Shown piece by piece: positions 1 through 64,000 of a DNA stretch of 64,000 bases. Position 1 is the stretch's first letter; every line of letters begins with the position of its first letter. A model generated the notes under the pieces. The model made no database searches, was not told where the DNA came from, and saw only the letters and a program-made list of their open reading frames with translations. The DNA is from an uncultured Rhizobiaceae group bacterium (GTDB lineage: Bacteria; Pseudomonadota; Alphaproteobacteria; Rhizobiales; Rhizobiaceae), in contig CANMVS010000007.1 of NCBI GenBank assembly GCA_947501445.1, forward strand, positions 186,001 to 250,000, read 5' to 3'. The translations under genes were made by a program, and so were the position numbers.

Positions 1-2
1 GG

Positions 3-533
3 GAACATTACAAAACGGACTGGTCTCATGACTGGGACTACAACAAGGATGATCCCAGGCATCTCTTCAAGCCCTATGGGTATTTACCCGGTCACTTTGT
101 CGAGTGGTCCAAACTGCTGGTCATTTTGAACAGGTATCGACCGCTCGATTGGCTGGTGCCCAAGGCCGAGTTTTTGTTCCGCAAGGCGCTAGACGCCAGC
201 TACGTCAAAGACAGCGGCGCTATCAACTATAGCTTTGCACCGGATGGCGCCATCATGGATACGGACCAGTACTATTGGGTCTTTTCCGAGGCATTTGGCG
301 CTTCAGCTCTATTGGCGCATGCAACCGACAATTCCGAATATTGGCAATGGTACGACCGTTTCTGGACCTATGCCGACGCAAATTTTGTCGATCATCAATA
401 TGGCGGCTGGTATCGCCTGCTCGATCAGAACGGCAACAAATATTCGAATGAAAAAAGCCCGGCATCCAAGACGGATTACCATCCATTGGCTGCCTGTTTC
501 GAAGTTCTCGAGAGCTACAAGAAGGACGTTTAA
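3..533 (+). CDS. AGE-family sugar epimerase/isomerase, C-terminal part
   Basis: The reading frame is open from the left edge of the window and ends at 533, giving 176 visible residues; the start lies outside. The fragment contains GHFVEWSKLL, a region with HLFKPYGYLPGH just before it, and GGWYRLLDQNG near the end. These resemble the (alpha/alpha)6-barrel of N-acylglucosamine 2-epimerase relatives, which isomerise free aldoses and ketoses such as mannose, fructose and glucose or N-acetyl-hexosamines. It lies 16-22 bp upstream of a sugar ABC importer, so an isomerase acting on the imported sugar is likely. The exact substrate cannot be read from the C-terminal half. A TTG at 126 is in frame but falls inside the conserved domain and is not the start. 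Confidence 0.75.
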   Translation, partial: EHYKTDWSHDWDYNKDDPRHLFKPYGYLPGHFVEWSKLLVILNRYRPLDWLVPKAEFLFRKALDASYVKDSGAINYSFAPDGAIMDTDQYYWVFSEAFGASALLAHATDNSEYWQWYDRFWTYADANFVDHQYGGWYRLLDQNGNKYSNEKSPASKTDYHPLAACFEVLESYKKDV

Positions 534-555
534 TCTCTAACTGGAGGAAATGAAG

Positions 556-1542
556 ATGAAAAATCTGACTAAAAACCTTGGCCTTTGTCTGACATTGGTT
601 GCTGGCCTTTCTGCAGCAAACGCGGCGATGGCTCAGGAAGACAATTATCGCTTCACCATTCTCACCCAGACCGGTGTGGACAATACATTCTGGCAGACAA
701 TCAAGCGCGGCATGGACGATGCCTGTGCTGATTACAAAGTCGATTGCCAACTGTTGTTCAATCAGGAAAACGGCAATCTTCAGCAGCACCTGCAAAACCT
801 CGAGACCACCATTGCCCAGGGCGTCGATGGCATCGGTACTGTTATTGTTGAGGACAATCTTTACGACGAAGCAATTGCACGTGCCGTTGATTCCGGCATT
901 CCTGTCGTGACCCTGAATGTGGATGATACGCAAGGTGCCGACGGCAATGCACGTCTTGCATTTATCGGACAGGACCTTTTTCAGGCCGGCTATGAGGTTG
1001 CCAAGGGTCTGCTGGTGGATATGGACAAGACGCAGCCGCAGCACGTGCTTCTTGGTCTGGCGCGACCAGGCGAGTCCTGGGCGGAAGATCGCATTGGTGG
1101 TGCCCGTAAATATCTGGATGAAGCAGCCGCAGATGGCTGGAATTTGACACATGAAACAATTGATTCTGCCAATGATTTGTCAATTACCGGGCAGCGCATC
1201 TGCCAATATGTGCAGGGAAATGACAAAACGACTGCTGTCATCGGGGCCGGTTTCTGGTTTGCGGGCGCTGGCGAGTGCTTGCGGGATCTGGGTATAGAGA
1301 AAGACCAGATCCGCATGGGTGGATTTGATCTGGTGCCGATCCTGCTGGATGAGATGAACAAGGGTTATGTGCATCTTACGGTTGACCAGCAGCCCTATCT
1401 TCAGGGTTATCTGCCAATCCAGCAACTTTACATGATCAAAAAATACGGCCTTTCCGCCTATGATGCAAACACCGGCAAGGCGTTGATCCGCCCCGATGAT
1501 GTGGCAAGCGTCGAGAAATATGTGGGCATGGGCGTTCGCTAG
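556..1542 (+). CDS. Sugar ABC transporter periplasmic binding protein (Peripla_BP_4 type)
   Basis: This 328-residue protein has a signal peptide (basic MKNLTKN, a hydrophobic stretch, cleavage near ANAAMAQ) and then a ribose/xylose-type binding-protein fold: FTILTQTGVDNTFWQTIKRG, GVDGIGTVIVEDNLYDEAI and a late DQQPYLQGYLPI motif typical of the family. It should bind a monosaccharide in the periplasm and deliver it to the permease and ATPase encoded just downstream. GGAGG at 543-547 is 8 nt from the ATG at 556 but only 2 nt from the ATG at 550, so 556 is preferred. Sugar identity is unknown; the neighbouring epimerase and sugar-acid enzymes suggest an aldose or uronic acid. Confidence 0.88.
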   Translation: MKNLTKNLGLCLTLVAGLSAANAAMAQEDNYRFTILTQTGVDNTFWQTIKRGMDDACADYKVDCQLLFNQENGNLQQHLQNLETTIAQGVDGIGTVIVEDNLYDEAIARAVDSGIPVVTLNVDDTQGADGNARLAFIGQDLFQAGYEVAKGLLVDMDKTQPQHVLLGLARPGESWAEDRIGGARKYLDEAAADGWNLTHETIDSANDLSITGQRICQYVQGNDKTTAVIGAGFWFAGAGECLRDLGIEKDQIRMGGFDLVPILLDEMNKGYVHLTVDQQPYLQGYLPIQQLYMIKKYGLSAYDANTGKALIRPDDVASVEKYVGMGVR

Positions 1543-1638
1543 AACGCTGACAGTTGCGCCCGGACAATGGTGCCGGGTCGCAGCTCTCTTTTAACAAAGT
1601 TGGCATTTGTCGGGCATTGCCCTGGCGAGCGGAGCCTT

Positions 1639-2616
1639 ATGATGCGTTTTTCCGAAATTCTTCGATCCAAACCGGAAGCCAGTGCATTCCTGATGCTGGC
1701 GGTGATGACCTTGCTGTTTACTTTTTTGTCACCGGCATTTCTGACCTATAATAATTTTCAGATTGTGCTTCAGCCGATACCGGAAATCGCACTTGTTGCC
1801 ATTGGCGTCACGATCCTGATGATCTCCGGCGAATTTGATTTATCGGTCGGTTCGGTCTTTGCATTATCGCCCATGATCATGGTGTTGGCGCTTGGGGCAG
1901 GCATGCCTTTGGTCCTGGCAATGCTGCTTGGCCTGTGTGCGGCCATAGCCGTGGCCCTTATCAATGCGGCCATCACACTGAGGCTTGGATTGCCCTCCTT
2001 CATTGCGACATTGGGTACATTGTTTATGGCGCGTTCAATTGCCATTGTCGCCGCGGGCGGTTTTCCGCCCGCGTTTCCCCGTGATCTCGATCTGTGGTGG
2101 ATCGTGGGTAAAGTCGATCTGCTGCGTGTATCCGTATTCTGGCTGCTTGCTATCGGCATTCTGCTTGGGATCGTATTGCGAAAATTTGACTTCGGCAGCT
2201 GGATTTTTGCAACCGGTGGAAATCGCCAGGCGGCCCGGGACATGGGCATCAATACCGCCCGTGTGAAGACCATCTGCTTTATTTTGTGTTCCTCACTTGC
2301 AGGGTTTGCCGGCATGATTCAGACATTCCGGATCAAGGCCATGGTGCCGACAATGGGAACCGGCTTTGAGCTGACAGCCATCGCAGCAGCGGTCATTGGC
2401 GGCGCTGCCTTGACGGGTGGCATTGGTTCGGTAACCGGGGCCGTTATTGGTGCGTTGCTTATCGCATTCATCGAAAACATCATCATTTTGATGCGCATTG
2501 ATGCCAATTGGTTCCGTTTCGCTGTTGGCGCGATGATTGTCATTGCCGTTGCCATAAACAAGCTCACCCGGGATTGGGCCGGAATTTCAAAGCAGGTGGA
2601 AGATGACAATGACTGA
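1639..2616 (+). CDS. Sugar ABC transporter permease (RbsC/FrcC type)
   Basis: This integral inner-membrane permease has about 325 residues and roughly ten hydrophobic segments. It carries the family signature ISGEFDLSVGSVFALSPM near the N-terminus and AAVIGGAALTGGIGSVTGA near the C-terminus, both characteristic of ribose/fructose/xylose permeases. The frame stays open upstream to 1567, but GGAG at 1631-1634 sits correctly for the ATGATG at 1639/1642, so the shorter start is chosen. It overlaps the downstream ATPase gene by 14 bp, which implies translational coupling. With the genes on either side it forms an importer resembling rhizobial FrcBCA. Confidence 0.88.
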   Translation: MMRFSEILRSKPEASAFLMLAVMTLLFTFLSPAFLTYNNFQIVLQPIPEIALVAIGVTILMISGEFDLSVGSVFALSPMIMVLALGAGMPLVLAMLLGLCAAIAVALINAAITLRLGLPSFIATLGTLFMARSIAIVAAGGFPPAFPRDLDLWWIVGKVDLLRVSVFWLLAIGILLGIVLRKFDFGSWIFATGGNRQAARDMGINTARVKTICFILCSSLAGFAGMIQTFRIKAMVPTMGTGFELTAIAAAVIGGAALTGGIGSVTGAVIGALLIAFIENIIILMRIDANWFRFAVGAMIVIAVAINKLTRDWAGISKQVEDDND

Positions 2617-3343
2617 CATTCATCTATCCGTTAAGGGGCTTGATAAATGGTACGGGTCGGTTCACGCCCTTCGCAATCTCGATCTGGATATTCCGCGCGG
2701 ACAGGTCGTTGGGCTGATTGGAGACAATGGTGCAGGCAAATCCACGTTTATTCAAATTCTTTCCGGCGTGCACCGGCAAACCAACGGTGAGGTTTTTTTT
2801 GAAGGCACCCCGGTGGATATCAGATCCCCCCGCGATGCTATGAACCTGGGCATTGAGACGATCTATCAGTACACGGCAATGGTGCCCGAGATGTCGATTG
2901 CGCGAAACGTTTTCATTGGCCGCGAAAAGCGAAAATTCGGGCCGCGTGGATTTGGTGTCCTGGACGAAAAGGCCATGGCAAGCCAGGCCTTGCGTGCAAT
3001 TGAAGATGTGGGGCTGCACCTTCGCTCTGCCGAAACGCCGGTGAAGGACCTGTCTGGCGGCCAAAGACAAGGCGTGGCCATTGCCAGGGCCATGCATTTT
3101 CGGGCCAGCATGCTCATTCTTGACGAGCCGACCAACCATCTGGCGGTGAAGGAAATTGGCAAGGTTCTCGACTATGTGCGCCAACTGCGCGACCAGGGAA
3201 TAACGGTAATTTTCATCAGCCATAATCTGCATCACGTGCATGAGGTTACGGACCGTGTTGTTGCCTTTTCGCGCGGCAGCAAGGTCGCTGATGTGAAGGC
3301 CAAAGACACCGATGTAAAGCAGATGATCGATTTGATCACCTAG
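2603..3343 (+). CDS. Sugar ABC transporter ATP-binding protein (single domain)
   Basis: This 246-residue ATPase energises the sugar importer. Walker A is GDNGAGKST (about residues 38-46), the Q-loop is YQYTAMVPEMS, the signature is LSGGQRQGVAIARAM, Walker B is MLILDEPTNHL, and the switch histidine lies in FISHNLHH. It has one nucleotide-binding domain, unlike the two-domain RbsA type, and so resembles FrcA. The start overlaps the end of the permease gene. ATG 2603 is given, but the in-frame ATG at 2609 is better spaced (8 nt) from GGTGGA at 2595-2600. The TAG stop at 3341-3343 is shared with the first bases of a dispersed repeat element (copy at 3341-3434). Confidence 0.9.
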   Translation: MTMTDIHLSVKGLDKWYGSVHALRNLDLDIPRGQVVGLIGDNGAGKSTFIQILSGVHRQTNGEVFFEGTPVDIRSPRDAMNLGIETIYQYTAMVPEMSIARNVFIGREKRKFGPRGFGVLDEKAMASQALRAIEDVGLHLRSAETPVKDLSGGQRQGVAIARAMHFRASMLILDEPTNHLAVKEIGKVLDYVRQLRDQGITVIFISHNLHHVHEVTDRVVAFSRGSKVADVKAKDTDVKQMIDLIT

Positions 3344-3434
3344 ACCGTTTTGTCAGAAACGGGACAACGATGTCGCTTTTGATTTTTTGATGCATTCGGG
3401 TTTTGCCTAATCCGTTGAAACCTGAATTGCTCTA
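3341..3434 (+). repeat. Dispersed two-hairpin element, copy 1 (forward)
   Basis: This is an approximately 94-bp intergenic element that begins at the TAG stop of the ABC ATPase gene. Hairpin 1 is shortened here (CCGTTT, TGTCAG, AAACGG at 3345-3362). Hairpin 2 is TTCGGGTTTTG around 3394-3404 pairing imperfectly with GAAACCTGAA around 3417-3426. The middle segment GACAACGATGTCG and the following GATGCATTC match the copies at 34.6, 57.2 and 60.2 kb. It lies between two co-directional genes and ends about 13 bp before the next start. Confidence 0.8.
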
Positions 3435-3450
3435 ATACGGGAGAATAGTG

Positions 3451-4701
3451 ATGAAGCGGCCAAAGATAGTCGACATTCGTGCAACGACGGTGGCCGTGCC
3501 ATTGGAAGCACCTATTCGCCATTCCAATGGTGCCCATTGGGGTAAATTTGTCCGCACCATCGTTGAGGTGGAGACCGATACCGGCATAATCGGCCTGGGT
3601 GAAATGGGCGGCGGCGGCCAGTCTGCAGAATTGGCATTTGCGGGCTTGAAAGACTATCTGGTCGGCCATGATCCATTTGAGTTTGAGGCCCTGTGGTTCA
3701 AAATCTGCAATCCGACCGCCAGCCTCTACAATAATCGCACGCAGCTCCATGCAGCGATTGAATTTGCCTGTCTGGATATTGTTGGAAAAACGCTTGATAT
3801 CCCGGTTCATGATTTTCTCGGCGGAAAGCTGCGCGATGAAGTCGGCTTCGCCTCCTATCTGTTTTTCCGCTATGACCACAATGAGCGTGGCGGAGAAGTG
3901 CGCACGGGCGAGCAACTGGTGGCAGAAGCCAGGCGAATGAAAGACAGGCACGGCTTCACATCGCACAAATTGAAAGCCGGTGTCTTTCCGCCAGACTATG
4001 AGCTTGACGTCTATCGTGCGATGGCGGAATCGATGCCAGGTGACAGCGTGCGCTATGATCCCAATGCCAGCCACTCGGTCGAAGATGCAATCCGCTTTGG
4101 ACGTGGTATTGAGGACTTGCGCAATGACTATTTTGAAGATCCGACCTGGGGTCTGAACGGTATGCGCCGCGTACGCGAAGCGGTTCGCATTCCGACCGCA
4201 ACCAACACGGTTGTGATAAATTTCGAGCAATTGGCAAGCAATGTGCTGAACCCGTCCTGTGACGTGATCCTGCTGGACACGACATTTTGGGGTGGTATCC
4301 GCCCCTGTATCAAGGCTGCGCAGATATGCGATGCCTTTCAACTGGGTGTGGCGGTGCATTCCTCAGGTGAGCTGGGCATACAGCTTGCAACAATGTTGCA
4401 TCTTGGGGCTGTGCTTCCCAATCTGGTATTTACCGCAGATGCGCACTACCACCACCTGATGGATGACATCATTGTGGGTGGGCTGATGCCCTATAGGAAC
4501 GGTAAAATAAAAGTGCCGGACAAACCCGGCCTCGGCGTTGAACTGGATCGGGACAAATTGCGCCAGTATGCCCAGTATTATCAGGAATTTGGCGGCTATC
4601 CCTATGATCGCGACCCCGGACGAAAGGGGTGGTTTTCTCTTGTTCCCAATACGCGGTGGGCAGATCCGGCGGTTTCGATTGAGGACGGAAAATTGGCCTG
4701 A
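3451..4701 (+). CDS. Enolase-superfamily sugar-acid dehydratase, glucarate-dehydratase type
   Basis: This 416-residue protein has the enolase-superfamily capping domain and TIM barrel. The catalytic set visible is K173-x-K175 (SHKLKAG), metal ligands D203 (RYDPN), E229 (YFEDP) and N252 (TATNTVV), and the H303/D276 dyad ([17 protein letters not shown]). An asparagine as third metal ligand together with KxK is the pattern of the glucarate dehydratase group, so dehydration of an aldarate or aldonate to a 2-keto-3-deoxy acid is expected. Substrate remains open (glucarate, galactarate or another). GGGAG at 3439-3443 favours ATG 3451 over GTG 3448. It sits between the sugar importer and a lactonase. 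Confidence 0.82.
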
Positions 4702-4709
4702 AAGGCACG

Positions 4710-5609
4710 GTGACCATGATCAGTATTTTGGCGCAAACGCGCGACATGTGTGGCGAAAGCCCCATCTGGAATGCCAGGACACAGTCCCTGTGCTGGGTGG
4801 ACATAATAACCAGGAAAATTCGCCGATGTGACATTGCCACAGGCCAGACAAGGTCGTGGACAACAGATGATTTTCCAACAGCCATTGCCTGGCGCCTCGG
4901 CAAGCCCGGCCTTGTTGCCGCATTCGCCGACAGTATTGGCTTTTTTGATTTTGAAACAGGCGAAGTAACACCATTTTGCAAGGCCGATCCCAAACAGGGA
5001 AACCGCAATAATGAGGGCAAATGCGATGCCCGGGGCCGGTTTTGGGTCGGTTCAATGCAAACCAATTTAAATCCCGATGGAACCGACAGGAAAATGGACG
5101 CAAATTGTGGGGCGCTTTTCCGGGTTGACCCGGATGGTGCCACGTCGCAGCACACGCCGCACGACATCGGGCTCTCAAATACGATGGCCTGGAGCGCTGA
5201 CAACAGAACCTTCTATTTTGGTGATACAGCCCGCAATGTGATTTATGCCTACGACTATGACATTGACGATGGCATTATCAGCAACAGACGCATCCATTTT
5301 GAGGGATTTTCCCGCGGCCTGCCGGACGGGTCATGTATTGACAGCGACGGGTGTCTTTGGAATGCCCGGTTTGGCGGTGCCTGTCTTGTCAAAATCACCC
5401 CGCAGGGCAAATTGGATCAGGTCCTGGATCTGCCGGTGTCCAATCCGACAAGTTGTCAATTTGGTGGACAGGATCTGAGCACCCTTTTCATTACATCGGC
5501 GCGCGCCGGGCTGAATTCGCAACAGTTGAGCATCAACGACAAGGAAGGCGCAGTGCTGGTTATCGATACGGCAGTAACCGGCACGCCGACTGAGGCGTTT
5601 GCCGGGTGA
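4710..5609 (+). CDS. SMP-30/gluconolactonase family sugar lactonase
   Basis: This six-bladed propeller hydrolase of about 299 residues opens sugar-acid lactones. The divalent-metal ligands of the family are recognisable: the glutamate in CGESPIWN near the N-terminus, the asparagines in NEGKCDARG and LSNTMAW, and the aspartate in CIDSDGCLWNARFG. It follows the dehydratase by 8 bp, so the two are surely co-transcribed. In an oxidative sugar pathway it would act after the dehydrogenase and before the dehydratase. The start is either GTG 4710 or ATG 4716; AAAGG at 4701-4705 does not settle it. The C-terminus ends soon after a family-typical VTGTPTEAFAG. Confidence 0.85.
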   Translation: MTMISILAQTRDMCGESPIWNARTQSLCWVDIITRKIRRCDIATGQTRSWTTDDFPTAIAWRLGKPGLVAAFADSIGFFDFETGEVTPFCKADPKQGNRNNEGKCDARGRFWVGSMQTNLNPDGTDRKMDANCGALFRVDPDGATSQHTPHDIGLSNTMAWSADNRTFYFGDTARNVIYAYDYDIDDGIISNRRIHFEGFSRGLPDGSCIDSDGCLWNARFGGACLVKITPQGKLDQVLDLPVSNPTSCQFGGQDLSTLFITSARAGLNSQQLSINDKEGAVLVIDTAVTGTPTEAFAG

Positions 5610-5782
5610 AACCGGGCAAATCCCCATGCTATCGTAAACGACAACCGGCAATCCCGTATTGCGTGCCACCGGTCGCATGGCATAAATGATGTGCTCTGCC
5701 GCACCAGCAGTTTAATGAGTTAACAATAAAATGCAGCAGTTTAGGGATGCTGGTGCAACAGCCAAACCATGGGAGATTCAGG

Positions 5783-6550
5783 ATGCGCGTTGCATTGACC
5801 GGAGGATCGACGGGAATTGGCGCCGCTGTTGCAGCCAAAATGAAGGCCAGTGGCGCACATGTGACCGCCTTTGACCTCAGTGAACCCAAAGACAATGTCG
5901 ACCGCTGGATCAGGATAGATCTGAGCGATCCGCTATCGGTTGCTGAAGCCGCACAGGCAGCCGAAGGCCCCTTTGATGCACTGATCAACAATGCCGGGCT
6001 TCCACCGCGTGAAGGCCTTGGCGAGACCATTTTGAAAGTAAACTATTTTGGCCTGAAACAGTTCATGGACGCCATGCTCGACAAACTCAAACCCGGCGCG
6101 GCAATCGTCAACACGGCATCGCGCGCCGGCGCAATGTGGCGCGAAAACATCAATGAGGTCAAAGCGCTCATGGCGCTTGGCAGCATTGACGAATTGCCGG
6201 CTTTCATTGCTGCCCATGATCTCGATCATGTCCGTGCCTATAATCTTTCCAAGGAAGCTGTGGTTGTTTTGACCCAAATCCAGACCGAGGCCCTGATCGC
6301 AAGGAACCTGCGTATCAATTCAGTTAGCCCGGCGGCCGTCTCCACCGGTATTTTGAAGGATTTCGAAACCGCTTTTGGCCCACGGGTGGCCAATGCCATC
6401 GCAAGGGCCGGCCGTCCCGGAACCCCGGACGAAGTTGCCGATGTGATCTGCTTTCTGGCGTCACCCCAAAGTCGCTGGATCAAAGGCCAGGACATCACCA
6501 TCGACGGCGGCATAAGCGCAATGTTCGCATCTGATCAGATTTTGAGCTGA
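5783..6550 (+). CDS. Short-chain dehydrogenase/reductase (SDR)
   Basis: This 255-residue classical SDR has the NAD(P)-binding TGGSTGIG at residues 6-13, NNAG, a catalytic serine in NTASRAG, and the YNLSK active-site Tyr/Lys. The C-terminal end has WIKGQDITIDGG, typical of the 3-alpha-HSD-like subgroup. GGGAGA at 5771-5776 places the start at ATG 5783, not the upstream in-frame start at 5747. It lies 173 bp after the lactonase and may be the sugar dehydrogenase that feeds it, but SDRs are promiscuous and it could act on another alcohol. D41 after the beta-2 strand (AFDLSEP) suggests NAD preference. Confidence 0.8.
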   Translation: MRVALTGGSTGIGAAVAAKMKASGAHVTAFDLSEPKDNVDRWIRIDLSDPLSVAEAAQAAEGPFDALINNAGLPPREGLGETILKVNYFGLKQFMDAMLDKLKPGAAIVNTASRAGAMWRENINEVKALMALGSIDELPAFIAAHDLDHVRAYNLSKEAVVVLTQIQTEALIARNLRINSVSPAAVSTGILKDFETAFGPRVANAIARAGRPGTPDEVADVICFLASPQSRWIKGQDITIDGGISAMFASDQILS

Positions 6551-6654
6551 ATTGGTTTTCGGTGCCCTCCAGAGATGGTTTTTCAAACCGGATAGTTTGG
6601 GTCCCTAGTGGCCACCCACAATTGTCTTCAAACAACGTGGCAATTCCCAGCGGT

Positions 6655-6918
6655 TTACCAAGTGGAGCCCGGTTCAGCAATGAAAGGTCCTGACCCTGCG
6701 ATTTTTTCCAACACCTCAGGAGACAATTCAACAGCACAGTCCGGTGCGATTGGTATCACAAGATGAACCACGCCATCAGTGTTTTCAACGACATTGACTT
6801 TTGCGCCGTCCGTAACGCTGACACCGACATCAGCCAAAGCGGTATGCGGGTCATGCATTAGCTTGGTTTTGTATTTCGGATCGATCCAGGCGCGGGCGAT
6901 GGCTTTTGCTACAGTCAT
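6655..6918 (-). CDS. NHLP-type RiPP precursor peptide (nitrile-hydratase-alpha-like leader), copy 1
   Basis: This 87-residue peptide starts AKAIARAWIDPKYKTKL and continues DPHTALADVGVSV, VNVVENTDGVVHLVIP and ELSPEVLEKIAGSG. This layout is that of the NHLP leader family, ribosomal natural-product precursors related to the N-terminal part of the nitrile hydratase alpha subunit. It lacks the metal-binding CxLCSC motif of the enzyme. The likely core follows EKIAGS: ten to eleven residues with no cysteine, ending PGSTW. It shares about 43 of its first 72 residues with the next gene upstream. The start ATG is preceded by GGAG. No cyclodehydratase, lanthionine synthetase, radical SAM enzyme or C39 exporter is present in the window. 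Confidence 0.72.
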   Translation of the reverse strand: MTVAKAIARAWIDPKYKTKLMHDPHTALADVGVSVTDGAKVNVVENTDGVVHLVIPIAPDCAVELSPEVLEKIAGSGPFIAEPGSTW

Positions 6919-6949
6919 TATATATCTCCTCGTGTCAGATGTGCCATTG

Positions 6950-7093
6950 TCAGCTTATGCCAGGACAAGCGCACTGGACACTACAACATACTTTGGCGAA
7001 GTGGCAGCTGATTTGACAAAAGAGGAGAGCAACTGTCCGCGGCGTGGCACATGGGAGCTTGGCTTTGTAGTCAGAGCGGAACCTTGTGTTCAT
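6950..7093 (-). other. Possible overlapping cysteine-rich small ORF downstream of NHLP copy 2
   Basis: A 47-codon frame starts at ATG 7093-7091 inside the end of NHLP copy 2, overlapping its stop, and ends at 6950. Its last 33 residues contain seven cysteines (motifs LPCATP, FCQISC, KVCCSVQCACPG). It also contains SDYKAKL, which resembles the leader motif ADYKAKM of copy 2. No Shine-Dalgarno is well placed, so expression would need coupling or a frameshift. It may equally be a chance frame over a decayed third precursor. Recorded because cysteine-rich tails are what many NHLP cores look like. Confidence 0.25.
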
Positions 7094-7337
7094 CCATAGA
7101 ACGAAACGCTCCCGCCGCGACCTTCTCCAGCTCCTCGGCAGATAGTTCACCGGCGTCGCCTGGCGCAACCGGCAGCACCAAATGCTTGGTTTCGGCCGTG
7201 TCCTCCACCACCTTCACGGTGGTGCCGGCGGGAACTTCGACACCGGCCTCGGCTAGCGCCGTATGGGGGTCGCTCAACATCTTGGCCTTGTAGTCTGCGT
7301 CGCTCCAGGCGCGGGCGATTGATTTAGCTATGGTCAC
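7071..7337 (-). CDS. NHLP-type RiPP precursor peptide, copy 2
   Basis: This 88-residue peptide is a paralogue of the downstream gene. It has SIARAWSDADYKAKM, DPHTALAEAGVEVP, VKVVEDTAETKHLVLPV and ELSAEELEKVAAG. The candidate core after VAAG is AFRSMDEHKVPL, with no cysteine and no resemblance to the core of copy 1. Conserved leader with unrelated short tail is the behaviour expected of RiPP precursors. It starts at GTG 7337 with AGGAGAGA about 5 nt upstream. The two genes are 152 bp apart and in the same direction. An alternative is a stand-alone stress-type small protein of this fold with no modification. Confidence 0.7.
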   Translation of the reverse strand: MTIAKSIARAWSDADYKAKMLSDPHTALAEAGVEVPAGTTVKVVEDTAETKHLVLPVAPGDAGELSAEELEKVAAGAFRSMDEHKVPL

Positions 7338-7567
7338 GGTCTCTCTCCTTGTCTTAGGTATCTTGTAACTTCAATCTGGGCCGATTTTTGAATGTGGTGC
7401 AATCATGCGCTTCGATGTTTAAAGCAACCCTATCCCAATGTTTGAGTAATTTCTGAGTTAACCTGTTTGTGATTGCATTCTCATGCAGCAGCGTCCATTG
7501 CGATGCTTTGTTTGGCTACAAATTTGGATCTGGTGGCGAGAAAAATCAATCATACCAAAACGACAGT

Positions 7568-7644
7568 TGGTGATCCCGGCGCGATTCGAACGCGCGACCC
7601 TCAGATTAGGAATCTGATGCTCTATCCTGCTGAGCTACGGGACC
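7568..7644 (-). tRNA. tRNA-Arg (anticodon CCU)
   Basis: The 77-nt minus-strand sequence folds as a standard cloverleaf. The acceptor arms GGTCCCG and CGGGATC pair with one G-U. The D-arm is TAGCTCAGCAGGATAGAGC. The anticodon stem is TCAGA/TCTGA around the loop TTCCTAA, with the anticodon CCT at plus-strand 7608-7610. The T-arm has GCGCGTTCGAATCGCGC. CCA is encoded at the 3' end. No integrase or attachment-site repeat is seen next to it. Confidence 0.95.
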
Positions 7645-7716
7645 ATAACAGTCAGGCATAGTGCCCTATACCTTGGTCTATCGCATCCATACAACAACTA
7701 TCGTGAACATCAAGTG

Positions 7717-9333
7717 CTAAAGCGCTTCACCTCTGGCAGCCAGCAGGTCGCTCAGCCAGTCCGGGTCCATTTCCGGCACGGATGACAGCAGCAACTGGGT
7801 GTAATCGGGGTGCGGCGGAGACAGGATTTCGCTTTTCAGTCCCTGTTCGACGACCTTGCCCTGGAACATCACCACGATTTCATCGGAGATGGCTTTTACC
7901 GTGGCGATATCGTGGGTGATGAACATATAGGTGATGTTGAACTGTTTTTGCAGCCGCAGCAGGAGTTTCAGGATATCCTCCTGAACAATCTGATCGAGCG
8001 CCGAGGTGATTTCGTCGCAGATTATGATTTCCGGATCGGCGGCAAGCGCGCGGGCAATGCAGATACGCTGTTTTTGCCCACCGGAAAGTTCGCCGGGCAA
8101 ACGGTCCAGATAACTGGCGTCAAGTTCGATCATCTCCAGCAGTTCAATGACACGGTTTTCACGGGCCTTGCCTTTGAGACCAAGGTAGAATTCCAGCGGT
8201 CGACCAATAATTTCCTCAACGCTCTGCCGCGGGTTCATGGCGGTATCGGCCATTTGATAAATCATCTGGATGCGATGAAGCTGGTCCTTGTTGCGCTGTT
8301 TGAGTGCGCCCGGCAGCGGCTCTCCGTTGAATAAAACCTCACCCTTGCTGGGAACCAGCAGACCGGTGATTACACGTGCCGATGTCGATTTGCCCGAGCC
8401 CGATTCGCCGACAACCGCAACAGTGCTGCCCCTTGGCACTTTAATGTTCACATTTTCGAGCACCCGCACATCGCCATAGGCAGCGTCGATATTGCGCATT
8501 TCGATGATTATGTCTTCGCCTTTGACTTCTGGTTTTTCCAGTTCGCGCACCGACCACAGCGATTTCGTATAGTCCATTTTCGGCGTTTCCAGCATCTGCC
8601 GTGTCGGCGCTTCTTCAACCTCTTCGCCATAGCGAAGCACCTTGATGAAGTCGGCCATCTGGGCAACGACTGCCAGGTCATGGGTGATGTAAATCGCCGC
8701 GGCATGGAACGTCTCGACGATGTTGCGCATGGCGGCCAGTACTTCCACCTGCGTTGTTACATCAAGCGCCGTTGTCGGTTCGTCAAAGATGATCAGGTCG
8801 GGCCTTGGCGACATAGCCATGGCTGTCATGACGCGCTGAAGCTGACCGCCCGAGACCTGGTGCGGATAACGCTCGCCAATGTGTTCGGGATCGGGCAGGC
8901 GCAGGCTCTGATAGAGGGTGCGGGCATCTGCGCGGGCTTCTTTTTCATCGTGAAGTTTTGAACGTACAGTGGCCTCAACCGTTTGCTCGATCAAACGGTG
9001 CGCCGGATTGAAGGCGGCAGCGGCTGATTGCGCCACATAGGCTATGCGTGTGCCCCACAGTTTGCGCTTTTCGCTTTCGCGTGCCGCCATCAGGTCCATG
9101 CCGTCGAATTTGATCGACCCGCTGCTGATTTTGCAGCCGGGACGGGCAAAGCCCATGGCAGCCAGGCCAAAGGAAGATTTGCCGGCGCCCGATTCACCAA
9201 TCAGCCCCATGACTTCACCGCGATGCAATGTCAGGTCGACACCCTTGATAATCTCGTGCCAGCGGTCGTCGCTGAACCCATCGATGCGGATATCGCGCAT
9301 CTCAAGAAGAACGTCCTTGTCTTTAGTGCTCAT
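7717..9333 (-). CDS. Peptide/oligopeptide ABC importer, fused double ATPase
   Basis: This 538-residue protein joins two Dpp/Opp-type ATPase domains. Domain 1 has GESGAGKSS, VSGGQLQRVMTAMAM and LIIFDEPTTALD; domain 2 has GESGSGKSTSARV, LSGGQKQRICIARAL and IIICDEITSALD. Both sites therefore look catalytically complete, and it replaces separate DppD and DppF proteins. The longer frame to 9375 is unlikely: ATG 9333 (MSTKDKD) overlaps the upstream permease stop at 9323 by 11 bp, as expected in an operon. It couples ATP hydrolysis to uptake of peptides or another ligand bound by the divergently encoded binding protein. Confidence 0.9.
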   Translation of the reverse strand: MSTKDKDVLLEMRDIRIDGFSDDRWHEIIKGVDLTLHRGEVMGLIGESGAGKSSFGLAAMGFARPGCKISSGSIKFDGMDLMAARESEKRKLWGTRIAYVAQSAAAAFNPAHRLIEQTVEATVRSKLHDEKEARADARTLYQSLRLPDPEHIGERYPHQVSGGQLQRVMTAMAMSPRPDLIIFDEPTTALDVTTQVEVLAAMRNIVETFHAAAIYITHDLAVVAQMADFIKVLRYGEEVEEAPTRQMLETPKMDYTKSLWSVRELEKPEVKGEDIIIEMRNIDAAYGDVRVLENVNIKVPRGSTVAVVGESGSGKSTSARVITGLLVPSKGEVLFNGEPLPGALKQRNKDQLHRIQMIYQMADTAMNPRQSVEEIIGRPLEFYLGLKGKARENRVIELLEMIELDASYLDRLPGELSGGQKQRICIARALAADPEIIICDEITSALDQIVQEDILKLLLRLQKQFNITYMFITHDIATVKAISDEIVVMFQGKVVEQGLKSEILSPPHPDYTQLLLSSVPEMDPDWLSDLLAARGEAL

Positions 9334-10243
9334 CTCGCAACCCGCTTGTCTTGTGTAAAAACCAGTCGACGACAAAGTTCACCGCAACTGTCAGCAATGC
9401 GATGGCGCCAGCAGGCAACAGCGGTGTCATGGCCGCTTTCATGTCATATTTGGCAAACTGGATAAGGGATGCATTTTCACGCACCATGGAACCCCAGTCG
9501 GCAGACGGTGGCTGAATGCCAACGCCGAGGAAAGAGAGGGCGGCAATGGTCAAAAACACAAAGCAGAACCGCAGGCCGAATTCAGCGACCAGCGGTGGCA
9601 TGATATTGGGCAAAATCTCCCGGCGCATGATCCAGCCGAGCTTTTCCCCGCGCAACCGGGCAGCCTCCACATAGTCCATCACAACGACATTGATTGCCAC
9701 CGAGCGTGTCAGGCGGAATACCCGGGTCGAATCCAGAACGGCAATAATGCAGATGAGGCTGGTCACATTCGATCCGAAAATCGACAGCAGCATAAGCGCA
9801 AAAATCAGGCTTGGAATGGCCATCAGCGCATCAACTGTCCGGCTCAAAACCTGATCGAGCCATCCGCGGCTGATACTGGCTGCCAGTGCAAGACCACCGC
9901 CAATCACAAAGGACAGTAGCGTTGTTACCAGCGCAATGCCCATTGTATTGCGCCCGCCATAAACAAGGCGGGTGAATATATCGCGGCCGATCTGATCGGT
10001 GCCAAATATATGGGCGCTGCTCCATGGTTCATAGGGCGCCGGAAAAATCTGCGCCTCGCCATAGGGTGCAATGATTGGCGCCAGCAATGCGACCACACAA
10101 TAAAAGGCGATGACGATCAGGCCGAACCATGCGGACAGGGGCGCCTTGCGCAGGCCATTCCATATGCGCTGCAAAAAGGTTCGCCTGATACGCGGGTTGC
10201 TTTTTTCCGAGGCTGCGGAATAGGTGTCTGGTTGCTGGGTCAT
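9323..10243 (-). CDS. Peptide-type ABC importer permease (DppC family)
   Basis: This 306-residue inner-membrane permease has an N-terminal cytoplasmic segment, a first membrane helix around residues 36-56, the family periplasmic segment GTDQIGRDIFTRLVYGGR, and the EAA-like loop EAARLRGEKLGWIMRREILP that contacts the ATPase. It pairs with the DppB-type permease encoded just upstream, whose stop overlaps its ATG by 4 bp. Substrate class is set by the binding protein and is not certain to be peptides. Confidence 0.9.
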   Translation of the reverse strand: MTQQPDTYSAASEKSNPRIRRTFLQRIWNGLRKAPLSAWFGLIVIAFYCVVALLAPIIAPYGEAQIFPAPYEPWSSAHIFGTDQIGRDIFTRLVYGGRNTMGIALVTTLLSFVIGGGLALAASISRGWLDQVLSRTVDALMAIPSLIFALMLLSIFGSNVTSLICIIAVLDSTRVFRLTRSVAINVVVMDYVEAARLRGEKLGWIMRREILPNIMPPLVAEFGLRFCFVFLTIAALSFLGVGIQPPSADWGSMVRENASLIQFAKYDMKAAMTPLLPAGAIALLTVAVNFVVDWFLHKTSGLRDEH

Positions 10244-11220
10244 CGTGGGTGCAACAATCTGGGATTGGTGACCGTTCCGATTATATCGGCCAACAGGTTG
10301 AGAATGATGTAGGTGGCCGCAAAAATCAGAGCACAGGCCTGCACAACGGGAATATCGCGGGTGGTCACTGCATCCACCATCAACTGGCCAATGCCGGGAT
10401 AGACAAAGACAACCTCAACCACCACAACACCAACAACCAGATAGGCCAGATTGAAGGCAATAACGGTGGCTATGGGCGACCAGGCATTGGGCAGCGCGTG
10501 TTTGAGAATGACCTCCGAGCGTGATGCCCCCTTCAATTGCGCCATTTCAATATAGGGGCTTGCCAGCAGATTGATGATGGCTGCACGGGTCATGCGCATC
10601 ATATGTGCCACGATAACCAGCGTCAGGGTGAGCGCGGGCAGGGCCATGCGGTAAACGCGTTCAAGAAACGGGGTGGTGTCGTCTATATTCGCCAGGGATG
10701 GAAAGATTGGATAAAGCGACGACAAAAACAGGATCAGCAGATAGGCGACAAAAAACTCCGGAAAAGAAATCGCTGTCAATGTTGTCGCATTGACGGTGCG
10801 GTCGTAAATCGAATTGCGATAGAGTGCTGTGGTGATGCCAAGAAACAGCGCCAGTGGCACCGCGATGACAGCGGTCATGCCCGCCAGAAAAAGCGTATTC
10901 CACAGACGCGGCGCAACCAGCTCTGCCACGGAGCGTGACCGGTCTACACCCGAAGCGGCTCTGCCCGAAAAGGATGTGCCAAGATCGCCTGTCGCAACAG
11001 CGCCAATCCATTCGAAGTAACGAATATACGGCGGCTTATCGAGCCCAAGTTCCTCGCGGAAAGCTGCAACGGATTCCTCAGTGGCAGCCTGTCCTAATAC
11101 CGCCTCACCAAAATCGCCCGGCAAGAGCTCAAGAGCACTGAATATTATCACCGAAACAACAAACAGGGTGAACAGTCCAAACCCCAGCCGTTGCAGGATC
11201 GTCGCCACGATCGGATGCAC
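10240..11220 (-). CDS. Peptide-type ABC importer permease (DppB family)
   Basis: This 326-residue permease has a hydrophobic first helix (LGFGLFTLFVVSVIIFSAL), the family LPGDF motif, and the ATPase-coupling loop MAQLKGASRSEVILKHALPN near residue 240. It is the first gene of the minus-strand importer operon, and its start faces the divergent gene of the binding protein across about 365 bp. A Dpp/Opp-type pore with the next gene is certain by family; whether the ligand is a peptide, a glycoside or an opine-like compound is not. Confidence 0.9.
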   Translation of the reverse strand: MHPIVATILQRLGFGLFTLFVVSVIIFSALELLPGDFGEAVLGQAATEESVAAFREELGLDKPPYIRYFEWIGAVATGDLGTSFSGRAASGVDRSRSVAELVAPRLWNTLFLAGMTAVIAVPLALFLGITTALYRNSIYDRTVNATTLTAISFPEFFVAYLLILFLSSLYPIFPSLANIDDTTPFLERVYRMALPALTLTLVIVAHMMRMTRAAIINLLASPYIEMAQLKGASRSEVILKHALPNAWSPIATVIAFNLAYLVVGVVVVEVVFVYPGIGQLMVDAVTTRDIPVVQACALIFAATYIILNLLADIIGTVTNPRLLHPR

Positions 11221-11585
11221 GCATTCCCCTCCGTATTTGTTCCGGGTATGCCCGGTTAAATTGTGACCTCATCGCTTGTTTGCGACATAGGATTGTTACC
11301 ATCAGGTTATGCGCCAGACGGGCAACATGTAAAGCCGTCAAAGCCTGAAAACTGCAATTGGGGCAATAACAGCCTGTCTGAAAGCATTTTAAGGAGGCTG
11401 ACATAGTAATTTTGCATGGATTGGTGCGTTTCTGGAAGAATTATTATTGTACATGCGGATTGCATCAGCGGCATATTATGGGCAGATTGTCGTATCGCCG
11501 ACGGGCCAATGCACGAAAAACCTCACAGGGTTTTCAACGGACCGGACAAATCGGCAGACTGACCAAGCATGACGGGAGGAAAATC
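11221..11585. promoter_or_regulatory. Divergent promoter region of the Dpp-type transporter
   Basis: This 365-bp gene-free stretch lies between the permease operon (minus) and the binding-protein gene (plus) and must hold both promoters. A short hairpin CCGGG-TATG-CCCGG is present at 11242-11255 next to the permease start. The open frame from 11412 into the binding-protein gene has no signal-peptide character before the ATG at 11586, so I treat it as leader sequence. No clear operator was recognised. Confidence 0.4.
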
Positions 11586-13187
11586 ATGCGAGAAAAAACG
11601 ATTAAAAATCAACAAAGTAAACTGCGCTTCGGACAAATCAACCGACGTCAATTTATCATGTCGGCCCTGGCTGCCGGGGCGACCCTTACAACATCTTTTG
11701 CCATGGCTGACAAAGCAATGGCGATGACACCCAAAAAAGGTGGCCGTCTTCGTCAGGGCATGGGTTACGGGTCAACCACCGATACACTTGATCCAAGCAC
11801 CTTTGAAAACGGCTATATGCAGGCGCACGGCTACCTGTTCGGCAACAATTTGACCGAAGTGAACAATGAAGGCGTATTGGTGCCGGAACTGGCTGAGAGT
11901 TTTGAATCTGCCGATGCCAAAACCTGGGTCTTCAAACTGCGCAAAGGTGTTGAATTTCACAATGGCCAGTCGCTGAGCGCTGACGATGTGATAGCAACGA
12001 TGAATTACCATCGTGCCGAAGGTTCAAAATCTCCAGCCAAGGGTATTCTTTCCGGCATCAAGGACCTGCGCAAGGATGGCGATGATACGGTTGTATTTGA
12101 ACTTGAAAGCGGTAATGCCGATTTCCCTTACATTGTCAGTGACTATCATCTGATCATCATGCCGTCCAAGGACGGAACGGTTGATGCGGCAAGCGGCATC
12201 GGTACCGGTGGCTACGCCATCGAGAATTTTGAACCGGGTGTGCGCACGCTGACCAAACGAAACGCGAATTACTTCAAGGAAGGTCGGGCGCATTTTGATG
12301 AGGTCGAGTTGATCTCGATTATTGACCTGACGGCGCGTCAGAACGCCATCATGAATGGTGACGTGGACATTATTGACAATGTCGATCCGAAAACCGTGAA
12401 CCTGTTGGCACGGGTACCAACCCTGTCCATTCTGGAAACGACCGGAACGCAGCACTACACATTCCCGATGCGATTGGATCATGAGCCCTTTGGCAATTAT
12501 GATCTGCGCATGGCGATCAAATCGGCGATCAAACGTCAGGAACTGGTCGACAAAATCCTGCTTGGACACGGCGCAATCGGCAACGATCATCCGATTTCGG
12601 TTGCCAACCGGTTCCACAACAATGATCTGGAACAACGCGAGTTTGATCCGGAAAAAGCAGCCTTCCATTACAAGAAGTCCGGCCACTCCGGTCCCATTCA
12701 GCTGTCATCTTCGGATGCGGCTTTTGCAGGCGCTGTTGATGCCGCACAGCTTGTTGCAGCTTCTGCCAAGGAAGCGGGCATCGATGTGGAAATCGTGCGC
12801 GAACCGAAAGACGGTTACTGGTCGAATGTCTGGAACAAGAAGGGCTGGTGTGCGTGTTACTGGGGCGGACGTCCAACGGAAGACTGGATGTTCTCGGCAG
12901 CCTACACCAATGATACCGAATGGAACGATACAGCCTGGAAAGGCACAGATGCATCGAAGAAATTCAATAATGTCGTTGTTGAGGCACGCTCAGAACTGGA
13001 TGAGGGCAAGCGTCGCGGGCTTTACTATGAAGCCCAGGCTCTCATAAATGACGATGGCGGTGCCATTGTACCGATGTGGGCAAACTACATTCATGCGCAT
13101 TCCAAGAAACTGGGCCACGATGATCAGGTTGCTGCCAACTGGATCAATGATGGCAACAAGGTCGGCGAACGCTGGTGGTTCTCGTAA
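11586..13187 (+). CDS. Extracellular solute-binding protein family 5 (peptide-type), Tat signal
   Basis: This 533-residue periplasmic binding protein carries a twin-arginine signal (NRRQFIMSALAAG, about residues 22-34) after a long basic N-terminus, with cleavage near SFAMADKAMAM. The mature part has the SBP_bac_5 landmarks LAESFESADAKTWVFKLRKG, VEFHNGQSLSADDV and the C-terminal YYEAQALINDDGGAIVPM. It delivers ligand to the divergently transcribed permeases and double ATPase. GGGAGG at 11574-11579 fixes the start at 11586. Tat export implies folding in the cytoplasm, unusual but well known for this family in alphaproteobacteria. A strong terminator follows. Confidence 0.9.
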   Translation: MREKTIKNQQSKLRFGQINRRQFIMSALAAGATLTTSFAMADKAMAMTPKKGGRLRQGMGYGSTTDTLDPSTFENGYMQAHGYLFGNNLTEVNNEGVLVPELAESFESADAKTWVFKLRKGVEFHNGQSLSADDVIATMNYHRAEGSKSPAKGILSGIKDLRKDGDDTVVFELESGNADFPYIVSDYHLIIMPSKDGTVDAASGIGTGGYAIENFEPGVRTLTKRNANYFKEGRAHFDEVELISIIDLTARQNAIMNGDVDIIDNVDPKTVNLLARVPTLSILETTGTQHYTFPMRLDHEPFGNYDLRMAIKSAIKRQELVDKILLGHGAIGNDHPISVANRFHNNDLEQREFDPEKAAFHYKKSGHSGPIQLSSSDAAFAGAVDAAQLVAASAKEAGIDVEIVREPKDGYWSNVWNKKGWCACYWGGRPTEDWMFSAAYTNDTEWNDTAWKGTDASKKFNNVVVEARSELDEGKRRGLYYEAQALINDDGGAIVPMWANYIHAHSKKLGHDDQVAANWINDGNKVGERWWFS

Positions 13188-13213
13188 GTCAGTCTTCAAG
13201 GTGAATTCTGGTC

Positions 13214-13244
13214 GGCGGCTGAAGTTTCAGCCGCCGATTTTTTT
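13214..13244 (+). terminator. Rho-independent terminator of the binding-protein gene
   Basis: A perfect 10-bp inverted repeat GGCGGCTGAA / TTCAGCCGCC with only GT between the arms (13214-13235, effective loop of 4) is followed by a run of seven T at 13238-13244. It lies 27 bp after the stop of the binding-protein gene. Confidence 0.92.
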
Positions 13245-13332
13245 GTCATATGTTATGAAAGGCCTTCCAGGACGGTGTCGGTCCATTTCATACGAACCGT
13301 TTCGTCATAGACCTGCAAAGCCATGGAGCCAT

Positions 13333-13965
13333 TCAGTCATAAATAGGCGATTTCAGATAGCGGCTTGCTTCCTCGGTGACGGTCGCATCGAAAATGCGGG
13401 TGTAGAAAGCCGCGTTCAGCTTTGCTGCAGTTTCGGGAAAATCCTGCAGGGCAAAATTTGTCGCATTTTCAATTGTATCAAATGCGTCCATGCCACCGAG
13501 CGTATTGGTATGCAGCCCGCTTAACCATGTCTTGCTCAACAATCCCGGTTGACGTTTTAACTCATGGTTACGTTCGTGCCACTTGAATTGCTCAAATGGT
13601 CTGTTGACCTGCACTTCCGTGTAGACAAATGCGCCTGGTTTTTTCTGCAGTTTTCCGCCGAAATGCGGCGAGCCCATCTCTGTGCTGGCATCAGCAGCAA
13701 TTGCTGCATCAAACAGGCGGGTTGTCTGGGCGACACCAAGCCCTCTGGCTTCGTTCGGAAAATAACCGGTGACAAATTCCTGTGCGCTTTCAGTGCTGTC
13801 AAACGTATAGAACCCGCCAACTGAATTATTGTTGATCCCCGCAAGCCAGGTTTTGCTTATAAAGCCCGGTTGCTGGCGTATGGCATCGCTTATGGCTTTC
13901 CATGGGGCCTGGTCAAAAGGGATCGAGATTTGCAGTTCCGTATAGACAAATGCCGGGTTTGACAT
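13333..13965 (-). CDS. YdhR-like protein with two tandem copies of the domain
   Basis: This 210-residue soluble protein is made of two homologous halves, about residues 1-100 and 108-210. Both halves have FVYTE(L/V)Q near the start, (PWK/FKW) then QPG(F/L)(I/L)SKTWL(A/S)G, a glycine pair and a final (A/T)R(L/I)FDA. The motifs match the putative mono-oxygenase YdhR group, ferredoxin-like alpha/beta proteins normally about 100 residues long and acting as dimers; the duplication would give a pseudo-dimer in one chain. The start is ATG 13965 with AGGAAA upstream; the longer frame to 14136 runs through the divergent promoter. It probably belongs to the regulon of the divergent HxlR repressor. Function is inferred only. 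Confidence 0.7.
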   Translation of the reverse strand: MSNPAFVYTELQISIPFDQAPWKAISDAIRQQPGFISKTWLAGINNNSVGGFYTFDSTESAQEFVTGYFPNEARGLGVAQTTRLFDAAIAADASTEMGSPHFGGKLQKKPGAFVYTEVQVNRPFEQFKWHERNHELKRQPGLLSKTWLSGLHTNTLGGMDAFDTIENATNFALQDFPETAAKLNAAFYTRIFDATVTEEASRYLKSPIYD

Positions 13966-14004
13966 GAGGTTTCCTTTCGGGATTGAGCGGTTGTTTTCAC
14001 GAAT

Positions 14005-14052
14005 TGCATTTTGCAATACGTAGATATTTAGAATTACGTATTGCAAAATGCA
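14005..14052. promoter_or_regulatory. Perfect 18-bp inverted repeat, probable HxlR operator
   Basis: The left arm TGCATTTTGCAATACGTA (14005-14022) and the right arm TACGTATTGCAAAATGCA (14035-14052) are exact reverse complements separated by a 12-bp A/T-rich spacer. It lies midway between the divergent YdhR-like gene (start 13965) and the HxlR gene (start 14076), where both promoters must be. Each arm also holds smaller palindromes (TTGCAA and TACGTA). Confidence 0.75.
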
Positions 14053-14075
14053 AGGTGATTTTATATTTTCAGGAA

Positions 14076-14486
14076 ATGAAAGCAGAACACAAAAAAAGAG
14101 AGACCGGATGTCCCGTCGCCTTTGGTCTTGATACATTCGGGGATAGATGGAGCCTGCTGATCATCCGAGAGATCATGCTGCGCGGCAAAAGAACCTACAG
14201 TGAATTTCTTGAAGCTGATGAAGCGATTGCCACGAATATTCTCATCGCCCGGCTGAAGCATCTGGAAGCGGAAGGCATCATCAAAAAATCCCGCGACCCG
14301 GAAAACAGACGCAGCTTCATTTATGCACTGACAGCCAAAGGGCGGGATCTGGCACCGATCATGCTGGAAATCATCCTGTGGAGCGGTGAATATGATGACC
14401 GACCCTTCGCCATGAAGGATATCCGTGACAAAATCCGCCATGATCGCGCGGGATTTGAGGCGGATCTGCGCGCTGGAAAACACTGA
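14076..14486 (+). CDS. HxlR-family winged-helix transcriptional regulator
   Basis: This 136-residue protein has the HxlR family layout: GCPVAFGLDTFGDRWSLLIIRE at the N-terminus with the conserved cysteine at residue 12, RTYSEF, then NILIARLKHLEAEGII and the wing DPENRRSFIYALTAKGRDL. HxlR proteins bind palindromes as dimers and often sense redox or electrophilic compounds through the N-terminal cysteine. It is divergent from the YdhR-like gene and starts 24 bp from the perfect inverted repeat at 14005-14052, so self-regulation and control of the divergent gene are likely. The start at ATG 14076 has a weak, close AGGA. Confidence 0.88.
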   Translation: MKAEHKKRETGCPVAFGLDTFGDRWSLLIIREIMLRGKRTYSEFLEADEAIATNILIARLKHLEAEGIIKKSRDPENRRSFIYALTAKGRDLAPIMLEIILWSGEYDDRPFAMKDIRDKIRHDRAGFEADLRAGKH

Positions 14487-14582
14487 GGTAAAATAAATCT
14501 GGCAACGGTGTCCAATAACGCCCGGGCCAATCGTTTTAGGGTGTCGGGACCATCAACCGGCTCAACCAATCAGAAGGACGCC

Positions 14583-14877
14583 ATGTCCAGAAAAAATTAC
14601 CTTTGTATCCAACGCAGTCAGCCGCGCACATCTGAGCCCCGGCCTGCACCATCGCCAGCTCAAATGGAAGAAATGTATGCCAAATTCAACGCCTGGAGAG
14701 ACCTTCAAGGACAATATTGTTGATATGGGCGGCAAACGGGGTGCTGGTAACGTCGTAACCCGTGAGCGTACTGTTGATGGTCCTTTTGTTGAGGCAAAGG
14801 AAGTGGTTGGCGGTTTTATGATTGTCAGTGCAGGCACAATGGAAGAAGCCGTTGAAGTAGCGACTGCAAATCCATGA
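14583..14877 (+). pseudogene. YCII-family (DGPF domain) protein, frameshifted
   Basis: The first frame starts at ATG 14583 and gives MSRKNYLCIQRSQP, then PSPAQMEEMYAKFNAW, and stops at 14723. The family continues in another frame: TFKDNIVDMGGKRG, TVDGPFVEAKEVVGGFMIVSAGTMEEAVEVA, ending at 14877. Both frames overlap near 14698-14710, where one extra base breaks the gene. The product is also short at the C-terminus compared with usual YCII proteins of about 115 residues. Intact members are small dimeric proteins of uncertain activity, often beside sigma factors. A sequencing error could explain the shift but not the missing end. Confidence 0.72.
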
Positions 14878-14958
14878 CAACCCATGATTGGGGCTGAAAC
14901 CTGATCCACGCTACAATGTTTCTCCGGATCAGATTGTGGTGCACACGAAAGGCAGATT

Positions 14959-15840
14959 GTGACTGTTTCAACATCGACACTGCGGATATTGGAGCCAGCG
15001 CCCCATATTCTTGCATTTTATGACGGCCGCATTAATGGCACACGCCTGCACGCAGATGGTCCAAACTGGCTTGACGATGGTGCCTATACGCTGGGTGTCG
15101 CCAGTTATGTGGTGTATGATGGCGATGAAGCTCTGGTTTTCGACACACATATCTCCGTTGCACACGCAAGAGCCATCAGAGCAGAACTTGATCGCCGGGA
15201 AATACGATCCATACGGGTTGTTCTCAGCCACTTTCACCGTGATCATGTTGCCGGCTCCGGAATATTCACGGATTGTGAAATCCTTGCCAGTGGTAAAACA
15301 GCACAGGTACTGGAGGACAACAGGGCCAGCTTTGCCGATACGACACCTTCCATCGACCCGCTGATTATGCCGACAACCACTTTTGAGGGTGTCATGACAT
15401 TGCAGGTGGGTGATATCGATGTGGAATTGCGACCACTTGATATTCATAGTTTTGATGGCCTCGTGGCCTATCTGCCAAACTCTCGCACTTTGCTTGCAGG
15501 TGATACGCTGGAGGATACGGTGACCTATGTGGCTGAGCCGGACCGGCTGCATATCCATATTGAAGAACTTGATCGTCTGGCAACGTGGGATATCCAGTCA
15601 ATCCTGCCTAATCACGGGGACCCGGTGCGCATTGCCAATGGCGGCTATGACCGGTCGTTTATTTCAGCGACCCGCACCTATCTGCAAAAGCTGCTTGACT
15701 GCCGTTCGCAGCCGGAACTGGCAGTGCTTGGCCTGCGCGAATTCGTGGCCGATGATCTCACCATTGGCGCGCTTGTCTATCTGGATACTTACGAAAATGT
15801 GCACCGCCATAATGTGCAGGCAGTGCTGGCAGGACAATGA
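14959..15840 (+). CDS. Metallo-beta-lactamase-fold hydrolase
   Basis: This 293-residue protein has the di-metal motif SHFHRDHVAG (HxHxDH) around residue 90, LLAGDTLED for the bridging aspartate, and a late NHGDP histidine. It belongs to the broad hydrolase superfamily (thioesterase, lactonase, phosphodiesterase types) and the substrate cannot be told. It starts at GTG 14959 with AAAGG 6 nt upstream. It stands alone between the YCII pseudogene and the convergent methyltransferase gene. No signal peptide is present, so it is cytoplasmic. Confidence 0.82.
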   Translation: MTVSTSTLRILEPAPHILAFYDGRINGTRLHADGPNWLDDGAYTLGVASYVVYDGDEALVFDTHISVAHARAIRAELDRREIRSIRVVLSHFHRDHVAGSGIFTDCEILASGKTAQVLEDNRASFADTTPSIDPLIMPTTTFEGVMTLQVGDIDVELRPLDIHSFDGLVAYLPNSRTLLAGDTLEDTVTYVAEPDRLHIHIEELDRLATWDIQSILPNHGDPVRIANGGYDRSFISATRTYLQKLLDCRSQPELAVLGLREFVADDLTIGALVYLDTYENVHRHNVQAVLAGQ

Positions 15841-15899
15841 TCCAGGGTCTGCTGAGGTTCAGTTTGCCATCGATGCGTCTCTGAATCACAACAAATACT

Positions 15900-16523
15900 C
15901 TAGCGTTTCTCAAGGATCACCAGATTATCCGTTACCGTCGCGGTTTGTCCATTCGGGCCGGTCGCGTGACGGGGCGAGGGGCCAACAAAAACCTGCTGCC
16001 AATAGCGCATATCAAGATCAAGCGCCTGCAATTGCTCTTCAGCGGTGGAAAACACCGTATCCTCAGGTGCCCATGACCACGGAGCACGTGAACCGTGCGT
16101 GGCAATGATGATGAGGCCGTTGCCAGCAACACAATCTGCTGCCCGGCGTAAAACTGCCGAGCGCGGGAAGGTGACCGGAGATTCAAAGAACACGGCGCTG
16201 ACCAGATCGAATTCACCTGATGGAAAACTCTCGCTGAGATCGTGTTGTTCAAAACTGATCTGACCTTGAAGGTCGCATACCCTGGCGTTTTGCCGCGCAT
16301 ATTCCAGAACAGTTGGTGAGACATCCACTGCTGTTACCTGCCATCCCTGCCGGGTCAACCAGACAGCATCGTCGCCTTTGGCGCAGCCGAGATCAAGGGC
16401 ACGGCCCACCTGCCGTCCCCCGACGTATTGCGTCAGAACAGCAGAAGGCCTGCCTGAACTTTTTGGCGATGCGCCAGCATAGTGGCGTTCCCAGAATGCT
16501 TCCGATGGATTTTGTACGGTCAA
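15900..16523 (-). CDS. Class I SAM-dependent methyltransferase (TehB-like)
   Basis: This 207-residue protein has the SAM-binding motif I ALDLGCAKGDDAVWL (about residues 42-56), motif II VTAVDVSP and FEQHDLSE, resembling the TehB/NodS thiopurine-methyltransferase-like group that methylates small molecules such as tellurite, thiols or oligosaccharides. Its ATG overlaps the stop of the upstream MFS pump gene by 4 bp, so pump and methyltransferase are translated together; the pair suggests detoxification and efflux of a toxic compound. The acceptor is unknown. Confidence 0.8.
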   Translation of the reverse strand: MTVQNPSEAFWERHYAGASPKSSGRPSAVLTQYVGGRQVGRALDLGCAKGDDAVWLTRQGWQVTAVDVSPTVLEYARQNARVCDLQGQISFEQHDLSESFPSGEFDLVSAVFFESPVTFPRSAVLRRAADCVAGNGLIIIATHGSRAPWSWAPEDTVFSTAEEQLQALDLDMRYWQQVFVGPSPRHATGPNGQTATVTDNLVILEKR

Positions 16524-18013
16524 ATTTCAGCCTTTCCTTGGCGTATGGCTGCCCAGACAAGGGAGGCCGTGAGGCAGGCGAAAGCTGCAACCGGATACCA
16601 GATTGCAGTTGCCGCCGCGTCGACAAACGCGTGATTAAGCTCCATGTCGCCAGCCGCCATATCGTGTTCGAGTGTTGCGAAGAATAATTGCCCGACGATG
16701 GCAATTCCAAGAACAGTGCCGATCTGCTGGAAAGCCTGAAGTGTCCCTGATCCTGCGCCGGCGTCCTGTGGCGAGACAGATTCCAGAACAGACTGAAACA
16801 AGGCGGCAATTGCGATGCCCATGCCAAATCCGGCGATCAAGAGGGGTGGAATGAAGCTGATCGCACGCAAACCGTCGTCTGTTCCAACAATGGTCTGACG
16901 CAGGAATATCATGCCCACTAACAACAGCGCCGAGCCGACCGCCACACGGCTGTTGAGTGATCGTGCACTTAGACGACCGTTCAGAACCATGGCACATAAC
17001 ACACCGGCCGGGAATGGTACGGTTGCCAGACCCGATTGAAGTGCAGTCAAGCCAAAGCCGGTTTGAAAATAGATGGCAATGATCAGGAACACCCCCGGGA
17101 TTGCCGAAAAAAACAGCGTCACCTTGGCAATTCCGGACACAAAATCGCGATTGATGAGTAAATGTGCCGGTAAAAGTTCTGCCTGTTTTGCGACGGCTCT
17201 TTGTTTTTGTGTTTGCCAAAAGTAATAGGCCAGGGGCAAAGATAGACCCATCGATGCGAAGCACCACCACGGCCATCCGAAATTGCGTCCTTCAATTAGC
17301 GGCAAAACAATAAGGATGATAGCACTGGCGAAAAGTGCCATCCCGCGCCAGTCGGGTCTCATATTGTGATGCGATGATATATTGGGCACCAGATACACAG
17401 CGCCAATCAGAGCTGCTGCACCCAGCGGCAGGTTGATCAGAAAAATGGGTCGCCAGCCGAGCCCCAGAATGTCTGCTGAGATAAGCGCACCACCCAATAC
17501 AGGCCCGGCAACAGCACCGAGACTGGTAATTGCGCCAAACAAGCCGAATACTTTGCCTTTTTCGGCGGGTGGAAAAATCACATGGATGATGGCCAGAACC
17601 TGCGGTACCATCATTGCGCCTGCAAGGCCCTGGATTGCCCGCATGGCGATCAAAAATGTGATGTCAGCTGCCAATCCGCACAGGGCAGAAGCAACTGTGA
17701 ATCCGGCAATACCGGCCACGAACATGCGTTTTCGCCCGAAAACATCGCCGAAACGTCCAAAAGGCAGCAGCCCGGCGGCGAAAGCCAGCAAATAAACGGC
17801 TGCAACCCATTCCAGTTGTGTTGAGCTCGCTGAAAAATCAGTTTGAATTGCCGGAAGTGCAACATTGACGATGGTCACGTCCATCAGGTTCATGAAGGTG
17901 GCAAGAAACAGGACCAATGCAGCGGCCCATCTGCCAGCCTGCAACTGCGGCGAACCCGATACGTCATTATTCATTGTTGCTGTCATATTGCGCGCCGACT
18001 TTCCTTCATTCAC
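16520..18013 (-). CDS. MFS drug exporter, DHA2 (EmrB/QacA, 14-TM) family
   Basis: This 497-residue transporter has about fourteen hydrophobic segments. Its TM1 motif FMNLMDVTIVNVALPAI is the classical DHA2 signature, and GRFGDVFGRKR is MFS motif A. It should export amphipathic toxic compounds with proton antiport. The gene is divergent from an Rrf2 regulator across about 100 bp, and the downstream methyltransferase is overlapped by 4 bp. ATG 18013 is given; ATG 17986 (MTATMNND) is an alternative. Whether the regulator controls it is inferred from layout. Confidence 0.88.
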   Translation of the reverse strand: MNEGKSARNMTATMNNDVSGSPQLQAGRWAAALVLFLATFMNLMDVTIVNVALPAIQTDFSASSTQLEWVAAVYLLAFAAGLLPFGRFGDVFGRKRMFVAGIAGFTVASALCGLAADITFLIAMRAIQGLAGAMMVPQVLAIIHVIFPPAEKGKVFGLFGAITSLGAVAGPVLGGALISADILGLGWRPIFLINLPLGAAALIGAVYLVPNISSHHNMRPDWRGMALFASAIILIVLPLIEGRNFGWPWWCFASMGLSLPLAYYFWQTQKQRAVAKQAELLPAHLLINRDFVSGIAKVTLFFSAIPGVFLIIAIYFQTGFGLTALQSGLATVPFPAGVLCAMVLNGRLSARSLNSRVAVGSALLLVGMIFLRQTIVGTDDGLRAISFIPPLLIAGFGMGIAIAALFQSVLESVSPQDAGAGSGTLQAFQQIGTVLGIAIVGQLFFATLEHDMAAGDMELNHAFVDAAATAIWYPVAAFACLTASLVWAAIRQGKAEI

Positions 18014-18074
18014 GTATCAACATAAGTTGCATGAGTTTTTGTGTCAATATCACGTAACATCTTTTGCAACGTGA
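18010..18074. promoter_or_regulatory. Divergent promoter with candidate Rrf2 operator
   Basis: A 25-bp segment at 18050-18074 has inverted ends TCACGT and ACGTGA around an A/T-rich centre with TTTTGCA. A related 25-bp segment at 18010-18034 begins TCACGTA and contains GTTGCA before TGA. The spacing and position between the divergent MFS and Rrf2 genes suggest two operator copies. The match is by eye only. Confidence 0.4.
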
Positions 18075-18114
18075 AAAACGCGTTATATTCGACCAACAAC
18101 AAAGGGAGCTGTTC

Positions 18115-18543
18115 ATGCGTTACGATAGTCGCTTGCCGCGTGTTCTGCACGTTCTTCTGCATCTTGATCAGATGGATGAACCAGCGACGTCCAGTCAGAT
18201 TGGGCAAATGCTCAATACCAATGCTGCCGTTGTTCGCCGCACGATGGCTGGTCTGCGTACCAGGGGCTATGTTCAATCGACAAAAGGCCATGGCGGTGGT
18301 TGGACCCTCGCCATGCCGCTTACACAAATCACACTGCTGGGGATTTACGAAGCACTGGAATCGCCAACACTGTTTGCCCTGGGGCAGGCCGACGACGCCC
18401 CTTCCTGTCTGATGGAGCAAGCCGCAAATGCGGCCACCGGTCATGCGTTGAAACAGGCGGCGGCACATTTTCACGAAGCGTTGGCAAATGTCACAATGGC
18501 GGATCTGGCAGATGATTTTGCCACAAGGCTGGCTGCCAGGTGA
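18115..18543 (+). CDS. Rrf2-family transcriptional regulator
   Basis: This 142-residue winged-helix protein starts MRYDSRLPRVLHVLLHLDQ and has the recognition helix region NTNAAVVRRTMAGLRTRGYV and the wing KGHGGGWTLAMPLTQITLLGIYEAL. These are Rrf2 family marks. Only one cysteine (APSCLM) is present in the usual ligand region, so a three-cysteine Fe-S cluster as in IscR or NsrR is not supported; it looks more like the YwnA branch. AAAGGGAG at 18101-18108 sets the start at ATG 18115. Likely target: the divergent MFS-methyltransferase operon. Confidence 0.85.
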   Translation: MRYDSRLPRVLHVLLHLDQMDEPATSSQIGQMLNTNAAVVRRTMAGLRTRGYVQSTKGHGGGWTLAMPLTQITLLGIYEALESPTLFALGQADDAPSCLMEQAANAATGHALKQAAAHFHEALANVTMADLADDFATRLAAR

Positions 18544-18549
18544 TAATTA

Positions 18550-19494
18550 TCAGGCACTGTCCGGGTAAATTACCACATCGCGGTGACGCGGATCATTGTG
18601 CATCTGCCAATAAATTGCCGATATATGCTTTGTGAGCGGGCCGATTGTACCTGAGCCGATTGGAAGACCGTCAACTTTTGTAACGGGCATAACGCCGCCG
18701 GCGGTTGAGGTGATAAACACCTCGTCCGCCGCATTGAGTTCATTGATCGAGATGTTTTGGGCACGGCAATTGATGTCTGTCTGTTGGCATATATCAAAGA
18801 TTGTCTGACGGGTGATACCCAGCAGGACGCCTGAATCCGGTGTCAAAACCATGCCATTTTTGATCGCAAAAATGTTAAATCCGGGCCCTTCGGCCACATT
18901 GCCATTGGTATCCAGCAAAAGAGCCGTATCAGCGCCCATTTCGTAAGCCGCATAGAGACCTTTGACCATATCCAGCCAGTGGTAGTTCTTGATCGTCGGG
19001 TCAATTGAGGCAGGCGGAATACGCAAGATATCCGTGATGGCAATGTGCAGGCCATGTTCCAACTGATCACCGGTCGCCACGGATCCAAATGGAATGGCAA
19101 ACGCTATGAAGCGGTTCTCGGCGTCCCTTGGGTCCCGGCTGAAGTCTGCAGATGTGCCACGGGTACAGATGAATTCAACGTAGGAATTTCGCAAGCCCGA
19201 CAATGCGACGCAATTGTGCAGAATTTCGGTTATTTGTCTCTTGTTGTATGGAATAGACATGTGAAGCCCCTCCATACTGCGTAAAAACCGATCCAGATGT
19301 GATTCCAGCCGGAAGAACGCGCCTTTCCAGACGTGCACTACATCGTAAGTCGCGTCCGAATGCAGGAATCCGTAATCCAGAACCGAGATTTTGGCCTCCC
19401 GGATGGGCAGGTACTGTCCGTCCATATAGACAATACCGGGCGGGTAGTTGCGATGATCAATGTGCCGTGAGGATAGGTTGGGCAGGGTGCGCAT
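18550..19494 (-). CDS. Class IV PLP-dependent aminotransferase (branched-chain/D-amino-acid type)
   Basis: This 314-residue protein has the fold-type IV landmarks: VYMDGQYLPIREAKISVLDYGFLHSDATYD near the N-terminus, the likely PLP lysine in TIKNYHWLDMVKG, NVAEGPGFNIFAIKNG and FITSTAGGVMPVTKVDG. It transfers amino groups between an amino acid and a 2-oxo acid. The subclass (BCAT, D-alanine or (R)-amine transaminase) is unclear. The frame is open to 19725 but family length favours ATG 19494. It is convergent with the Rrf2 gene and divergent from the SBF transporter. Confidence 0.8.
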   Translation of the reverse strand: MRTLPNLSSRHIDHRNYPPGIVYMDGQYLPIREAKISVLDYGFLHSDATYDVVHVWKGAFFRLESHLDRFLRSMEGLHMSIPYNKRQITEILHNCVALSGLRNSYVEFICTRGTSADFSRDPRDAENRFIAFAIPFGSVATGDQLEHGLHIAITDILRIPPASIDPTIKNYHWLDMVKGLYAAYEMGADTALLLDTNGNVAEGPGFNIFAIKNGMVLTPDSGVLLGITRQTIFDICQQTDINCRAQNISINELNAADEVFITSTAGGVMPVTKVDGLPIGSGTIGPLTKHISAIYWQMHNDPRHRDVVIYPDSA

Positions 19495-19795
19495 GATTTG
19501 GCTCTCGATGAATGACGTCGGTTGGGACAACTGGTCCTGCGAACAATGGCTGCATTTTTTGCCTGAAAATTCGTGTGTGCGCAGGTTTTGTATCAAACAA
19601 ACAGACCGTAGAACATTATGTCCACCATGCAGGGTGACTGCGACAACGGACTTCTTGACATTACCTGACAAATTAACCACGTGACAGGTGAATGCATTGG
19701 GCGCTGGTACGTTTGTGCATCTCACAGACGGCTGGTGCCGTATTGAGACCCGCCTATGGCGATGCTGCTTTTAACCGGTAGGAGAAGGGAAAAAA

Positions 19796-20668
19796 TTGGG
19801 CATTGTACTAAGTGTAATTTTACCGCTCTCGCTGGCGTTCATCATGTTTACACTTGGGCTGGGTCTGACAACGGGTGATTTTGTCCGCGTTGTTTCTCAA
19901 CCGAGGGCATTTGTTGCCGGTGCCATTGCACAATTGGTTCTGCTGCCGGTTCTTGCCTTCATGCTGTTGAGCGTGCTCAATCTACCACCAGAGCTCTCAG
20001 TCGGCGTGATGATACTGTCATTTTGTCCCGGCGGTGTGACGTCCAATCTGGTGACCCGACTGGCCGGCGGTTCTGTGGCTCTTTCAGTAACATTGACCGG
20101 TGTTGTCAGCCTGATATCGGTGGTGACTGTACCATTCCTTGTGGCCTATTCATCGGTCTATTTTATGGGCGCGGCAGCGCCCGCGTTCAATGTGACGTCA
20201 CTGGCTTTGGCGATGATTGCAATAACTGCTGTTCCCATTGTGGTCGGTATGGTGATACGTCATTTCTTTGCCGCCTGGGCTACGCGTATGGAACCAAAGC
20301 TCCTGATGGTAGTAACCGGGCTGTTCATGATGATCGTTGTTGCAGCTGTTGCCAGCAACTGGGGCGTATTCTCCGGCAACATTCGCATTCTGGCCCCTGC
20401 ACTGATCATCCTGAATATTCTGTTGCTCGGTGTTGGATTGTTCATCGGGCGGTTACTCAACCTGGGCAGGTCGGATTCCATCGCCCTTGCGGTGGAAACC
20501 GGTGTGCAAAATGCCACGCTTGGTATTACAGCAGGCAGTCTGATTACCGAGGCGGCCATGGGGCTTCCACCTTTCAGTCTGCCATCAGCAGTCTATGGAA
20601 TTACCATGTATATGGTTGCAGTGCCCTTCATCATCTGGATGCGTGTGACTGAACCCATCGATGATTGA
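19796..20668 (+). CDS. Bile acid:sodium symporter (SBF/BASS) family transporter
   Basis: This 290-residue protein has about nine to ten hydrophobic segments. Family motifs are FTLGLGLTTGDF in the first helices, FCPGGVTSNLVTRLAGG and ETGVQNATLGI near the end. BASS proteins are Na+-coupled importers of organic anions such as pyruvate, 2-oxo acids or pantothenate. The start appears to be TTG 19796 preceded by AGGAGAAGGG. Its place next to a divergent aminotransferase gene would suit transport of a 2-oxo acid, but this is a guess. Confidence 0.85.
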   Translation: MGIVLSVILPLSLAFIMFTLGLGLTTGDFVRVVSQPRAFVAGAIAQLVLLPVLAFMLLSVLNLPPELSVGVMILSFCPGGVTSNLVTRLAGGSVALSVTLTGVVSLISVVTVPFLVAYSSVYFMGAAAPAFNVTSLALAMIAITAVPIVVGMVIRHFFAAWATRMEPKLLMVVTGLFMMIVVAAVASNWGVFSGNIRILAPALIILNILLLGVGLFIGRLLNLGRSDSIALAVETGVQNATLGITAGSLITEAAMGLPPFSLPSAVYGITMYMVAVPFIIWMRVTEPIDD

Positions 20669-20679
20669 ACTTCAAAATA

Positions 20680-21621
20680 TTAGCGTTCGCCCTTGCGATA
20701 GGGTGCCATCAACGCCTGTGGCACTCGGGCGCGCCGGGACATGATGACAAGTGCGACGATGGACAAAACATAAGGGACCATCAGGAAAAGCTGATAGGGA
20801 ATGGCATTGTCAATGACGTGCTGCAGCCGTAACTGATAGGCATCGAACAGGGCGAACAGCAAGGCACCCAACAGCGCCTTTCCAGGACGCCAGGAGGCAA
20901 ATACCACCAATGCAATACAGACCCAACCGCGTCCCTGAACCATGGTTGGAAAGAAACTGTTGAAGGTTGCGGTGGTCAAAAATGCGCCGCCCATGGCCAT
21001 CAGGGCGCTGCCGACAACGATGGTGCCAATACGTATGCGCACCGGGTTCAGCCCCTGGGCTTCAACCGCATGGGGATTTTCTCCTGTCATGCGGATGGCA
21101 AGGCCAAGTGGCGTGCGGGTGAACACATAGGCGGTCACCACAATGGCGAATATGGCGAGATAAGTCGGGGCCGTTTGTGAAAACAGGGCTTCTCCAATAA
21201 AGGGAATATCCGACAGGCCCGGAATGGCCAGTGGCTGGAAGGGTTCGATCGTCGGCGGTGATGAGGAGACGGGCAGGGCGAGGCGGTATATGTAATAGGT
21301 CAGGGATGAAGCAAACAGCGTTATGCCAAGGCCGGTTACATGTTGTGACAAGCCGAGCGGCACCGTGAGAAAGGCATGAAGCAGCCCGAACATGCCGCCG
21401 CACACAGCGGCCACAAACAGCCCGGTCCAAAGATCGGCTCCCTGATAGACCGTCATCCATGCAACCATGGCACCCAGTGTCATGATGCCTTCAATACCCA
21501 GATTAAGAACGCCGGATCGCTCACAGATCAATGCGCCAAGTGTTCCGAAAATAAGCGGCGTGGCGATCCGAAGAACCGCGCCCCACAGGCTCGCCGATGT
21601 AAAAATGTCCAATGCTTCCAT
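20680..21621 (-). CDS. Nucleoside/simple-sugar ABC importer permease 2 (YufQ type)
   Basis: This 313-residue permease carries GTLGALICERSGVLNLGIEGIM near the N-terminus, the signature of the BMP-dependent nucleoside permease family, and TGENPHAVEAQGLNP in the middle. It overlaps the stop of the upstream permease by one base. With its partner it forms a heterodimeric pore. It is the last gene of the minus-strand operon and is convergent with the SBF gene 11 bp away. Confidence 0.9.
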   Translation of the reverse strand: MEALDIFTSASLWGAVLRIATPLIFGTLGALICERSGVLNLGIEGIMTLGAMVAWMTVYQGADLWTGLFVAAVCGGMFGLLHAFLTVPLGLSQHVTGLGITLFASSLTYYIYRLALPVSSSPPTIEPFQPLAIPGLSDIPFIGEALFSQTAPTYLAIFAIVVTAYVFTRTPLGLAIRMTGENPHAVEAQGLNPVRIRIGTIVVGSALMAMGGAFLTTATFNSFFPTMVQGRGWVCIALVVFASWRPGKALLGALLFALFDAYQLRLQHVIDNAIPYQLFLMVPYVLSIVALVIMSRRARVPQALMAPYRKGER

Positions 21622-22670
21622 TAGCGTCTTACCCGATAGGATGTGAACAACAGACAGACCAGCATGGTCAGCAGGGATATTGAAACGATGACATCGGCTA
21701 TGAAGCTTGGAACACCCAGTGCACGGCTCATGCTGTCTGCCCCGACAAAAACGATTGCCACAAAGACCGCCGTTATCACGACGCCGATCGGGTTGAGACC
21801 GGCAAGCATGGCAACAACAATGCCCGAATAACCGTAACCGGGCGACAGATCGAGGGTTACATACCCCTTGAGACCGGTGACTTCTATGGCGCCTGCAAGA
21901 CCGGCCAGACCACCGGAAATGCAGGCCACGGCGAGCAGGGTTTTACCAAGCTTTATCCCGGCAAAGGAGGCGGCCTTCGGGTTGAGACCGGCGGCCTTTG
22001 TTTCCATGCCGAAAACGGTTCTTGATTGAACGACCCACACAACAACCGCGGCAAAAATGGCCACCAGCAACCCGATGTGCAACCGGCTTCGCTCCAGTAA
22101 TTTTGGCAACAGAACCTCCCGGTCAACGGGAACAGATTGCGGCCAGCCAAAGGCCAGCGGATCCTTCAATGGTCCTTCAATCATCATCGAAACAAACAGC
22201 AGAACGATGAAATTGAGGATCAAGGTTGTGACAACCTCATCAACGCCCAACCGGATGCGCAGGATGACCGGTCCAAGCAGTAGCAGGGCACCAGCGACCA
22301 TGCCCGCAAGCAATATGATGACGATGGCCAGAGGGCCGGGAACGACCGATGCCAGCGAATGGCCGAGCCATGCGGCCACCAGAGCGCCGAGATAGAGTTG
22401 CCCTTCACCGCCAATGTTCCAAAGTCGGGCGCGAAAAGCGACAGCAGCAGCAAGTCCGGTCAGGATCAACGGTGTTGTGCGTGTCAGGGTTTCGGAGATC
22501 GATAACCGTGAGCCGAATGCGCCCTTGACCATCTCGTAATAGGCATCAAGCGGGTTTACACCGGCCAGGGCAATCAATACGCCTGAAAGTGCCAGTGCGA
22601 TGACAACTGCCACCACGGGCGCCGCGATCATCAGTACAAGGGGCGTGTTGTCGCGTCGTTCAAGCCGCAT
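21621..22670 (-). CDS. Nucleoside/simple-sugar ABC importer permease 1 (YufP type)
   Basis: This 349-residue permease has about nine to ten membrane helices, including LTGLAAAVAFRARLWNIGGEGQLYLGAL, the paralogous counterpart of the signature in permease 2, and LSPGYGYSGIVVAMLAGLNP. Its ATG lies 11 bp inside the upstream ATPase gene. It works with the two-domain ATPase and the BMP-family binding protein of the same operon. Confidence 0.9.
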   Translation of the reverse strand: MRLERRDNTPLVLMIAAPVVAVVIALALSGVLIALAGVNPLDAYYEMVKGAFGSRLSISETLTRTTPLILTGLAAAVAFRARLWNIGGEGQLYLGALVAAWLGHSLASVVPGPLAIVIILLAGMVAGALLLLGPVILRIRLGVDEVVTTLILNFIVLLFVSMMIEGPLKDPLAFGWPQSVPVDREVLLPKLLERSRLHIGLLVAIFAAVVVWVVQSRTVFGMETKAAGLNPKAASFAGIKLGKTLLAVACISGGLAGLAGAIEVTGLKGYVTLDLSPGYGYSGIVVAMLAGLNPIGVVITAVFVAIVFVGADSMSRALGVPSFIADVIVSISLLTMLVCLLFTSYRVRR

Positions 22671-24183
22671 TTTCGCCCTCCCAGATGCCAGCCATCATAA
22701 GGCCAATGGCCCGCGACTCTGCCTGGGCTGCAGGCACGGCGGCAGACAGGCGGCCTTTGAAAATGGCTTGTATCGTATCGGAAAGGGCCAGGACCTCATC
22801 CAGATCTTCAGAGATCAGCAAGACTGCCGCCCCGGCCTTTCGGGCTTCCAGCAACTCGCCATGAACCGCTGCAATTGCTCCTTCATCAAGGCCGCGCGTT
22901 GGCTGATTGGCGATTATCAGGTTGGGCGACGAGGCAAGATTGCGCCCCAGTATCATCTTCTGCATATTGCCGCCGGACAATTGTCGTGTTCCCGTATCAG
23001 GGGTTGCCCCCCTGATATCAAAGCGTTCAATCAGTTCGTCGGCGTAATTCCTGCACGCGGCGCGTTTGACAAAGCCGTTGCCGGAAAATCGACTTTCACG
23101 AATGCGTTCGAGAACGGAATTTTCCCAGATGGCCATTTCGCCAACGGCACCTTCCGTGTTGCGATCCTCCGGAATGCGCCCGGTGCCGGCACGCACCAGC
23201 ATATGAGGTGAAAACCCTTTGGTCTCATGACCATCATAGGAGAGTGTTCCGCTGTCTGCTGCAAGCAGGCCGCTGGTCAATTGACCGAGCGCCGCCTGAC
23301 CGTTACCGGAGACGCCAATAATGCCCAGTATTTCACCAGCTCTGACACGAAACCCGATGGTGTCCAGGATCTTTCGGCCGCCTTCGAGCACGCTGACATT
23401 TTTTGCGGTGAGAATATCACGGCCCGGTTCCTGATCGGTTCTCACCGGTCGCACAACACGGCGACCGACCATCAATTCAGCAAGTTCGGCACGATCGGTT
23501 TTGGCCGTTTGTCTTTCTGCAACCGTGCGTCCGCCACGCAGGATGACCACCCGGTTTGAGGCAGCCATGACCTCACCGAGCTTGTGCGATATGAAGATGA
23601 CGGACAGGCCGCTGGCTGTCATATCGCGCAACGTTTCGAAAAGCTGATCGGCCTCGATACGTGTCAGCACCGCTGTTGGTTCATCCAGTATCAACACGCG
23701 TGCGTCCCGATACAGCGCTTTAAGAATTTCCACGCGCTGACGCTCGCCAACCGAAAGTTCACTGACAAATGCATTCGGATTGACCTGCAGTCCGAAACGT
23801 TCAGACAGGGTTTTGAGTTTCGTTTCGGCTTCGCGGCGTGCGGTCCGCAAATGGCCAAGCCCTTCCGTACCAATCATAATATTGTCGAGGACGCTCAGAT
23901 TACCGGCGAGGGTGAAATGCTGGTGCACCATGCCGATGCCCGCTTCTATCGCTGCCCGGGGTTTTCCCGGCGGCAGCAATTGTCCGAAGGCACGCACGTC
24001 CCCTGTGTCAGCGGTATAGTGGCCGAACAGAATATTCATCAAAGTGGTCTTGCCGGCACCGTTTTCGCCCAGCAGCGCCAGCAATTCGCCCTTGCCAAGC
24101 GACAGGCTGATGGAATCATTGGCAACCAGATCGCCAAACCGCTTGGTGATATTGGTCAGTTCAAGAACCGGTTCCAAGGTCAC
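22660..24183 (-). CDS. Nucleoside/simple-sugar ABC importer, two-domain ATPase (YufO type)
   Basis: This protein of about 507 residues has two ABC domains. Domain 1 has GENGAGKTT, LSVGERQRVEILKAL and VLILDEPTAVLT. Domain 2 has a degenerate Walker A (GVSGNGQAAL), LSGGNMQKMILGR and an altered Walker B (LIIANQPTRGLD), as usual for this family. The longer frame reaches 24219, but GTG 24183 shares GTGA with the amidase stop (24182-24180) and has AGGAG 7 nt upstream, so it is the better start. Confidence 0.9.
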   Translation of the reverse strand: MTLEPVLELTNITKRFGDLVANDSISLSLGKGELLALLGENGAGKTTLMNILFGHYTADTGDVRAFGQLLPPGKPRAAIEAGIGMVHQHFTLAGNLSVLDNIMIGTEGLGHLRTARREAETKLKTLSERFGLQVNPNAFVSELSVGERQRVEILKALYRDARVLILDEPTAVLTRIEADQLFETLRDMTASGLSVIFISHKLGEVMAASNRVVILRGGRTVAERQTAKTDRAELAELMVGRRVVRPVRTDQEPGRDILTAKNVSVLEGGRKILDTIGFRVRAGEILGIIGVSGNGQAALGQLTSGLLAADSGTLSYDGHETKGFSPHMLVRAGTGRIPEDRNTEGAVGEMAIWENSVLERIRESRFSGNGFVKRAACRNYADELIERFDIRGATPDTGTRQLSGGNMQKMILGRNLASSPNLIIANQPTRGLDEGAIAAVHGELLEARKAGAAVLLISEDLDEVLALSDTIQAIFKGRLSAAVPAAQAESRAIGLMMAGIWEGENAA

Positions 24184-25631
24184 TGTGGAACTCCTGCTGG
24201 CGGGGCGAGAAATGGCCACGGTGCATCATTTTCAAGTTGTTGGGCGATGTGCAGCATCTGCAAATCCGAGCCGACCGGCCCGATGAACTGCAGCGACAGG
24301 GGCAGCCCGGATGCATCCAGCCCGCGCGGCATGCTGAGCGCTGGTATGCCCGTGGCATTGGCCAGGCTTGCACGTGGCGCGATATGAGCCATCCGCGCCC
24401 AAAGTCCGTCAACATCGTCATTGTCCATGGGCATTGATCCCAATGCAGGCGCTGCACCTGACAGCATGGGCATGGCGATAAGATCGACTGTTTCAAAAAG
24501 ACCAGCACATTCATAGGCAAGGCGCGCGGCGCGCAAATCAACGTTAAACAGATCACTGGCCTTGAGCTTTCGGCCCCGGTCGGCCACCGCTGCCACCAGT
24601 GCGCTCACCTCGTCATTGCCGATGTTCATGGCATCAAGCAGGGCGGCCTGCCCGACACACAGGATTGTCTGTACAATCTGCTGCGCCTCATCCGCGATAT
24701 GGTCCAGCGTTTTGGGGTCCAGATCAATCAATTCATGTCCGTGCTGGCGCAGCATATCGGCTGCCGAGCGCAATGCGTTAACCTGCGCGGCACCGATCCC
24801 GGTTGGAGCCGTATCAACCAGACCAATCCGCAGGCCTTTGACAGAGACCCCTGACAGAGCAAGCTCTCCTGTTGAGGTTGCTGCTTGGCTCATGGAATTG
24901 CCTGACAGCGCAAGCAGTGCAGACCGTGCGTCTCGCACCGAGCGGGTCAACGCCAGTTCGGCGGCTATCCCCATCAGCTGATTGCCGAAATCGGGCGCAT
25001 TGGTGGTCAGGCCGCGTGATGGTTTGAGACCGACGAGCCCACAGCAGGCTGCCGGAACACGGATTGAACCGGCGGCGTCTGTCGCATGTGCCATGGCAAC
25101 AATACCAGATGCGACGGCAACAGCGGCTCCACCGGATGATCCACCAGGCGAATAGGCCGGGTTCCAGGGGTTACGGGCAACGGGACCCCCGGCTGGCTCA
25201 CTGGTCAGTGACAGGCCGAATTCCGGGGTTGTGGTAACACCAAAAGGCAGCAACCCGGCTGAACGGAACCGTTGAAAAGAGACACTGTCCTGTGTGGCTG
25301 GCTCCACGCGTGCTGCCATGGCTTTTGATCCGGCATAAACCGGAAGTCCACAGGCTGCATTGCCCAGATCCTTGGCTAAAAATGGCACACCGCAAAAGGG
25401 CGCATTTCGCACCAGGGGATTGCCTGCGGCCAGTTCGGCATCAATGGCCGCCGCCGCTGCCAACCCCATTTTCACATCCAGATGGCAAATGGCCCCATTG
25501 GGATCATCGCGTGCCTGATCCAGGCTTGCCTCCATAGCTGCGCTGGCGCTGGTCTGTCCGTGCCGAATAGCCTCCGCGAGCGTTGTAGCGTCCGCGAAAG
25601 CCTGTTTTGTCGTATCACTTTCCGTTGGCAT
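24180..25631 (-). CDS. Amidase-signature family hydrolase
   Basis: This 483-residue amidase has the Ser-cisSer-Lys triad regions: GVPFLAKDLGN (Lys), SPGGSSGGAAVAVASG (cis-Ser) and DAAGSIRVPAACCGLVGLKPSRG (nucleophile Ser). It hydrolyses an amide or ureide; family members include GatA, AtzF/allophanate hydrolase and N-carbamoyl hydrolases. Its place inside a BMP-transporter operon with a cytosine-deaminase-like enzyme suggests a ring-opened purine or pyrimidine product as substrate. No AtzF C-terminal domain is present. It is coupled to the ATPase gene by GTGA and starts 8 bp after the binding protein stop. Confidence 0.88.
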   Translation of the reverse strand: MPTESDTTKQAFADATTLAEAIRHGQTSASAAMEASLDQARDDPNGAICHLDVKMGLAAAAAIDAELAAGNPLVRNAPFCGVPFLAKDLGNAACGLPVYAGSKAMAARVEPATQDSVSFQRFRSAGLLPFGVTTTPEFGLSLTSEPAGGPVARNPWNPAYSPGGSSGGAAVAVASGIVAMAHATDAAGSIRVPAACCGLVGLKPSRGLTTNAPDFGNQLMGIAAELALTRSVRDARSALLALSGNSMSQAATSTGELALSGVSVKGLRIGLVDTAPTGIGAAQVNALRSAADMLRQHGHELIDLDPKTLDHIADEAQQIVQTILCVGQAALLDAMNIGNDEVSALVAAVADRGRKLKASDLFNVDLRAARLAYECAGLFETVDLIAMPMLSGAAPALGSMPMDNDDVDGLWARMAHIAPRASLANATGIPALSMPRGLDASGLPLSLQFIGPVGSDLQMLHIAQQLENDAPWPFLAPPAGVPQ

Positions 25632-25639
25632 CCTGAGGC

Positions 25640-26617
25640 TCAGGACGGCTCATTGGTATCAATTGGCACTTCAAAGCTGCCATCCTTGATGGCTTTACGT
25701 TTTGCTTCCATGGCCGCAATGGCTTCCGGGGAGATGCCATCGGTGACAAATATCAGATCATTGCCACCATGTTTCATGAAGGAGAACTCGGTATAATCCT
25801 TGCCAACCGGATTGCCGGCTTTGACATCTGCCACAATGGCTTCAATCGTTGGACGGAAATGCCACATTGCATTGGCAAATACGGTGCCGGGATAACGATC
25901 CGTATAGTCAATCAGCGATCCAATCGCCTTGACATTGTTTTCCTTGGCACCATCGGCCGTACCAATACGCTCTCCGAATATGACGTCAGCACCTGCATCG
26001 ATCTGCGCAATCGCCGCTTCTTTTGCCTTGGGCGGATCAAACCATGCACCGATGAAACCATTGAGGAATTTGGCCTGTGGATTGACCTCTTTGACACCGT
26101 CACGATAGGCATTGATCAGCAGGTTGACTTCCGGAATGGGATAACCACCAACAGAACCGAATGTGTTGGTTTCACTCATCGTGCCAGCCAGCATGCCGGC
26201 AAGGTAGGCTGCCTCGTGGTTGCGGGTGCCAAAGACACCGAAATTATCACCGGAAGGCCCGCCGGACGAACCCATCAGGAATGCAACATCGGGATAGTCA
26301 GCTGCCACCTGACGTGCTTCATTCTCGACGGCATAGGATTCACCCCAGACCAGATCCACGCCCTGTTCCGCGTATTCGCGCATGGCACGGGCATAATCGG
26401 TGCCCGAAACACCTTCCGAGAAAACATATTCGATCAGCCCGTCATCGGCCGCCGATTGCAGCGCCTGATGAATGCGCGAATTCCACGCGTTTTCGACAGG
26501 CGAGGCATGAATGCCTGCAACTTTCAGCGTGTCGGCGGCGATGGCCGGTGCGCCAAGCAATGGCGCAATACAAACTGCCACGGCAATAAAATGGCGACGG
26601 GTCAGATGTCTTATCAT
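25640..26617 (-). CDS. BMP-family (Med/PnrA-like) ABC binding protein
   Basis: This 325-residue periplasmic protein has a signal peptide (MIRHLTRRHFIAVAV, hydrophobic core, cleavage near PAIAADT), and BMP family motifs SEGVSGTDYARAMREYAEQGVD, VGGYPIPEVN and FMKHGGNDLIFVTDG. BMP proteins bind nucleosides, purine bases or related heterocycles. There is no lipobox cysteine, so it is soluble in the periplasm. AGGGG at 26626-26630 lies 8 nt before ATG 26617; the ATG at 26638 is less likely. It precedes the amidase gene in the operon. Confidence 0.88.
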   Translation of the reverse strand: MIRHLTRRHFIAVAVCIAPLLGAPAIAADTLKVAGIHASPVENAWNSRIHQALQSAADDGLIEYVFSEGVSGTDYARAMREYAEQGVDLVWGESYAVENEARQVAADYPDVAFLMGSSGGPSGDNFGVFGTRNHEAAYLAGMLAGTMSETNTFGSVGGYPIPEVNLLINAYRDGVKEVNPQAKFLNGFIGAWFDPPKAKEAAIAQIDAGADVIFGERIGTADGAKENNVKAIGSLIDYTDRYPGTVFANAMWHFRPTIEAIVADVKAGNPVGKDYTEFSFMKHGGNDLIFVTDGISPEAIAAMEAKRKAIKDGSFEVPIDTNEPS

Positions 26618-26680
26618 GATGTGAACCCCTGTGTTCAAGATTAGGACAGTCGGTTTTTCATACCGGTGAATTATTTTTTT

Positions 26681-26745
26681 GCCCTATTGGTCAAATTTTT
26701 ATGGTGTCTGCAATGATTGTCAAGTGAATTGGCCCTTATTGGTCC
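26681..26745. promoter_or_regulatory. Pair of direct repeats upstream of the BMP binding-protein gene
   Basis: CCCTATTGGTC (26682-26692) and CCCTTATTGGTCCC (26733-26746) recur about 51 bp apart in the gap of 160 bp between the amidohydrolase and the binding-protein gene. They may be regulator half-sites or part of an internal promoter. I could not assign a regulator. Confidence 0.3.
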
Positions 26746-26777
26746 CATTACGACAGTTTTTATGTGGGATTACCTGA

Positions 26778-28073
26778 CTATTGTGAATGATCGACCGGGG
26801 CATAGTTGGCGCTGTCCAGTTGTGACGGGCGCCCGGGCAGAGCCAGGGCGGCGGTTTTGGATGGTGTCTCGCTGATGATCTGCCCATTACGGATAACGCA
26901 CAGTCTGGTTGCCTTCAGCCGGATTGCCTCGATCGGATCACGGGCCTGCAGGATGACACAATTGGCCGCGTTGCCTTTTTCAAGGCCATAGTCGTCAATG
27001 CCCATGGCCCGGGCCGAATTGGTCGTGACAGCATCAAAGATCTGCCCCTTTGCCTCAACCGAAGTCATTTGACTGACATGGACGGCCATATGCGCAACCT
27101 CCAGCATGTCGGCGCTGCCCATCGAATACCATGGATCCATACAGCAGTCCTGACCCAGCGCTATATTGACGCCATGGGCCATGAGTTCGGGAATGCGGGT
27201 AATGCCGCGGCGTTTGGGGTAGGTATCGTGGCGCCCCTGCAATGTTGTATTGATGAGCGGATTGGGGATGGCATGAATTTGCGCTTCGGCAATCAGCGGC
27301 AGTAATTTCGAGACATAATAATTATCCATCGAGTGCATTGATGTCAGGTGAGAACCGGCAACACGCCCCTGCAGACCAAGCCGGATTGTCTGAGCCGCCA
27401 GCGTCTCGATATGACGGGACATGGGATCATCCGTCTCATCGCAATGAAAATCGACCCGCAACCCCCGGTCTGCCGCTATTTCGCACAGCCGTTTTACGGA
27501 TGCGGCACCATCTTCCATTGTGCGTTCAAAATGCGGAATACCACCGACGATGTCGACACCCTTGTCCAAGGCGCGCAGCAGGTTGTGTTCCGCATTGGCG
27601 GCGCGAAAAAGGCCATCCTGGGGAAAAGCAACCAATTGCAGATCAATGTAGGATTTAACCTGCTCTCGCACATCGAGCAATGCATCCACCGCAAGCAGGC
27701 GATCATCACAAATATCAACATGGCTGCGAATTGAAAGCAGACCCTGTGAAACGGCCAGGTCACAGTAGCGCAGCGCCCTTTCCACAACAGCTTCATGTGT
27801 CAAAAGTGGCTTGAGTTCGCCCCACAGGGCAATGCCTTCCAAAAGTGTTCCTGAACGATTAAGCCTCGGCAAGCCAAGGGACAAAGTGGCATCCATGTGA
27901 AAATGCGGGTCGATAAAAGGCGGTGTGACCAGCCGGCCCGACGCATCAATCGTCTTCACGGCCTGTGCAGAGATACCCCTGTCGATCGCTTCAAATCGCC
28001 CATTGGCGATGGCAATGTCCATGCCGCTGCGCCCGTCAGGCAGATTGGCATTCCTAATCAGAAGATCAAGCAT
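26778..28073 (-). CDS. Cytosine-deaminase-like amidohydrolase
   Basis: This 431-residue amidohydrolase-superfamily protein has the metal ligands in order: PHFHMDAT (HxH), the histidine of RVDFHCDETDD, the histidine of LTSMHSMDNYY and the aspartate in GQDCCMDPW. FHCDETDD and the layout match the CodA/isoguanine-deaminase branch, which removes ammonia from cytosine, isoguanine, creatinine or triazine-like rings. It is the first gene of a six-gene operon with an importer of the nucleoside/base class, so deamination of the imported base is the natural reading. Exact substrate is open. Confidence 0.85.
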   Translation of the reverse strand: MLDLLIRNANLPDGRSGMDIAIANGRFEAIDRGISAQAVKTIDASGRLVTPPFIDPHFHMDATLSLGLPRLNRSGTLLEGIALWGELKPLLTHEAVVERALRYCDLAVSQGLLSIRSHVDICDDRLLAVDALLDVREQVKSYIDLQLVAFPQDGLFRAANAEHNLLRALDKGVDIVGGIPHFERTMEDGAASVKRLCEIAADRGLRVDFHCDETDDPMSRHIETLAAQTIRLGLQGRVAGSHLTSMHSMDNYYVSKLLPLIAEAQIHAIPNPLINTTLQGRHDTYPKRRGITRIPELMAHGVNIALGQDCCMDPWYSMGSADMLEVAHMAVHVSQMTSVEAKGQIFDAVTTNSARAMGIDDYGLEKGNAANCVILQARDPIEAIRLKATRLCVIRNGQIISETPSKTAALALPGRPSQLDSANYAPVDHSQ

Positions 28074-28318
28074 TCAGGTCTCCGGTTCTTGCAGCAATCG
28101 ACGCCGGTGGAAAATGAAATGGCGGCGTTGCGCCATAGCAGCACGACATCTGTTCAAACATCAAGTTCCTTTGCTATCAAAATTGTGGTCATCGTTCATG
28201 TGGTCGGTTGCCTGCCGGTGGAAACACTCGACATTTGAGCCGCTTGCCGCTATGCCCCGCTGGTCAACAAATGCGCGCGGGTTCTTCTGCCCGGCAGCGC
28301 CATCAGGGAAACCGACTG

Positions 28319-29425
28319 ATGACCAGTGAAAGACTGAAACCAACGCCCAACAGGGGTGTGCTGGATATTGCAGCCTATGTACCGGGCAAGGAAACTGCGC
28401 CGGGTGTGGCGCGGGTATACAAATTATCCGCCAATGAAACACCACTGGGGCCCAGCCCGAAGGTGAGGGATGCGCTCGCCGACATGATGCAGCATCTCGA
28501 ATTATACCCTGACGGCCAGTCACACGCCTTGCGTGATGCCATTGCCGAGGTTCATGGACTGAACCCGGCGAATATTTTGTGTGGCAATGGTTCGGACGAG
28601 CTTTTGGGTTTGCTTTGTCAAACCTATCTGGCACCTGGTGATGAGGGTATTTATACCGAGCACGGATTTCTGGTTTACAAGATTCAGATAGCGGCCAATG
28701 GCGCGGTGCCGATCTGTGTGCGCGAACATAATCTCACCGCTGATGTCGATGCGATCCTTGGTGCGGTGACGGATAGAACCCGCATGGTGTTTCTGGCCAA
28801 CCCCAATAATCCGACCGGAACCTATATGCCGGTTGAAGAGGTGCGCCGACTGCAGGCCTCGCTGCCGGGCAATGTCATACTGGTGCTGGACGCTGCCTAT
28901 AGCGAATATGTCCGGCGCAATGATTATGAATCGGGCATCGAATTGGTGTCATCCAATGACAATGTTGTCATGACGCGCACTTTTTCCAAGATTTATGGTC
29001 TTGCCGGGCTGCGCATTGGCTGGTTATACGGGCCAACGGCCATTGTTGATGCACTCAATCGCATCCGTGGACCCTTCAATGTGAATGCGGCGGCCATTAT
29101 TGCCGGTTCAACCGCAATCCGTGATCGGACACATCTGGACCGCGCGGTTGACCATAATTTGCGCTGGATCGGACGATTGACCGAGGGGCTGGAGGCGCTT
29201 GGGTTAAGGGTCACACCATCGGTTGGCAATTTCATCCTGATCCATTTTCCTGAAGACAAAGCCATCAATGCCGAACAGGCGGATGCCTATCTGAGTAGCC
29301 TGGGTTACATTTTGAGACGGGTAAGTGCCTATGGTTTCCCAAATGCGCTTCGCATGTCAGTCGGCAGCGAAGAGGCCAATGAAGGTGTGCTTGCCGCCTT
29401 GAAAATATTTCTGGAAAAAAAATGA
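28319..29425 (+). CDS. hisC: Histidinol-phosphate/aromatic aminotransferase
   Basis: This 368-residue fold-type I aminotransferase has [31 protein letters not shown] and the PLP lysine K224 in [15 protein letters not shown]. These are HisC family marks. It overlaps the prephenate-dehydrogenase gene by 4 bp (ATGA), so in this species it may act as aromatic aminotransferase in tyrosine/phenylalanine synthesis as much as in histidine synthesis. The start ATG 28319 has AGGGA about 9 nt upstream; the frame is open to 28208 but lacks family character there. Confidence 0.85.
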
Positions 29426-30372
29426 GTGACATTCACTTCAACAGGATCGCCCTGATCGGCATTGGGCTCATTGGTTCTTCCTTGGCACGGGTGATTGCTG
29501 AGAAAAAACTGGCCAATGATGTGGTGATCGCCACCCGTAGTTCCGAAACGCTGGAGCGTGCCCATGCGCTCAAACTTGGCGATTCTTACACCACCTCCAA
29601 TGCCGAAGCGGTGCGTGACGCCGATCTGGTGATTGTCAGCGTACCGGTTGGCATGTCTGAGCGGGTTGCCCGGGAAATATCCGGTCATCTCAAGCCGGGT
29701 GCCATCGTGACCGATGTCGGCTCCACCAAACGTTCCGTTGTGCAACAGATGCAACCGCATATGCCCGACAATGTTCACTTTATTCCCGGACACCCGATTG
29801 CCGGAACAGAACATTCCGGTCCTGATTCCGGATTTGCGGAGCTATTTGAGGGGCGCTGGTGCATATTGACACCTGTCGACGGAACCGATGAAGCGGCCAT
29901 AGAAACGCTCTCGGCATTCTGGCGCAGTTGCGGTTCGATGATCGATCTGATGGACCCCGAACATCATGACCTGGTGTTGGCCATCGTTTCCCACCTGCCG
30001 CAGATTATCGCCTATAATATTGTCGGTACTGCCGATGACCTGGAACTGGTGACAGAATCCGAAGTCATCAAATATTCCGCCTCCGGCTTTCGCGACTTTA
30101 CCCGCCTAGCCGCATCCGATCCTACCATGTGGCGTGACGTATGCCTGCACAACAAGGATGCCATACTGGAGATGCTGTCGCGGTTTTCGGAAGATCTGTC
30201 TTCGCTGCAAAGAGCCATTCGCTGGGGCGATGGTGACAAGCTCTATGACCTGTTCAGCCGGACCCGGCATATCCGCCGATCAATCGTTGAGGCCGGGCAG
30301 GAGGTCGATGCACCAAACTTCGGCAGGCATGGTATCGCCCCCGAAGTTTCCGGCGAACCGGACGCTTCCTGA
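29422..30372 (+). CDS. tyrC: Prephenate/cyclohexadienyl dehydrogenase
   Basis: This 316-residue protein has the NAD-binding [12 protein letters not shown] at residues 10-21, [10 protein letters not shown] and the family motif [13 protein letters not shown], where the histidine is catalytic. It makes 4-hydroxyphenylpyruvate or tyrosine from prephenate or arogenate. Translational overlap with hisC shows the aminotransferase and dehydrogenase are made together. No ACT domain follows the dehydrogenase domain, so feedback control by tyrosine through ACT is not expected. Confidence 0.88.
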
Positions 30373-30415
30373 TTGGCGGTTGTGCCTTCATTCAAACGGG
30401 TTGCATCAACAGACC

Positions 30416-31432
30416 CTAAAACGGCGGGATATTGCCGATCTTGATGAAGCCGACACGTACATTACCGCGATCCACATTGAGTGGCAGGTTCAGCTTGTCC
30501 TGCTTTTGTCCGATGGCAGCAATGAGATTGGCGGCGGTGGTGATATTCTGAGCCGCATCCGGGAAGGCCTCGATCAACATTTTTTGCCAGGCCTGCCGAC
30601 CACTGATCTCTACGTCAAACTTGCCGGTGATATAGCCTTCCCCATCAATGGAAAACGGCCCGACAACGCTTAATTGCGCACCACTGTCCATTCGAATGCT
30701 CATGGTATTTATTGAAGCGCTCATATCACGCCAGGGCTGCTCATCAGAGATTGGTCTGCCGGACAGGAGACTGGCGCGGTTTGCCAAAGTGAGATCGGCT
30801 TCAAGATCAAACTTCGGAATTGAGACAGATGCGTTTTTCATCTCGAATTGTGCATCGGTCAGGCTGAAGGCGGTTTCCAGGTCTGCGCCGTTTTGCAGGG
30901 TATGCATCTGGCTGGCAGCGGCTGTGAGTTGCACAGGTTCCTGTGCGGCGCCCGGATTGATTGTTGCCTGAAGGTTCTTGCTTTCCATTGAGGCGCGGTT
31001 GAGACCAGACAGGCCAAAAACCGTGCTGGAACGCAGCAGCGCCCAATCGATCTGTGCGGTCGCTCCAACATTGTTATCAAGCGTGGCGGGTCCATCGAGC
31101 TCGGAGACGATGTGGTTGGGTCTGTAGACCTGTGCGGCAGAGCGAAAACTGCCGGCCTTCACAGTGACAAGGCTTGCTTTATCCTGCGCCGCGATCCCGG
31201 AGCAATAGAGTCCCAACCGGAATGGATATCCGCGCACGTCGAGATCCTCGCAGTCGGCGCTGACATTGGCGTTGGCAAGATCACTCAGTAAAAATTTGCT
31301 GCGTGATTCCAATTGACCGGCCAGGTAATACCAAACACCGCTGTAAGCGATGATCGCGAAGACAATCCCCATTGATAGCCACAGGAATTTTCGCGACGTG
31401 CGCGTAGATGAATAGCGACTTGACCTGGCCAT
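30416..31432 (-). CDS. DUF2125 family protein
   Basis: This 338-residue protein has one N-terminal membrane helix (LWLSMGIVFAIIAYSGVWYYL) followed by a large periplasmic region. Motifs CEDLDVRGYPFRLGLYCSGI and DVEISGRQAW near the C-terminus fit the DUF2125 family, which is conserved next to tyrC in Rhizobiales. Function is unknown; the beta-rich composition resembles AsmA-like envelope proteins. ATG 31432 has GGAG 8 nt upstream, better than TTG 31444. It is convergent with tyrC. Confidence 0.7.
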   Translation of the reverse strand: MARSSRYSSTRTSRKFLWLSMGIVFAIIAYSGVWYYLAGQLESRSKFLLSDLANANVSADCEDLDVRGYPFRLGLYCSGIAAQDKASLVTVKAGSFRSAAQVYRPNHIVSELDGPATLDNNVGATAQIDWALLRSSTVFGLSGLNRASMESKNLQATINPGAAQEPVQLTAAASQMHTLQNGADLETAFSLTDAQFEMKNASVSIPKFDLEADLTLANRASLLSGRPISDEQPWRDMSASINTMSIRMDSGAQLSVVGPFSIDGEGYITGKFDVEISGRQAWQKMLIEAFPDAAQNITTAANLIAAIGQKQDKLNLPLNVDRGNVRVGFIKIGNIPPF

Positions 31433-31508
31433 TGAGTTCTCCAATTGTGCAACAGCTGTGAAGCGATTCGGATTGTATTACACCGCGTTCAGGATGTTGA
31501 TCGACGAT

Positions 31509-32033
31509 ATGGATGATTTTTGGGTCTTTGGCTATGGCTCGCTTATGTGGCGGCCCGGTTTTAACTATCTGGAGGCACAAAAAAGCCGCCTGTTCGGGTA
31601 CCGTCGGGCCTTGTGCATTTATTCATATGTTCACCGCGGCACCCGCGAAAAGCCCGGACTGGTGCTCGGGCTTGATCGTGGTGGCTCGTGCATGGGTATG
31701 GTCTTTCGCGTAGACGGCCTTCAAAGAGAACCGGTAATGGCCTATTTGCGCGAACGTGAACTGGTCACCAATGTTTATCTTGAGCGCTCGGCATCTGTTC
31801 ATCTTTATGACGGGCGCCGTGTGAAAGCCGTATGTTATGTGGCTGATCGTCACCATCAACAATTTGCCGGTTCCCTTGGTGTGAATGAGGCCGCTGACCG
31901 CGTGTCTGTCTCGCAGGGCGGTTCAGGCCACAATGTGGATTATGTGGCAAGTACAGTGGAACATCTTCGCGAGATGGACATCCGTGATCACTGGCTTGAA
32001 GATGTTGCCGCGAAGATGAACCGGGTAGATTGA
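31509..32033 (+). CDS. ChaC-like gamma-glutamylcyclotransferase
   Basis: This protein of about 174 residues begins DDFWVFGYGSLMWRPGF, the substrate-binding YGSL loop of the family, and has a catalytic glutamate in LRERELVTNVY. ChaC enzymes cleave glutathione to 5-oxoproline and Cys-Gly, controlling glutathione turnover. In-frame ATGs at 31458, 31494 and 31509 exist without a strong Shine-Dalgarno; 31509 is chosen because family members start there. It is divergent from the DUF2125 gene and is followed by the tandem repeat region. Confidence 0.85.
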   Translation: MDDFWVFGYGSLMWRPGFNYLEAQKSRLFGYRRALCIYSYVHRGTREKPGLVLGLDRGGSCMGMVFRVDGLQREPVMAYLRERELVTNVYLERSASVHLYDGRRVKAVCYVADRHHQQFAGSLGVNEAADRVSVSQGGSGHNVDYVASTVEHLREMDIRDHWLEDVAAKMNRVD

Positions 32034-32100
32034 TACGCCGAGCTTGCGAAAAAGCGGTACGCCGTGCTCCATCGAGCGGGTACGGTTACCCGCGCAGCGG

Positions 32101-32364
32101 GCAAGCGCGAATTGCGCGTCGGGGCTGATGCCCCGCCCCGTCTGGAGCCAGCGCCGAAGGCGCGGTGCGGCGTGAAGACAGTGCTACAAAGCTGTCAGTG
32201 ATCGGGGTGCAGTGCGGATGAGCGTGCCTGAGAACGCTTGGGTTTGGCAGGCGGGGTTGATTTTTTCTATTCACGGCGTACCGGCGCTGACGCGCCTGCC
32301 TCCATAGGGGGCGGCCAAATTATTGGCCGGGCCGCAGTCGCGGCCTGTTTGAGTGCCATGCAGG
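32101..32364. repeat. Tandem non-coding repeat, unit 1
   Basis: This unit has module A (32101-32210: hairpins GGGGC-TGAT-GCCCC and GCGCC-GAA-GGCGC, then GGCGTGAAGACA) and module B (32240-32364: TTTGGCAGGCGGGGTTGAT, ATTCACGGCG, GGGGGCGGCC-AAATTATT-GGCC, AGTCGCGGCCTGTTTGAG). The same order returns 353 bp later. Open frames across it are short and lack start signals, so it appears non-coding. Confidence 0.85.
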
Positions 32365-32453
32365 CAGGCACCGGGTGCTGCCAGCAGTGACTCTCAGTAT
32401 TTCCCGTGCGACATGCTGAGTCCCATTAAGGGCAAAAGAGATACCGCGAAGCG

Positions 32454-32718
32454 GCAAGCGCGAACGCGCGTCGGGGCTTATGCCCCGCCCCGTCTGGAGC
32501 CAGCGCCGAAGGCGCGACTCGGCGTGAAGACATTTATACAAAGCCATCAGTATTCGGGGTGCAACTCAGAAGAGACATCCTGTGAACACGTGGGTTTGGC
32601 AGGCGGGGTTGATTTGTTTTCTATTCACGGCGCACCGGCGCTTTCGCGCCTGCCTCCATAGGGGGCGGCCAAATTATTGGCCGGGCCGCAGTCGCGGCCT
32701 GTTTGAGTGCCATGCAGG
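32454..32718. repeat. Tandem non-coding repeat, unit 2
   Basis: Module A recurs at 32454-32562 and module B at 32592-32718, nearly base for base in the hairpin segments; the linker sequences between modules differ. Upstream flank AAGGGCAAAAGA and CCGCGAAGCG are shared with unit 3 but not unit 1. Unit spacing is 353 bp to unit 1 and 357 bp to unit 3. Confidence 0.85.
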
Positions 32719-32810
32719 ATGGCTACAGGTGTTGCGAACCGTGGCCACTCGTGTGTTTCCCCGAGCGGCACACTGTGCCCTATCAAGGGCAAAAGAATTT
32801 CCGCGAAGCG

Positions 32811-32907
32811 GCAAGCGCGTCGGGCCTGATGGCCCGCCCTGTCTGGAGCCAGTGCCGCAAGGCACGATACGGCGCGAAGACATTAATACAAAGCCAACAG
32901 TATTCAG
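32811..32907. repeat. Tandem non-coding repeat, unit 3 (module A only)
   Basis: Module A recurs with more changes (GGGCC-TGAT-GGCCC and GTGCC-GCAA-GGCAC hairpins, where both stem sides changed together). Module B is absent and the repeat fades by about 32910, shortly before the end of plsC. Paired changes in both stems argue for a selected RNA or DNA hairpin rather than simple decay. Confidence 0.75.
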
Positions 32908-32973
32908 ATCACCGCCCACGAGAGACCCTCCGTGAACACCCGGACCTTGCAGCGACGCAACGAAAAACCCTGC

Positions 32974-33759
32974 CTATTTCGCCTGGGTCAAAACCTCATA
33001 TCGGCGGCGGGCGGTATCTGACAGGGGCAGGTCCGGATGGCTTGATATTGCATCAACCAGTAGTTCATCGGTGGCGTTTTCCGTGACCTCAATCAGTTTT
33101 TTCATGAAGACATCGGGTGCAAGTCCAGGCTTGATGACCGGCAGAAACCGTACCGTGATTGTGCCAGGATACCGCAGGAATTTTCTGCGCGGCCAAAACA
33201 GGCCGGGCACCATGGCCACCGGCAGAACGGGAACTCCAAGTTCCTGATAAATTTTGGCAATGCCGAACCGGTAGGCCGGCTCTGCACCGGCCGGGCGGCG
33301 TGTGCCTTCGGGATAAATAATCAGCTGTCGGTCATCCGCCATGCGTTCGCGTGATTTTTCGAGCACCGCAGGCATCACTTTTTCGCGGCTGCCGCGATCA
33401 ATCGGCACCATGCGCATTTTGCCCACATACCAGCCAAACAGCGGTATCCACATCAACTCGCGTTTGAGAATGTAGAAAGGATCATCCAAAAAAGGCAACA
33501 GCGCATAGGTATCCCAGAACGATTGATGTTTCGGGGCGATGATGTAGCCGCCGACGGGAATGTTCTCAAGGCCTTCGACTTTGATCTTTGTGCCAACAAT
33601 TTTTTCCTGTAGCCACAGATTGGAGCGGGCCCAGTTTTTGGGAACGACCCATGCGGACTTGCGCCGCATAAGAAAATAGGCAGGTGTGAAAATAATCATC
33701 TGCATGATCAGGCTAAGATAGAACAACACGTTGAAAATCGTGGATCGGATGGCAATCAT
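32974..33759 (-). CDS. plsC: 1-acyl-sn-glycerol-3-phosphate acyltransferase
   Basis: This 261-residue membrane-associated acyltransferase has an N-terminal hydrophobic segment (NVLFYLSLIMQMIIFTPAYF), the catalytic KHQSFWD (HxxxxD) and YPEGTRRP substrate-phosphate motif. It acylates lysophosphatidic acid to phosphatidic acid in phospholipid synthesis. ATG 33759 is chosen over the longer frame to 33822 because the hydrophobic helix then follows the start as in relatives. It sits downstream of the ydcF-type gene on the same strand. Confidence 0.87.
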   Translation of the reverse strand: MIAIRSTIFNVLFYLSLIMQMIIFTPAYFLMRRKSAWVVPKNWARSNLWLQEKIVGTKIKVEGLENIPVGGYIIAPKHQSFWDTYALLPFLDDPFYILKRELMWIPLFGWYVGKMRMVPIDRGSREKVMPAVLEKSRERMADDRQLIIYPEGTRRPAGAEPAYRFGIAKIYQELGVPVLPVAMVPGLFWPRRKFLRYPGTITVRFLPVIKPGLAPDVFMKKLIEVTENATDELLVDAISSHPDLPLSDTARRRYEVLTQAK

Positions 33760-33836
33760 CTGGTTCTGGTCAGCCCCTGTTGAACAATCGATTGGCAGAT
33801 ATATAGGTGCCCAGAATGCCAATCAGGGCCGCCAAG

Positions 33837-34559
33837 TCAATTGCCTGCCGATTGGGCCATGTCAAGGTCAATTGAGCTGGAGCGCAAACCATTGGGTGGT
33901 GCATTGCTGCGGGTCAGGCGAAATCGTGCTGCCACATATTTGATATATTCGGCAAACAACATGCGAAGCGCGTCCGGTTGCTGCAGCCACCGCAGGTGCT
34001 GAAGACTGGAAGAAATGACCGGGTAGGGAATAAATGTGCTGGACCGGTCAACCCGCCTCAGTTGCAGAAGGCTTCTGGGCATATGGTAGTTGCTGGTCAC
34101 AACGATAATGCTTTCGTAACCGTGCCGGATAATCCATTGTGCAGCTTCATTGGCATTGCCAATTGTGTCGATTGCGTCATGGCCAATGTCTACGCAACAT
34201 TCAAACAAGGCCGGTTCTGCAGATGTCAGCCGCTGTAACTGCCTGCCGGTTGTCGCTGGGTTGACACCTGATATCAGCAGACGTTCTGCCACTCCCTCAT
34301 CCAGCAGCTTCACGCCCTGATCAATGCGCAGGCTGCCGCCGGTAAAGACAACAATTGCATCGGCTTTGAGCGTTCCAGCCGGTGGCTGCAACTGTATGAC
34401 GTCACGCGAGAAACGTACAAAACTGCCAGCAAGAAGTCCGATGGCAAGAATGGCAATGAGGATCAAAACCCAAATCAACCGCAATATCCAACGGGCCAAT
34501 GCGCCGCGTTGTGATGGCACCTCGGTCTCAAGTGATTCGCCCGATGACTCCGTGTTCAT
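33837..34559 (-). CDS. YdcF/DUF218 family membrane-anchored protein
   Basis: This 240-residue protein has one N-terminal membrane helix (LIWVLILIAILAIGLLAGSFV) and the DUF218 core DAIVVFTGGSLRIDQGVKLLDEGVAERLLISG, then IVVTSNYHMPRSLLQL. Relatives (SanA, ElyC, YdcF) act in envelope biogenesis, and some bind nucleotides. Its place between ftsX and plsC supports an envelope role. Enzymatic activity is unproven. Confidence 0.8.
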   Translation of the reverse strand: MNTESSGESLETEVPSQRGALARWILRLIWVLILIAILAIGLLAGSFVRFSRDVIQLQPPAGTLKADAIVVFTGGSLRIDQGVKLLDEGVAERLLISGVNPATTGRQLQRLTSAEPALFECCVDIGHDAIDTIGNANEAAQWIIRHGYESIIVVTSNYHMPRSLLQLRRVDRSSTFIPYPVISSSLQHLRWLQQPDALRMLFAEYIKYVAARFRLTRSNAPPNGLRSSSIDLDMAQSAGN

Positions 34560-34605
34560 GAATCATCCATACATCGCCAATGTGGCTTGTGCTAGATTGA
34601 TTTTG

Positions 34606-34706
34606 GACCGTTTCACGTTTTGTCAGAAACGGGGCAACGGTGTCGGCCCTTGATTTTGTTGATGCATTCAGGTTTTGCCGATGCAGTCAAAATCTGAATT
34701 GCTTTT
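34606..34706 (+). repeat. Dispersed two-hairpin element, copy 2 (forward)
   Basis: This full-length copy starts GACCGTTTCACG. Hairpin 1 is CCGTTTC (34608-34614) pairing with GAAACGG (34626-34632) across 11 nt. Hairpin 2 is TTCAGGTTTTG (34667-34677) pairing with CAAAATCTGAA (34688-34698). It lies in the gap between ydcF-type and ftsX genes, about 80 bp downstream of the ftsX stop. Confidence 0.85.
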
Positions 34707-34784
34707 GTGCGGTTTGACCAAAAATGGCACAGGGTTGCGGATCCAACGGTCAAGAGTGTCGCACCGATGGCTCAATCCAACAGA

Positions 34785-35777
34785 TCAGATTGACTGGGTG
34801 GGATCCGAGCGAATGAGGTCAATTTCCATGATCGTGCGGATAACCGTAATGCGGGTTGTAAGCGCTGTAAGCACTGCCGTTATGACAACAATGGCGAGGG
34901 CACCGATATAGCCGCCTGCACCCATTGAAAATGCGCCAAAGAGCGCAGTTGCCTGATCACTTTCGGGGGTAGCAATACTATTGCTGGCCCATATGCTGGC
35001 GAGTGCGAATGTCAGTGCTGCCGTCAGCCCGCCAGCCAGGGCACCCTTGAGTGCAATGAGAAAGAAGTGTTTTTGAAAGTGTGAGGCAACGAAGCTGCTT
35101 TCAGCCCCGACAAAATGCAGCACTTCGACAATATGGTGATTGCCCGATAGCGCGCCGCGGGTGGCAAATACGACGGTTAGAACGGTCGCCATGAAGACGA
35201 GCAATAACACGCACAAACCGATGATGACGGTTGTATTTGCCATGGCAACCAGGCGATCCACCCATGTGCGGTGGTCGTCCAGATAAACATTCGCGACAGC
35301 CACATCGAGCGCCGCACGCATTTCTGCAAAATCGGGTGGCGAGGCCTCATCAATTGTTATGATGACCAGTCTTGGCACCGGCAGATCCTCGATATTCAAC
35401 CCTTCTCCAAGCCAGGGTTCCAGCAGTCTTGCCGTTGCGGCATTGTCAACAATGGTCGCTTCATTTGTTCCGGCAAATCCCAGCGCTATGTCACGGGCTT
35501 TTACCAGTTCGGCGTCCAGATCAAGGCCTTCTTCCGGTTTGATCTGAATTGTAATTTCACGGGATATCTGGCTCTGCCAGCTATTGGCCGTATCCTGCAC
35601 CATGATGACCGCGCCGAGTGTCAGACAGGCAAGAAAGGACATGATGGATATGACGAACATCAGCGAGCGGCCCGCAATATTGCCTGCCGGTACAATCGGC
35701 GCCATGGGGCGCAGGACAATATCGCGCTTGCCTGGCGATTTGTCGGTGGTGTCGGATGTATCAATCATAGATTTCAA
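34785..35777 (-). CDS. ftsX: Cell division protein FtsX
   Basis: This 330-residue membrane protein has the FtsX layout: one helix near residues 35-60, a periplasmic domain (SREITIQIKPEEGLDLDAELV), then three helices in the C-terminal FtsX domain. It pairs with FtsE to form the type VII ABC complex that activates peptidoglycan amidases at the septum. Its start lies inside the ftsE 3' end; ATG 35768 is an alternative to 35777. In-frame C-terminus ends RSDPTQSI. Confidence 0.88.
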   Translation of the reverse strand: MKSMIDTSDTTDKSPGKRDIVLRPMAPIVPAGNIAGRSLMFVISIMSFLACLTLGAVIMVQDTANSWQSQISREITIQIKPEEGLDLDAELVKARDIALGFAGTNEATIVDNAATARLLEPWLGEGLNIEDLPVPRLVIITIDEASPPDFAEMRAALDVAVANVYLDDHRTWVDRLVAMANTTVIIGLCVLLLVFMATVLTVVFATRGALSGNHHIVEVLHFVGAESSFVASHFQKHFFLIALKGALAGGLTAALTFALASIWASNSIATPESDQATALFGAFSMGAGGYIGALAIVVITAVLTALTTRITVIRTIMEIDLIRSDPTQSI

Positions 35778-36420
35778 GCCGCCCGCCCGACAGGATCATG
35801 CGTCTGGCATCGACCTGATCCATCAGGGACAGATCATGGGTCGCGATGATGACAGCCGTTCCGAGCTTGTTCAATTCCATGAACAGTCGCAACAGACGTT
35901 GCGCCAAAGGTGCATCGACATTACCGGTGGGCTCATCGGCCAGAAGGATCTCCGGCTGATCAATCAGGGCACGGGCGATGGCTGCACGCTGTTTTTCACC
36001 ACCCGATAATATGGGAGGCAATACATTCATGCGATCACCCAGCCCAACCCATTTCAGCAGTTCCATAACGTCTGTTCGATAGGTGGATTCTTCCTTGCCA
36101 CGCACGCGCAGTGGCAATGCCACATTCTCATAGGTCGTCAAATGATCCAACAGGCGAAAATCCTGGAACACAATGCCAATGCGTCGACGCTGTTTTGGTA
36201 ATTCCTGCTGGGCAATAGAGGTAATATCATGGCCAAAAACGCGAACAAATCCGCGGGTTGGCTGCAGTGACATGAACATGAGGCGCAGCAAACTGGTCTT
36301 GCCAGCACCCGAAGGCCCCGTCAGGAACTGAAACGATTTCTTGGGTATTTCAAAGGTGAGGTCGCGCAAAACCTCAGGCCCCATACCATATCGCAATCCC
36401 ACATTATCAAATTCGATCAA
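35761..36420 (-). CDS. ftsE: Cell division ATP-binding protein FtsE
   Basis: This 219-residue ABC ATPase starts MIEFDNVGLRYGMGPEVLRDL. It has Walker A GPSGAGKTS, Q-loop VFQDFRLLDHLT, signature LSGGEKQRAAIARAL and Walker B ILLADEPTGNVD. The DFRLLDHLT region and the following ftsX gene make FtsE certain. It works at the septum with FtsX to control peptidoglycan hydrolysis. The gene is divergent from a DUF3426-type gene. Confidence 0.94.
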   Translation of the reverse strand: MIEFDNVGLRYGMGPEVLRDLTFEIPKKSFQFLTGPSGAGKTSLLRLMFMSLQPTRGFVRVFGHDITSIAQQELPKQRRRIGIVFQDFRLLDHLTTYENVALPLRVRGKEESTYRTDVMELLKWVGLGDRMNVLPPILSGGEKQRAAIARALIDQPEILLADEPTGNVDAPLAQRLLRLFMELNKLGTAVIIATHDLSLMDQVDARRMILSGGRLEIYD

Positions 36421-36596
36421 GCCTGCGCCCCGTTGAAATTGTGCTGAAACCCGTGCTCCGAAACATTCAACAATCGGTTATACCCATTTGTAACATGCGT
36501 TGTAGACTTGCGGGGTTTCATCTTTGTTAACCAAATTTGTTTACGGGTGGGAAAGTGTTTCCGCAATGGCCAGTTTACGGGTGCTTTTGAAATTTC

Positions 36597-37313
36597 ATGC
36601 ACAACAGCAGCGATGGCAACCATAAATTCCACGATCACAGGTCAAATCTATTCACGAAACATCCTTCGTTTTTGAAGCGTGATGGTGCGAGAAGTCAAAT
36701 CAAACCCTTTGCGCTCACGGATGTTGTCGATGTGGACTTCGAAGATGTCGATGACAAGGCCCATTGTACAAAATTCGAAATACCAAATGGTATTTCTGCG
36801 GCGCAGCGCCGAAAAAAACAAACAAGTCTCCAACACCGGGCGTTTTCCACGTCGACCGGACGCCTTGACCTGTTCAACGCCAACCATGGTCCCATGCGCA
36901 GGGCATTGGGCTGGCCTGCCCTGGTGGCGGGATTGTCTCTAACTGCCGCCGTCTTTGTCTTTTTGGCCCTGGGCGTGTCTCCAATTGAACAGCTGGGCGC
37001 CAGATGGACTGATGCTGAGCCGTCCGGCGGTTTGATTTTAAGCGACGTGCGTTTGAAATCGCCAGGAGGGACGCAGCCCTATAGCTATATTGAAGGTGCG
37101 ATAAGCAATGGCACGATTGATGATCTGGACGTGCCGCTGATCGCCGTGCAGATTGAAGGACAGAAGGTGGACGCGGTGCCTTTTTTTGTCCGCCCGGTTC
37201 GCGGCAGACTTTCTGCAGGTCAGACCACACGGTTTCGCGGGCGTGTTCCTGCACCAGCCCGCAATCATACGCAATTATCCGTGTCGCTTGCTGGCGGCGG
37301 CTCGGCGCGATAG
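36597..37313 (+). CDS. DUF3426-type membrane protein without its zinc ribbon
   Basis: This protein of up to 238 residues has one central membrane helix (LVAGLSLTAAVFVFLALGV, about residues 109-127) and a C-terminal domain with LILSDVRLKSPGG, YIEGAISNGT, VPLIAVQIEGQ and a final LSAGQTTRFRGRVPAP. This resembles the DUF3426 half of the MJ0042 zinc-ribbon proteins found beside ftsE in related genomes. The expected N-terminal CxxC...CxxC ribbon is missing; only one cysteine (HCTKFE) precedes the helix. The true start could be inside the frame. Function is unknown. Confidence 0.55.
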   Translation: MHNSSDGNHKFHDHRSNLFTKHPSFLKRDGARSQIKPFALTDVVDVDFEDVDDKAHCTKFEIPNGISAAQRRKKQTSLQHRAFSTSTGRLDLFNANHGPMRRALGWPALVAGLSLTAAVFVFLALGVSPIEQLGARWTDAEPSGGLILSDVRLKSPGGTQPYSYIEGAISNGTIDDLDVPLIAVQIEGQKVDAVPFFVRPVRGRLSAGQTTRFRGRVPAPARNHTQLSVSLAGGGSAR

Positions 37314-37316
37314 CCG

Positions 37317-37388
37317 GTGCCTGAATGCACCAACAAATTCAAAAGACGACACCCTTGTCCCGTTTCTGACAAAACGTGAAACGGTCTA
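37317..37388 (-). repeat. Dispersed two-hairpin element, copy 3 (reverse, partial)
   Basis: Read on the minus strand it has TTAGACCGTTTCACG, hairpin 1 CCGTTTC / GAAACGG, GGGACAAGGGTGTCG and GGTGCATTCAGG, and then stops. Hairpin 2 is lost except its first bases. It begins within a few bases of the TAG stop of the DUF3426-type gene and precedes hpt. Confidence 0.75.
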
Positions 37389-37492
37389 ATTTTGCCGGAT
37401 TGGGGAAAAAGCCGCAAATGGTGCTTTTCCTTTGCCTGTCCATGGACTAAACCCAAACGATAATGGATCAGTTCTAATCTGGAAGCGCCAAC

Positions 37493-38044
37493 ATGGCTGT
37501 AGTTCGCGGCAAAAACATTGATGTCCTCTTTTCGCCAGAACAGATTGCCGCGCGCAATCTGGAGCTGGCAGCGCAAATCGCAAAGCAACCCAAGAAAGAC
37601 CTTTTGGTCATTTCCATCCTGAAGGGCTCCTTCATTTTTGCCGCGGATCTTCTGCGCGCACTGCATGAGGTTGGTCTGGCGCCGGAAGTGGAATTCATTA
37701 CACTGTCAAGCTACGGCAAAGGCACAGAAAGCCAGGGTGTCAGAATCATCAAGGACATCGACAGTGAGGTTGAGGGCCGCGATATTCTGCTGATTGATGA
37801 CATTCTTGAATCAGGCAACACCCTGCGGTTTGCCCGTGATCTGATGTATGAACGCGGCGCAAATGATGTTTCCATTGCTGTATTGCTGGATAAAAGCAGC
37901 CGCCGTCAGGGCACATTGGACGCCGACCATGTGGGTTTTGAATGCCCGGACTACTTTGTGGTTGGGTACGGTATGGACGTAGCCTACGCATTCCGCGAAC
38001 TGCCATTTGTCGGCATTGTAACCGGAGATGCCGAATCGGACTGA
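37493..38044 (+). CDS. hpt: Hypoxanthine phosphoribosyltransferase
   Basis: This 183-residue enzyme has the PRPP-binding motif DILLIDDILESGNTL, ISILKGSFIFAADLLRAL and the base-binding DYFVVGYGMDVAYAFRELPFVG. It salvages hypoxanthine and guanine to IMP and GMP. The gene stands alone with its own upstream region and is followed by a gap of about 317 bp before the receiver protein. Confidence 0.95.
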   Translation: MAVVRGKNIDVLFSPEQIAARNLELAAQIAKQPKKDLLVISILKGSFIFAADLLRALHEVGLAPEVEFITLSSYGKGTESQGVRIIKDIDSEVEGRDILLIDDILESGNTLRFARDLMYERGANDVSIAVLLDKSSRRQGTLDADHVGFECPDYFVVGYGMDVAYAFRELPFVGIVTGDAESD

Positions 38045-38361
38045 CCCTGTTGATCGGCGCAAACGCAGCTGCACCTTCCCGTTTTGTTCCAATCGGGGCC
38101 GATGCGAACCATCTGTTAAGTATGAATTGTCTAAGGCAGGCCAATTCGGCAATTTTTCGCGTCGGTATGGCTTCCATTTACACCTCGAAAAGATTTGCGT
38201 GTTTTTGTGTCCCTGGTCCTCAATACCAAGCGGCCCGGCAATAATGGGTCTGCCACGAATGTGTTGAGGGACTTGTGCCCGATCGGGTGCATGAGATCAG
38301 GGAAAGAACCCGGGCGCTTATATGAGCAACATGGGTTCGGGTAAAACATCGGACGGGTAAG
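38045..38361. other. Gene-free stretch between hpt and the receiver gene
   Basis: This 317-bp stretch holds no supported gene. It must contain the promoter of the receiver protein gene. I saw no tRNA, repeat copy or clear terminator; a CtrA-type TTAA-N7-TTAA box was sought and not found. Confidence 0.4.
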
Positions 38362-38724
38362 ATGGCAAAAATACTCATTGCCGAAGATGAAGAATCTCTT
38401 CGCCGCTTTTTGAGTCGCGCTCTAAAAATGGATGGTCATGACGTTGATGAGGCAATAGATGGTGCCCACGGGCTTGACCAGCTACGCGCACAAAACACCT
38501 ATGATCTGCTGCTGTCGGATATTCGCATGCCCGTTATGGATGGCATCGAGCTGGCCCACACAGCAGCACAGGAATTTCCGCAGCTCAAAATATTGCTGAT
38601 GACGGGATATGCAGAACAGCGTGAGCGCGCTGATACGCTCGACAACATTGTCATTGATGTCGTGCCAAAGCCATTCAGTCTTCCGGACATTCGCTGCGCC
38701 GTTGCGGATGCGCTGGTCGCATAG
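38362..38724 (+). CDS. cpdR: Single-domain response regulator, CpdR-like
   Basis: This 120-residue protein is a receiver domain alone. Acidic pair EDE is at residues 8-10, phospho-acceptor D53 in LLSDIRMPVMDGIEL, threonine in LLMTGYAEQ and lysine in VVPKPFSLPDI. Receiver-only proteins starting KILIAEDEESLRRFL in this group resemble CpdR, which directs ClpXP to substrates such as CtrA-pathway proteins when unphosphorylated. Assignment to CpdR is by similarity and taxonomic context; DivK or another stand-alone receiver is possible. Confidence 0.7.
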   Translation: MAKILIAEDEESLRRFLSRALKMDGHDVDEAIDGAHGLDQLRAQNTYDLLLSDIRMPVMDGIELAHTAAQEFPQLKILLMTGYAEQRERADTLDNIVIDVVPKPFSLPDIRCAVADALVA

Positions 38725-38742
38725 CGGGCGGCTTCCGGGCCA

Positions 38743-39639
38743 TTATCCCATTTTTTCGGCCAGATAGTCGGCCAGCAGATCAAACACAAGCCGAATACGC
38801 CGGCTTGTGTGCAACTCCCGATGGGCAGTCAGCCAGATCGGGAACATAATGGGTTGCATGCCCGGGAGCACCCGTTCCATATCGGCTGCATTTGCCGCAA
38901 CCACATCCGACATGACGATCAGCCCGTGGCCGCTTCGTGCCAATTCCCAGGCAACAACACCGCTTTGCGAGCCGACGCGAAAATTTCCGTGGTTAAGGGA
39001 AAATCCAAGCGGGTTAATAATCTCCATGAACCGATCATTGTCGCCAAGCCCGATGAAATTGTGCCTGGATGCCTCATCGAGTGTGACGGGGCGCCCATGC
39101 TGATCGAGGTAGGATTTTGACGCATAAAGGCTTCCGGTCGATTCGCTGACCAATCGGGCAACAAGTTCTGGCTGTTCCGGGCGTACATGTCGTACGGCAA
39201 TATCGGCTTCGCGCAGCTGCAAATTGCGGATATCATTGGCAGCGACAATGTCAATTTCGATCAGCGGTGCCAATTGATGAATAGTCGAAACAACAGGTGG
39301 CAGAATATAGGCGGACATGACGTCAGAAGCCGTTATGCGCACCAGGCCCTTTATGGTTTGTGATTGTCCGGATGCCGTCAGCGTTATCCGGTTGGCTGCT
39401 TCACACATGGTTCTGACATGTTCGACCAGTTCAGAACCGGATTGGGTCAGAACCAGCGATCTGCCAACCCGTTCAAAAAGAACCGTATCCAGTGCTTCTT
39501 CCAATGCAGCAACCTGCCGCCCAAGCGTCGGTTGTGTCAGGCCAAGTGCTCTGGCTGCAGCTGACAGTGAACCTTCGTCAACCGTTGCCAAAAATGCGCG
39601 TGCCTGATTCCAGTCGAATGCAACAGATTCCCAATTCAT
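38743..39639 (-). CDS. LysR-family transcriptional regulator
   Basis: This 298-residue protein has the LysR helix-turn-helix in residues 14-55 (FLATVDEGSLSAAARALGLTQPTLGRQ region) and a periplasmic-binding-like effector domain. Its start faces the divergent methyltransferase gene across 84 bp, the usual layout for a LysR regulator and its target. Co-inducer is unknown. Confidence 0.9.
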   Translation of the reverse strand: MNWESVAFDWNQARAFLATVDEGSLSAAARALGLTQPTLGRQVAALEEALDTVLFERVGRSLVLTQSGSELVEHVRTMCEAANRITLTASGQSQTIKGLVRITASDVMSAYILPPVVSTIHQLAPLIEIDIVAANDIRNLQLREADIAVRHVRPEQPELVARLVSESTGSLYASKSYLDQHGRPVTLDEASRHNFIGLGDNDRFMEIINPLGFSLNHGNFRVGSQSGVVAWELARSGHGLIVMSDVVAANAADMERVLPGMQPIMFPIWLTAHRELHTSRRIRLVFDLLADYLAEKMG

Positions 39640-39723
39640 GCATTTTTGTATAGATCATCATCAAAAATAGGCAATTTATATCTGACATGTGTTTATGTAT
39701 TGGTAGCGCAAAGGAGTACGTGA

Positions 39724-40362
39724 ATGCAAAATGCAGCTCAGTTTTGGGACAATGCGGCAGAAAAATATGCCAGGTCTCCCATTGCGGATGAAAAAGCCTA
39801 TCGCAATACGCTGGAGCGCACGCGAAGCTATCTTTCGAAAGATGACACAATTCTGGAGGTGGGCTGCGGAACCGGTTCAACGGCATTGCTGCTGGCCGAT
39901 GATGTCCGGGAAATAACAGCCAGTGATATTTCCGGCAATATGATCCGCATCGCGATGGCAAAAGCGCGTGATCAGGCCGTCTCGAATGTGACCTTCATCA
40001 AAGCCGACATTCTTGATGAGACATTTCAGGGTGGCCCATATGACGCTGTTCTGGCGCACAACATCATACATTTGCTTGAGGACATTCCGGCGGCTCTTGG
40101 TCGTTTGAACAAACTACTCAAGCCCGGCGGTATTTTCATTTCCAAGACTGTTTGCACGCCGGGCGCGGGTGCCTCCTGGAAGCTGAGGCTGATCAAACTG
40201 ATCCTGCCGTTGATGCAGATGGTCGGGAAAGCGCCCTATGTGAATTTCATGGAGATCGAGACTCTTGAGCGCATTATTGGCGACCATGGTTTTTCAATTA
40301 TTGAAGCCGGCAGTTATTCATCACCCAGCCGGTATATCGTTGCCCGCAAGAATGCGCAGTAA
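39724..40362 (+). CDS. Class I SAM-dependent methyltransferase
   Basis: This 212-residue protein has motif I ILEVGCGTGSTALLLAD (about residues 42-58), ITASDISGNMI and VLAHNIIHLLEDIPAALG, then LLKPGGIFISKT. It looks like a UbiE/small-molecule methyltransferase. AAGGAG at 39711-39716 gives a sound ribosome site for ATG 39724. It is divergent from the LysR gene and likely controlled by it. Substrate is unknown. Confidence 0.85.
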   Translation: MQNAAQFWDNAAEKYARSPIADEKAYRNTLERTRSYLSKDDTILEVGCGTGSTALLLADDVREITASDISGNMIRIAMAKARDQAVSNVTFIKADILDETFQGGPYDAVLAHNIIHLLEDIPAALGRLNKLLKPGGIFISKTVCTPGAGASWKLRLIKLILPLMQMVGKAPYVNFMEIETLERIIGDHGFSIIEAGSYSSPSRYIVARKNAQ

Positions 40363-40409
40363 CATCCGGTGTGACCAGCATTTGAAACTTTGAGCCGGGC
40401 TGCCGGCCC

Positions 40410-42974
40410 CTATTGATTGTCGAGGAGCCGTTCCAGATAAAACCGTTCCATCTCGGGACGAAATGCGTCGCCGAGCTTTTCGCGAATGGCTTCGAGAATT
40501 CTGCGGGCGCGCTGAATGTCGGCTTCTTCAGGGATTTTGACATTGTCACCAAAATCCGGCCCTGTGTTGGCCGTGGGCCGGCCAAGGGGATCCAGACTGG
40601 GCTCACTCTGCCCCGATTGACCCGGTTGCCGCCCGGGCGATTCGCCCATGGCCTGGCGCATCTGGTTCATCATGTCCTGAGCACCTTCGCGCAGGGCCTG
40701 CAACGCGCGGCCCTGTTCATCAACTGCCGTGCCCCCTTCGCCCTCGCCAAGAGCTTCACCGGCGTTGCCCATGGCTTCACCGGCCTGATCGAACCCTTCA
40801 CTTGGGGACATGCCAAATTCTTCAAGTCCCTGCTGCAATTCACCCAATTGTTCCTGTAGGGCCTGCTGCTGTTCCTTGAGATCACGCAAGGCCTGGCGCA
40901 ATTGCTCCTCTGTCAGTTCGTCCGAATTTCCGTTCGGATCCTGCTGATCACCGTCCTGCTGCTGGTCCTGTTTGAAATACTGCTGGCGACGCCGTTCCTT
41001 GAGTGCCTGTTCAAGGTCAAAGGTCTCTTCCATCAGCCTTTGTTGGTCCTGCATCAGCTGGCCAAGCTTGTCCATCTGCTGGCGCATCGGATTGTCGCCC
41101 TGTTGCGCCTGGTGTTGTCCCGATTGCAGGTTGTTCATCATGCGTTGCAATTCGGAAAGCAATTGTTGTGCCTGATCACGTGCACCTGATTTGGCCAGAT
41201 TTTCTATCTGGTCCATCAGGCGATCAAGATCCTGCTTGCGCAAAATATTCTGCATATCCGTCGGCGGTAGTTGCTGTGCAGACTGATTATTTTGCATCTG
41301 CTGGGCAAGGGCCTGCATGAATTCCTGCATCGCTTCACGCAATTCCTGCATCAATGCCTGAATTTCCTCATCGGATGCACCGTTTTTCAGTGCTTCTGAC
41401 AGGGCCTTTTGTGCTTCACGCAGACGCTTTTCCGCAAAGGACAGATCACCATCTTCGATACCCAATGCGATGTCCCACATGTGGTCAGCGGTATCGCGCA
41501 GCATGTCGTCATTGTAAGAGCTGCTTAGTCTTGAGCGTGCTGATTTGATCAGCAGGAAATGGGTTATATTGTCGATTGTCTCTTCGGCGGCCATGGTTAT
41601 CGCATCATTGAGCTCCAGGACACGGTCAATTCGGTTCGTATCGAGTGCAAGGACCTGACGCTGTTCAGCAACGGAACCGGCAAGAAGATTGCTGAAATAT
41701 TTTCCAGGCAGGATCATGTCGCGCGTTTCGCTGCGCCCGATCTGTCCCTTGGCATCTTCCGCCACCAATGTGATTTTGACAGGCTGGCCTGCCAAAGGGT
41801 GATCGGTCAGCGTTCTGCTTTCGCGTGCCTTGCGTTCACGGGCGTTTTTTCGCGGCAGTGTCAGCGGGTACTCGGGAAGGTCATAAAGTGCCTTTGCATC
41901 CGTAGCGGCAGCCTGTGCAGGCAGAATTTCCGCATAGGCTTTTTGTGTGCCGTAATCGTCCCGTACGGTAAAGCCAATCTCAAGGGCGCCATTTACTGCA
42001 CGGCCCGGTGAACCATCAAAAGCAATGACCGGCGGCTGATCGGGGATTAGACGGAAACGCCAGTCATTGGTCACAAGACCATCCTGTTGAATGGCAAGTA
42101 CACCGTCCATTGGCGCTTCGATACGAAAATTGCGGGCGGTTTTACTGTTGATGCCTTCGGAATTCTCGTCGGTATCGGAATCCAGTTGCATGGTCGATTC
42201 TGCCGTTTCAAAGACAACCTGCTCACTGCCGTCACCACCAACAATGCGCACCAGCAGCGTACTGCCGGCCGGTACTGATATTACCTCTGGAAGTCCCAGT
42301 GTGTTGCCGGTCAAAAAAACCGGCGCCTTACCGGTATATTCAGGTGGGGTTACCCAGGCATCCACCCGCATTCCAGCGGTAATCTGTGTAGTGCGGTGGC
42401 TGTGAAACGCATCGCTGATCAGCCCGGACTGACTTGAATAGGAATAGCCGAATGCGACAAGCAAGATCAGCGCAACCAGAGCCCTCATGCCATAGGGGTC
42501 ATATCGTGGTGTATCGGTGCGCGGTCCGGCAAGTGCGACAGTCTGTGCCTCTTTGGCCATGCGTTGCTGATGCGCCAGCCAAAGTGAGCGGGCAAAAGTG
42601 TCACCGGTCTCAAGGCGATCTGATTGGACCGCGAGCGCCTGATGGGCAATCTGATTGTCTTCCTCAAGACGCGTGAGGGCCGTTTTTCTATCCGCCCGAT
42701 GCAGCCCCCTGAACGCGGCCAGAGAGCCAACCGCAGCAAGGACAAACAATGCTGATGTTGCAAGCCTTAGCCAGTCGGGCACCAGCCGAAAATAACCAAA
42801 CCAGGAAAGAGCAACAAAGAGCGCAATAATGCCCAGCAATGGCAAAAAGCGTGGCCAAATCCGTTCGATAAAGACAATTGCCTGTGTCGCCCGGATACGT
42901 CTGTCAATACGCCGCAACAGGCTATTGCGGGCGTTGCCGGGTGGCAATGTGTCTTGTGGTGAGCCTTGCGCCAT
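40410..42974 (-). CDS. TIGR02302/DUF4175 family membrane protein
   Basis: This 854-residue protein has membrane helices near residues 45-100 and about 165-185, a periplasmic Ig-like part (RVDAWVTPPEYTGKAPVF), and a long C-terminal half rich in Gln, Met and Glu (about residues 530-770) that should form coiled coil. This is the conserved alphaproteobacterial TIGR02302 family, usually next to lysA. Function is not known; the architecture suggests an envelope scaffold. It ends YLERLLDNQ. Confidence 0.85.
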   Translation of the reverse strand: MAQGSPQDTLPPGNARNSLLRRIDRRIRATQAIVFIERIWPRFLPLLGIIALFVALSWFGYFRLVPDWLRLATSALFVLAAVGSLAAFRGLHRADRKTALTRLEEDNQIAHQALAVQSDRLETGDTFARSLWLAHQQRMAKEAQTVALAGPRTDTPRYDPYGMRALVALILLVAFGYSYSSQSGLISDAFHSHRTTQITAGMRVDAWVTPPEYTGKAPVFLTGNTLGLPEVISVPAGSTLLVRIVGGDGSEQVVFETAESTMQLDSDTDENSEGINSKTARNFRIEAPMDGVLAIQQDGLVTNDWRFRLIPDQPPVIAFDGSPGRAVNGALEIGFTVRDDYGTQKAYAEILPAQAAATDAKALYDLPEYPLTLPRKNARERKARESRTLTDHPLAGQPVKITLVAEDAKGQIGRSETRDMILPGKYFSNLLAGSVAEQRQVLALDTNRIDRVLELNDAITMAAEETIDNITHFLLIKSARSRLSSSYNDDMLRDTADHMWDIALGIEDGDLSFAEKRLREAQKALSEALKNGASDEEIQALMQELREAMQEFMQALAQQMQNNQSAQQLPPTDMQNILRKQDLDRLMDQIENLAKSGARDQAQQLLSELQRMMNNLQSGQHQAQQGDNPMRQQMDKLGQLMQDQQRLMEETFDLEQALKERRRQQYFKQDQQQDGDQQDPNGNSDELTEEQLRQALRDLKEQQQALQEQLGELQQGLEEFGMSPSEGFDQAGEAMGNAGEALGEGEGGTAVDEQGRALQALREGAQDMMNQMRQAMGESPGRQPGQSGQSEPSLDPLGRPTANTGPDFGDNVKIPEEADIQRARRILEAIREKLGDAFRPEMERFYLERLLDNQ

Positions 42975-43090
42975 TCCTCATGCATCCTTTGTGGGCATCA
43001 AAGAAGAATAGCATTCTTTGCGGCAAAGGCGAGACGCCACAACAAAATGTGAGAATTAACGCCAAACACTGGCACGCGCGCTGTTGATTA

Positions 43091-44368
43091 TCAGCTTTGG
43101 TTATCAATCCAGTCGGGGACTGAATCGAGGCCAATAAGTGCCTCATAGCTGCCGCGCGGACGAACAATGTGAAGCTGATCACCATTGACCAGCACTTCGG
43201 GCACCAGAAGTCGGGTATTATAGGTTGACGACTGGACCGCACCATAGGCACCGGCGGTGCCAACGGCGATGAGATCGCCCGGGGCAAGCGCTGCCATATC
43301 ACGGTCCTTGCCCAGATAATCGCCACTTTCGCATACTGGCCCGACAATATCAGCCACAATTCGTGGTGTATTGATATCAGGCAACCGAACAGGCCTGATG
43401 TCGTGCCATGCCTCATAGAGGGTGGGTCTGATCAGGTCATTCATTGCCGCGTCAACGATGACAAAGCTTTTGGAATCGGTTTCCTTGACGTAGACAACCT
43501 CGCTTACGAGAATGCCCGCGTTGCCGGCAATCATCCGTCCGGGTTCAAAAATGACCTGGCAATCCAGCGATTTAACGTGCTCCAGAACCACATCGGCATA
43601 GGCTTGCGGATCAGGTGGCGGGACATTATCGGCGCGATAGGGGATGCCAAGACCGCCGCCAACGTCCACATGTTTGATTGTATGGCCGGCGCCACGCAGC
43701 GTATCAACAAGCCTGTGCAGCAATTTGAAGGCTTCATCATAGGGCTGCAGGTCGGTGATTTGACTGCCGATATGCATGTCGATGCCAGTGACATCAATGC
43801 CGGGCAGCTGTGCTGCGCGGGCATAGACTGCCTCAGCGTGACGCCAGGATATGCCGAATTTGTCTTCCTTTTTGCCGGTCGAAATTTTGGCGTGTGTTTT
43901 GGCATCCACATCCGGATTGATGCGAAAGGAAACCGGCGCGCGTTTGCCCAGTTTTACCGCCCGTGCGTTGATAATCTCAAGTTCGGGTTCGGATTCTATA
44001 TTGAAACACAAGATGTCGGTTTGCAGGGCAAAATCGATTTCCGATATTGTCTTGCCAACACCGGAAAATACAATTTTCTCAGCAGCAATACCGGCGGCAA
44101 GGGCTCTGCGCAGCTCCCCTTCGGAAACCACATCAGCGCCGGCTCCCTGGCGCGCGAGTGTCGCCAGAACCGCCTGATTCGAATTGGCCTTCATCGCATA
44201 GCAAACAAGGGCGTCAACATCAGCAAAGGCGCGGGCAAAAACATTGTAGTGGCGCACCAGCGTGGCGGTCGAATAGCAGTAAAACGGTGTGCCAACCGCG
44301 TCTGCAATATCGGTTACGGCGACATCCTCGGCAAAGAGGGCACCGTCCCTGTAATCAAAATGGTTCAC
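43091..44368 (-). CDS. lysA: Diaminopimelate decarboxylase
   Basis: This 425-residue PLP enzyme has the Schiff-base lysine K60 in VCYAMKANSNQ, HIGSQITDLQPY, the glycine loop DVGGGLGIPY, EPGRMIAGNAG, and the active-site cysteine in GPVCESGDYLGKDR. It makes L-lysine from meso-diaminopimelate, the last lysine step. It starts 10 bp after the LptM-like lipoprotein gene in the argH-lptM-lysA order common in the group. Confidence 0.96.
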   Translation of the reverse strand: MNHFDYRDGALFAEDVAVTDIADAVGTPFYCYSTATLVRHYNVFARAFADVDALVCYAMKANSNQAVLATLARQGAGADVVSEGELRRALAAGIAAEKIVFSGVGKTISEIDFALQTDILCFNIESEPELEIINARAVKLGKRAPVSFRINPDVDAKTHAKISTGKKEDKFGISWRHAEAVYARAAQLPGIDVTGIDMHIGSQITDLQPYDEAFKLLHRLVDTLRGAGHTIKHVDVGGGLGIPYRADNVPPPDPQAYADVVLEHVKSLDCQVIFEPGRMIAGNAGILVSEVVYVKETDSKSFVIVDAAMNDLIRPTLYEAWHDIRPVRLPDINTPRIVADIVGPVCESGDYLGKDRDMAALAPGDLIAVGTAGAYGAVQSSTYNTRLLVPEVLVNGDQLHIVRPRGSYEALIGLDSVPDWIDNQS

Positions 44369-44378
44369 CTAAGCCAGC

Positions 44379-44621
44379 CTATTCCAACAGTCCATCAAGA
44401 ATAAATCTGCGATCCTTCTTGGGCGGCTCTTTATCCTCGTCCGAATCCTGCACAACCGGTTGTGAATTGGGAATATCGAGATTGCCTTTTCGGCCACAGC
44501 CGGTGGCGATGAGGCCGGTCATCATGAGAATAGCTGCCACGCGCACCGCGGGTGCCAGAGCATGAAAATGGGTCGTATTTGGCAAAGCGATCATGGGAAC
44601 TCGCAGGGTTCTGTAAGACAT
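44379..44621 (-). CDS. lptM: Small LptM-like lipoprotein
   Basis: This 80-residue protein has a type II signal with lipobox LIATGC followed by GRKGNLDIPNSQP, the GCGRKG layout of LptM-type lipoproteins that help assemble the LptDE LPS translocon. The frame is open to 44810, but ATG 44621 (MSYRTLRVP) gives the expected short signal; ATG 44594 is another option. Its place between argH and lysA is conserved in Rhizobiales. The tail is charged (DSDEDKEPPKKDRR). Confidence 0.65.
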   Translation of the reverse strand: MSYRTLRVPMIALPNTTHFHALAPAVRVAAILMMTGLIATGCGRKGNLDIPNSQPVVQDSDEDKEPPKKDRRFILDGLLE

Positions 44622-44748
44622 CTGTTGCTCTTTTATCGAAGTTACAGCCCTTTGTGCACCCTGTTTCGCTGCCGAATTGGCAGAAATCGCTATCAGCAGC
44701 AAAAACAGGGGGTCGCCGCAGGCATGAGGCGGCCTAATCAGCGTTGCA

Positions 44749-46137
44749 TCAGGATTGCGCGCGCCACCAGGCGACCTGGGCCCGAACGTTTTGTGGTGAT
44801 GTGCCGCCAAAGCTGGTACGGCTTGCGACGGAGGCTTCCACCGTCAGCACACCATAGACCTTTTCATTGATGGCGCTGTTGATTGTCTGCAGATCCGCAA
44901 GCGGCAAAGCGGCCAGTTCACAGCCACGCTCTTCAGCCATGGCCACGGCGGCACCCGTTGCATGATGGGCATCACGAAACGGCAGACCTGCCTCGCGAAC
45001 CAGCCAGTCGGCCAGATCAGTTGCGGTAGAGTAGCCGGATCCGGCAGCCGCCTTCATGCCTTCGACGAGAATGTGCATGTCGCGCACCATCCCGGTCATT
45101 GCAGCAATCGCCAGTTCCAGGGTCTCCGCCGCATCAAATACCTGTTCCTTGTCTTCCTGCATATCCTTGGAATAGGCGAGCGGCAGCCCCTTCATGACAG
45201 TCAAAAGTGCAATCAGCGCGCCATTGATACGGCCAGTCTTGGCACGAACCAGTTCAGCAGCGTCCGGGTTTTTCTTTTGCGGCATGATGGAAGAGCCGGT
45301 TGAAAAAGCGTCTGACAGCCGGGCAAAACCAAATTGAGGTGTCGACCAAATTACGATTTCTTCGGCAAGGCGGGACAGATGGGTGCCGCATATTGACGCA
45401 AGCCCCAAGAACTCAAGGGCGAAATCGCGATCAGATACCGTATCGATAGAATTGCGTGTCGGGGTTGAAAAGCCCAATGCCTTCGCTGTTTGATGCCGGT
45501 CGATTGGAAAGCCAGTCCCCGCAAGCGCGGCTGCACCCAAGGGGCATTCATCGAGCCGCGCCAGCGCATCACGCACCCGCGAGCGGTCACGGCCAAACAT
45601 TTCCACATAGGCCATGCAATGGTGGCCGAAGGTCACCGGCTGGGCTGTCTGCAGGTGGGTAAATCCCGGCATCACAGTGTCTGCATGTTCGTCCGCCCGG
45701 TCCAAAAATGCATCGATAAGTTTCGACAGGGCGTCCTGCGTCCTTTCCAGTTCGCCACGCACCCAAAGGCGAAAATCAAGGGCAACCTGATCATTGCGCG
45801 AGCGGGCGGTGTGCAATCTGCCTGCAGCAGGGCCAATCAGATTGGTCAGCCGCGATTCAATATTCATGTGAATATCTTCAAGCTGACGGGAGAAGGAAAA
45901 GGTGCCTGCTTCAATTTCTGACAAAATCGTGTTCAATCCATCCGTAATCTTGTCACGATCTTCGCTACTGATTATGCCAGTATCTGCCAGCATGGAGGCA
46001 TGCGCCAATGAACCCTGGATGTCCTGGGTGTATAGTTTCTGGTCAAATGCGATGGAAGCATTGATTTCTTCCATGATTGCATCCGGGCCGGAGGCGAAAC
46101 GCCCGCCCCACATTTGATTGGAGGATTTGCCGGTCAT
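44749..46137 (-). CDS. argH: Argininosuccinate lyase
   Basis: This 462-residue enzyme starts with [24 protein letters not shown] and has [17 protein letters not shown] and the fumarase-superfamily signature [12 protein letters not shown]. It forms arginine and fumarate from argininosuccinate. Its ATG faces that of tlpA only 27 bp away, so its promoter must overlap the divergent gene's. The 3' end is followed by the LptM-like gene. Confidence 0.96.
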
Positions 46138-46164
46138 GTCAGAATTAACTCCGGAGACGACTTG

Positions 46165-46839
46165 ATGTCTGAAGATAAAAATAAGAGCCGCAAGACGGTC
46201 AGGATCGCTGGCATTGCCATTGTCCTTGTCGCGCTGGCCGGTGTGGGTGCGGTATACGTGAATGGCATGCCATCTGGCAATACGCCTCAGGCTGTTGCCA
46301 ATCTAACCGGTGAATGTGCTGCGTCGATAGACCTGGCCCGCACGATCCAACCCCTGGCAAGAGGGCAGGTGGCGGCCATGGCCTCGGTCAGCGAGCCAAA
46401 ACCGCTTCAGTCATTGGCCTTTAATGGAACCGACGGCCAACCCATGAAACTTGGCGATCTGGCAGGCAAAACACTGCTGGTCAACCTGTGGGCCACATGG
46501 TGTGCTCCTTGCCGCGAGGAAATGCCGGCGCTCAATGAGTTGCAGGCGGAACTTGGCGGTGACGATTTCGAGGTTGTGGCAATCAATATCGACCGCGGTG
46601 ACGAATCAAAGCCGAAAAATTTCCTCGAGGAGATTGGTGTATCGGATCTTGGATTTTACCGTGATGACACGATGGGTGTTTTCAATACCTTGAAAAAGGA
46701 CGGGTTGGCGTTTGGCCTGCCGGTGACATTCCTTGTTGATGACACCGGATGCCTGCTGGCCAGTATGAACGGACCGGCCCATTGGTCCGGTTCGGATGCA
46801 AAGGCCTATATCGGCAAGGCACTATCGGCCGGCAGCTGA
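46165..46839 (+). CDS. tlpA: TlpA-like periplasmic thiol:disulfide oxidoreductase
   Basis: This 224-residue membrane-anchored thioredoxin has an N-terminal helix ([19 protein letters not shown]) and the active site [13 protein letters not shown]. It keeps apocytochrome or CuA-site cysteines reduced for cytochrome oxidase assembly. GGAGA at 46153-46157 supports ATG 46165 over the longer frame from 46114, which would run into argH. The family-typical [12 protein letters not shown] is present. Confidence 0.88.
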
Positions 46840-46851
46840 TTTGATACCGCA

Positions 46852-47535
46852 TCATATGTGCTCTGGCATTGGGTGAGGAGCGGCGTCCACCGGGCGATGC
46901 CTTTGGCGCAGCAGGATGCATTCGACGACAAGCAGGTTCGCCAGAAAACCAAACCAGACACCCAGTCCAATGGTGACCTCGTTGAGGCCACCATTAATGA
47001 TGAAGATCGGCAGCAGAAAGACCCGTTGTGTCGCACCACCCAGCCCCAGCGCCATTGCGCGCATCATCCAGGCGCGATGGCGTGGAATATTGCGTCGGAT
47101 GATGAAGAGCAACGCCACCGCCAGTGCAACCAGGAGTGCCAGGCTAAAGGTAATGATACCGGCTGATTTGAGCCACCCGCCGAAGGCCGGGTAATTCTGA
47201 TTCATCCAAAGTGCGCTGAACGCAACAAGTGCGCCGCTGATGATTATGACCCGCCCCGACCAGCGATGCCACACGGGCCAACGCCGGCGCAGTGATGGGG
47301 AAAATTGCAGCGGTGCCAGCAGGCTGAAGACAATTCCCGACACGATATGCAGCACGATCGGAACCGGGATTTCAAAATAGTGCGGTGACGCGAAGATGCT
47401 GGCTTGTGGCGAAGGTCCGGCCTGTATCAGGCTTAGCTGAAAGGTACCACTGGCAACCTGCAGGCCACCAAGGATCAGCAGGGCCAGCGGAATGAGCCAG
47501 TTTGACGAAGGGTATTTTGAGTGTAATTTTGGCAT
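46852..47535 (-). CDS. DUF2306-type membrane protein
   Basis: This 227-residue protein has about six hydrophobic segments, with HIVSGIVFSLLAPLQFSPSLRRRWPVWHRWSGRV in the middle and RHRAWMMRAMALGLGGATQR later. The conserved histidines (LHIVSG, VWHRWSGR, RHRAWM) match the DUF2306 group of predicted heme- or quinone-related membrane proteins, though function is unknown. It is convergent with tlpA with 12 bp between stops. Confidence 0.7.
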   Translation of the reverse strand: MPKLHSKYPSSNWLIPLALLILGGLQVASGTFQLSLIQAGPSPQASIFASPHYFEIPVPIVLHIVSGIVFSLLAPLQFSPSLRRRWPVWHRWSGRVIIISGALVAFSALWMNQNYPAFGGWLKSAGIITFSLALLVALAVALLFIIRRNIPRHRAWMMRAMALGLGGATQRVFLLPIFIINGGLNEVTIGLGVWFGFLANLLVVECILLRQRHRPVDAAPHPMPEHI

Positions 47536-47605
47536 GCGGAAGGCCTTTCATCCGAAGATAAAACCTGCTCAGAAAACAAATTTGTTCGGTCAGTCCGGGT
47601 GGATG

Positions 47606-47821
47606 CTAGGGTTCCTGGTAGGTAAACACGTCTTCAAGCGGTGTGTTGAATACCCGGGCAATCAGAAATGCCAGTTCCAGCGAAGGGGAATATTTGGCAT
47701 TCTCTATGGCGACAATGGTCTGGCGTGTCACGCCGGTTTTTTCCGCCAGTTCTTTTTGGGTCATTTCCCCATGGTCGAAGCGCAGGCGGCGTATATTGTT
47801 GCTGACATGGCTTTTTCCCAT
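47606..47821 (-). CDS. XRE-family helix-turn-helix regulator
   Basis: This 71-residue protein is a Cro/CI-type HTH domain: NNIRRLRFDHGEMTQKELAEKTGVTRQTI with NAKYSPSLELAFLIARVFNTPLEDVF. Such short regulators often act with a membrane partner encoded next to them. Here the partner gene's TAA is one base before ATG 47821, so they are translated together. The longer frame to 47896 is out of place inside the partner gene. Confidence 0.87.
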   Translation of the reverse strand: MGKSHVSNNIRRLRFDHGEMTQKELAEKTGVTRQTIVAIENAKYSPSLELAFLIARVFNTPLEDVFTYQEP

Positions 47822-47822
47822 T

Positions 47823-48272
47823 TTAAAAACCCCTGCGGTAAAAATAAATCTGTGCCAGAATTTCAACCAGGGTGGCAACGCCAAAAGACGCGACAATCAT
47901 ATTGAACACCCAAAGGGCGGGTTGTCCCAGCGCCAGAGCGACCATGGATAGTGTAAATCCGGTTCCGAATACATAATAGGAAATTGCAGTTGCCCGCAGT
48001 TCGATGTGCCGGTCGCGCTCGTCGACGACAAAACTTGGATCGCTTTCGCGTTGGGCAATTGCCATGACGATGCTGAAGATGATTGTCAGTGCGATATTGA
48101 GGATGATCGCACCAACGATGAGGATCAGGATCGCCCTGCCCAAAAGGCTGGTGGCGTCGGCGCCGTCAAACCGGCCATGTTGATGCATCTGAAATATCAC
48201 CGCACCATAGATTGAAAAAACCAGCAAAGTGCTGACGAAAGAGATCACCATACGTTTTTCTTGGAAGGACAT
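47823..48272 (-). CDS. Four-helix membrane protein paired with the XRE regulator
   Basis: This 149-residue protein has four hydrophobic segments (VISFVSTLLVFSIYGAVIF, ILILIVGAIILNIALTIIF and two near the end) and a DERDRHIELRATAISYYVFG loop between helices 2 and 3, like DUF2178-type proteins. Small HTH plus DERD-loop membrane proteins are common in bacteria, and the partner probably modulates the regulator. Physiological role is unknown. Confidence 0.65.
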   Translation of the reverse strand: MSFQEKRMVISFVSTLLVFSIYGAVIFQMHQHGRFDGADATSLLGRAILILIVGAIILNIALTIIFSIVMAIAQRESDPSFVVDERDRHIELRATAISYYVFGTGFTLSMVALALGQPALWVFNMIVASFGVATLVEILAQIYFYRRGF

Positions 48273-48296
48273 TGTTGCCTCATTGTGACAGGTAAA

Positions 48297-48352
48297 GTGT
48301 ACACGAAGTCGTGATGTTTCGACTCTGTGTAAAAAATATCATACACAGAGTC
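48297..48352. promoter_or_regulatory. Operator-like inverted repeats upstream of the XRE operon
   Basis: A perfect 11-bp inverted repeat GACTCTGTGTA (48321-48331) / TACACAGAGTC (48342-48352) with a 10-bp A/T spacer lies 49 bp upstream of the membrane protein gene start. The palindrome GTGTACAC (48297-48304), with the same half-site GTGTA, lies between. This is a plausible autoregulatory site for the XRE protein. Confidence 0.65.
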
Positions 48353-48395
48353 AAGGATAATTTACACAATCTACAGCAGTGGTGCCGAAGTGAGG

Positions 48396-48430
48396 CATTG
48401 CCGGTTCCGTCAAAACCTGAATTGCTCCGG
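48396..48430 (+). repeat. Remnant of the dispersed two-hairpin element
   Basis: Only the right end is recognisable: GTCAAAACCTGAATTGCTC at 48409-48427 matches the 3' arm of hairpin 2 in copies 1, 2 and 5. No hairpin 1 sequence precedes it. Confidence 0.45.
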
Positions 48431-48551
48431 TTGATTGAGGACAAAATTCAAAAATAGCCCGCTGGACTTTCAGGAACATGGCACCACGCCACGCAACCGT
48501 CGATGAATACGTCGTCAATACCGATTTGGTGGATCGCATCATTTAAACTTG

Positions 48552-49514
48552 TTATTGTGGCTCCAAAGGCGCGCTCGACTGGGGATTTTCGACGACCTGA
48601 CCACTCTTCCAGTTCCCCTTGTTGACTTCGTTCAACAATGTTTGCCGGACAATATCGTAAACAGCCTTGGCGGACTTGGATAATGGTCGCGTATTGGGGA
48701 TTGCCAGGCAAACGGTGCGGGAGAGGCTGGGGTTGGAGATTTTGCGCCCGTCAACCTCTCCGGAATACCAAAGGTCAGACATTGAAGGCCAATTCAAAAC
48801 CGTCGCTCCAATACCTGCACGAACCATGCTGCGGATCGTCAGCAAAGATTGTTGCTCATAGCGCACGGTCACACTTCCGCCTTTTGCCAGCATGGCGTTC
48901 TCCAGGTTTCGACGGACATGCACTTTGCGGTTTGGCATTATGAGGTCGATGTTCTGCAAATCGATGAGATCAATGTCTCTGGTGTTTGGGCTGGGTTCGT
49001 CGCGTTTGGAAAAGAGGAAAAGGCTCTCCTCCAATACCGGCTCAAAGGTGACATTTTTCAGGTTGCCGACATTGGCAAGTATCGCAAAATCGACCTTGGC
49101 TGAATCGACAGCCTGACCGGCCTGATACCCCAGGCCATCTTCGATTTGAATGGAAATTCTGGGATGATGAAGCGTAACATCCTGGACAATTGCGGACGCG
49201 AGCTGAGAGGCCATTCCCACGGGCAGGGCAATCGATATGTCTCCCTCAAGTAATTCCGAATTGGTTTGCATGTCCGCCTGCGCGATCTCAATTTTCTCCA
49301 GAATTGCTTTCGCGTGGATATAAAATTTCTGCCCGGAATCCGTCATTTCCGTCCCACCGGGGCCGCGCAAAAGCAAGGTGCTTCCCAGTTGTTTCTCAAG
49401 ATCCGAAATCTGTCGGCTCAATGCCGGTTGCACGACATTCAATTCACGGGATGCGGCAATAAAACCACCGTGTTCGACGACACCGCAATAATAGCGAAGT
49501 TGTATGAGTTTCAT
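48552..49514 (-). CDS. LysR-family transcriptional regulator
   Basis: This 320-residue protein starts MKLIQLRYYCGVVEHGGFIAASRELNVVQPALSRQI, the LysR DNA-binding domain, with the usual effector domain after residue 90. It is divergent from the tctCBA cluster across about 313 bp and is the obvious candidate regulator for it. Inducer is likely the transported acid or a breakdown product. Confidence 0.9.
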   Translation of the reverse strand: MKLIQLRYYCGVVEHGGFIAASRELNVVQPALSRQISDLEKQLGSTLLLRGPGGTEMTDSGQKFYIHAKAILEKIEIAQADMQTNSELLEGDISIALPVGMASQLASAIVQDVTLHHPRISIQIEDGLGYQAGQAVDSAKVDFAILANVGNLKNVTFEPVLEESLFLFSKRDEPSPNTRDIDLIDLQNIDLIMPNRKVHVRRNLENAMLAKGGSVTVRYEQQSLLTIRSMVRAGIGATVLNWPSMSDLWYSGEVDGRKISNPSLSRTVCLAIPNTRPLSKSAKAVYDIVRQTLLNEVNKGNWKSGQVVENPQSSAPLEPQ

Positions 49515-49827
49515 TCTTCACTTTCTGGTCGGAGTTTGCGCAGTTGCGTTGACCGCCGCGTCAACAGTTTGTCACTCCAGGATACAGCGACCTTTCTACA
49601 GGGGCTTCAATCGCAAATTGATATCATAGAGCATGTCCAAACGCCAAGATTTCAGAAAATAGGGTCAAAATTGAGCAAAAACAGGTATTTGATCCGGGTA
49701 AGGCCCCTTGTAATAGCGAAACGGTATGGCGCGAATGCCTCAATGTAATTTGCATCCTGATGGACAGTGTGCGGTACTTTCAGGTGCTTAGTACTTTATG
49801 AGTCAACATCTCATTTGGGAGGAAACA
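49515..49827. promoter_or_regulatory. Divergent promoter region, LysR and tct cluster
   Basis: This 313-bp gene-free stretch contains the promoters of the LysR gene and the tct cluster. A direct repeat GTACTTT occurs at 49774-49780 and 49791-49797, close to the tctC start. No clear T-N11-A LysR box was decided by eye. Confidence 0.35.
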
Positions 49828-50769
49828 ATGAGACTGATAGCAAATCTGGTGGGCTCAGCACTGGTAACCGCGTTGAGCTTTGGCGTGGGAACACAATTGG
49901 CTTTTTCGGAAGATTATCCAAACAAGCCCATTGAGATGATCATAGGTTTCAAGCCCGGTGGTTTTTCAGATGCCATGGCTCGAAAAATTTCGGAGCCACT
50001 TTCTGAAAAGCTCGGACAAACCATTGTTCACACATACAAGGGCGGTGCCGGTGGCAGTATTGCCGCTACCGCCGTAAAGGGAAAACCTGCAGACGGCTAC
50101 AATCTGGTGGTTGCGACAAGTCTGACCTTCGCCTTCAACCCGCTTCAGGGAAAAGTCACCTATACAAAAGATGACTATGACTATCTCCTGACCATGGCCA
50201 GGTTTGAAGGTGCATTTGTCGCCTTGGCTGACAAATCCTGGAAAGATTTCCCATCCATGATTGAGGATGCAAAAAAAACGGGCACCCCCATCAAGTTTGG
50301 TTCTTTAGGCCCTGCCGACCGCTTGCAGATGGATGCAGTCAGTGCCGCAACCGGCGTCAAATTCATTCCACTACCGATCAAGGGTGGAGCCAATATGATG
50401 CAGTCGATATTGGGTGGTCACGTTGATTTCGGAATGAGCGGCGGACCGCATGTGCAGTATGTCAAATCGGGTGAAATGGTTGTTCTTGCCGCCTCAGGTG
50501 CGGATAAGCTCAATGCAACGCCGGATGCGCCCACGATGGCCAGCCTCGGCTACCCTGCAGTCAGCTACAACTCTGTGATTGCCGCCCCAAAGGGTTTGCC
50601 TGATGCGGTGAAAGCCAGGCTCGAGGAAGCCCTTGTTGCTTCAGCAAATGACAAACGGTTCCAGGAACTGGTGAACAAGCGTTTTGTTGGCATTCCTCCA
50701 ATGAACGGCGCCCAAACCAGGGAATCCATAGACAAAATCGCTGAATCCATGAAGGCCTCCATGAATTAG
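49828..50769 (+). CDS. Tripartite tricarboxylate transporter binding protein (TctC/Bug family)
   Basis: This 313-residue periplasmic protein has a signal peptide (LVGSALVTALSFGVGTQLAFS) and the Bug-family start DYPNKPIEMIIGFKPGG, then GGAGGSIAATAVKGKPADGYN. It binds a carboxylate or related small acid for the TctAB permease. GGGAGG at 49817-49822 fixes ATG 49828, not 49798. The ligand is unknown since Bug proteins vary widely. Confidence 0.9.
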   Translation: MRLIANLVGSALVTALSFGVGTQLAFSEDYPNKPIEMIIGFKPGGFSDAMARKISEPLSEKLGQTIVHTYKGGAGGSIAATAVKGKPADGYNLVVATSLTFAFNPLQGKVTYTKDDYDYLLTMARFEGAFVALADKSWKDFPSMIEDAKKTGTPIKFGSLGPADRLQMDAVSAATGVKFIPLPIKGGANMMQSILGGHVDFGMSGGPHVQYVKSGEMVVLAASGADKLNATPDAPTMASLGYPAVSYNSVIAAPKGLPDAVKARLEEALVASANDKRFQELVNKRFVGIPPMNGAQTRESIDKIAESMKASMN

Positions 50770-50791
50770 GGCACCCGGAATACCAAGCGTC

Positions 50792-51292
50792 ATGAGTACA
50801 AACGCCATGAATAGCAGACAGATCATATCCCTGGTGATTGTCCTGATGTGCGGGGTGATGTTCTACATCATCCCGCTTCAAACAGAAGACGGTGAGGCCG
50901 CGGCGCTGACCGGTGCCTCTTTGATGCCTAATCTGGCTATCGGTTTGATTTTCGGATTTTCCCTTTTTGATCTGGCACTGTCGTTCTTTCGGAAACCAAA
51001 GCCGGCGACAGCGAAGGGTGAAATCCCTTCGGACATGGTCATCATGGGGAAAGACCAGTTTTTGGGCGTCTTGATGGTTGTGTGCGCATTGACGGTTTTT
51101 GCACTGGTTTTGCGTCCAATCGGATATGTGCCTGCGTCTGTTTTGTTGTTATCGGCACTGATGTTTTTCACGGGTGGCAAACGCCTGGTGACAATTGCAA
51201 TCATTGCAACTGCAACAACATCTGTTCTCTATCTTGGTCTGCGATTTGGGTTTGGCATTCATATCAATGCATTCCCGGACCTATTTTCCTGA
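50792..51292 (+). CDS. Tripartite tricarboxylate transporter small membrane subunit (TctB)
   Basis: This 166-residue protein has four hydrophobic segments (ISLVIVLMCGVMFYIIPL, ASLMPNLAIGLIFGFSLFDLALSFF and two near the C-terminus), the TctB layout. It forms the small membrane subunit with TctA, which starts 10 bp later. ATG 50807 is a possible shorter start. Energy coupling is a cation gradient, not ATP. Confidence 0.85.
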   Translation: MSTNAMNSRQIISLVIVLMCGVMFYIIPLQTEDGEAAALTGASLMPNLAIGLIFGFSLFDLALSFFRKPKPATAKGEIPSDMVIMGKDQFLGVLMVVCALTVFALVLRPIGYVPASVLLLSALMFFTGGKRLVTIAIIATATTSVLYLGLRFGFGIHINAFPDLFS

Positions 51293-51301
51293 GGGTTTGA
51301 G

Positions 51302-52822
51302 ATGTTGGAACCACTGATTGCCGGGATACTGTCTGTTCTTTCACTTGAACCGCTGATCGGCATTGCTGCGGGTGTCGCTGTGGGCATCTTCATGGGCGCT
51401 GTTCCCGGGCTTCATGCAGCAATGGCAATTGCATTATTATCACCGATCACATTTGGCATGCAGCCGATTACGGCAATTGCCTTTCTGACGGGGATTTACA
51501 AAGGCGGCACCTATGGAGGGTCGATTTCCGCCATTTTGCTCAATACGCCCGGCTCACCGGAAGCAACCGCCTCTGCCTTTGACGGGTATCCCTTGGCGAA
51601 AGCAGGCAAGGCCAAAAAAGCGTTGCAGATGGCACTATACGCATCGGTTGCCGGGGCACTGCTCGCTGACGTTCTCCTTTATGCAATTGCGGCTCCATTT
51701 TCCAGGTTTGCCCTCAAGTTTGGCCCGACAGAAGTCACCTTCCTTGTGTTGTTCGCCTTCACCTTTGTTGCGGGTCTTGCCGGCAAATCAATGCTGAGAG
51801 GCCTGGCAGCCTGTGCATTCGGTTTCCTGTGCGCGATGATTGGACTGGACCCGATGTCCGCCACCCCGCGCCTCAATTTTGGGTTCATCGAGTTACAGGA
51901 CGGACTCCCCCTGTTGCCAATCGCCATTGGCATGCTGGGTGTAACGGAGGTTATGTTTGCAGTCGAACGCGGGCTTGAACATCGACGACGGGCGCAAGGA
52001 GAAGCACCAAAACCCATCAGCGGTACCGGCGGACCTTCTTTGGGATGGGTTGAATTTCTGACCCATTGGAAAACCATATTGCGCTCCAGCCTGATTGGTA
52101 CCGGAATTGGAGCATTGCCTGGCATAGGAGCTGCAATGGCCGCTTTTGTCGGTTATGGAACAGCCAGAAAATATGCCAAAAACCCGGATGAATTTGGTCG
52201 GGGTGCGCTGGAGGGTGTGGCCGCTCCGGAGGCTGCTAACAGTGCTGTGGTTGGTGGTAGTTTTGTTCCGTTACTTACACTTGGGATACCCGGAAACGTG
52301 ACAACTGCCCTATTGATCGGGACCTTCCTGGTTCACGGTATTGAACCGGGTCCTCATGTATTCAAAACTCAGCCGACGCTGATTTATGGCATATTCACTA
52401 TTTTATTTGTGGCGAATTTTTTCAATCTGATCATCGGCCTGTTGGGCAGCAGCCTTTATAGTCACATCGTAAAAGTGCCCGAATACATAACCTATTCAAT
52501 CATCGCATTGACCTGCGTAACCGGTGTCTACGCCGCATCCAGCAGCTTTTTCTTCATCTATGTGATGGTTATTTTTTCCGTCATCGGATATTTCATGAAG
52601 AAGTTTGATTATTCGTTTGTGGCTTTCCTGATTGGGTTTGTACTGGCTCCTGAATTCGAAATTTCATTCCGTTCCTTCCTCCTCATTGCGCAGGGGAACC
52701 CCGTAGGTTTGCTTCTTCAAAGTCCAATTGCGCTGGTTTTCTTCCTGCTCACCGTTGGCGCCGTTGTGCGCATCTTGTGGGCGCAGAGCGGGAGAGCCAG
52801 ACGATCTTCAACGTCCACATAG
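51302..52822 (+). CDS. Tripartite tricarboxylate transporter large membrane subunit (TctA)
   Basis: This 506-residue permease has about eleven hydrophobic segments. Family motifs are [45 protein letters not shown] and [28 protein letters not shown]. It moves the acid bound by the upstream TctC protein. It belongs to the LysR-controlled cluster with the ThDP enzyme that follows 73 bp later. Confidence 0.94.
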
Positions 52823-52895
52823 TGACCAGATATTCAAACTGAATTTTCCACAGGTACTCAATACCTGAGCCTTAAGTGAGTGAACCGGAGACGAG

Positions 52896-54626
52896 ATGAC
52901 CAAAACTGACAAAATTCGTGGCGGGGCATTGCTTGCAAGAGCACTGAAAGAAAAGGGTGTGGAACATGTTTTTACCCTTGCCGGTGGCTTTTGTAATCCC
53001 GCGCTGGAAGGGCTCATGGAATGTGAAATGCCAGTTATCAACTGTCCGCACGAACAGGTTGCCGGGCATTTGGCCGACGGGCACACCCGGATCACCCGCA
53101 AGCCTGCCGTTTGCCTGGTCGGGCCGGAAGGTTTTGCCAACGCCGTTCCCGCGATGCTGGAAGCATGGGGAGAACGCACGCCCATTATCTTCATAACAGG
53201 GTCTTCGACACTCAAACGACAGGGAGCCGGTGGGTTCAAGGAAATCGATGATGTTGCCATCGCAGCGCCGCTGACCAAATATTCGGCACAAATTACCGGC
53301 GGAGAGCGTATCAGCGAATTTGTTGACCGTGCCTGGCGTGCCGCGACAACCGGTTATCCCGGCCCGGCGCACCTGTCATTGCCGGTCGACATAATGTTCT
53401 CCTCATTTGACGCAGATGCCGGTCGCGATGAGCGCCCCTTTGATCGCAGTGACCGTCCGGTGCCACGTGCCTGGCCGGACCCTGAACGCTTGACTGACGT
53501 GTTGTCTCTGGTCCGGGCGGCCAAGCGTCCGGTTCTTATCGGCGGGCATGGTGTGTGGTGGTCCGGCGGTGAAGACCAGCTTGCCGCTGCTGCAACCAAA
53601 TTGCGAATTCCTGTCTTCAATGTTCCCTACCACACCAAGATGCTGGGTGAAGATTGTGATCCCTATATGGGGCTTGCTGATTTTCATCAGTATCACCCGT
53701 CAAAACCTGCCATTCACGAGGCTGATTTGATCCTGATGGTTGGATGTCGCCTCGATAACCAGATGAATTTTGGAAATCCCCCTTTTGTTCAACCTGAGAC
53801 CAAACTGATCTGTGTCAACGGCAGCCATGAGGAACTGGACTATAATTTTGGAGCTGATATGCAGCTTCTGTCTGACCCGGGTGCGTTTCTCGATGCGCTT
53901 GGTGAATTGGATAGCACCTGGAGCGATTGGTTGGAGCTGCAACGAACGCGTCGCACAGATTGGGTTGAAGAGTGGGGCGCACATATTGCCGCTGAAACTG
54001 CAGAAGACGAAGCCCAGGGCCGAAAAATGCATCCGCTTCAGCTGGCCCTTGATGTGCAGGCCGGCATGAAGGACGACGACTGGTTGGTCTTCGACGGTGG
54101 AAACACACATTTCTGGAATGAAATTGCCACCAATATCGCTGCTGCGCGCGGACGAATGCTCGGTGGGATTCTGCATCCCGGCAACTACAGCCTGTTGGGT
54201 GTTGGGGTGTCCTTTGCGCTTGCCGCGAAGAACATCCACCCAGATAAAACAGTGGTGCTTGTCACGGGTGACGGAGCCTTTTTATCCGGTGGTTTGTCAA
54301 TCGAAGCCTGTTTCCAGGAAAACATCCCGATTGTTGTTGTCGTCGACAATAATGGCGGGCTTGATTGCATCAGCCAACAGCAGGAACGGCTGTTTTCCAA
54401 CGGCTCACATTACGCAACCGATTTCCGTGACATTCCATTCCACACAATGTTCGAGGGATTGGGCGGTTACGGGGAAGTGGTGACCAAAAGGGCGGATTTT
54501 TCTGCCGCACTGGAGCGCGCCATCGCCAGCGGCCAGACCGCCTGTATCAACGTCAAATGCCGTGGTGTTATCAGTCCCATTGTTGCGGCCACGTCTGACA
54601 AACGTGACAAAGCGTCTATTGAATGA
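52896..54626 (+). CDS. ThDP-dependent enzyme, acetolactate-synthase-like
   Basis: This 576-residue protein has the three-domain ThDP fold. The catalytic glutamate is in NCPHEQVAGHLADGHTR, and the ThDP-Mg motif is VTGDGAFLSGGLSIEAC followed by VVVDNNGG. It therefore should cleave or join carbon-carbon bonds of a 2-oxo acid or 2-hydroxyacyl compound. The glutamate excludes glyoxylate carboligase, which has valine there. GGAG at 52887-52890 supports ATG 52896. The neighbours (tct transporter, transthyretin-like protein, FAD oxidase) point to catabolism of one imported acid, so anabolic acetolactate synthase is unlikely. Confidence 0.83.
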   Translation: MTKTDKIRGGALLARALKEKGVEHVFTLAGGFCNPALEGLMECEMPVINCPHEQVAGHLADGHTRITRKPAVCLVGPEGFANAVPAMLEAWGERTPIIFITGSSTLKRQGAGGFKEIDDVAIAAPLTKYSAQITGGERISEFVDRAWRAATTGYPGPAHLSLPVDIMFSSFDADAGRDERPFDRSDRPVPRAWPDPERLTDVLSLVRAAKRPVLIGGHGVWWSGGEDQLAAAATKLRIPVFNVPYHTKMLGEDCDPYMGLADFHQYHPSKPAIHEADLILMVGCRLDNQMNFGNPPFVQPETKLICVNGSHEELDYNFGADMQLLSDPGAFLDALGELDSTWSDWLELQRTRRTDWVEEWGAHIAAETAEDEAQGRKMHPLQLALDVQAGMKDDDWLVFDGGNTHFWNEIATNIAAARGRMLGGILHPGNYSLLGVGVSFALAAKNIHPDKTVVLVTGDGAFLSGGLSIEACFQENIPIVVVVDNNGGLDCISQQQERLFSNGSHYATDFRDIPFHTMFEGLGGYGEVVTKRADFSAALERAIASGQTACINVKCRGVISPIVAATSDKRDKASIE

Positions 54627-54641
54627 GGTGTTGATACTGCC

Positions 54642-54989
54642 GTGCCGGTCATTTCTTCCCATATCCTGAATAGCGTCAGTGGCACCCATGCCAGGGGCAT
54701 CACTGTTGTCCTGTATCGGCAAGGTGATCCGACACCCCTGTTTCGCTCGCAAACGGATGAAGAAGGCAGACTGTTGGAGGACGTGGATCTCAATGACAGG
54801 GATCGAGCCGGATATTATGAGCTTGTCTTTGAAACCGGCGCCTATTGGGAGGCTTCGGGACATGTTTCGAGTGATGCCCGCTTTATCAAACAGGTTGTCC
54901 TGCGTTTTGAAATGACACGCTCGGGTGGGACTTATCACCATCCCATAATACTCTCTCCAAATGGCTATTCCACCTGGATATCGGGATGA
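54642..54989 (+). CDS. Transthyretin-like protein, divergent relative of 5-hydroxyisourate hydrolase
   Basis: This 115-residue protein has the transthyretin/HIUase fold marks: SSHILNSVSGTHARGI (catalytic-type His), SQTDEEGRLLED, and a C-terminal TYHHPIILSPNGYSTWISG. In true HIUases the first strand is HVLD, the middle motif is R-T-(D/N)-x-(D/E)-GR and the end is YRGS. Here the arginine of the second motif is serine and YRGS is WISG, so the HIUase active site is altered. It may hydrolyse a different cyclic substrate or act as a binding protein. Starts at GTG 54642; its TGA overlaps the ATG of the next gene. Confidence 0.72.
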   Translation: MPVISSHILNSVSGTHARGITVVLYRQGDPTPLFRSQTDEEGRLLEDVDLNDRDRAGYYELVFETGAYWEASGHVSSDARFIKQVVLRFEMTRSGGTYHHPIILSPNGYSTWISG

Positions 54990-56413
54990 TGTCGACGTCG
55001 CACAACATCCACAATTTGCTGGAAGAGCTGAAAACACTGTTGGGACCAAAGGGGTGGCGCATGCCTGCAGATGCGCCCGGGTATTTTATTGATGCCAGAG
55101 ATCGGTTTCGCGGAAACGGGTCACTGATTGTGCTGCCTTCCTCAACAGAACAGGTATCGCAGGTCGTTCAAAGCTGCGGCAGGGCAAAAATCGGGATCGT
55201 ACCGTTCGGCGGTGGCACCGGGGGCGTTGCGGGCCACATCGAAATTCTGGACCGCCCCTCCATCACCCTGTCACTCGAACGCATGAACCAGATACGTTCA
55301 ATTGATATTGCCAATGACAGCATCACTGTTGAAGCCGGATGTATATTGGAGACAGTGCAGAAAACGGCCAACCTGAATGAGAGACGATTTGGTCTTTCCA
55401 TCGCGTCGCAGGGCAGTTGTCTGATTGGTGGTAACCTGGCCACCAATGCGGGTGGGATTCAAGTGTTACGCTACGGCAATGCGCGTGACATGTGTCTGGG
55501 GCTGGAAGCCGTCATGGCTGATGGCTCCATCCTTAATGATCTCAACCCGCTGAGAAAAGACAACACAGGGTATGATCTGCGCCACCTGCTGATCGGATCA
55601 GAAGGAACGCTTGGCATCATTACAGCTGCCGCGCTCAAATTGTCACCGCAACCCGATGAGGCTGCGACTGTTATGGCTGCTGTCCATTCTCCGGGCGGCG
55701 CCCTGTCTCTCCTGCACATAATTCGCAATCATATGGGTGACACCGTGACTGCATTTGAATTGATGTCCCGTTTGGGTGTGGACCTTGCCACCCGCCATTT
55801 TGATGAATTGCGTGACCCCTTTGATACCCCGCACCAATGGTATGTTGTCATGGAAATCGAAGGGTCAGCCGATACCCGTTCCAAACTTGAAACAATATTG
55901 CAAATGGCATTTGATCAGGAAATTCTAAGGGACGCCGTATTGGCGCAATCCGATCAGCAAAGCCGTTTGCTGTGGCGCTTACGTGAACACGCATATGAAT
56001 ATAACACCCGTGAAGGCGCCATCTGCAGCTCTGATACGGCTGTGCCGCTTAGTCGGATTCAGGATTTTGTTGACACGGTATTGGCGAATATCGGGGATCT
56101 TGATCCGCGCTTGCGGGTCAATATTTATGGGCATGTGGGTGATGGCAATATCCACGTCAATGTCTTCGGGCCCGATGGTTCTAGCAAGCCATCTTTTCTG
56201 GCTACCCATCCGGACCTTCAGCAATCCCTGCGGATGATAATCAACGAGGTGACACGCGATTGTCAGGGCTCGATCAGCGCTGAACATGGAATTGGGCGCC
56301 TCAAGAAATCGGATTTGCAAATTTTCGCCGACCCGACCAAATTGGCCATAATGTTGCAGATAAAACAGGCACTTGATCCTGACGGCATCTTGAATCCAGG
56401 TGCCCTGTTGTGA
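54986..56413 (+). CDS. FAD-linked oxidase (GlcD/D-2-hydroxyacid dehydrogenase type)
   Basis: This 475-residue protein has the PCMH FAD domain (VPFGGGTGGVAGHI, GSCLIGGNLATNAGGIQVLRYG) and the C-terminal FAD-oxidase domain with NIYGHVGDGNIHVNV and EHGIGRLKKSDL. Members oxidise D-lactate, glycolate, D-2-hydroxyglutarate or similar 2-hydroxy acids. ATG overlaps the TGA of the transthyretin-like gene (54987-54989). In the cluster it would oxidise a 2-hydroxy acid to the 2-oxo acid used by the ThDP enzyme. Confidence 0.88.
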   Translation: MMSTSHNIHNLLEELKTLLGPKGWRMPADAPGYFIDARDRFRGNGSLIVLPSSTEQVSQVVQSCGRAKIGIVPFGGGTGGVAGHIEILDRPSITLSLERMNQIRSIDIANDSITVEAGCILETVQKTANLNERRFGLSIASQGSCLIGGNLATNAGGIQVLRYGNARDMCLGLEAVMADGSILNDLNPLRKDNTGYDLRHLLIGSEGTLGIITAAALKLSPQPDEAATVMAAVHSPGGALSLLHIIRNHMGDTVTAFELMSRLGVDLATRHFDELRDPFDTPHQWYVVMEIEGSADTRSKLETILQMAFDQEILRDAVLAQSDQQSRLLWRLREHAYEYNTREGAICSSDTAVPLSRIQDFVDTVLANIGDLDPRLRVNIYGHVGDGNIHVNVFGPDGSSKPSFLATHPDLQQSLRMIINEVTRDCQGSISAEHGIGRLKKSDLQIFADPTKLAIMLQIKQALDPDGILNPGALL

Positions 56414-56451
56414 GTCATACAGAACAGCCTTGCCAATCGAGGTGTTTCTAG

Positions 56452-57081
56452 ATGGACCCGTTCGCCTGGCTTTCGTTCTTTCTGTTGGCGCTTGTTGCCA
56501 TTGCTACCCCGGGCCCGGGTAACCTGAACACCGCTCGTCGGGCCGTGCAATTCGGTCAGCGTCGCGTCATCGCCTGTATCGTTGGAAATGCAGCCGGTAT
56601 TCTGGTCGCAGGTGCCTTGTGTACCAGCGCGTTTGCAGTGCTGATTGCGCAATCGAGCGTGGTCGGACAGGTGATATCCCTGATTGGCATTGCCTATCTC
56701 TCCTGGCTCGGTCTGCAGTCAATATACAAGAATGAACCGATTGAGGTTGTGGACGCTTCCGTGTCCAGCTACGCACCGAAAAAACTGTTTCTGGAATCCT
56801 TCTTCCTGTCGGCCACAAACCCAAAAGGGTTCGTATTTTACACCGCAGTATTCCCGCAATTCATAGACCCCCTTGGCAGTCGTATTGTGCAGTCATTCAT
56901 TATCGTGGTCACCTGCGCTGTCATCTCCCTGACGACACATTCCATCTATTCCTATTTCGCGGCCTGGACACGACAGATCTTTTTGGTTCCGGCTCGCTAC
57001 AGGCTGTTTCGTCAGATAACCGGCGGTATCCTTCTTTGCATCGCTATAGGCTTGTTTATCGACCTGTTTGCTCCTTTTTGA
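56452..57081 (+). CDS. LysE/RhtB-family amino acid exporter
   Basis: This 209-residue transporter has six hydrophobic segments and starts MDPFAWLSFFLLALVAIATPGPGNL, with the family motif ATPGPGN and later LESFFLSATNPKGFVFYTAVFPQF. It exports an amino acid or a small amphiphile. It is the last gene of the tct cluster, 38 bp after the FAD oxidase, so may export a by-product. It is convergent with hbd across a dispersed repeat. Confidence 0.9.
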   Translation: MDPFAWLSFFLLALVAIATPGPGNLNTARRAVQFGQRRVIACIVGNAAGILVAGALCTSAFAVLIAQSSVVGQVISLIGIAYLSWLGLQSIYKNEPIEVVDASVSSYAPKKLFLESFFLSATNPKGFVFYTAVFPQFIDPLGSRIVQSFIIVVTCAVISLTTHSIYSYFAAWTRQIFLVPARYRLFRQITGGILLCIAIGLFIDLFAPF

Positions 57082-57138
57082 ACAAATTCTGCCAAGGACC
57101 ATCGGTGTTTTTGCACCACTTGCCGGATGCACCACATT

Positions 57139-57240
57139 GACCGTTTGACGTTTTGTCAGAAACGGGACAACGGTGTCGGCCTTTGATTTTGTTGATGCAT
57201 TCGGGTTTTGCTGATTGCGTCAAAACCTGGTTTTCTCTAA
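57139..57240 (+). repeat. Dispersed two-hairpin element, copy 4 (forward)
   Basis: This full-length copy starts GACCGTTTGACG. Hairpin 1 is CCGTTT / AAACGG, then GGGACAACGGTGTCGGC, GATGCATTCGGGTTTTG and the right arm CAAAACCTGG. Its last bases TCTAA contain the CTA that is the TAG stop of hbd on the opposite strand. It fills the gap between the convergent LysE and hbd genes. Confidence 0.85.
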
Positions 57241-58118
57241 CGCGTGGGAACCGGCTGATCACCGCGATAGTCATAAAACCCGCGTCCCGTCTTGCAACCA
57301 AGCCAGCCGGCCTCAACGTATTTCACCAGCAGCGGGCACGGGCGGTATTTGGAATCGGCAAGGCCATCATTGAGCACCTGCATGATGGACAGGCAGGTAT
57401 CCAAACCGATGAAATCGGCCAGTTGAAGTGGCCCCATGGGATGGTTTGCGCCGAGCTTCATGGCTGTATCGATAGCCTCGACTGAACCGACGCCCTCATA
57501 CAATGTATAGATAGCCTCATTGATCATTGGCAGAAGAATGCGATTGACAATAAAGGCAGGGAAATCTTCGGCGACAGTGATGGTTTTTTCAAGCGAACCA
57601 ACAAAATCCTTTGCCGTGTCGAACGTCACGTCTTCTGTCGCGATGCCGCGCACGAGCTCTACCAGTTTCATGATTGGTACAGGATTCATGAAATGGATGC
57701 CGATGAAGCGTTCAGGCCGATCCGTTGCCGATGCAAGCCGGGTGATCGACAATGAAGATGTATTGGTGGCCAAAATGGCTTCAGGATTAAGGATCGGGCA
57801 AAGATGTGCGTAGATCTTGCGCTTGACGGATTCATCTTCTGTTGCCGCCTCGATAATCATGTCGCAAGAGGCCAGATCATCGATAACAGGGGCGGATGAA
57901 ATGCGCTCCAGTGTTTCGCTTCGTGCCGATTCGTCCAGTTTTCCCGCCGCTACCTGACGGGCCATATTGCCATTGATCGTGGCCAGGCCGTCCTGAATGC
58001 GTTCTTCGGAAAGGTCGTGAAGATGCACATCATAGCCTGCTGCCGCACAGACTTGGGCGATGCCGCTGCCCATCTGCCCGGCTCCGATAATTCCGACAGA
58101 TTTGATCGCGCTCGCCAT
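57237..58118 (-). CDS. hbd: 3-hydroxybutyryl-CoA dehydrogenase
   Basis: This 293-residue enzyme has the NAD motif IIGAGQMGSGIAQVCA at the N-terminus and the catalytic histidine in FIGIHFMNPVPIMKLVE, then the C-terminal helical domain with GANHPMGPLQLADFIGLDTC. It oxidises 3-hydroxybutyryl-CoA or related 3-hydroxyacyl-CoA in beta-oxidation or PHB metabolism. It is downstream of etfA-etfB, an arrangement common in alphaproteobacteria. Confidence 0.94.
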   Translation of the reverse strand: MASAIKSVGIIGAGQMGSGIAQVCAAAGYDVHLHDLSEERIQDGLATINGNMARQVAAGKLDESARSETLERISSAPVIDDLASCDMIIEAATEDESVKRKIYAHLCPILNPEAILATNTSSLSITRLASATDRPERFIGIHFMNPVPIMKLVELVRGIATEDVTFDTAKDFVGSLEKTITVAEDFPAFIVNRILLPMINEAIYTLYEGVGSVEAIDTAMKLGANHPMGPLQLADFIGLDTCLSIMQVLNDGLADSKYRPCPLLVKYVEAGWLGCKTGRGFYDYRGDQPVPTR

Positions 58119-58251
58119 GACATATTTTCCAGATTTAAAAAGGATACCACCAACAAACTAATTGGCCGAGCGGACAACGTCCAGCCCGGCCAATGATATT
58201 GATTGCGACTTTTTTGCCAACCCGGTCAGGAGCAGGCCAAAGGTGCGCATT

Positions 58252-59181
58252 CTAGAGCGCTTTTTCAAGCTCCGGGAGTGCCTCGAACAGGTCTGCAACC
58301 AGTCCGTAGTCGGCCACCTGAAAAATGGGTGCCTCTTCGTCCTTGTTGATCGCCACGATCACCTTGGAATCCTTCATGCCAGCCAGGTGCTGAATGGCAC
58401 CGGAAATGCCGCAGGCGATATACAGATCAGGAGCAACCACTTTACCTGTCTGTCCGACCTGCCAGTCGTTTGGCGCATAGCCTGCGTCAACGGCGGCCCG
58501 TGATGCACCAACCGCTGCACCGAGCTTGTCTGCGACAGGCAGGATAACAGACTGGAATTTTTCCGAAGAACCAAGAGCGCGGCCGCCGGAAATAATCACT
58601 TTGGCCGAAGTCAGCTCGGGACGGTCGCTTTTGGACAATTTGGCTTCAACAAAGGTCGAAAGCCCAGGGTTTGCCGCAGCATCCACGGTTTCAACGGTTG
58701 CGGAGCCGCCTTCACCAGCAGCATTGAACCCGGCGGTGCGAACGGTGATGACTTTTTTGGCATCAGTGGCCTGAACCGTCTGGACTGCATTGCCCGCGTA
58801 GATTGGCCGTTTGAATGTATCGGCGCTTATCACGTCGGTAATATCCGAGATCTGCATGACATCAAGCAGAGCAGCGACGCGCGGCATGATGTTTTTACCA
58901 TTGGCGGTGGACGCTGCCATGATGGTGTCATAGCTATCGGCCAGTGACACAATCAGGGCTGCTGTGGGCTCTGCAAGGCTATGCTGCAGTTCATCTGATT
59001 GAGCCAAAAGGACCTTTGATACGCCGTCAAGCGCAGCAGCAGCATCGGCGGCTGCCTGGGCGTCTTTGCCCACGACGAGCACGTGGATATCACCACCGAT
59101 TTCGCTGGCCGCTGATAGTGCCTTTGCGGTCTGATCCGAAAGAGAGGCATTGTCATGTTCTGCAAGAAGTAACGTCGTCAT
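58252..59181 (-). CDS. etfA: Electron transfer flavoprotein alpha subunit
   Basis: This 309-residue protein has the N-terminal domain TTLLLAEHDNASLSDQT and the C-terminal FAD-binding domain with SGGRALGSSEKF, VGASRAAVDAGYAPNDWQVGQTGK and ACGISGAIQHLAGM. It carries electrons from acyl-CoA dehydrogenases to ETF-quinone oxidoreductase. It follows etfB by 17 bp. A hairpin with arms ATTGGCCG (58161) and CGGCCAAT (58187) lies downstream and may help end transcription. Confidence 0.96.
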   Translation of the reverse strand: MTTLLLAEHDNASLSDQTAKALSAASEIGGDIHVLVVGKDAQAAADAAAALDGVSKVLLAQSDELQHSLAEPTAALIVSLADSYDTIMAASTANGKNIMPRVAALLDVMQISDITDVISADTFKRPIYAGNAVQTVQATDAKKVITVRTAGFNAAGEGGSATVETVDAAANPGLSTFVEAKLSKSDRPELTSAKVIISGGRALGSSEKFQSVILPVADKLGAAVGASRAAVDAGYAPNDWQVGQTGKVVAPDLYIACGISGAIQHLAGMKDSKVIVAINKDEEAPIFQVADYGLVADLFEALPELEKAL

Positions 59182-59198
59182 TATGCAGTCTTCCTTTC

Positions 59199-59948
59199 TT
59201 AAAGCACGCCGGCTTCATTTTTGAGTTTGTCCACCAGTTCAGCAACGCTCTCAACCTTGACCCCGGCCTTGCGGCCTTCCGGTTCTTCGGTTGTCACGAT
59301 CTTCAAACGCGGTGCCGTATCGACGCCATAGTCAGCCGGTGTTTTCTTGTCCAGCGGCTTCTTTTTGGCTTTCATGATGTTTGGCAGAGAGGCGTAGCGT
59401 GGCTCGTTCAACCGAAGGTCAGTGGTAACGACTGCCGGCATTTTGATTTCAACGGTCTGCAGACCACCATCAACTTCGCGGGTGACAGAGGCTGTGCCAT
59501 CGCCAATTTCAACTTCAGAAGCGAAAGTGCCCTGCGACCAGCCGAGCAGTGCTGCCAGCATCTGGCCTGTCTGATTGGCGTCATCGTCAATGGCCTGTTT
59601 GCCAACAATCACCAGACCGGGATTTTCTTCTGCAACGATGCCCTTGAGGATTTTTGCTACCGCCAGTGGCTCAACCAGATCATCGGTCTGAACCAGAATA
59701 CCGCGGTCAGCGCCCATGGCCAGTGCCGTGCGAATGGTTTCTTCAGCCTTTGCCGGGCCAACCGAAACAGCAACGATTTCGTCAACCTTGCCGGCTTCCT
59801 TGAGGCGGATTGCCTCCTCAACCGAAATTTCATCGAAGGGGTTCATTGACATTTTAACGTTTGTCAATTCAACACCTGAACCATCCGTTTTGACGCGAAT
59901 CTTGACATTATAGTCAACCACCCGCTTTACGGGCACCAGAATTTTCAT
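59199..59948 (-). CDS. etfB: Electron transfer flavoprotein beta subunit
   Basis: This 249-residue protein starts [20 protein letters not shown], has [17 protein letters not shown] and the AMP/ADP-binding-like loop with [20 protein letters not shown], and the family-typical [24 protein letters not shown]. It is the partner of EtfA, 17 bp upstream of it. ATG 59948 has an AAAGGT-type site upstream. Confidence 0.96.
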
Positions 59949-60290
59949 TCGTTTACCTTTCTCAAATCATGCACGGAATATGCATGGACAGAGCACATAT
60001 TGATTGCCGGAAGACGACATGAAAGTACGCGTTTCCGGTTGTCCAATGCGCCCGTTTTATTTGATGTTTCGAGCCTCTTGGCAGTGACATATCTGCAAGT
60101 TACCGTTTACGTCAATTGCCATTGTGTTGCTGCGACGCCATTTCGTCCCAAAATACTGTGTTTGTCTGGCAAAATAGGTTCATGAACAACGAGAGCAATT
60201 CAGGTTTTGATAGAATCGGCAAAACCTGAATGCATCAGCAAAATCAAATGCCGACACCGCTATCCCGTTTCTGGCAAAACGTGAAACGGT
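59949..60290. other. Gap upstream of etfB holding a dispersed repeat
   Basis: This 342-bp stretch must contain the etfB promoter in its left part. Its right part (60191-60293) is a dispersed two-hairpin element. I see no gene in it. Confidence 0.5.
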
Positions 60291-60293
60291 CTA
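60191..60293 (-). repeat. Dispersed two-hairpin element, copy 5 (reverse)
   Basis: Read on the minus strand it starts TAGACCGTTTCACG; the TAG is the stop codon of the rhomboid gene. Hairpin 1 is CCGTTTC / GAAACGG, then GGATAGCGGTGTCGGC and GATGCATTC. Hairpin 2 TTCAGGTTTTG / CAAAACCTGAA is perfect here, with 11 bp per arm. Confidence 0.88.
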
Positions 60294-61052
60294 CTGACGC
60301 CCCCAGGGCGATGCATCGGTTTCGGTTGGCTTTTCGTTGTGATGCAGTGCACGCGGGGCGATGATCTCCCGGTCAAACAGCGGAACAGCCCGCCGCTTCA
60401 TCACAATAATGAGAATGACACCGGCCACAATACCGCCCACATGGGCCGCCCATGAAACGCCGCCATCATGATCCACGACAACCATAAAGAACTGGTAGGC
60501 AATCCAAAGGGCGAGCGGGATGAAAGCCGGAAGCGGCATTGGAATGCGCCCGAGCACCAACACCCAAACGCGCACCCGAGGGTGCAGCATCAAATAGGCT
60601 GCGACAATGCCAGCGACTGCCCCTGAAGCACCAATAAGCGGTGCCTGTGACATTGGGTCAAGCAGGCCATGCGCATAGGCCCCTGCTGCGGCACAAAGCA
60701 GATAAAATACAAGAAACCGAATGTGCCCCATCGCATCTTCTATGTTGTCACCAAAGACCCATAGAAAAACCATGTTACCGGCAAGATGCCAAAAATCCGC
60801 ATGCAGGAAAGCATAGGTGACATAGGTCGCGCCTTCCGGCACCAGCACCATCGACGGTGCCAGTTCTGCGCTGCCATGAAGGACAGCGGGTATATAACCA
60901 AGCCCGATCACAGCCGCATTGGCAAAGCTGCCATTCTCGCCGCTCAGGGCTGTCGCAGCCCAGATAATCACATTGAGTGCGATCAGGCCAAGCGTCACAT
61001 ATTGCAGATCAATATGGTCCAGATCATTCTTGTCATGCAGTGGTATGAACAT
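60291..61052 (-). CDS. Rhomboid-family intramembrane serine protease
   Basis: This 253-residue protein has six hydrophobic segments with the active site GASGAVAGIVAAY (serine) and the histidine in AAHVGGIVAG, and HADFWHLAGNMVFLWVFG in the first loop. These complete the Ser-His dyad of rhomboid proteases that cut membrane proteins. It starts 24 bp after the PduO-type gene stop on the same strand. Substrate is unknown. Confidence 0.9.
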   Translation of the reverse strand: MFIPLHDKNDLDHIDLQYVTLGLIALNVIIWAATALSGENGSFANAAVIGLGYIPAVLHGSAELAPSMVLVPEGATYVTYAFLHADFWHLAGNMVFLWVFGDNIEDAMGHIRFLVFYLLCAAAGAYAHGLLDPMSQAPLIGASGAVAGIVAAYLMLHPRVRVWVLVLGRIPMPLPAFIPLALWIAYQFFMVVVDHDGGVSWAAHVGGIVAGVILIIVMKRRAVPLFDREIIAPRALHHNEKPTETDASPWGRQ

Positions 61053-61076
61053 GGAACCCTTCGACCTTTCGCCGCA

Positions 61077-61673
61077 CTATCCGCGATTTTCCCCCGGAAC
61101 CCACAATACGTCGGTCTTGCCATGATTATTGGCGCAGCGCGCGGCAACAAACAACAGATCGGAAACCCGGTTGATATAGCGCAATCCAGCCGGATTGACA
61201 TGTTCGCCCGTTTGTTCATTCAACGCGACAATGAGCCGTTCGGCACGCCGGGCAACCGTTCTTGCCAGATGCAGCGCCGCAGAAGCTGCTGAACCGCCAG
61301 GCAATACAAATGAGCGCAATGGATCCTGAAGGGCGTTCAGCCGGTCAATTTCGCGTTCAATCCGTTCAACCTGATGTTCACTGATGCGCAGTGGCTCGTA
61401 TTTGAGGGGTTTGTCCGTTTCCGGTGTGGCCAGATCGGCACCGAGATCAAAAAAGTCATTTTGAATGCGTGCCAATATGGCGTCGAGATCGGCGCTTGTC
61501 TCATCGGTGCCGGCGCCGGTGTGCAGACGGGCCAGCCCGACACAGGCATTGGCTTCGTCAACGGTGCCAAATGCATCGATGCGCAGATCATTTTTTGCAC
61601 GCCGTTCACCGTTGCCAAGCCCGGTTGTGCCGGCATCGCCCGTGCGGGTGTAAATTTTATTGAGCTTGACCAC
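61077..61673 (-). CDS. PduO-type cob(I)alamin adenosyltransferase
   Basis: This 198-residue protein has the ATP-binding N-terminus YTRTGDAGTTGLGNGERRAKND and DAFGTVDEANACVGLAR, then FVLPGGSAASAALHLARTVARRAER and RYINRVSDLLF. It adenosylates cob(I)alamin to coenzyme B12. No cob genes lie beside it; its place between the twin-TM protein and the rhomboid gene is a Rhizobiales arrangement. Confidence 0.94.
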   Translation of the reverse strand: MVKLNKIYTRTGDAGTTGLGNGERRAKNDLRIDAFGTVDEANACVGLARLHTGAGTDETSADLDAILARIQNDFFDLGADLATPETDKPLKYEPLRISEHQVERIEREIDRLNALQDPLRSFVLPGGSAASAALHLARTVARRAERLIVALNEQTGEHVNPAGLRYINRVSDLLFVAARCANNHGKTDVLWVPGENRG

Positions 61674-61765
61674 AGCAGTAACCCCGTTTGAACCGGTGGC
61701 TATGTAGGGTCAATTTTGTTCGTTACGCAATGGTTTTGTGCGCGCAGCAGCAAAACCTGCTTTCC

Positions 61766-61963
61766 TCAGCGTCCACCACCGGTGATCCACAGAACAGCCA
61801 CGATCAGGGCGATGGCGACAAATTGCAGCAGAATGCGCAATTGCATCAGCTTGTTGGAGGTTGTGCCGGACCCACCGCGCACCATATTGATCAGGCCGCG
61901 CAGCAAAACAAGAACGACCGCTGCCATAAACAGCATTGTCAGATAATAGAGAAATGAGGCCAT
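61766..61963 (-). CDS. Small twin-transmembrane protein (HIG1-like)
   Basis: This 65-residue protein has two membrane helices (LYYLTMLFMAAVVLVLLRGL and LRILLQFVAIALIVAVLW) joined by a short polar hairpin NMVRGGSGTTSNKLMQL. This layout matches the HIG1/twin-TM family found next to the adenosyltransferase gene in alphaproteobacteria. In mitochondria HIG1 proteins stabilise respiratory supercomplexes; bacterial function is not established. Confidence 0.72.
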   Translation of the reverse strand: MASFLYYLTMLFMAAVVLVLLRGLINMVRGGSGTTSNKLMQLRILLQFVAIALIVAVLWITGGGR

Positions 61964-62150
61964 GGGTGCTTCCTGCTGGCAATCGAATGGATCTTGTGGG
62001 AGCCAGTCTGTTCTTGCGAAACGGACTGGGGTCTAATGCGGTTCAGGGCTGCGTCCCGAAGGGATTTGACATGATTTGCCTGTCTCCTCATGTTTCGAAT
62101 TTGACCAAATCTGATAAAACCGGCACTTCAAGCCCGCTCTTCAACAGGCC

Positions 62151-62981
62151 CTAGCGCTTTTCCAGGACGCGGTAAAGCATGCTGACGGGGAGTATACGTT
62201 TCATCACCATTGCAATGCGGGCAGGTCGCGTCAGAACATAATGCGGCTTGGGACGGGCACTCTCAAGTGCATGTTTGAGCACTGCGTAGACGGCATCAGG
62301 TTTGAGCTTGCCGCTGGATTTTACCCCGCCCTGCCGCAATCGCGCCAGTTCCTTTTGGTAGTCCTCGTGATGAACCGATCCCTCGGTATCGATGTATTTT
62401 TCAACATAGGCCAGTGCATTGGTTGCGAATTTTGTTTCGATGGGGCCGGGTTCTATCAGGCTGAGGCTGATATCTGTGTCGGCCAGTTCATGCCGCAGTG
62501 TCACAGAAAGCCCTTCCAGAGCAAATTTTGAGGCAGAATAGGCACCACGAAAACGCAAGGGAACCAAGCCAAGGATCGAGGAACACTGAACGATGCGTCC
62601 ATGGCCCTGCCGGCGCATGACCGGCACAATGAGCCGGGTCAACGTATGCCAGCCGAAGAAGTTTGCTTCAAACTGCAAACGCAAAACATCGGTCGTCAGG
62701 TCTTCGACGGCGCCCGGCTGGCCATAGGCTCCATTGTTAAACAGGGCATCAAGACGACCGTTCGTGCGTTGCAGAATGTCATCAGCAAGTGCCTTGATGC
62801 TTTCTTCCTCACAATAGTCCAGGTAGAAAGCCTCCAGACCGTCTGCATTCAAGGCGGCAATGTCTTCAGTCTTGCGCGCGGTTGCAAACACGCGCCAGCC
62901 ATCGGCCTTGAGGGCGCGGGCACAATAGGCACCAATGCCCGACGAGCACCCGGTGATAAGAATTGTTTTTGCCTGTGGCAT
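62151..62981 (-). CDS. Short-chain dehydrogenase/reductase
   Basis: This 276-residue SDR has LITGCSSGIGAYCARAL at the N-terminus, NNGAYGQPG, and YSASKFALEGLS (active-site Tyr/Lys). It resembles the group acting on retinoid, steroid or sphingoid-like lipids (17-beta-HSD type). It stands alone between the twin-TM gene and the divergent YihY gene, so its role is not indicated by context. Confidence 0.82.
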   Translation of the reverse strand: MPQAKTILITGCSSGIGAYCARALKADGWRVFATARKTEDIAALNADGLEAFYLDYCEEESIKALADDILQRTNGRLDALFNNGAYGQPGAVEDLTTDVLRLQFEANFFGWHTLTRLIVPVMRRQGHGRIVQCSSILGLVPLRFRGAYSASKFALEGLSVTLRHELADTDISLSLIEPGPIETKFATNALAYVEKYIDTEGSVHHEDYQKELARLRQGGVKSSGKLKPDAVYAVLKHALESARPKPHYVLTRPARIAMVMKRILPVSMLYRVLEKR

Positions 62982-63169
62982 CGAGGGCTCCGTTTGTTGA
63001 AATTCCGCTCTGAGCAGTTTTGCAGCCAGCGCAAATTGACGCTTTACCTGCAGAAAATTCGAGCGGGCAGTTGTTGCCTGTTCATTAACCGTTGCTAAAA
63101 CAGTTTGACAAGGCGTTGTTCTGTGAAATGAACAATATGGATATTGGTGTGAAGTTCGAAGGGGACCTG

Positions 63170-63997
63170 ATGGCGCAGCAACAGATCTGGAGTGTAATCA
63201 AAGGGGCCATCGTTCATTTCAATGATGATGACGGTTGGGCCATGGCCAGCCATGTAGCCCTGTCAACACTCCTGGCGCTGTTTCCGTTTTTGATATTTGC
63301 AACCTCTCTGGCGAGCTTTGTCGGTGCAAATGCTTTTGCCGATACCGCCGTTCACATCATTTTTGACACCTGGCCCAAATCAATTGCAGAACCGATTTCG
63401 CAGCAGGTTCTGGCAGTATTGACTGTCAACCGCAGTGGTTTGCTGACTGTCAGCGTTCTGATTGCCGCATTTTTTGCCTCCAATGGTGTCGAGGCCCTTC
63501 GGGTATCGCTCAACAGGGCTTATCGGGTGCACGATGGGCGATCAATCTTTTACAAACGGGCGCAGAGCCTTGGATTTGTGCTGATTGCCACGATCATTTT
63601 GATGGTCATCAGTTTTCTTCTGGTGCTGGCCCCGCTGTTGACGCAGCTGGCGCTGAAATGGTTGCCGCGTTCGGCCGATATTATTTCTCATCTCGACAAT
63701 TGGCGTGTTGTTGCAGCCATTGCCGTGCTGTTTTTCGGGCTGATGGTATGCCACCGCTGGCTTCCGTCGGGCCACCGCTCGTTCCGTGCCATTGTGCCAG
63801 GTGTGCTGGTTACAATGGTTTTGTGGATGGTGGGGGCATCACTCTTTTCGCTCTATCTGCAAAGTTTTTCCACCTATGTGGCCACCTACGCAGGTCTGGC
63901 CTCCATCATGATAGCCTTGATATTTCTGTATATTATAGCGGCAATATTCATTCTGGGTGCAGAATTGAATGCCTCAATCCTGGCTCATGGTGAGTGA
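63170..63997 (+). CDS. YihY/BrkB-family membrane protein
   Basis: This 275-residue protein has about six hydrophobic segments and the family marks DDGWAMASHVALSTLLALFPF near the N-terminus and YVATYAGLASIMIALIFLYIIAAIFILGAELNA at the end. AAGGGG at 63159-63164, 5 nt away, places the start at ATG 63170 rather than at the upstream 63092. It ends three bases before the window edge and is complete. Members were once taken for RNase BN; function is unproven. Confidence 0.88.
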   Translation: MAQQQIWSVIKGAIVHFNDDDGWAMASHVALSTLLALFPFLIFATSLASFVGANAFADTAVHIIFDTWPKSIAEPISQQVLAVLTVNRSGLLTVSVLIAAFFASNGVEALRVSLNRAYRVHDGRSIFYKRAQSLGFVLIATIILMVISFLLVLAPLLTQLALKWLPRSADIISHLDNWRVVAAIAVLFFGLMVCHRWLPSGHRSFRAIVPGVLVTMVLWMVGASLFSLYLQSFSTYVATYAGLASIMIALIFLYIIAAIFILGAELNASILAHGE

Positions 63998-64000
63998 AAA

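What the first reader, a model, noticed from the sequence alone, without database searches (positions are those of the whole stretch)
6655..7337. Tandem orphan NHLP-leader RiPP precursors without maturation genes
Seen: two small adjacent genes with leaders identical at about 43 of 72 residues by eye, followed by short unrelated tails (PFIAEPGSTW-type versus AFRSMDEHKVPL). Known: the NHLP leader family resembles the N-terminus of the nitrile hydratase alpha subunit and is used for ribosomal natural products. Inferred: they are precursors of an undescribed product, matured by enzymes encoded elsewhere or by a new enzyme type. The only transporter next to them is an uptake system, not a peptidase-exporter. 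Both cores lack cysteine, so cyclodehydration or lanthionine on Cys would not fit; Ser/Thr or other chemistry would be needed.
Basis: partly seen in the sequence, partly recalled or inferred. Interest (0 to 1): 0.8.

Follow-up and report, generated by a model that had tools for sequence, protein, structure and literature searches.

The report
Scattered NHLP peptide precursors, exporter elsewhere
Two small neighbouring genes encode precursors of very short secreted peptides; the dedicated cutting-and-export machine they probably use lies elsewhere in the same genome, and what, if anything, chemically modifies the peptides is still unknown.

Summary
Both ORFs (window 6655-6918 and 7071-7337, minus strand) score over the curated cut-off of the NHLP leader family (66.3 and 75.9 bits; cut-off 50.9). 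They are not alone: two more sit 6 kb beyond the window. "Without maturation genes" is true only locally. The genome encodes a complete NHLM export system, three proteins over curated cut-offs, on another contig. In the closest relative found, an alphaproteobacterial MAG, peptides of the same clade flank an NHLM exporter whose peptidase-transporter groups with this genome's at 100/100. Leaders are conserved (mean identity 65%, dN/dS 0.06-0.35); the 8-27-residue tails are unrelated and contain no cysteine. These are real NHLP precursors, most likely cleaved and exported in trans by the NHLM system. The modifying enzyme is undecided: no LanC-like domain; one cyclodehydratase/SagB pair is a candidate; the peptides may also be unmodified. 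Haft et al. 2010 already described NHLPs lying far from their export genes, so this is a variant of a known kind.

The parts
7071..7337 (-). NHLP precursor 2, 88 aa, GTG start; leader ends ...LSAEELEKVAAG
   Evidence: TIGR03793 75.9 bits over cut-off 50.9; SD AAGGAG at about 7345-7350
7110..7337 (-). leader of precursor 2 (76 residues, NHase-alpha-like, retains L(X)4L)
7074..7109 (-). predicted core AFRSMDEHKVPL (12 residues, no Cys) after an Ala-Gly site
   Evidence: cleavage site inferred
6655..6918 (-). NHLP precursor 1, 87 aa, ATG start; leader ends ...LSPEVLEKIAGS
   Evidence: TIGR03793 66.3 bits over cut-off 50.9; SD GAGGAG at about 6926-6931
6691..6918 (-). leader of precursor 1 (76 residues)
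6658..6690 (-). predicted core GPFIAEPGSTW (11 residues, no Cys) after a Gly-Ser site (or PFIAEPGSTW after Gly-Ser-Gly)
   Evidence: cleavage site inferred
7568..7644 (-). tRNA-Arg(CCT), the only tRNA in the window, 230 nt upstream of precursor 2
   Evidence: ARAGORN

Best explanation
The two genes, with two sister genes about 62 kb away on the same contig, encode substrates of a dispersed NHLP/NHLM peptide secretion system. The roughly 76-residue leader resembles the nitrile hydratase alpha subunit and works as the export address. The C39 peptidase of the NHLM transporter encoded on contig C1 cuts after the Gly-Gly-like site. It then exports an 11-13-residue Cys-free peptide with the second ABC transporter and the HlyD-type protein. 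Shown: family membership, conserved leader with divergent tails, presence of the full exporter, and a linked arrangement with the sister exporter in another alphaproteobacterium. Inferred: that this exporter handles these peptides, the cleavage sites, and secretion. Unknown: whether the cores are modified, and what the peptides do.
For: Four NHLPs in the genome, all over the TIGR03793 cut-off. Exporter genes over curated cut-offs: TIGR03794 197.2 (cut-off 156.2), TIGR03796 899.2 (853.3), TIGR03797 750.7 (709.4). The exporter is rare: TIGR03796 over cut-off in 8 of 346 family genomes (at most 3 candidates scored a genome). NHLPs are over cut-off in 3 of 346, G000, G034, G220, with G001 just under at 50.5 bits. 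Overlap is 2 of 3 over cut-off, or 3 of 4 with G001; hypergeometric p 0.0014 and 3e-5, or 0.04 and 0.001 with the focal genome left out. The closest relatives found, L076 and L088 of MAG G348, place same-clade NHLPs directly before the HlyD gene of an NHLM operon and one after it; its three exporter proteins also pass the cut-offs (189.9, 906.4, 800.1 bits). By bit score all three exporter proteins of G000 match those of G348 best among 11 loci compared (51%, 50%, 32% identity), grouping 100/100 for the peptidase-transporter. Leaders: mean identity 65% over 36 pairs of 9 peptides, dN/dS 0.06-0.35 in the 33 pairs not saturated; tails score no better than shuffles (4.75 against 5.6, sd 3.6).
Against: No physical linkage in this genome between peptides and exporter. 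The predicted sites of the window pair are AG and GS, not GG (two sister peptides have GG). The exporter may serve other cargo, such as a convergent ORF beside it (L027:2449-2781, whose sequence contains LSELENIVAGG). NHLP genome G034 has no TIGR03796 hit over cut-off, and six of the eight exporter genomes (G001 among them, just under) have no NHLP over cut-off. No expression data. The promoter scan of 6500-7750 found nothing.
Confidence: 0.7

Rival explanations
1. Dispersed TOMM: the peptides are modified in trans by the fused E1-like/YcaO cyclodehydratase and SagB dehydrogenase on contig C5 (oxazol(in)es on Ser/Thr), then exported by NHLM. This adds a maturation step to the best explanation and is compatible with it.
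For: G000 is the only one of 346 family genomes with TIGR03882 over cut-off (at most 10 candidates scored a genome). The locus has TIGR03882 (88.6 bits, cut-off 36.9), a TIGR03604-like YcaO domain (212.4 bits, below its cut-off of 219.25), SagB and an AurF-like protein. A Nostoc plasmid holds NHLP, Nif11 precursors, the same kind of fusion, SagB and NHLM together. Thalassospira has a sub-cut-off NHLP match (33.8 bits) upstream of its fusion. All 4 G000 leaders keep L(X)4L, which is needed for YcaO engagement of an NHLP in PMC12455567 (passages).
Against: No Cys and 1-3 Ser/Thr per core in the four G000 peptides. L(X)4L is also in NHLPs that the studied YcaO does not accept. G348 has the same peptide clade, but the one YcaO found there stands next to a TfuA gene. 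The C5 locus has its own candidate 48-aa precursor (no relative in plasmids).
Confidence: 0.2
2. Thioamidation by the YcaO-TfuA pair on contig C10 before NHLM export.
For: A YcaO-TfuA pair is present in G000, G348, G001 and G220; in G348 it lies about 32 kb from the peptide array on the same contig.
Against: TfuA is common: 104 of 346 family genomes; 3 of 4 NHLP genomes has p 0.08. The pair is followed in G000, G348 and G001 by a conserved gene of its own (407, 440 and 467 aa; 40-44% identity), likelier to be its partner.
Confidence: 0.07
3. Relic or stand-alone small proteins: degraded nitrile-hydratase-like genes or small structural proteins, neither cleaved nor exported.
For: Two real nitrile hydratase gene pairs are in the genome; the peptides sit among unrelated genes; no promoter match.
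Against: All nine intact clade members compared stay open with a 70-residue leader core without indels and dN/dS well under 1, all over the NHLP cut-off. Tails are divergent, not conserved. Linked to an exporter in G348.
Confidence: 0.1

Closest known systems
NHLP leader peptide family (TIGR03793) of Haft, Basu and Mitchell 2010 (PMC2887384; abstract and passages seen)
   Same: Leader over the curated cut-off, NHase-alpha-like, hypervariable tail, presence of the NHLM exporter. [quoted passage not shown]
   Different: Cores of 11-13 residues here (8-27 in the clade), no Cys, few Ser/Thr; [quoted passage not shown] The window pair has AG/GS instead of GG.
NHLM export system (TIGR03794/03796/03797)
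   Same: All three components over curated cut-offs on contig C1.
   Different: In this genome it lies on a different contig from the peptides; in MAG G348 it is linked to them.
NHLP/Nif11 TOMM clusters with fused docking-cyclodehydratase (Pelotomaculum in PMC2887384, passage; Nostoc sp. C057 plasmid)
   Same: Fused TIGR03882-YcaO plus SagB, NHLM exporter and NHLPs occur in one genome.
   Different: Here all three are on separate contigs and the cores lack Cys. Not shown to act on these peptides.
LanM-associated NHLPs (same-genus genome G001, contig C51)
   Same: Tandem NHLPs and an NHLM exporter.
   Different: G001 has LanM beside them and Cys in the cores; G000 has no LanC-like domain. G001 leaders are only distantly related (44-51 bits to a clade model built from seven of the nine peptides, against 118-148 for the clade).

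Membership tests
NHLP leader peptide family (TIGR03793) | Score over the curated cut-off | tested here: met
   66.3 and 75.9 bits, cut-off 50.9; sisters 66.2 and 70.7
NHLP leader peptide family (TIGR03793) | No NHase metal-binding CxxCSC motif | tested here: met
   No CxxCSC in any of the nine sequences printed; the motif is named in PMC4603692 (passage)
NHLP leader peptide family (TIGR03793) | Gly-Gly cleavage motif at the end of the leader | tested here: inconclusive
   Window pair AG and GS; the other two G000 peptides GG. That C39 enzymes tolerate such variants is recalled, not tested.
NHLP leader peptide family (TIGR03793) | Hypervariable core after a conserved leader | tested here: met
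   leader 65% identical, tails no better than shuffles
NHLP leader peptide family (TIGR03793) | Core rich in Cys/Ser/Thr | tested here: not met
   0 Cys and 1-3 Ser/Thr per core in G000; described as typical, not part of the curated cut-off
NHLM export system | HlyD-type, C39-ABC and second ABC proteins, each over cut-off | tested here: met
   (contig C1)
NHLM export system | Handles these peptides | not testable with these tools
   Inferred from the linked sister system in G348 and co-occurrence
TOMM / linear azole peptides | Leader-binding cyclodehydratase and dehydrogenase in the genome | tested here: met
   (contig C5); TIGR03882 and SagB over cut-off, TIGR03604 just under; not linked to the peptides
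TOMM / linear azole peptides | Azol(in)e in the product | not testable with these tools
   Needs mass spectrometry
Class II lanthipeptide | LanM (LanC-like domain) in the genome | tested here: not met
   PF05147: no match in G000 (E <= 0.001, draft genome 99.18% complete)
Class II lanthipeptide | Cys in the core | tested here: not met
   0 of 9 tails contain Cys

The most novel reading that the evidence does not exclude
The clade has turned the NHLP leader into a pure export tag: the NHLM transporter releases many different short, unmodified, Cys-free peptides. It would be a two-part secretion system without a modifying enzyme, in which one exporter serves small gene arrays scattered over the genome, several beside tRNA genes; the peptides may be signals or microcin-like agents.
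Probability: 0.3. Interest if true: 0.6.

Novelty: new variant of a known kind. Interest (0 to 1): 0.4.

Why it matters
Precursors are usually found by their place beside modification enzymes, so a system with its parts on three contigs is easily missed. If the peptides are secreted unmodified, a leader studied as a docking platform for RiPP enzymes would also serve as a general export address. That makes a proposal of Haft et al. 2010, that the transport system rather than the modifying enzyme keeps the leader conserved, testable in a genome with one NHLM exporter and few candidate modifiers.

Tried and rejected
(1) Reading the pair as truly orphan: rejected, the genome holds two further NHLPs and a full NHLM exporter. 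(2) LanM maturation: rejected for G000. (3) The second C39 protein, on C5, as exporter: it is a type I secretion HlyB-like protein (1032 bits to TIGR01846; 447 to TIGR03796, cut-off 853). (4) TfuA co-occurrence as a link: rejected, baseline 104 of 346. (5) Relatives in viral contigs: none confirmed of 68 pattern matches. (6) Structure: AlphaFold2 from 9 sequences gave mean pLDDT 54, pTM 0.36, helices 3-30 and 67-80 only; I did not run a fold search on it. (7) Integration scars: no exact match of 12 bases or more to the 3'-terminal 40 bases of the three neighbouring tRNAs within window 1-20000, L009 or L088. (8) A home for the 48-aa ORF of the C5 locus: no match in plasmids. (9) Literature: NHLM plus bacteriocin gave 1 unrelated paper; NHLP plus orphan, precursor and Alphaproteobacteria gave 0; three of NHLP, without maturation, unmodified, exporter gave 1, phazolicin (listing only); the first search held 57 papers, 30 listed. 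Genome searches score only the best candidates of a first look (for instance 3 a genome, 10), so counts of absence carry that limit.

Full report
What is there. The window is part of contig C7 (186001-250000) of a 6.8-Mb draft genome in 110 contigs. On the minus strand, 6655-6918 and 7071-7337 encode 87 and 88 residues. Both pass the curated cut-off of TIGR03793, NHLP leader peptide family RiPP precursor: 66.3 and 75.9 bits against 50.9. Pfam sees them as nitrile hydratase alpha fragments (46 and 56 bits). They agree at 42 of the first 72 residues, 43 of 74, and each has a ribosome-binding-like sequence. A genome-wide search gave 8 listed matches. Four pass the cut-off: this pair and a second tandem pair at C7:255624-256207, 6 kb beyond the window's right end. 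The other four lie in two real nitrile hydratase alpha genes, each next to a beta subunit. No control genome of 14 passed the cut-off.

The surroundings. Upstream lie an SMP-30-type lactonase and a short-chain dehydrogenase; on the other side a tRNA-Arg(CCT), then an oligopeptide-type importer. The second pair lies between a tRNA-Leu and a DUF998 membrane protein. I saw no RiPP enzyme next to either pair; the nearest genes were checked with Pfam, the rest of the listed ORFs by eye.

The missing exporter is elsewhere. A search for the C39 peptidase domain found two proteins. One, on contig C5, is a type I secretion protein of the HlyB kind. The other, on contig C1, forms a gene set with two neighbours, and all three pass curated NHLM cut-offs: TIGR03794 197.2 against 156.2, TIGR03796 899.2 against 853.3, TIGR03797 750.7 against 709.4. 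Haft et al. 2010 found these three transporter families by their co-occurrence with NHLPs (PMC2887384; abstract and passages). That paper also states that such precursors can lie far from their modification and export genes.

Is exporter and peptide a real pair? In 346 genomes of the family, TIGR03796 is over cut-off in 8. NHLPs are over cut-off in 3 (G000, G034, G220); G001, of the same genus, is just below at 50.5 bits. The overlap is 2 of 3, or 3 of 4 with G001: p 0.0014 and 3e-5. With the focal genome left out, p is 0.04 and 0.001. G034 is the exception: an NHLP (58 bits) without an exporter over cut-off. Six of the eight exporter genomes have no NHLP over cut-off, G001 among them, so the exporter has other cargo as well.

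The strongest link comes from outside this sample. One, MAG Alphaproteobacteria PL23b_bin.38 (G348), holds three tandem peptides at a contig end (L076), with a fourth cut off. The same MAG has an NHLM exporter, its three proteins over cut-off (906.4, 189.9 and 800.1 bits). Its contig begins with a cut peptide gene, then a whole one of the same clade, then HlyD, peptidase-transporter and second transporter, then another peptide gene (L088). The two contig ends share 87 identical bases. A near copy further on (86 of 87) shows that this is repeat sequence, so adjacency is likely but not proved. By bit score all three exporter proteins of G000 match G348 better than any of the 10 other loci compared (51, 50 and 32% identity). 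The peptidase-transporters of the two group at 100/100 in a tree of 11 rows, although G001 belongs to the same genus as the focal genome. Peptide clade and exporter clade therefore agree in two genomes, one with linkage and one without.

The peptides. Nine intact clade members (four from G000, five from G348) all pass the NHLP cut-off. Over a 70-residue leader core without indels, mean identity is 65% in 36 pairs; dN/dS is 0.06-0.35 in the 33 pairs not saturated. Tails are 8-27 residues long, score no better than shuffled tails, and contain no Cys. The leaders end in GG in six of nine, AG in two and GS in one.

What modifies them? G000 has no LanC-like domain. It has two YcaO proteins. One is paired with TfuA; TfuA is common (104 of 346), so its presence says little, and the pair has a conserved gene of its own behind it in G000, G348 and G001. 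The other is a fusion of a TIGR03882 leader-binding domain and YcaO, followed by SagB and an AurF-like protein. G000 is the only genome of 346 with TIGR03882 over cut-off. Relatives of this fusion sit with an NHLP in Nostoc sp. C057 and with a sub-cut-off NHLP match in Thalassospira. An NHLP-like peptide in Bradyrhizobium sp. 155 is my reading by eye; it hits no family. In Methylovirgula I saw no NHLP-like ORF before the fusion. The four G000 leaders keep L(X)4L, which PMC12455567 shows to be needed, though not sufficient, for an NHLP to engage a YcaO (passages). Against it: the cores lack Cys, the C5 locus has a candidate precursor of its own, and in G348, with the same peptide clade, the one YcaO found stands next to TfuA. 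I give this rival 0.2. The simplest reading of G348 is that some of these peptides are exported unmodified: there I saw peptides and exporter, but no modifying enzyme, in the 24 kb read (L076, L088; partly Pfam, partly by eye). That is my most novel reading, at 0.3; it rests on one MAG and a short stretch.

Verdict. Real NHLP precursors and a dispersed system; the exporter is found, the modification is open. New variant of a known kind. Interest 0.4.

Noticed in passing
window 7568-7644; L009:7797-7881; L088:8264-8340: Three of four NHLP sites read in G000 and G348 lie within 0.8 kb of a tRNA gene, always on the side of its 3' end. No repeat of the tRNA end was found. PMC4603692 notes tRNA genes beside TOMM clusters (passage).
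   Followed up: partly
L027:2449-2781 and L088:6828-7058: In both sister NHLM loci a short convergent ORF follows the second transporter gene and carries a Gly-Gly-like site (LSELENIVAGG, MSQADLRNVIGG) with a Cys-free tail; no family match. Possibly a second cargo type, or chance.
   Followed up: partly
L025:4967-9945: TOMM locus: 48-aa candidate precursor, leader-binding/YcaO fusion, SagB dehydrogenase, AurF-like protein (PF11583), with a transposase-like ORF (by eye) near the contig end.
   Followed up: partly
L074:54-12446: Same-genus genome G001: two tandem NHLPs, LanM, HlyD-like protein (by eye) and both NHLM transporters, an NHLP lanthipeptide cluster.
   Followed up: yes
L070:7829-10105: Genome G220 has six NHLP-like peptides in tandem a few kb from its NHLM exporter, with one further copy each on C10 and C40, and no LanC-like domain.
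   Followed up: no
L069:8245-8514: Genome G034: an NHLP (58 bits) among biosynthesis-like genes (by eye), with no NHLM exporter over cut-off, no YcaO and no LanC-like domain found.
   Followed up: no
L083:9228-10297: Tistrella mobilis pTM2: three tandem annotated NHLP precursors next to a cyclic peptide export ABC transporter and siderophore genes.
   Followed up: no
L100:6323-6652: Bradyrhizobium sp. 155 plasmid: unannotated NHLP-like peptide (by eye; no family hit) ending in a stretch of mostly Cys and Pro, upstream of a TOMM fusion gene.
   Followed up: no
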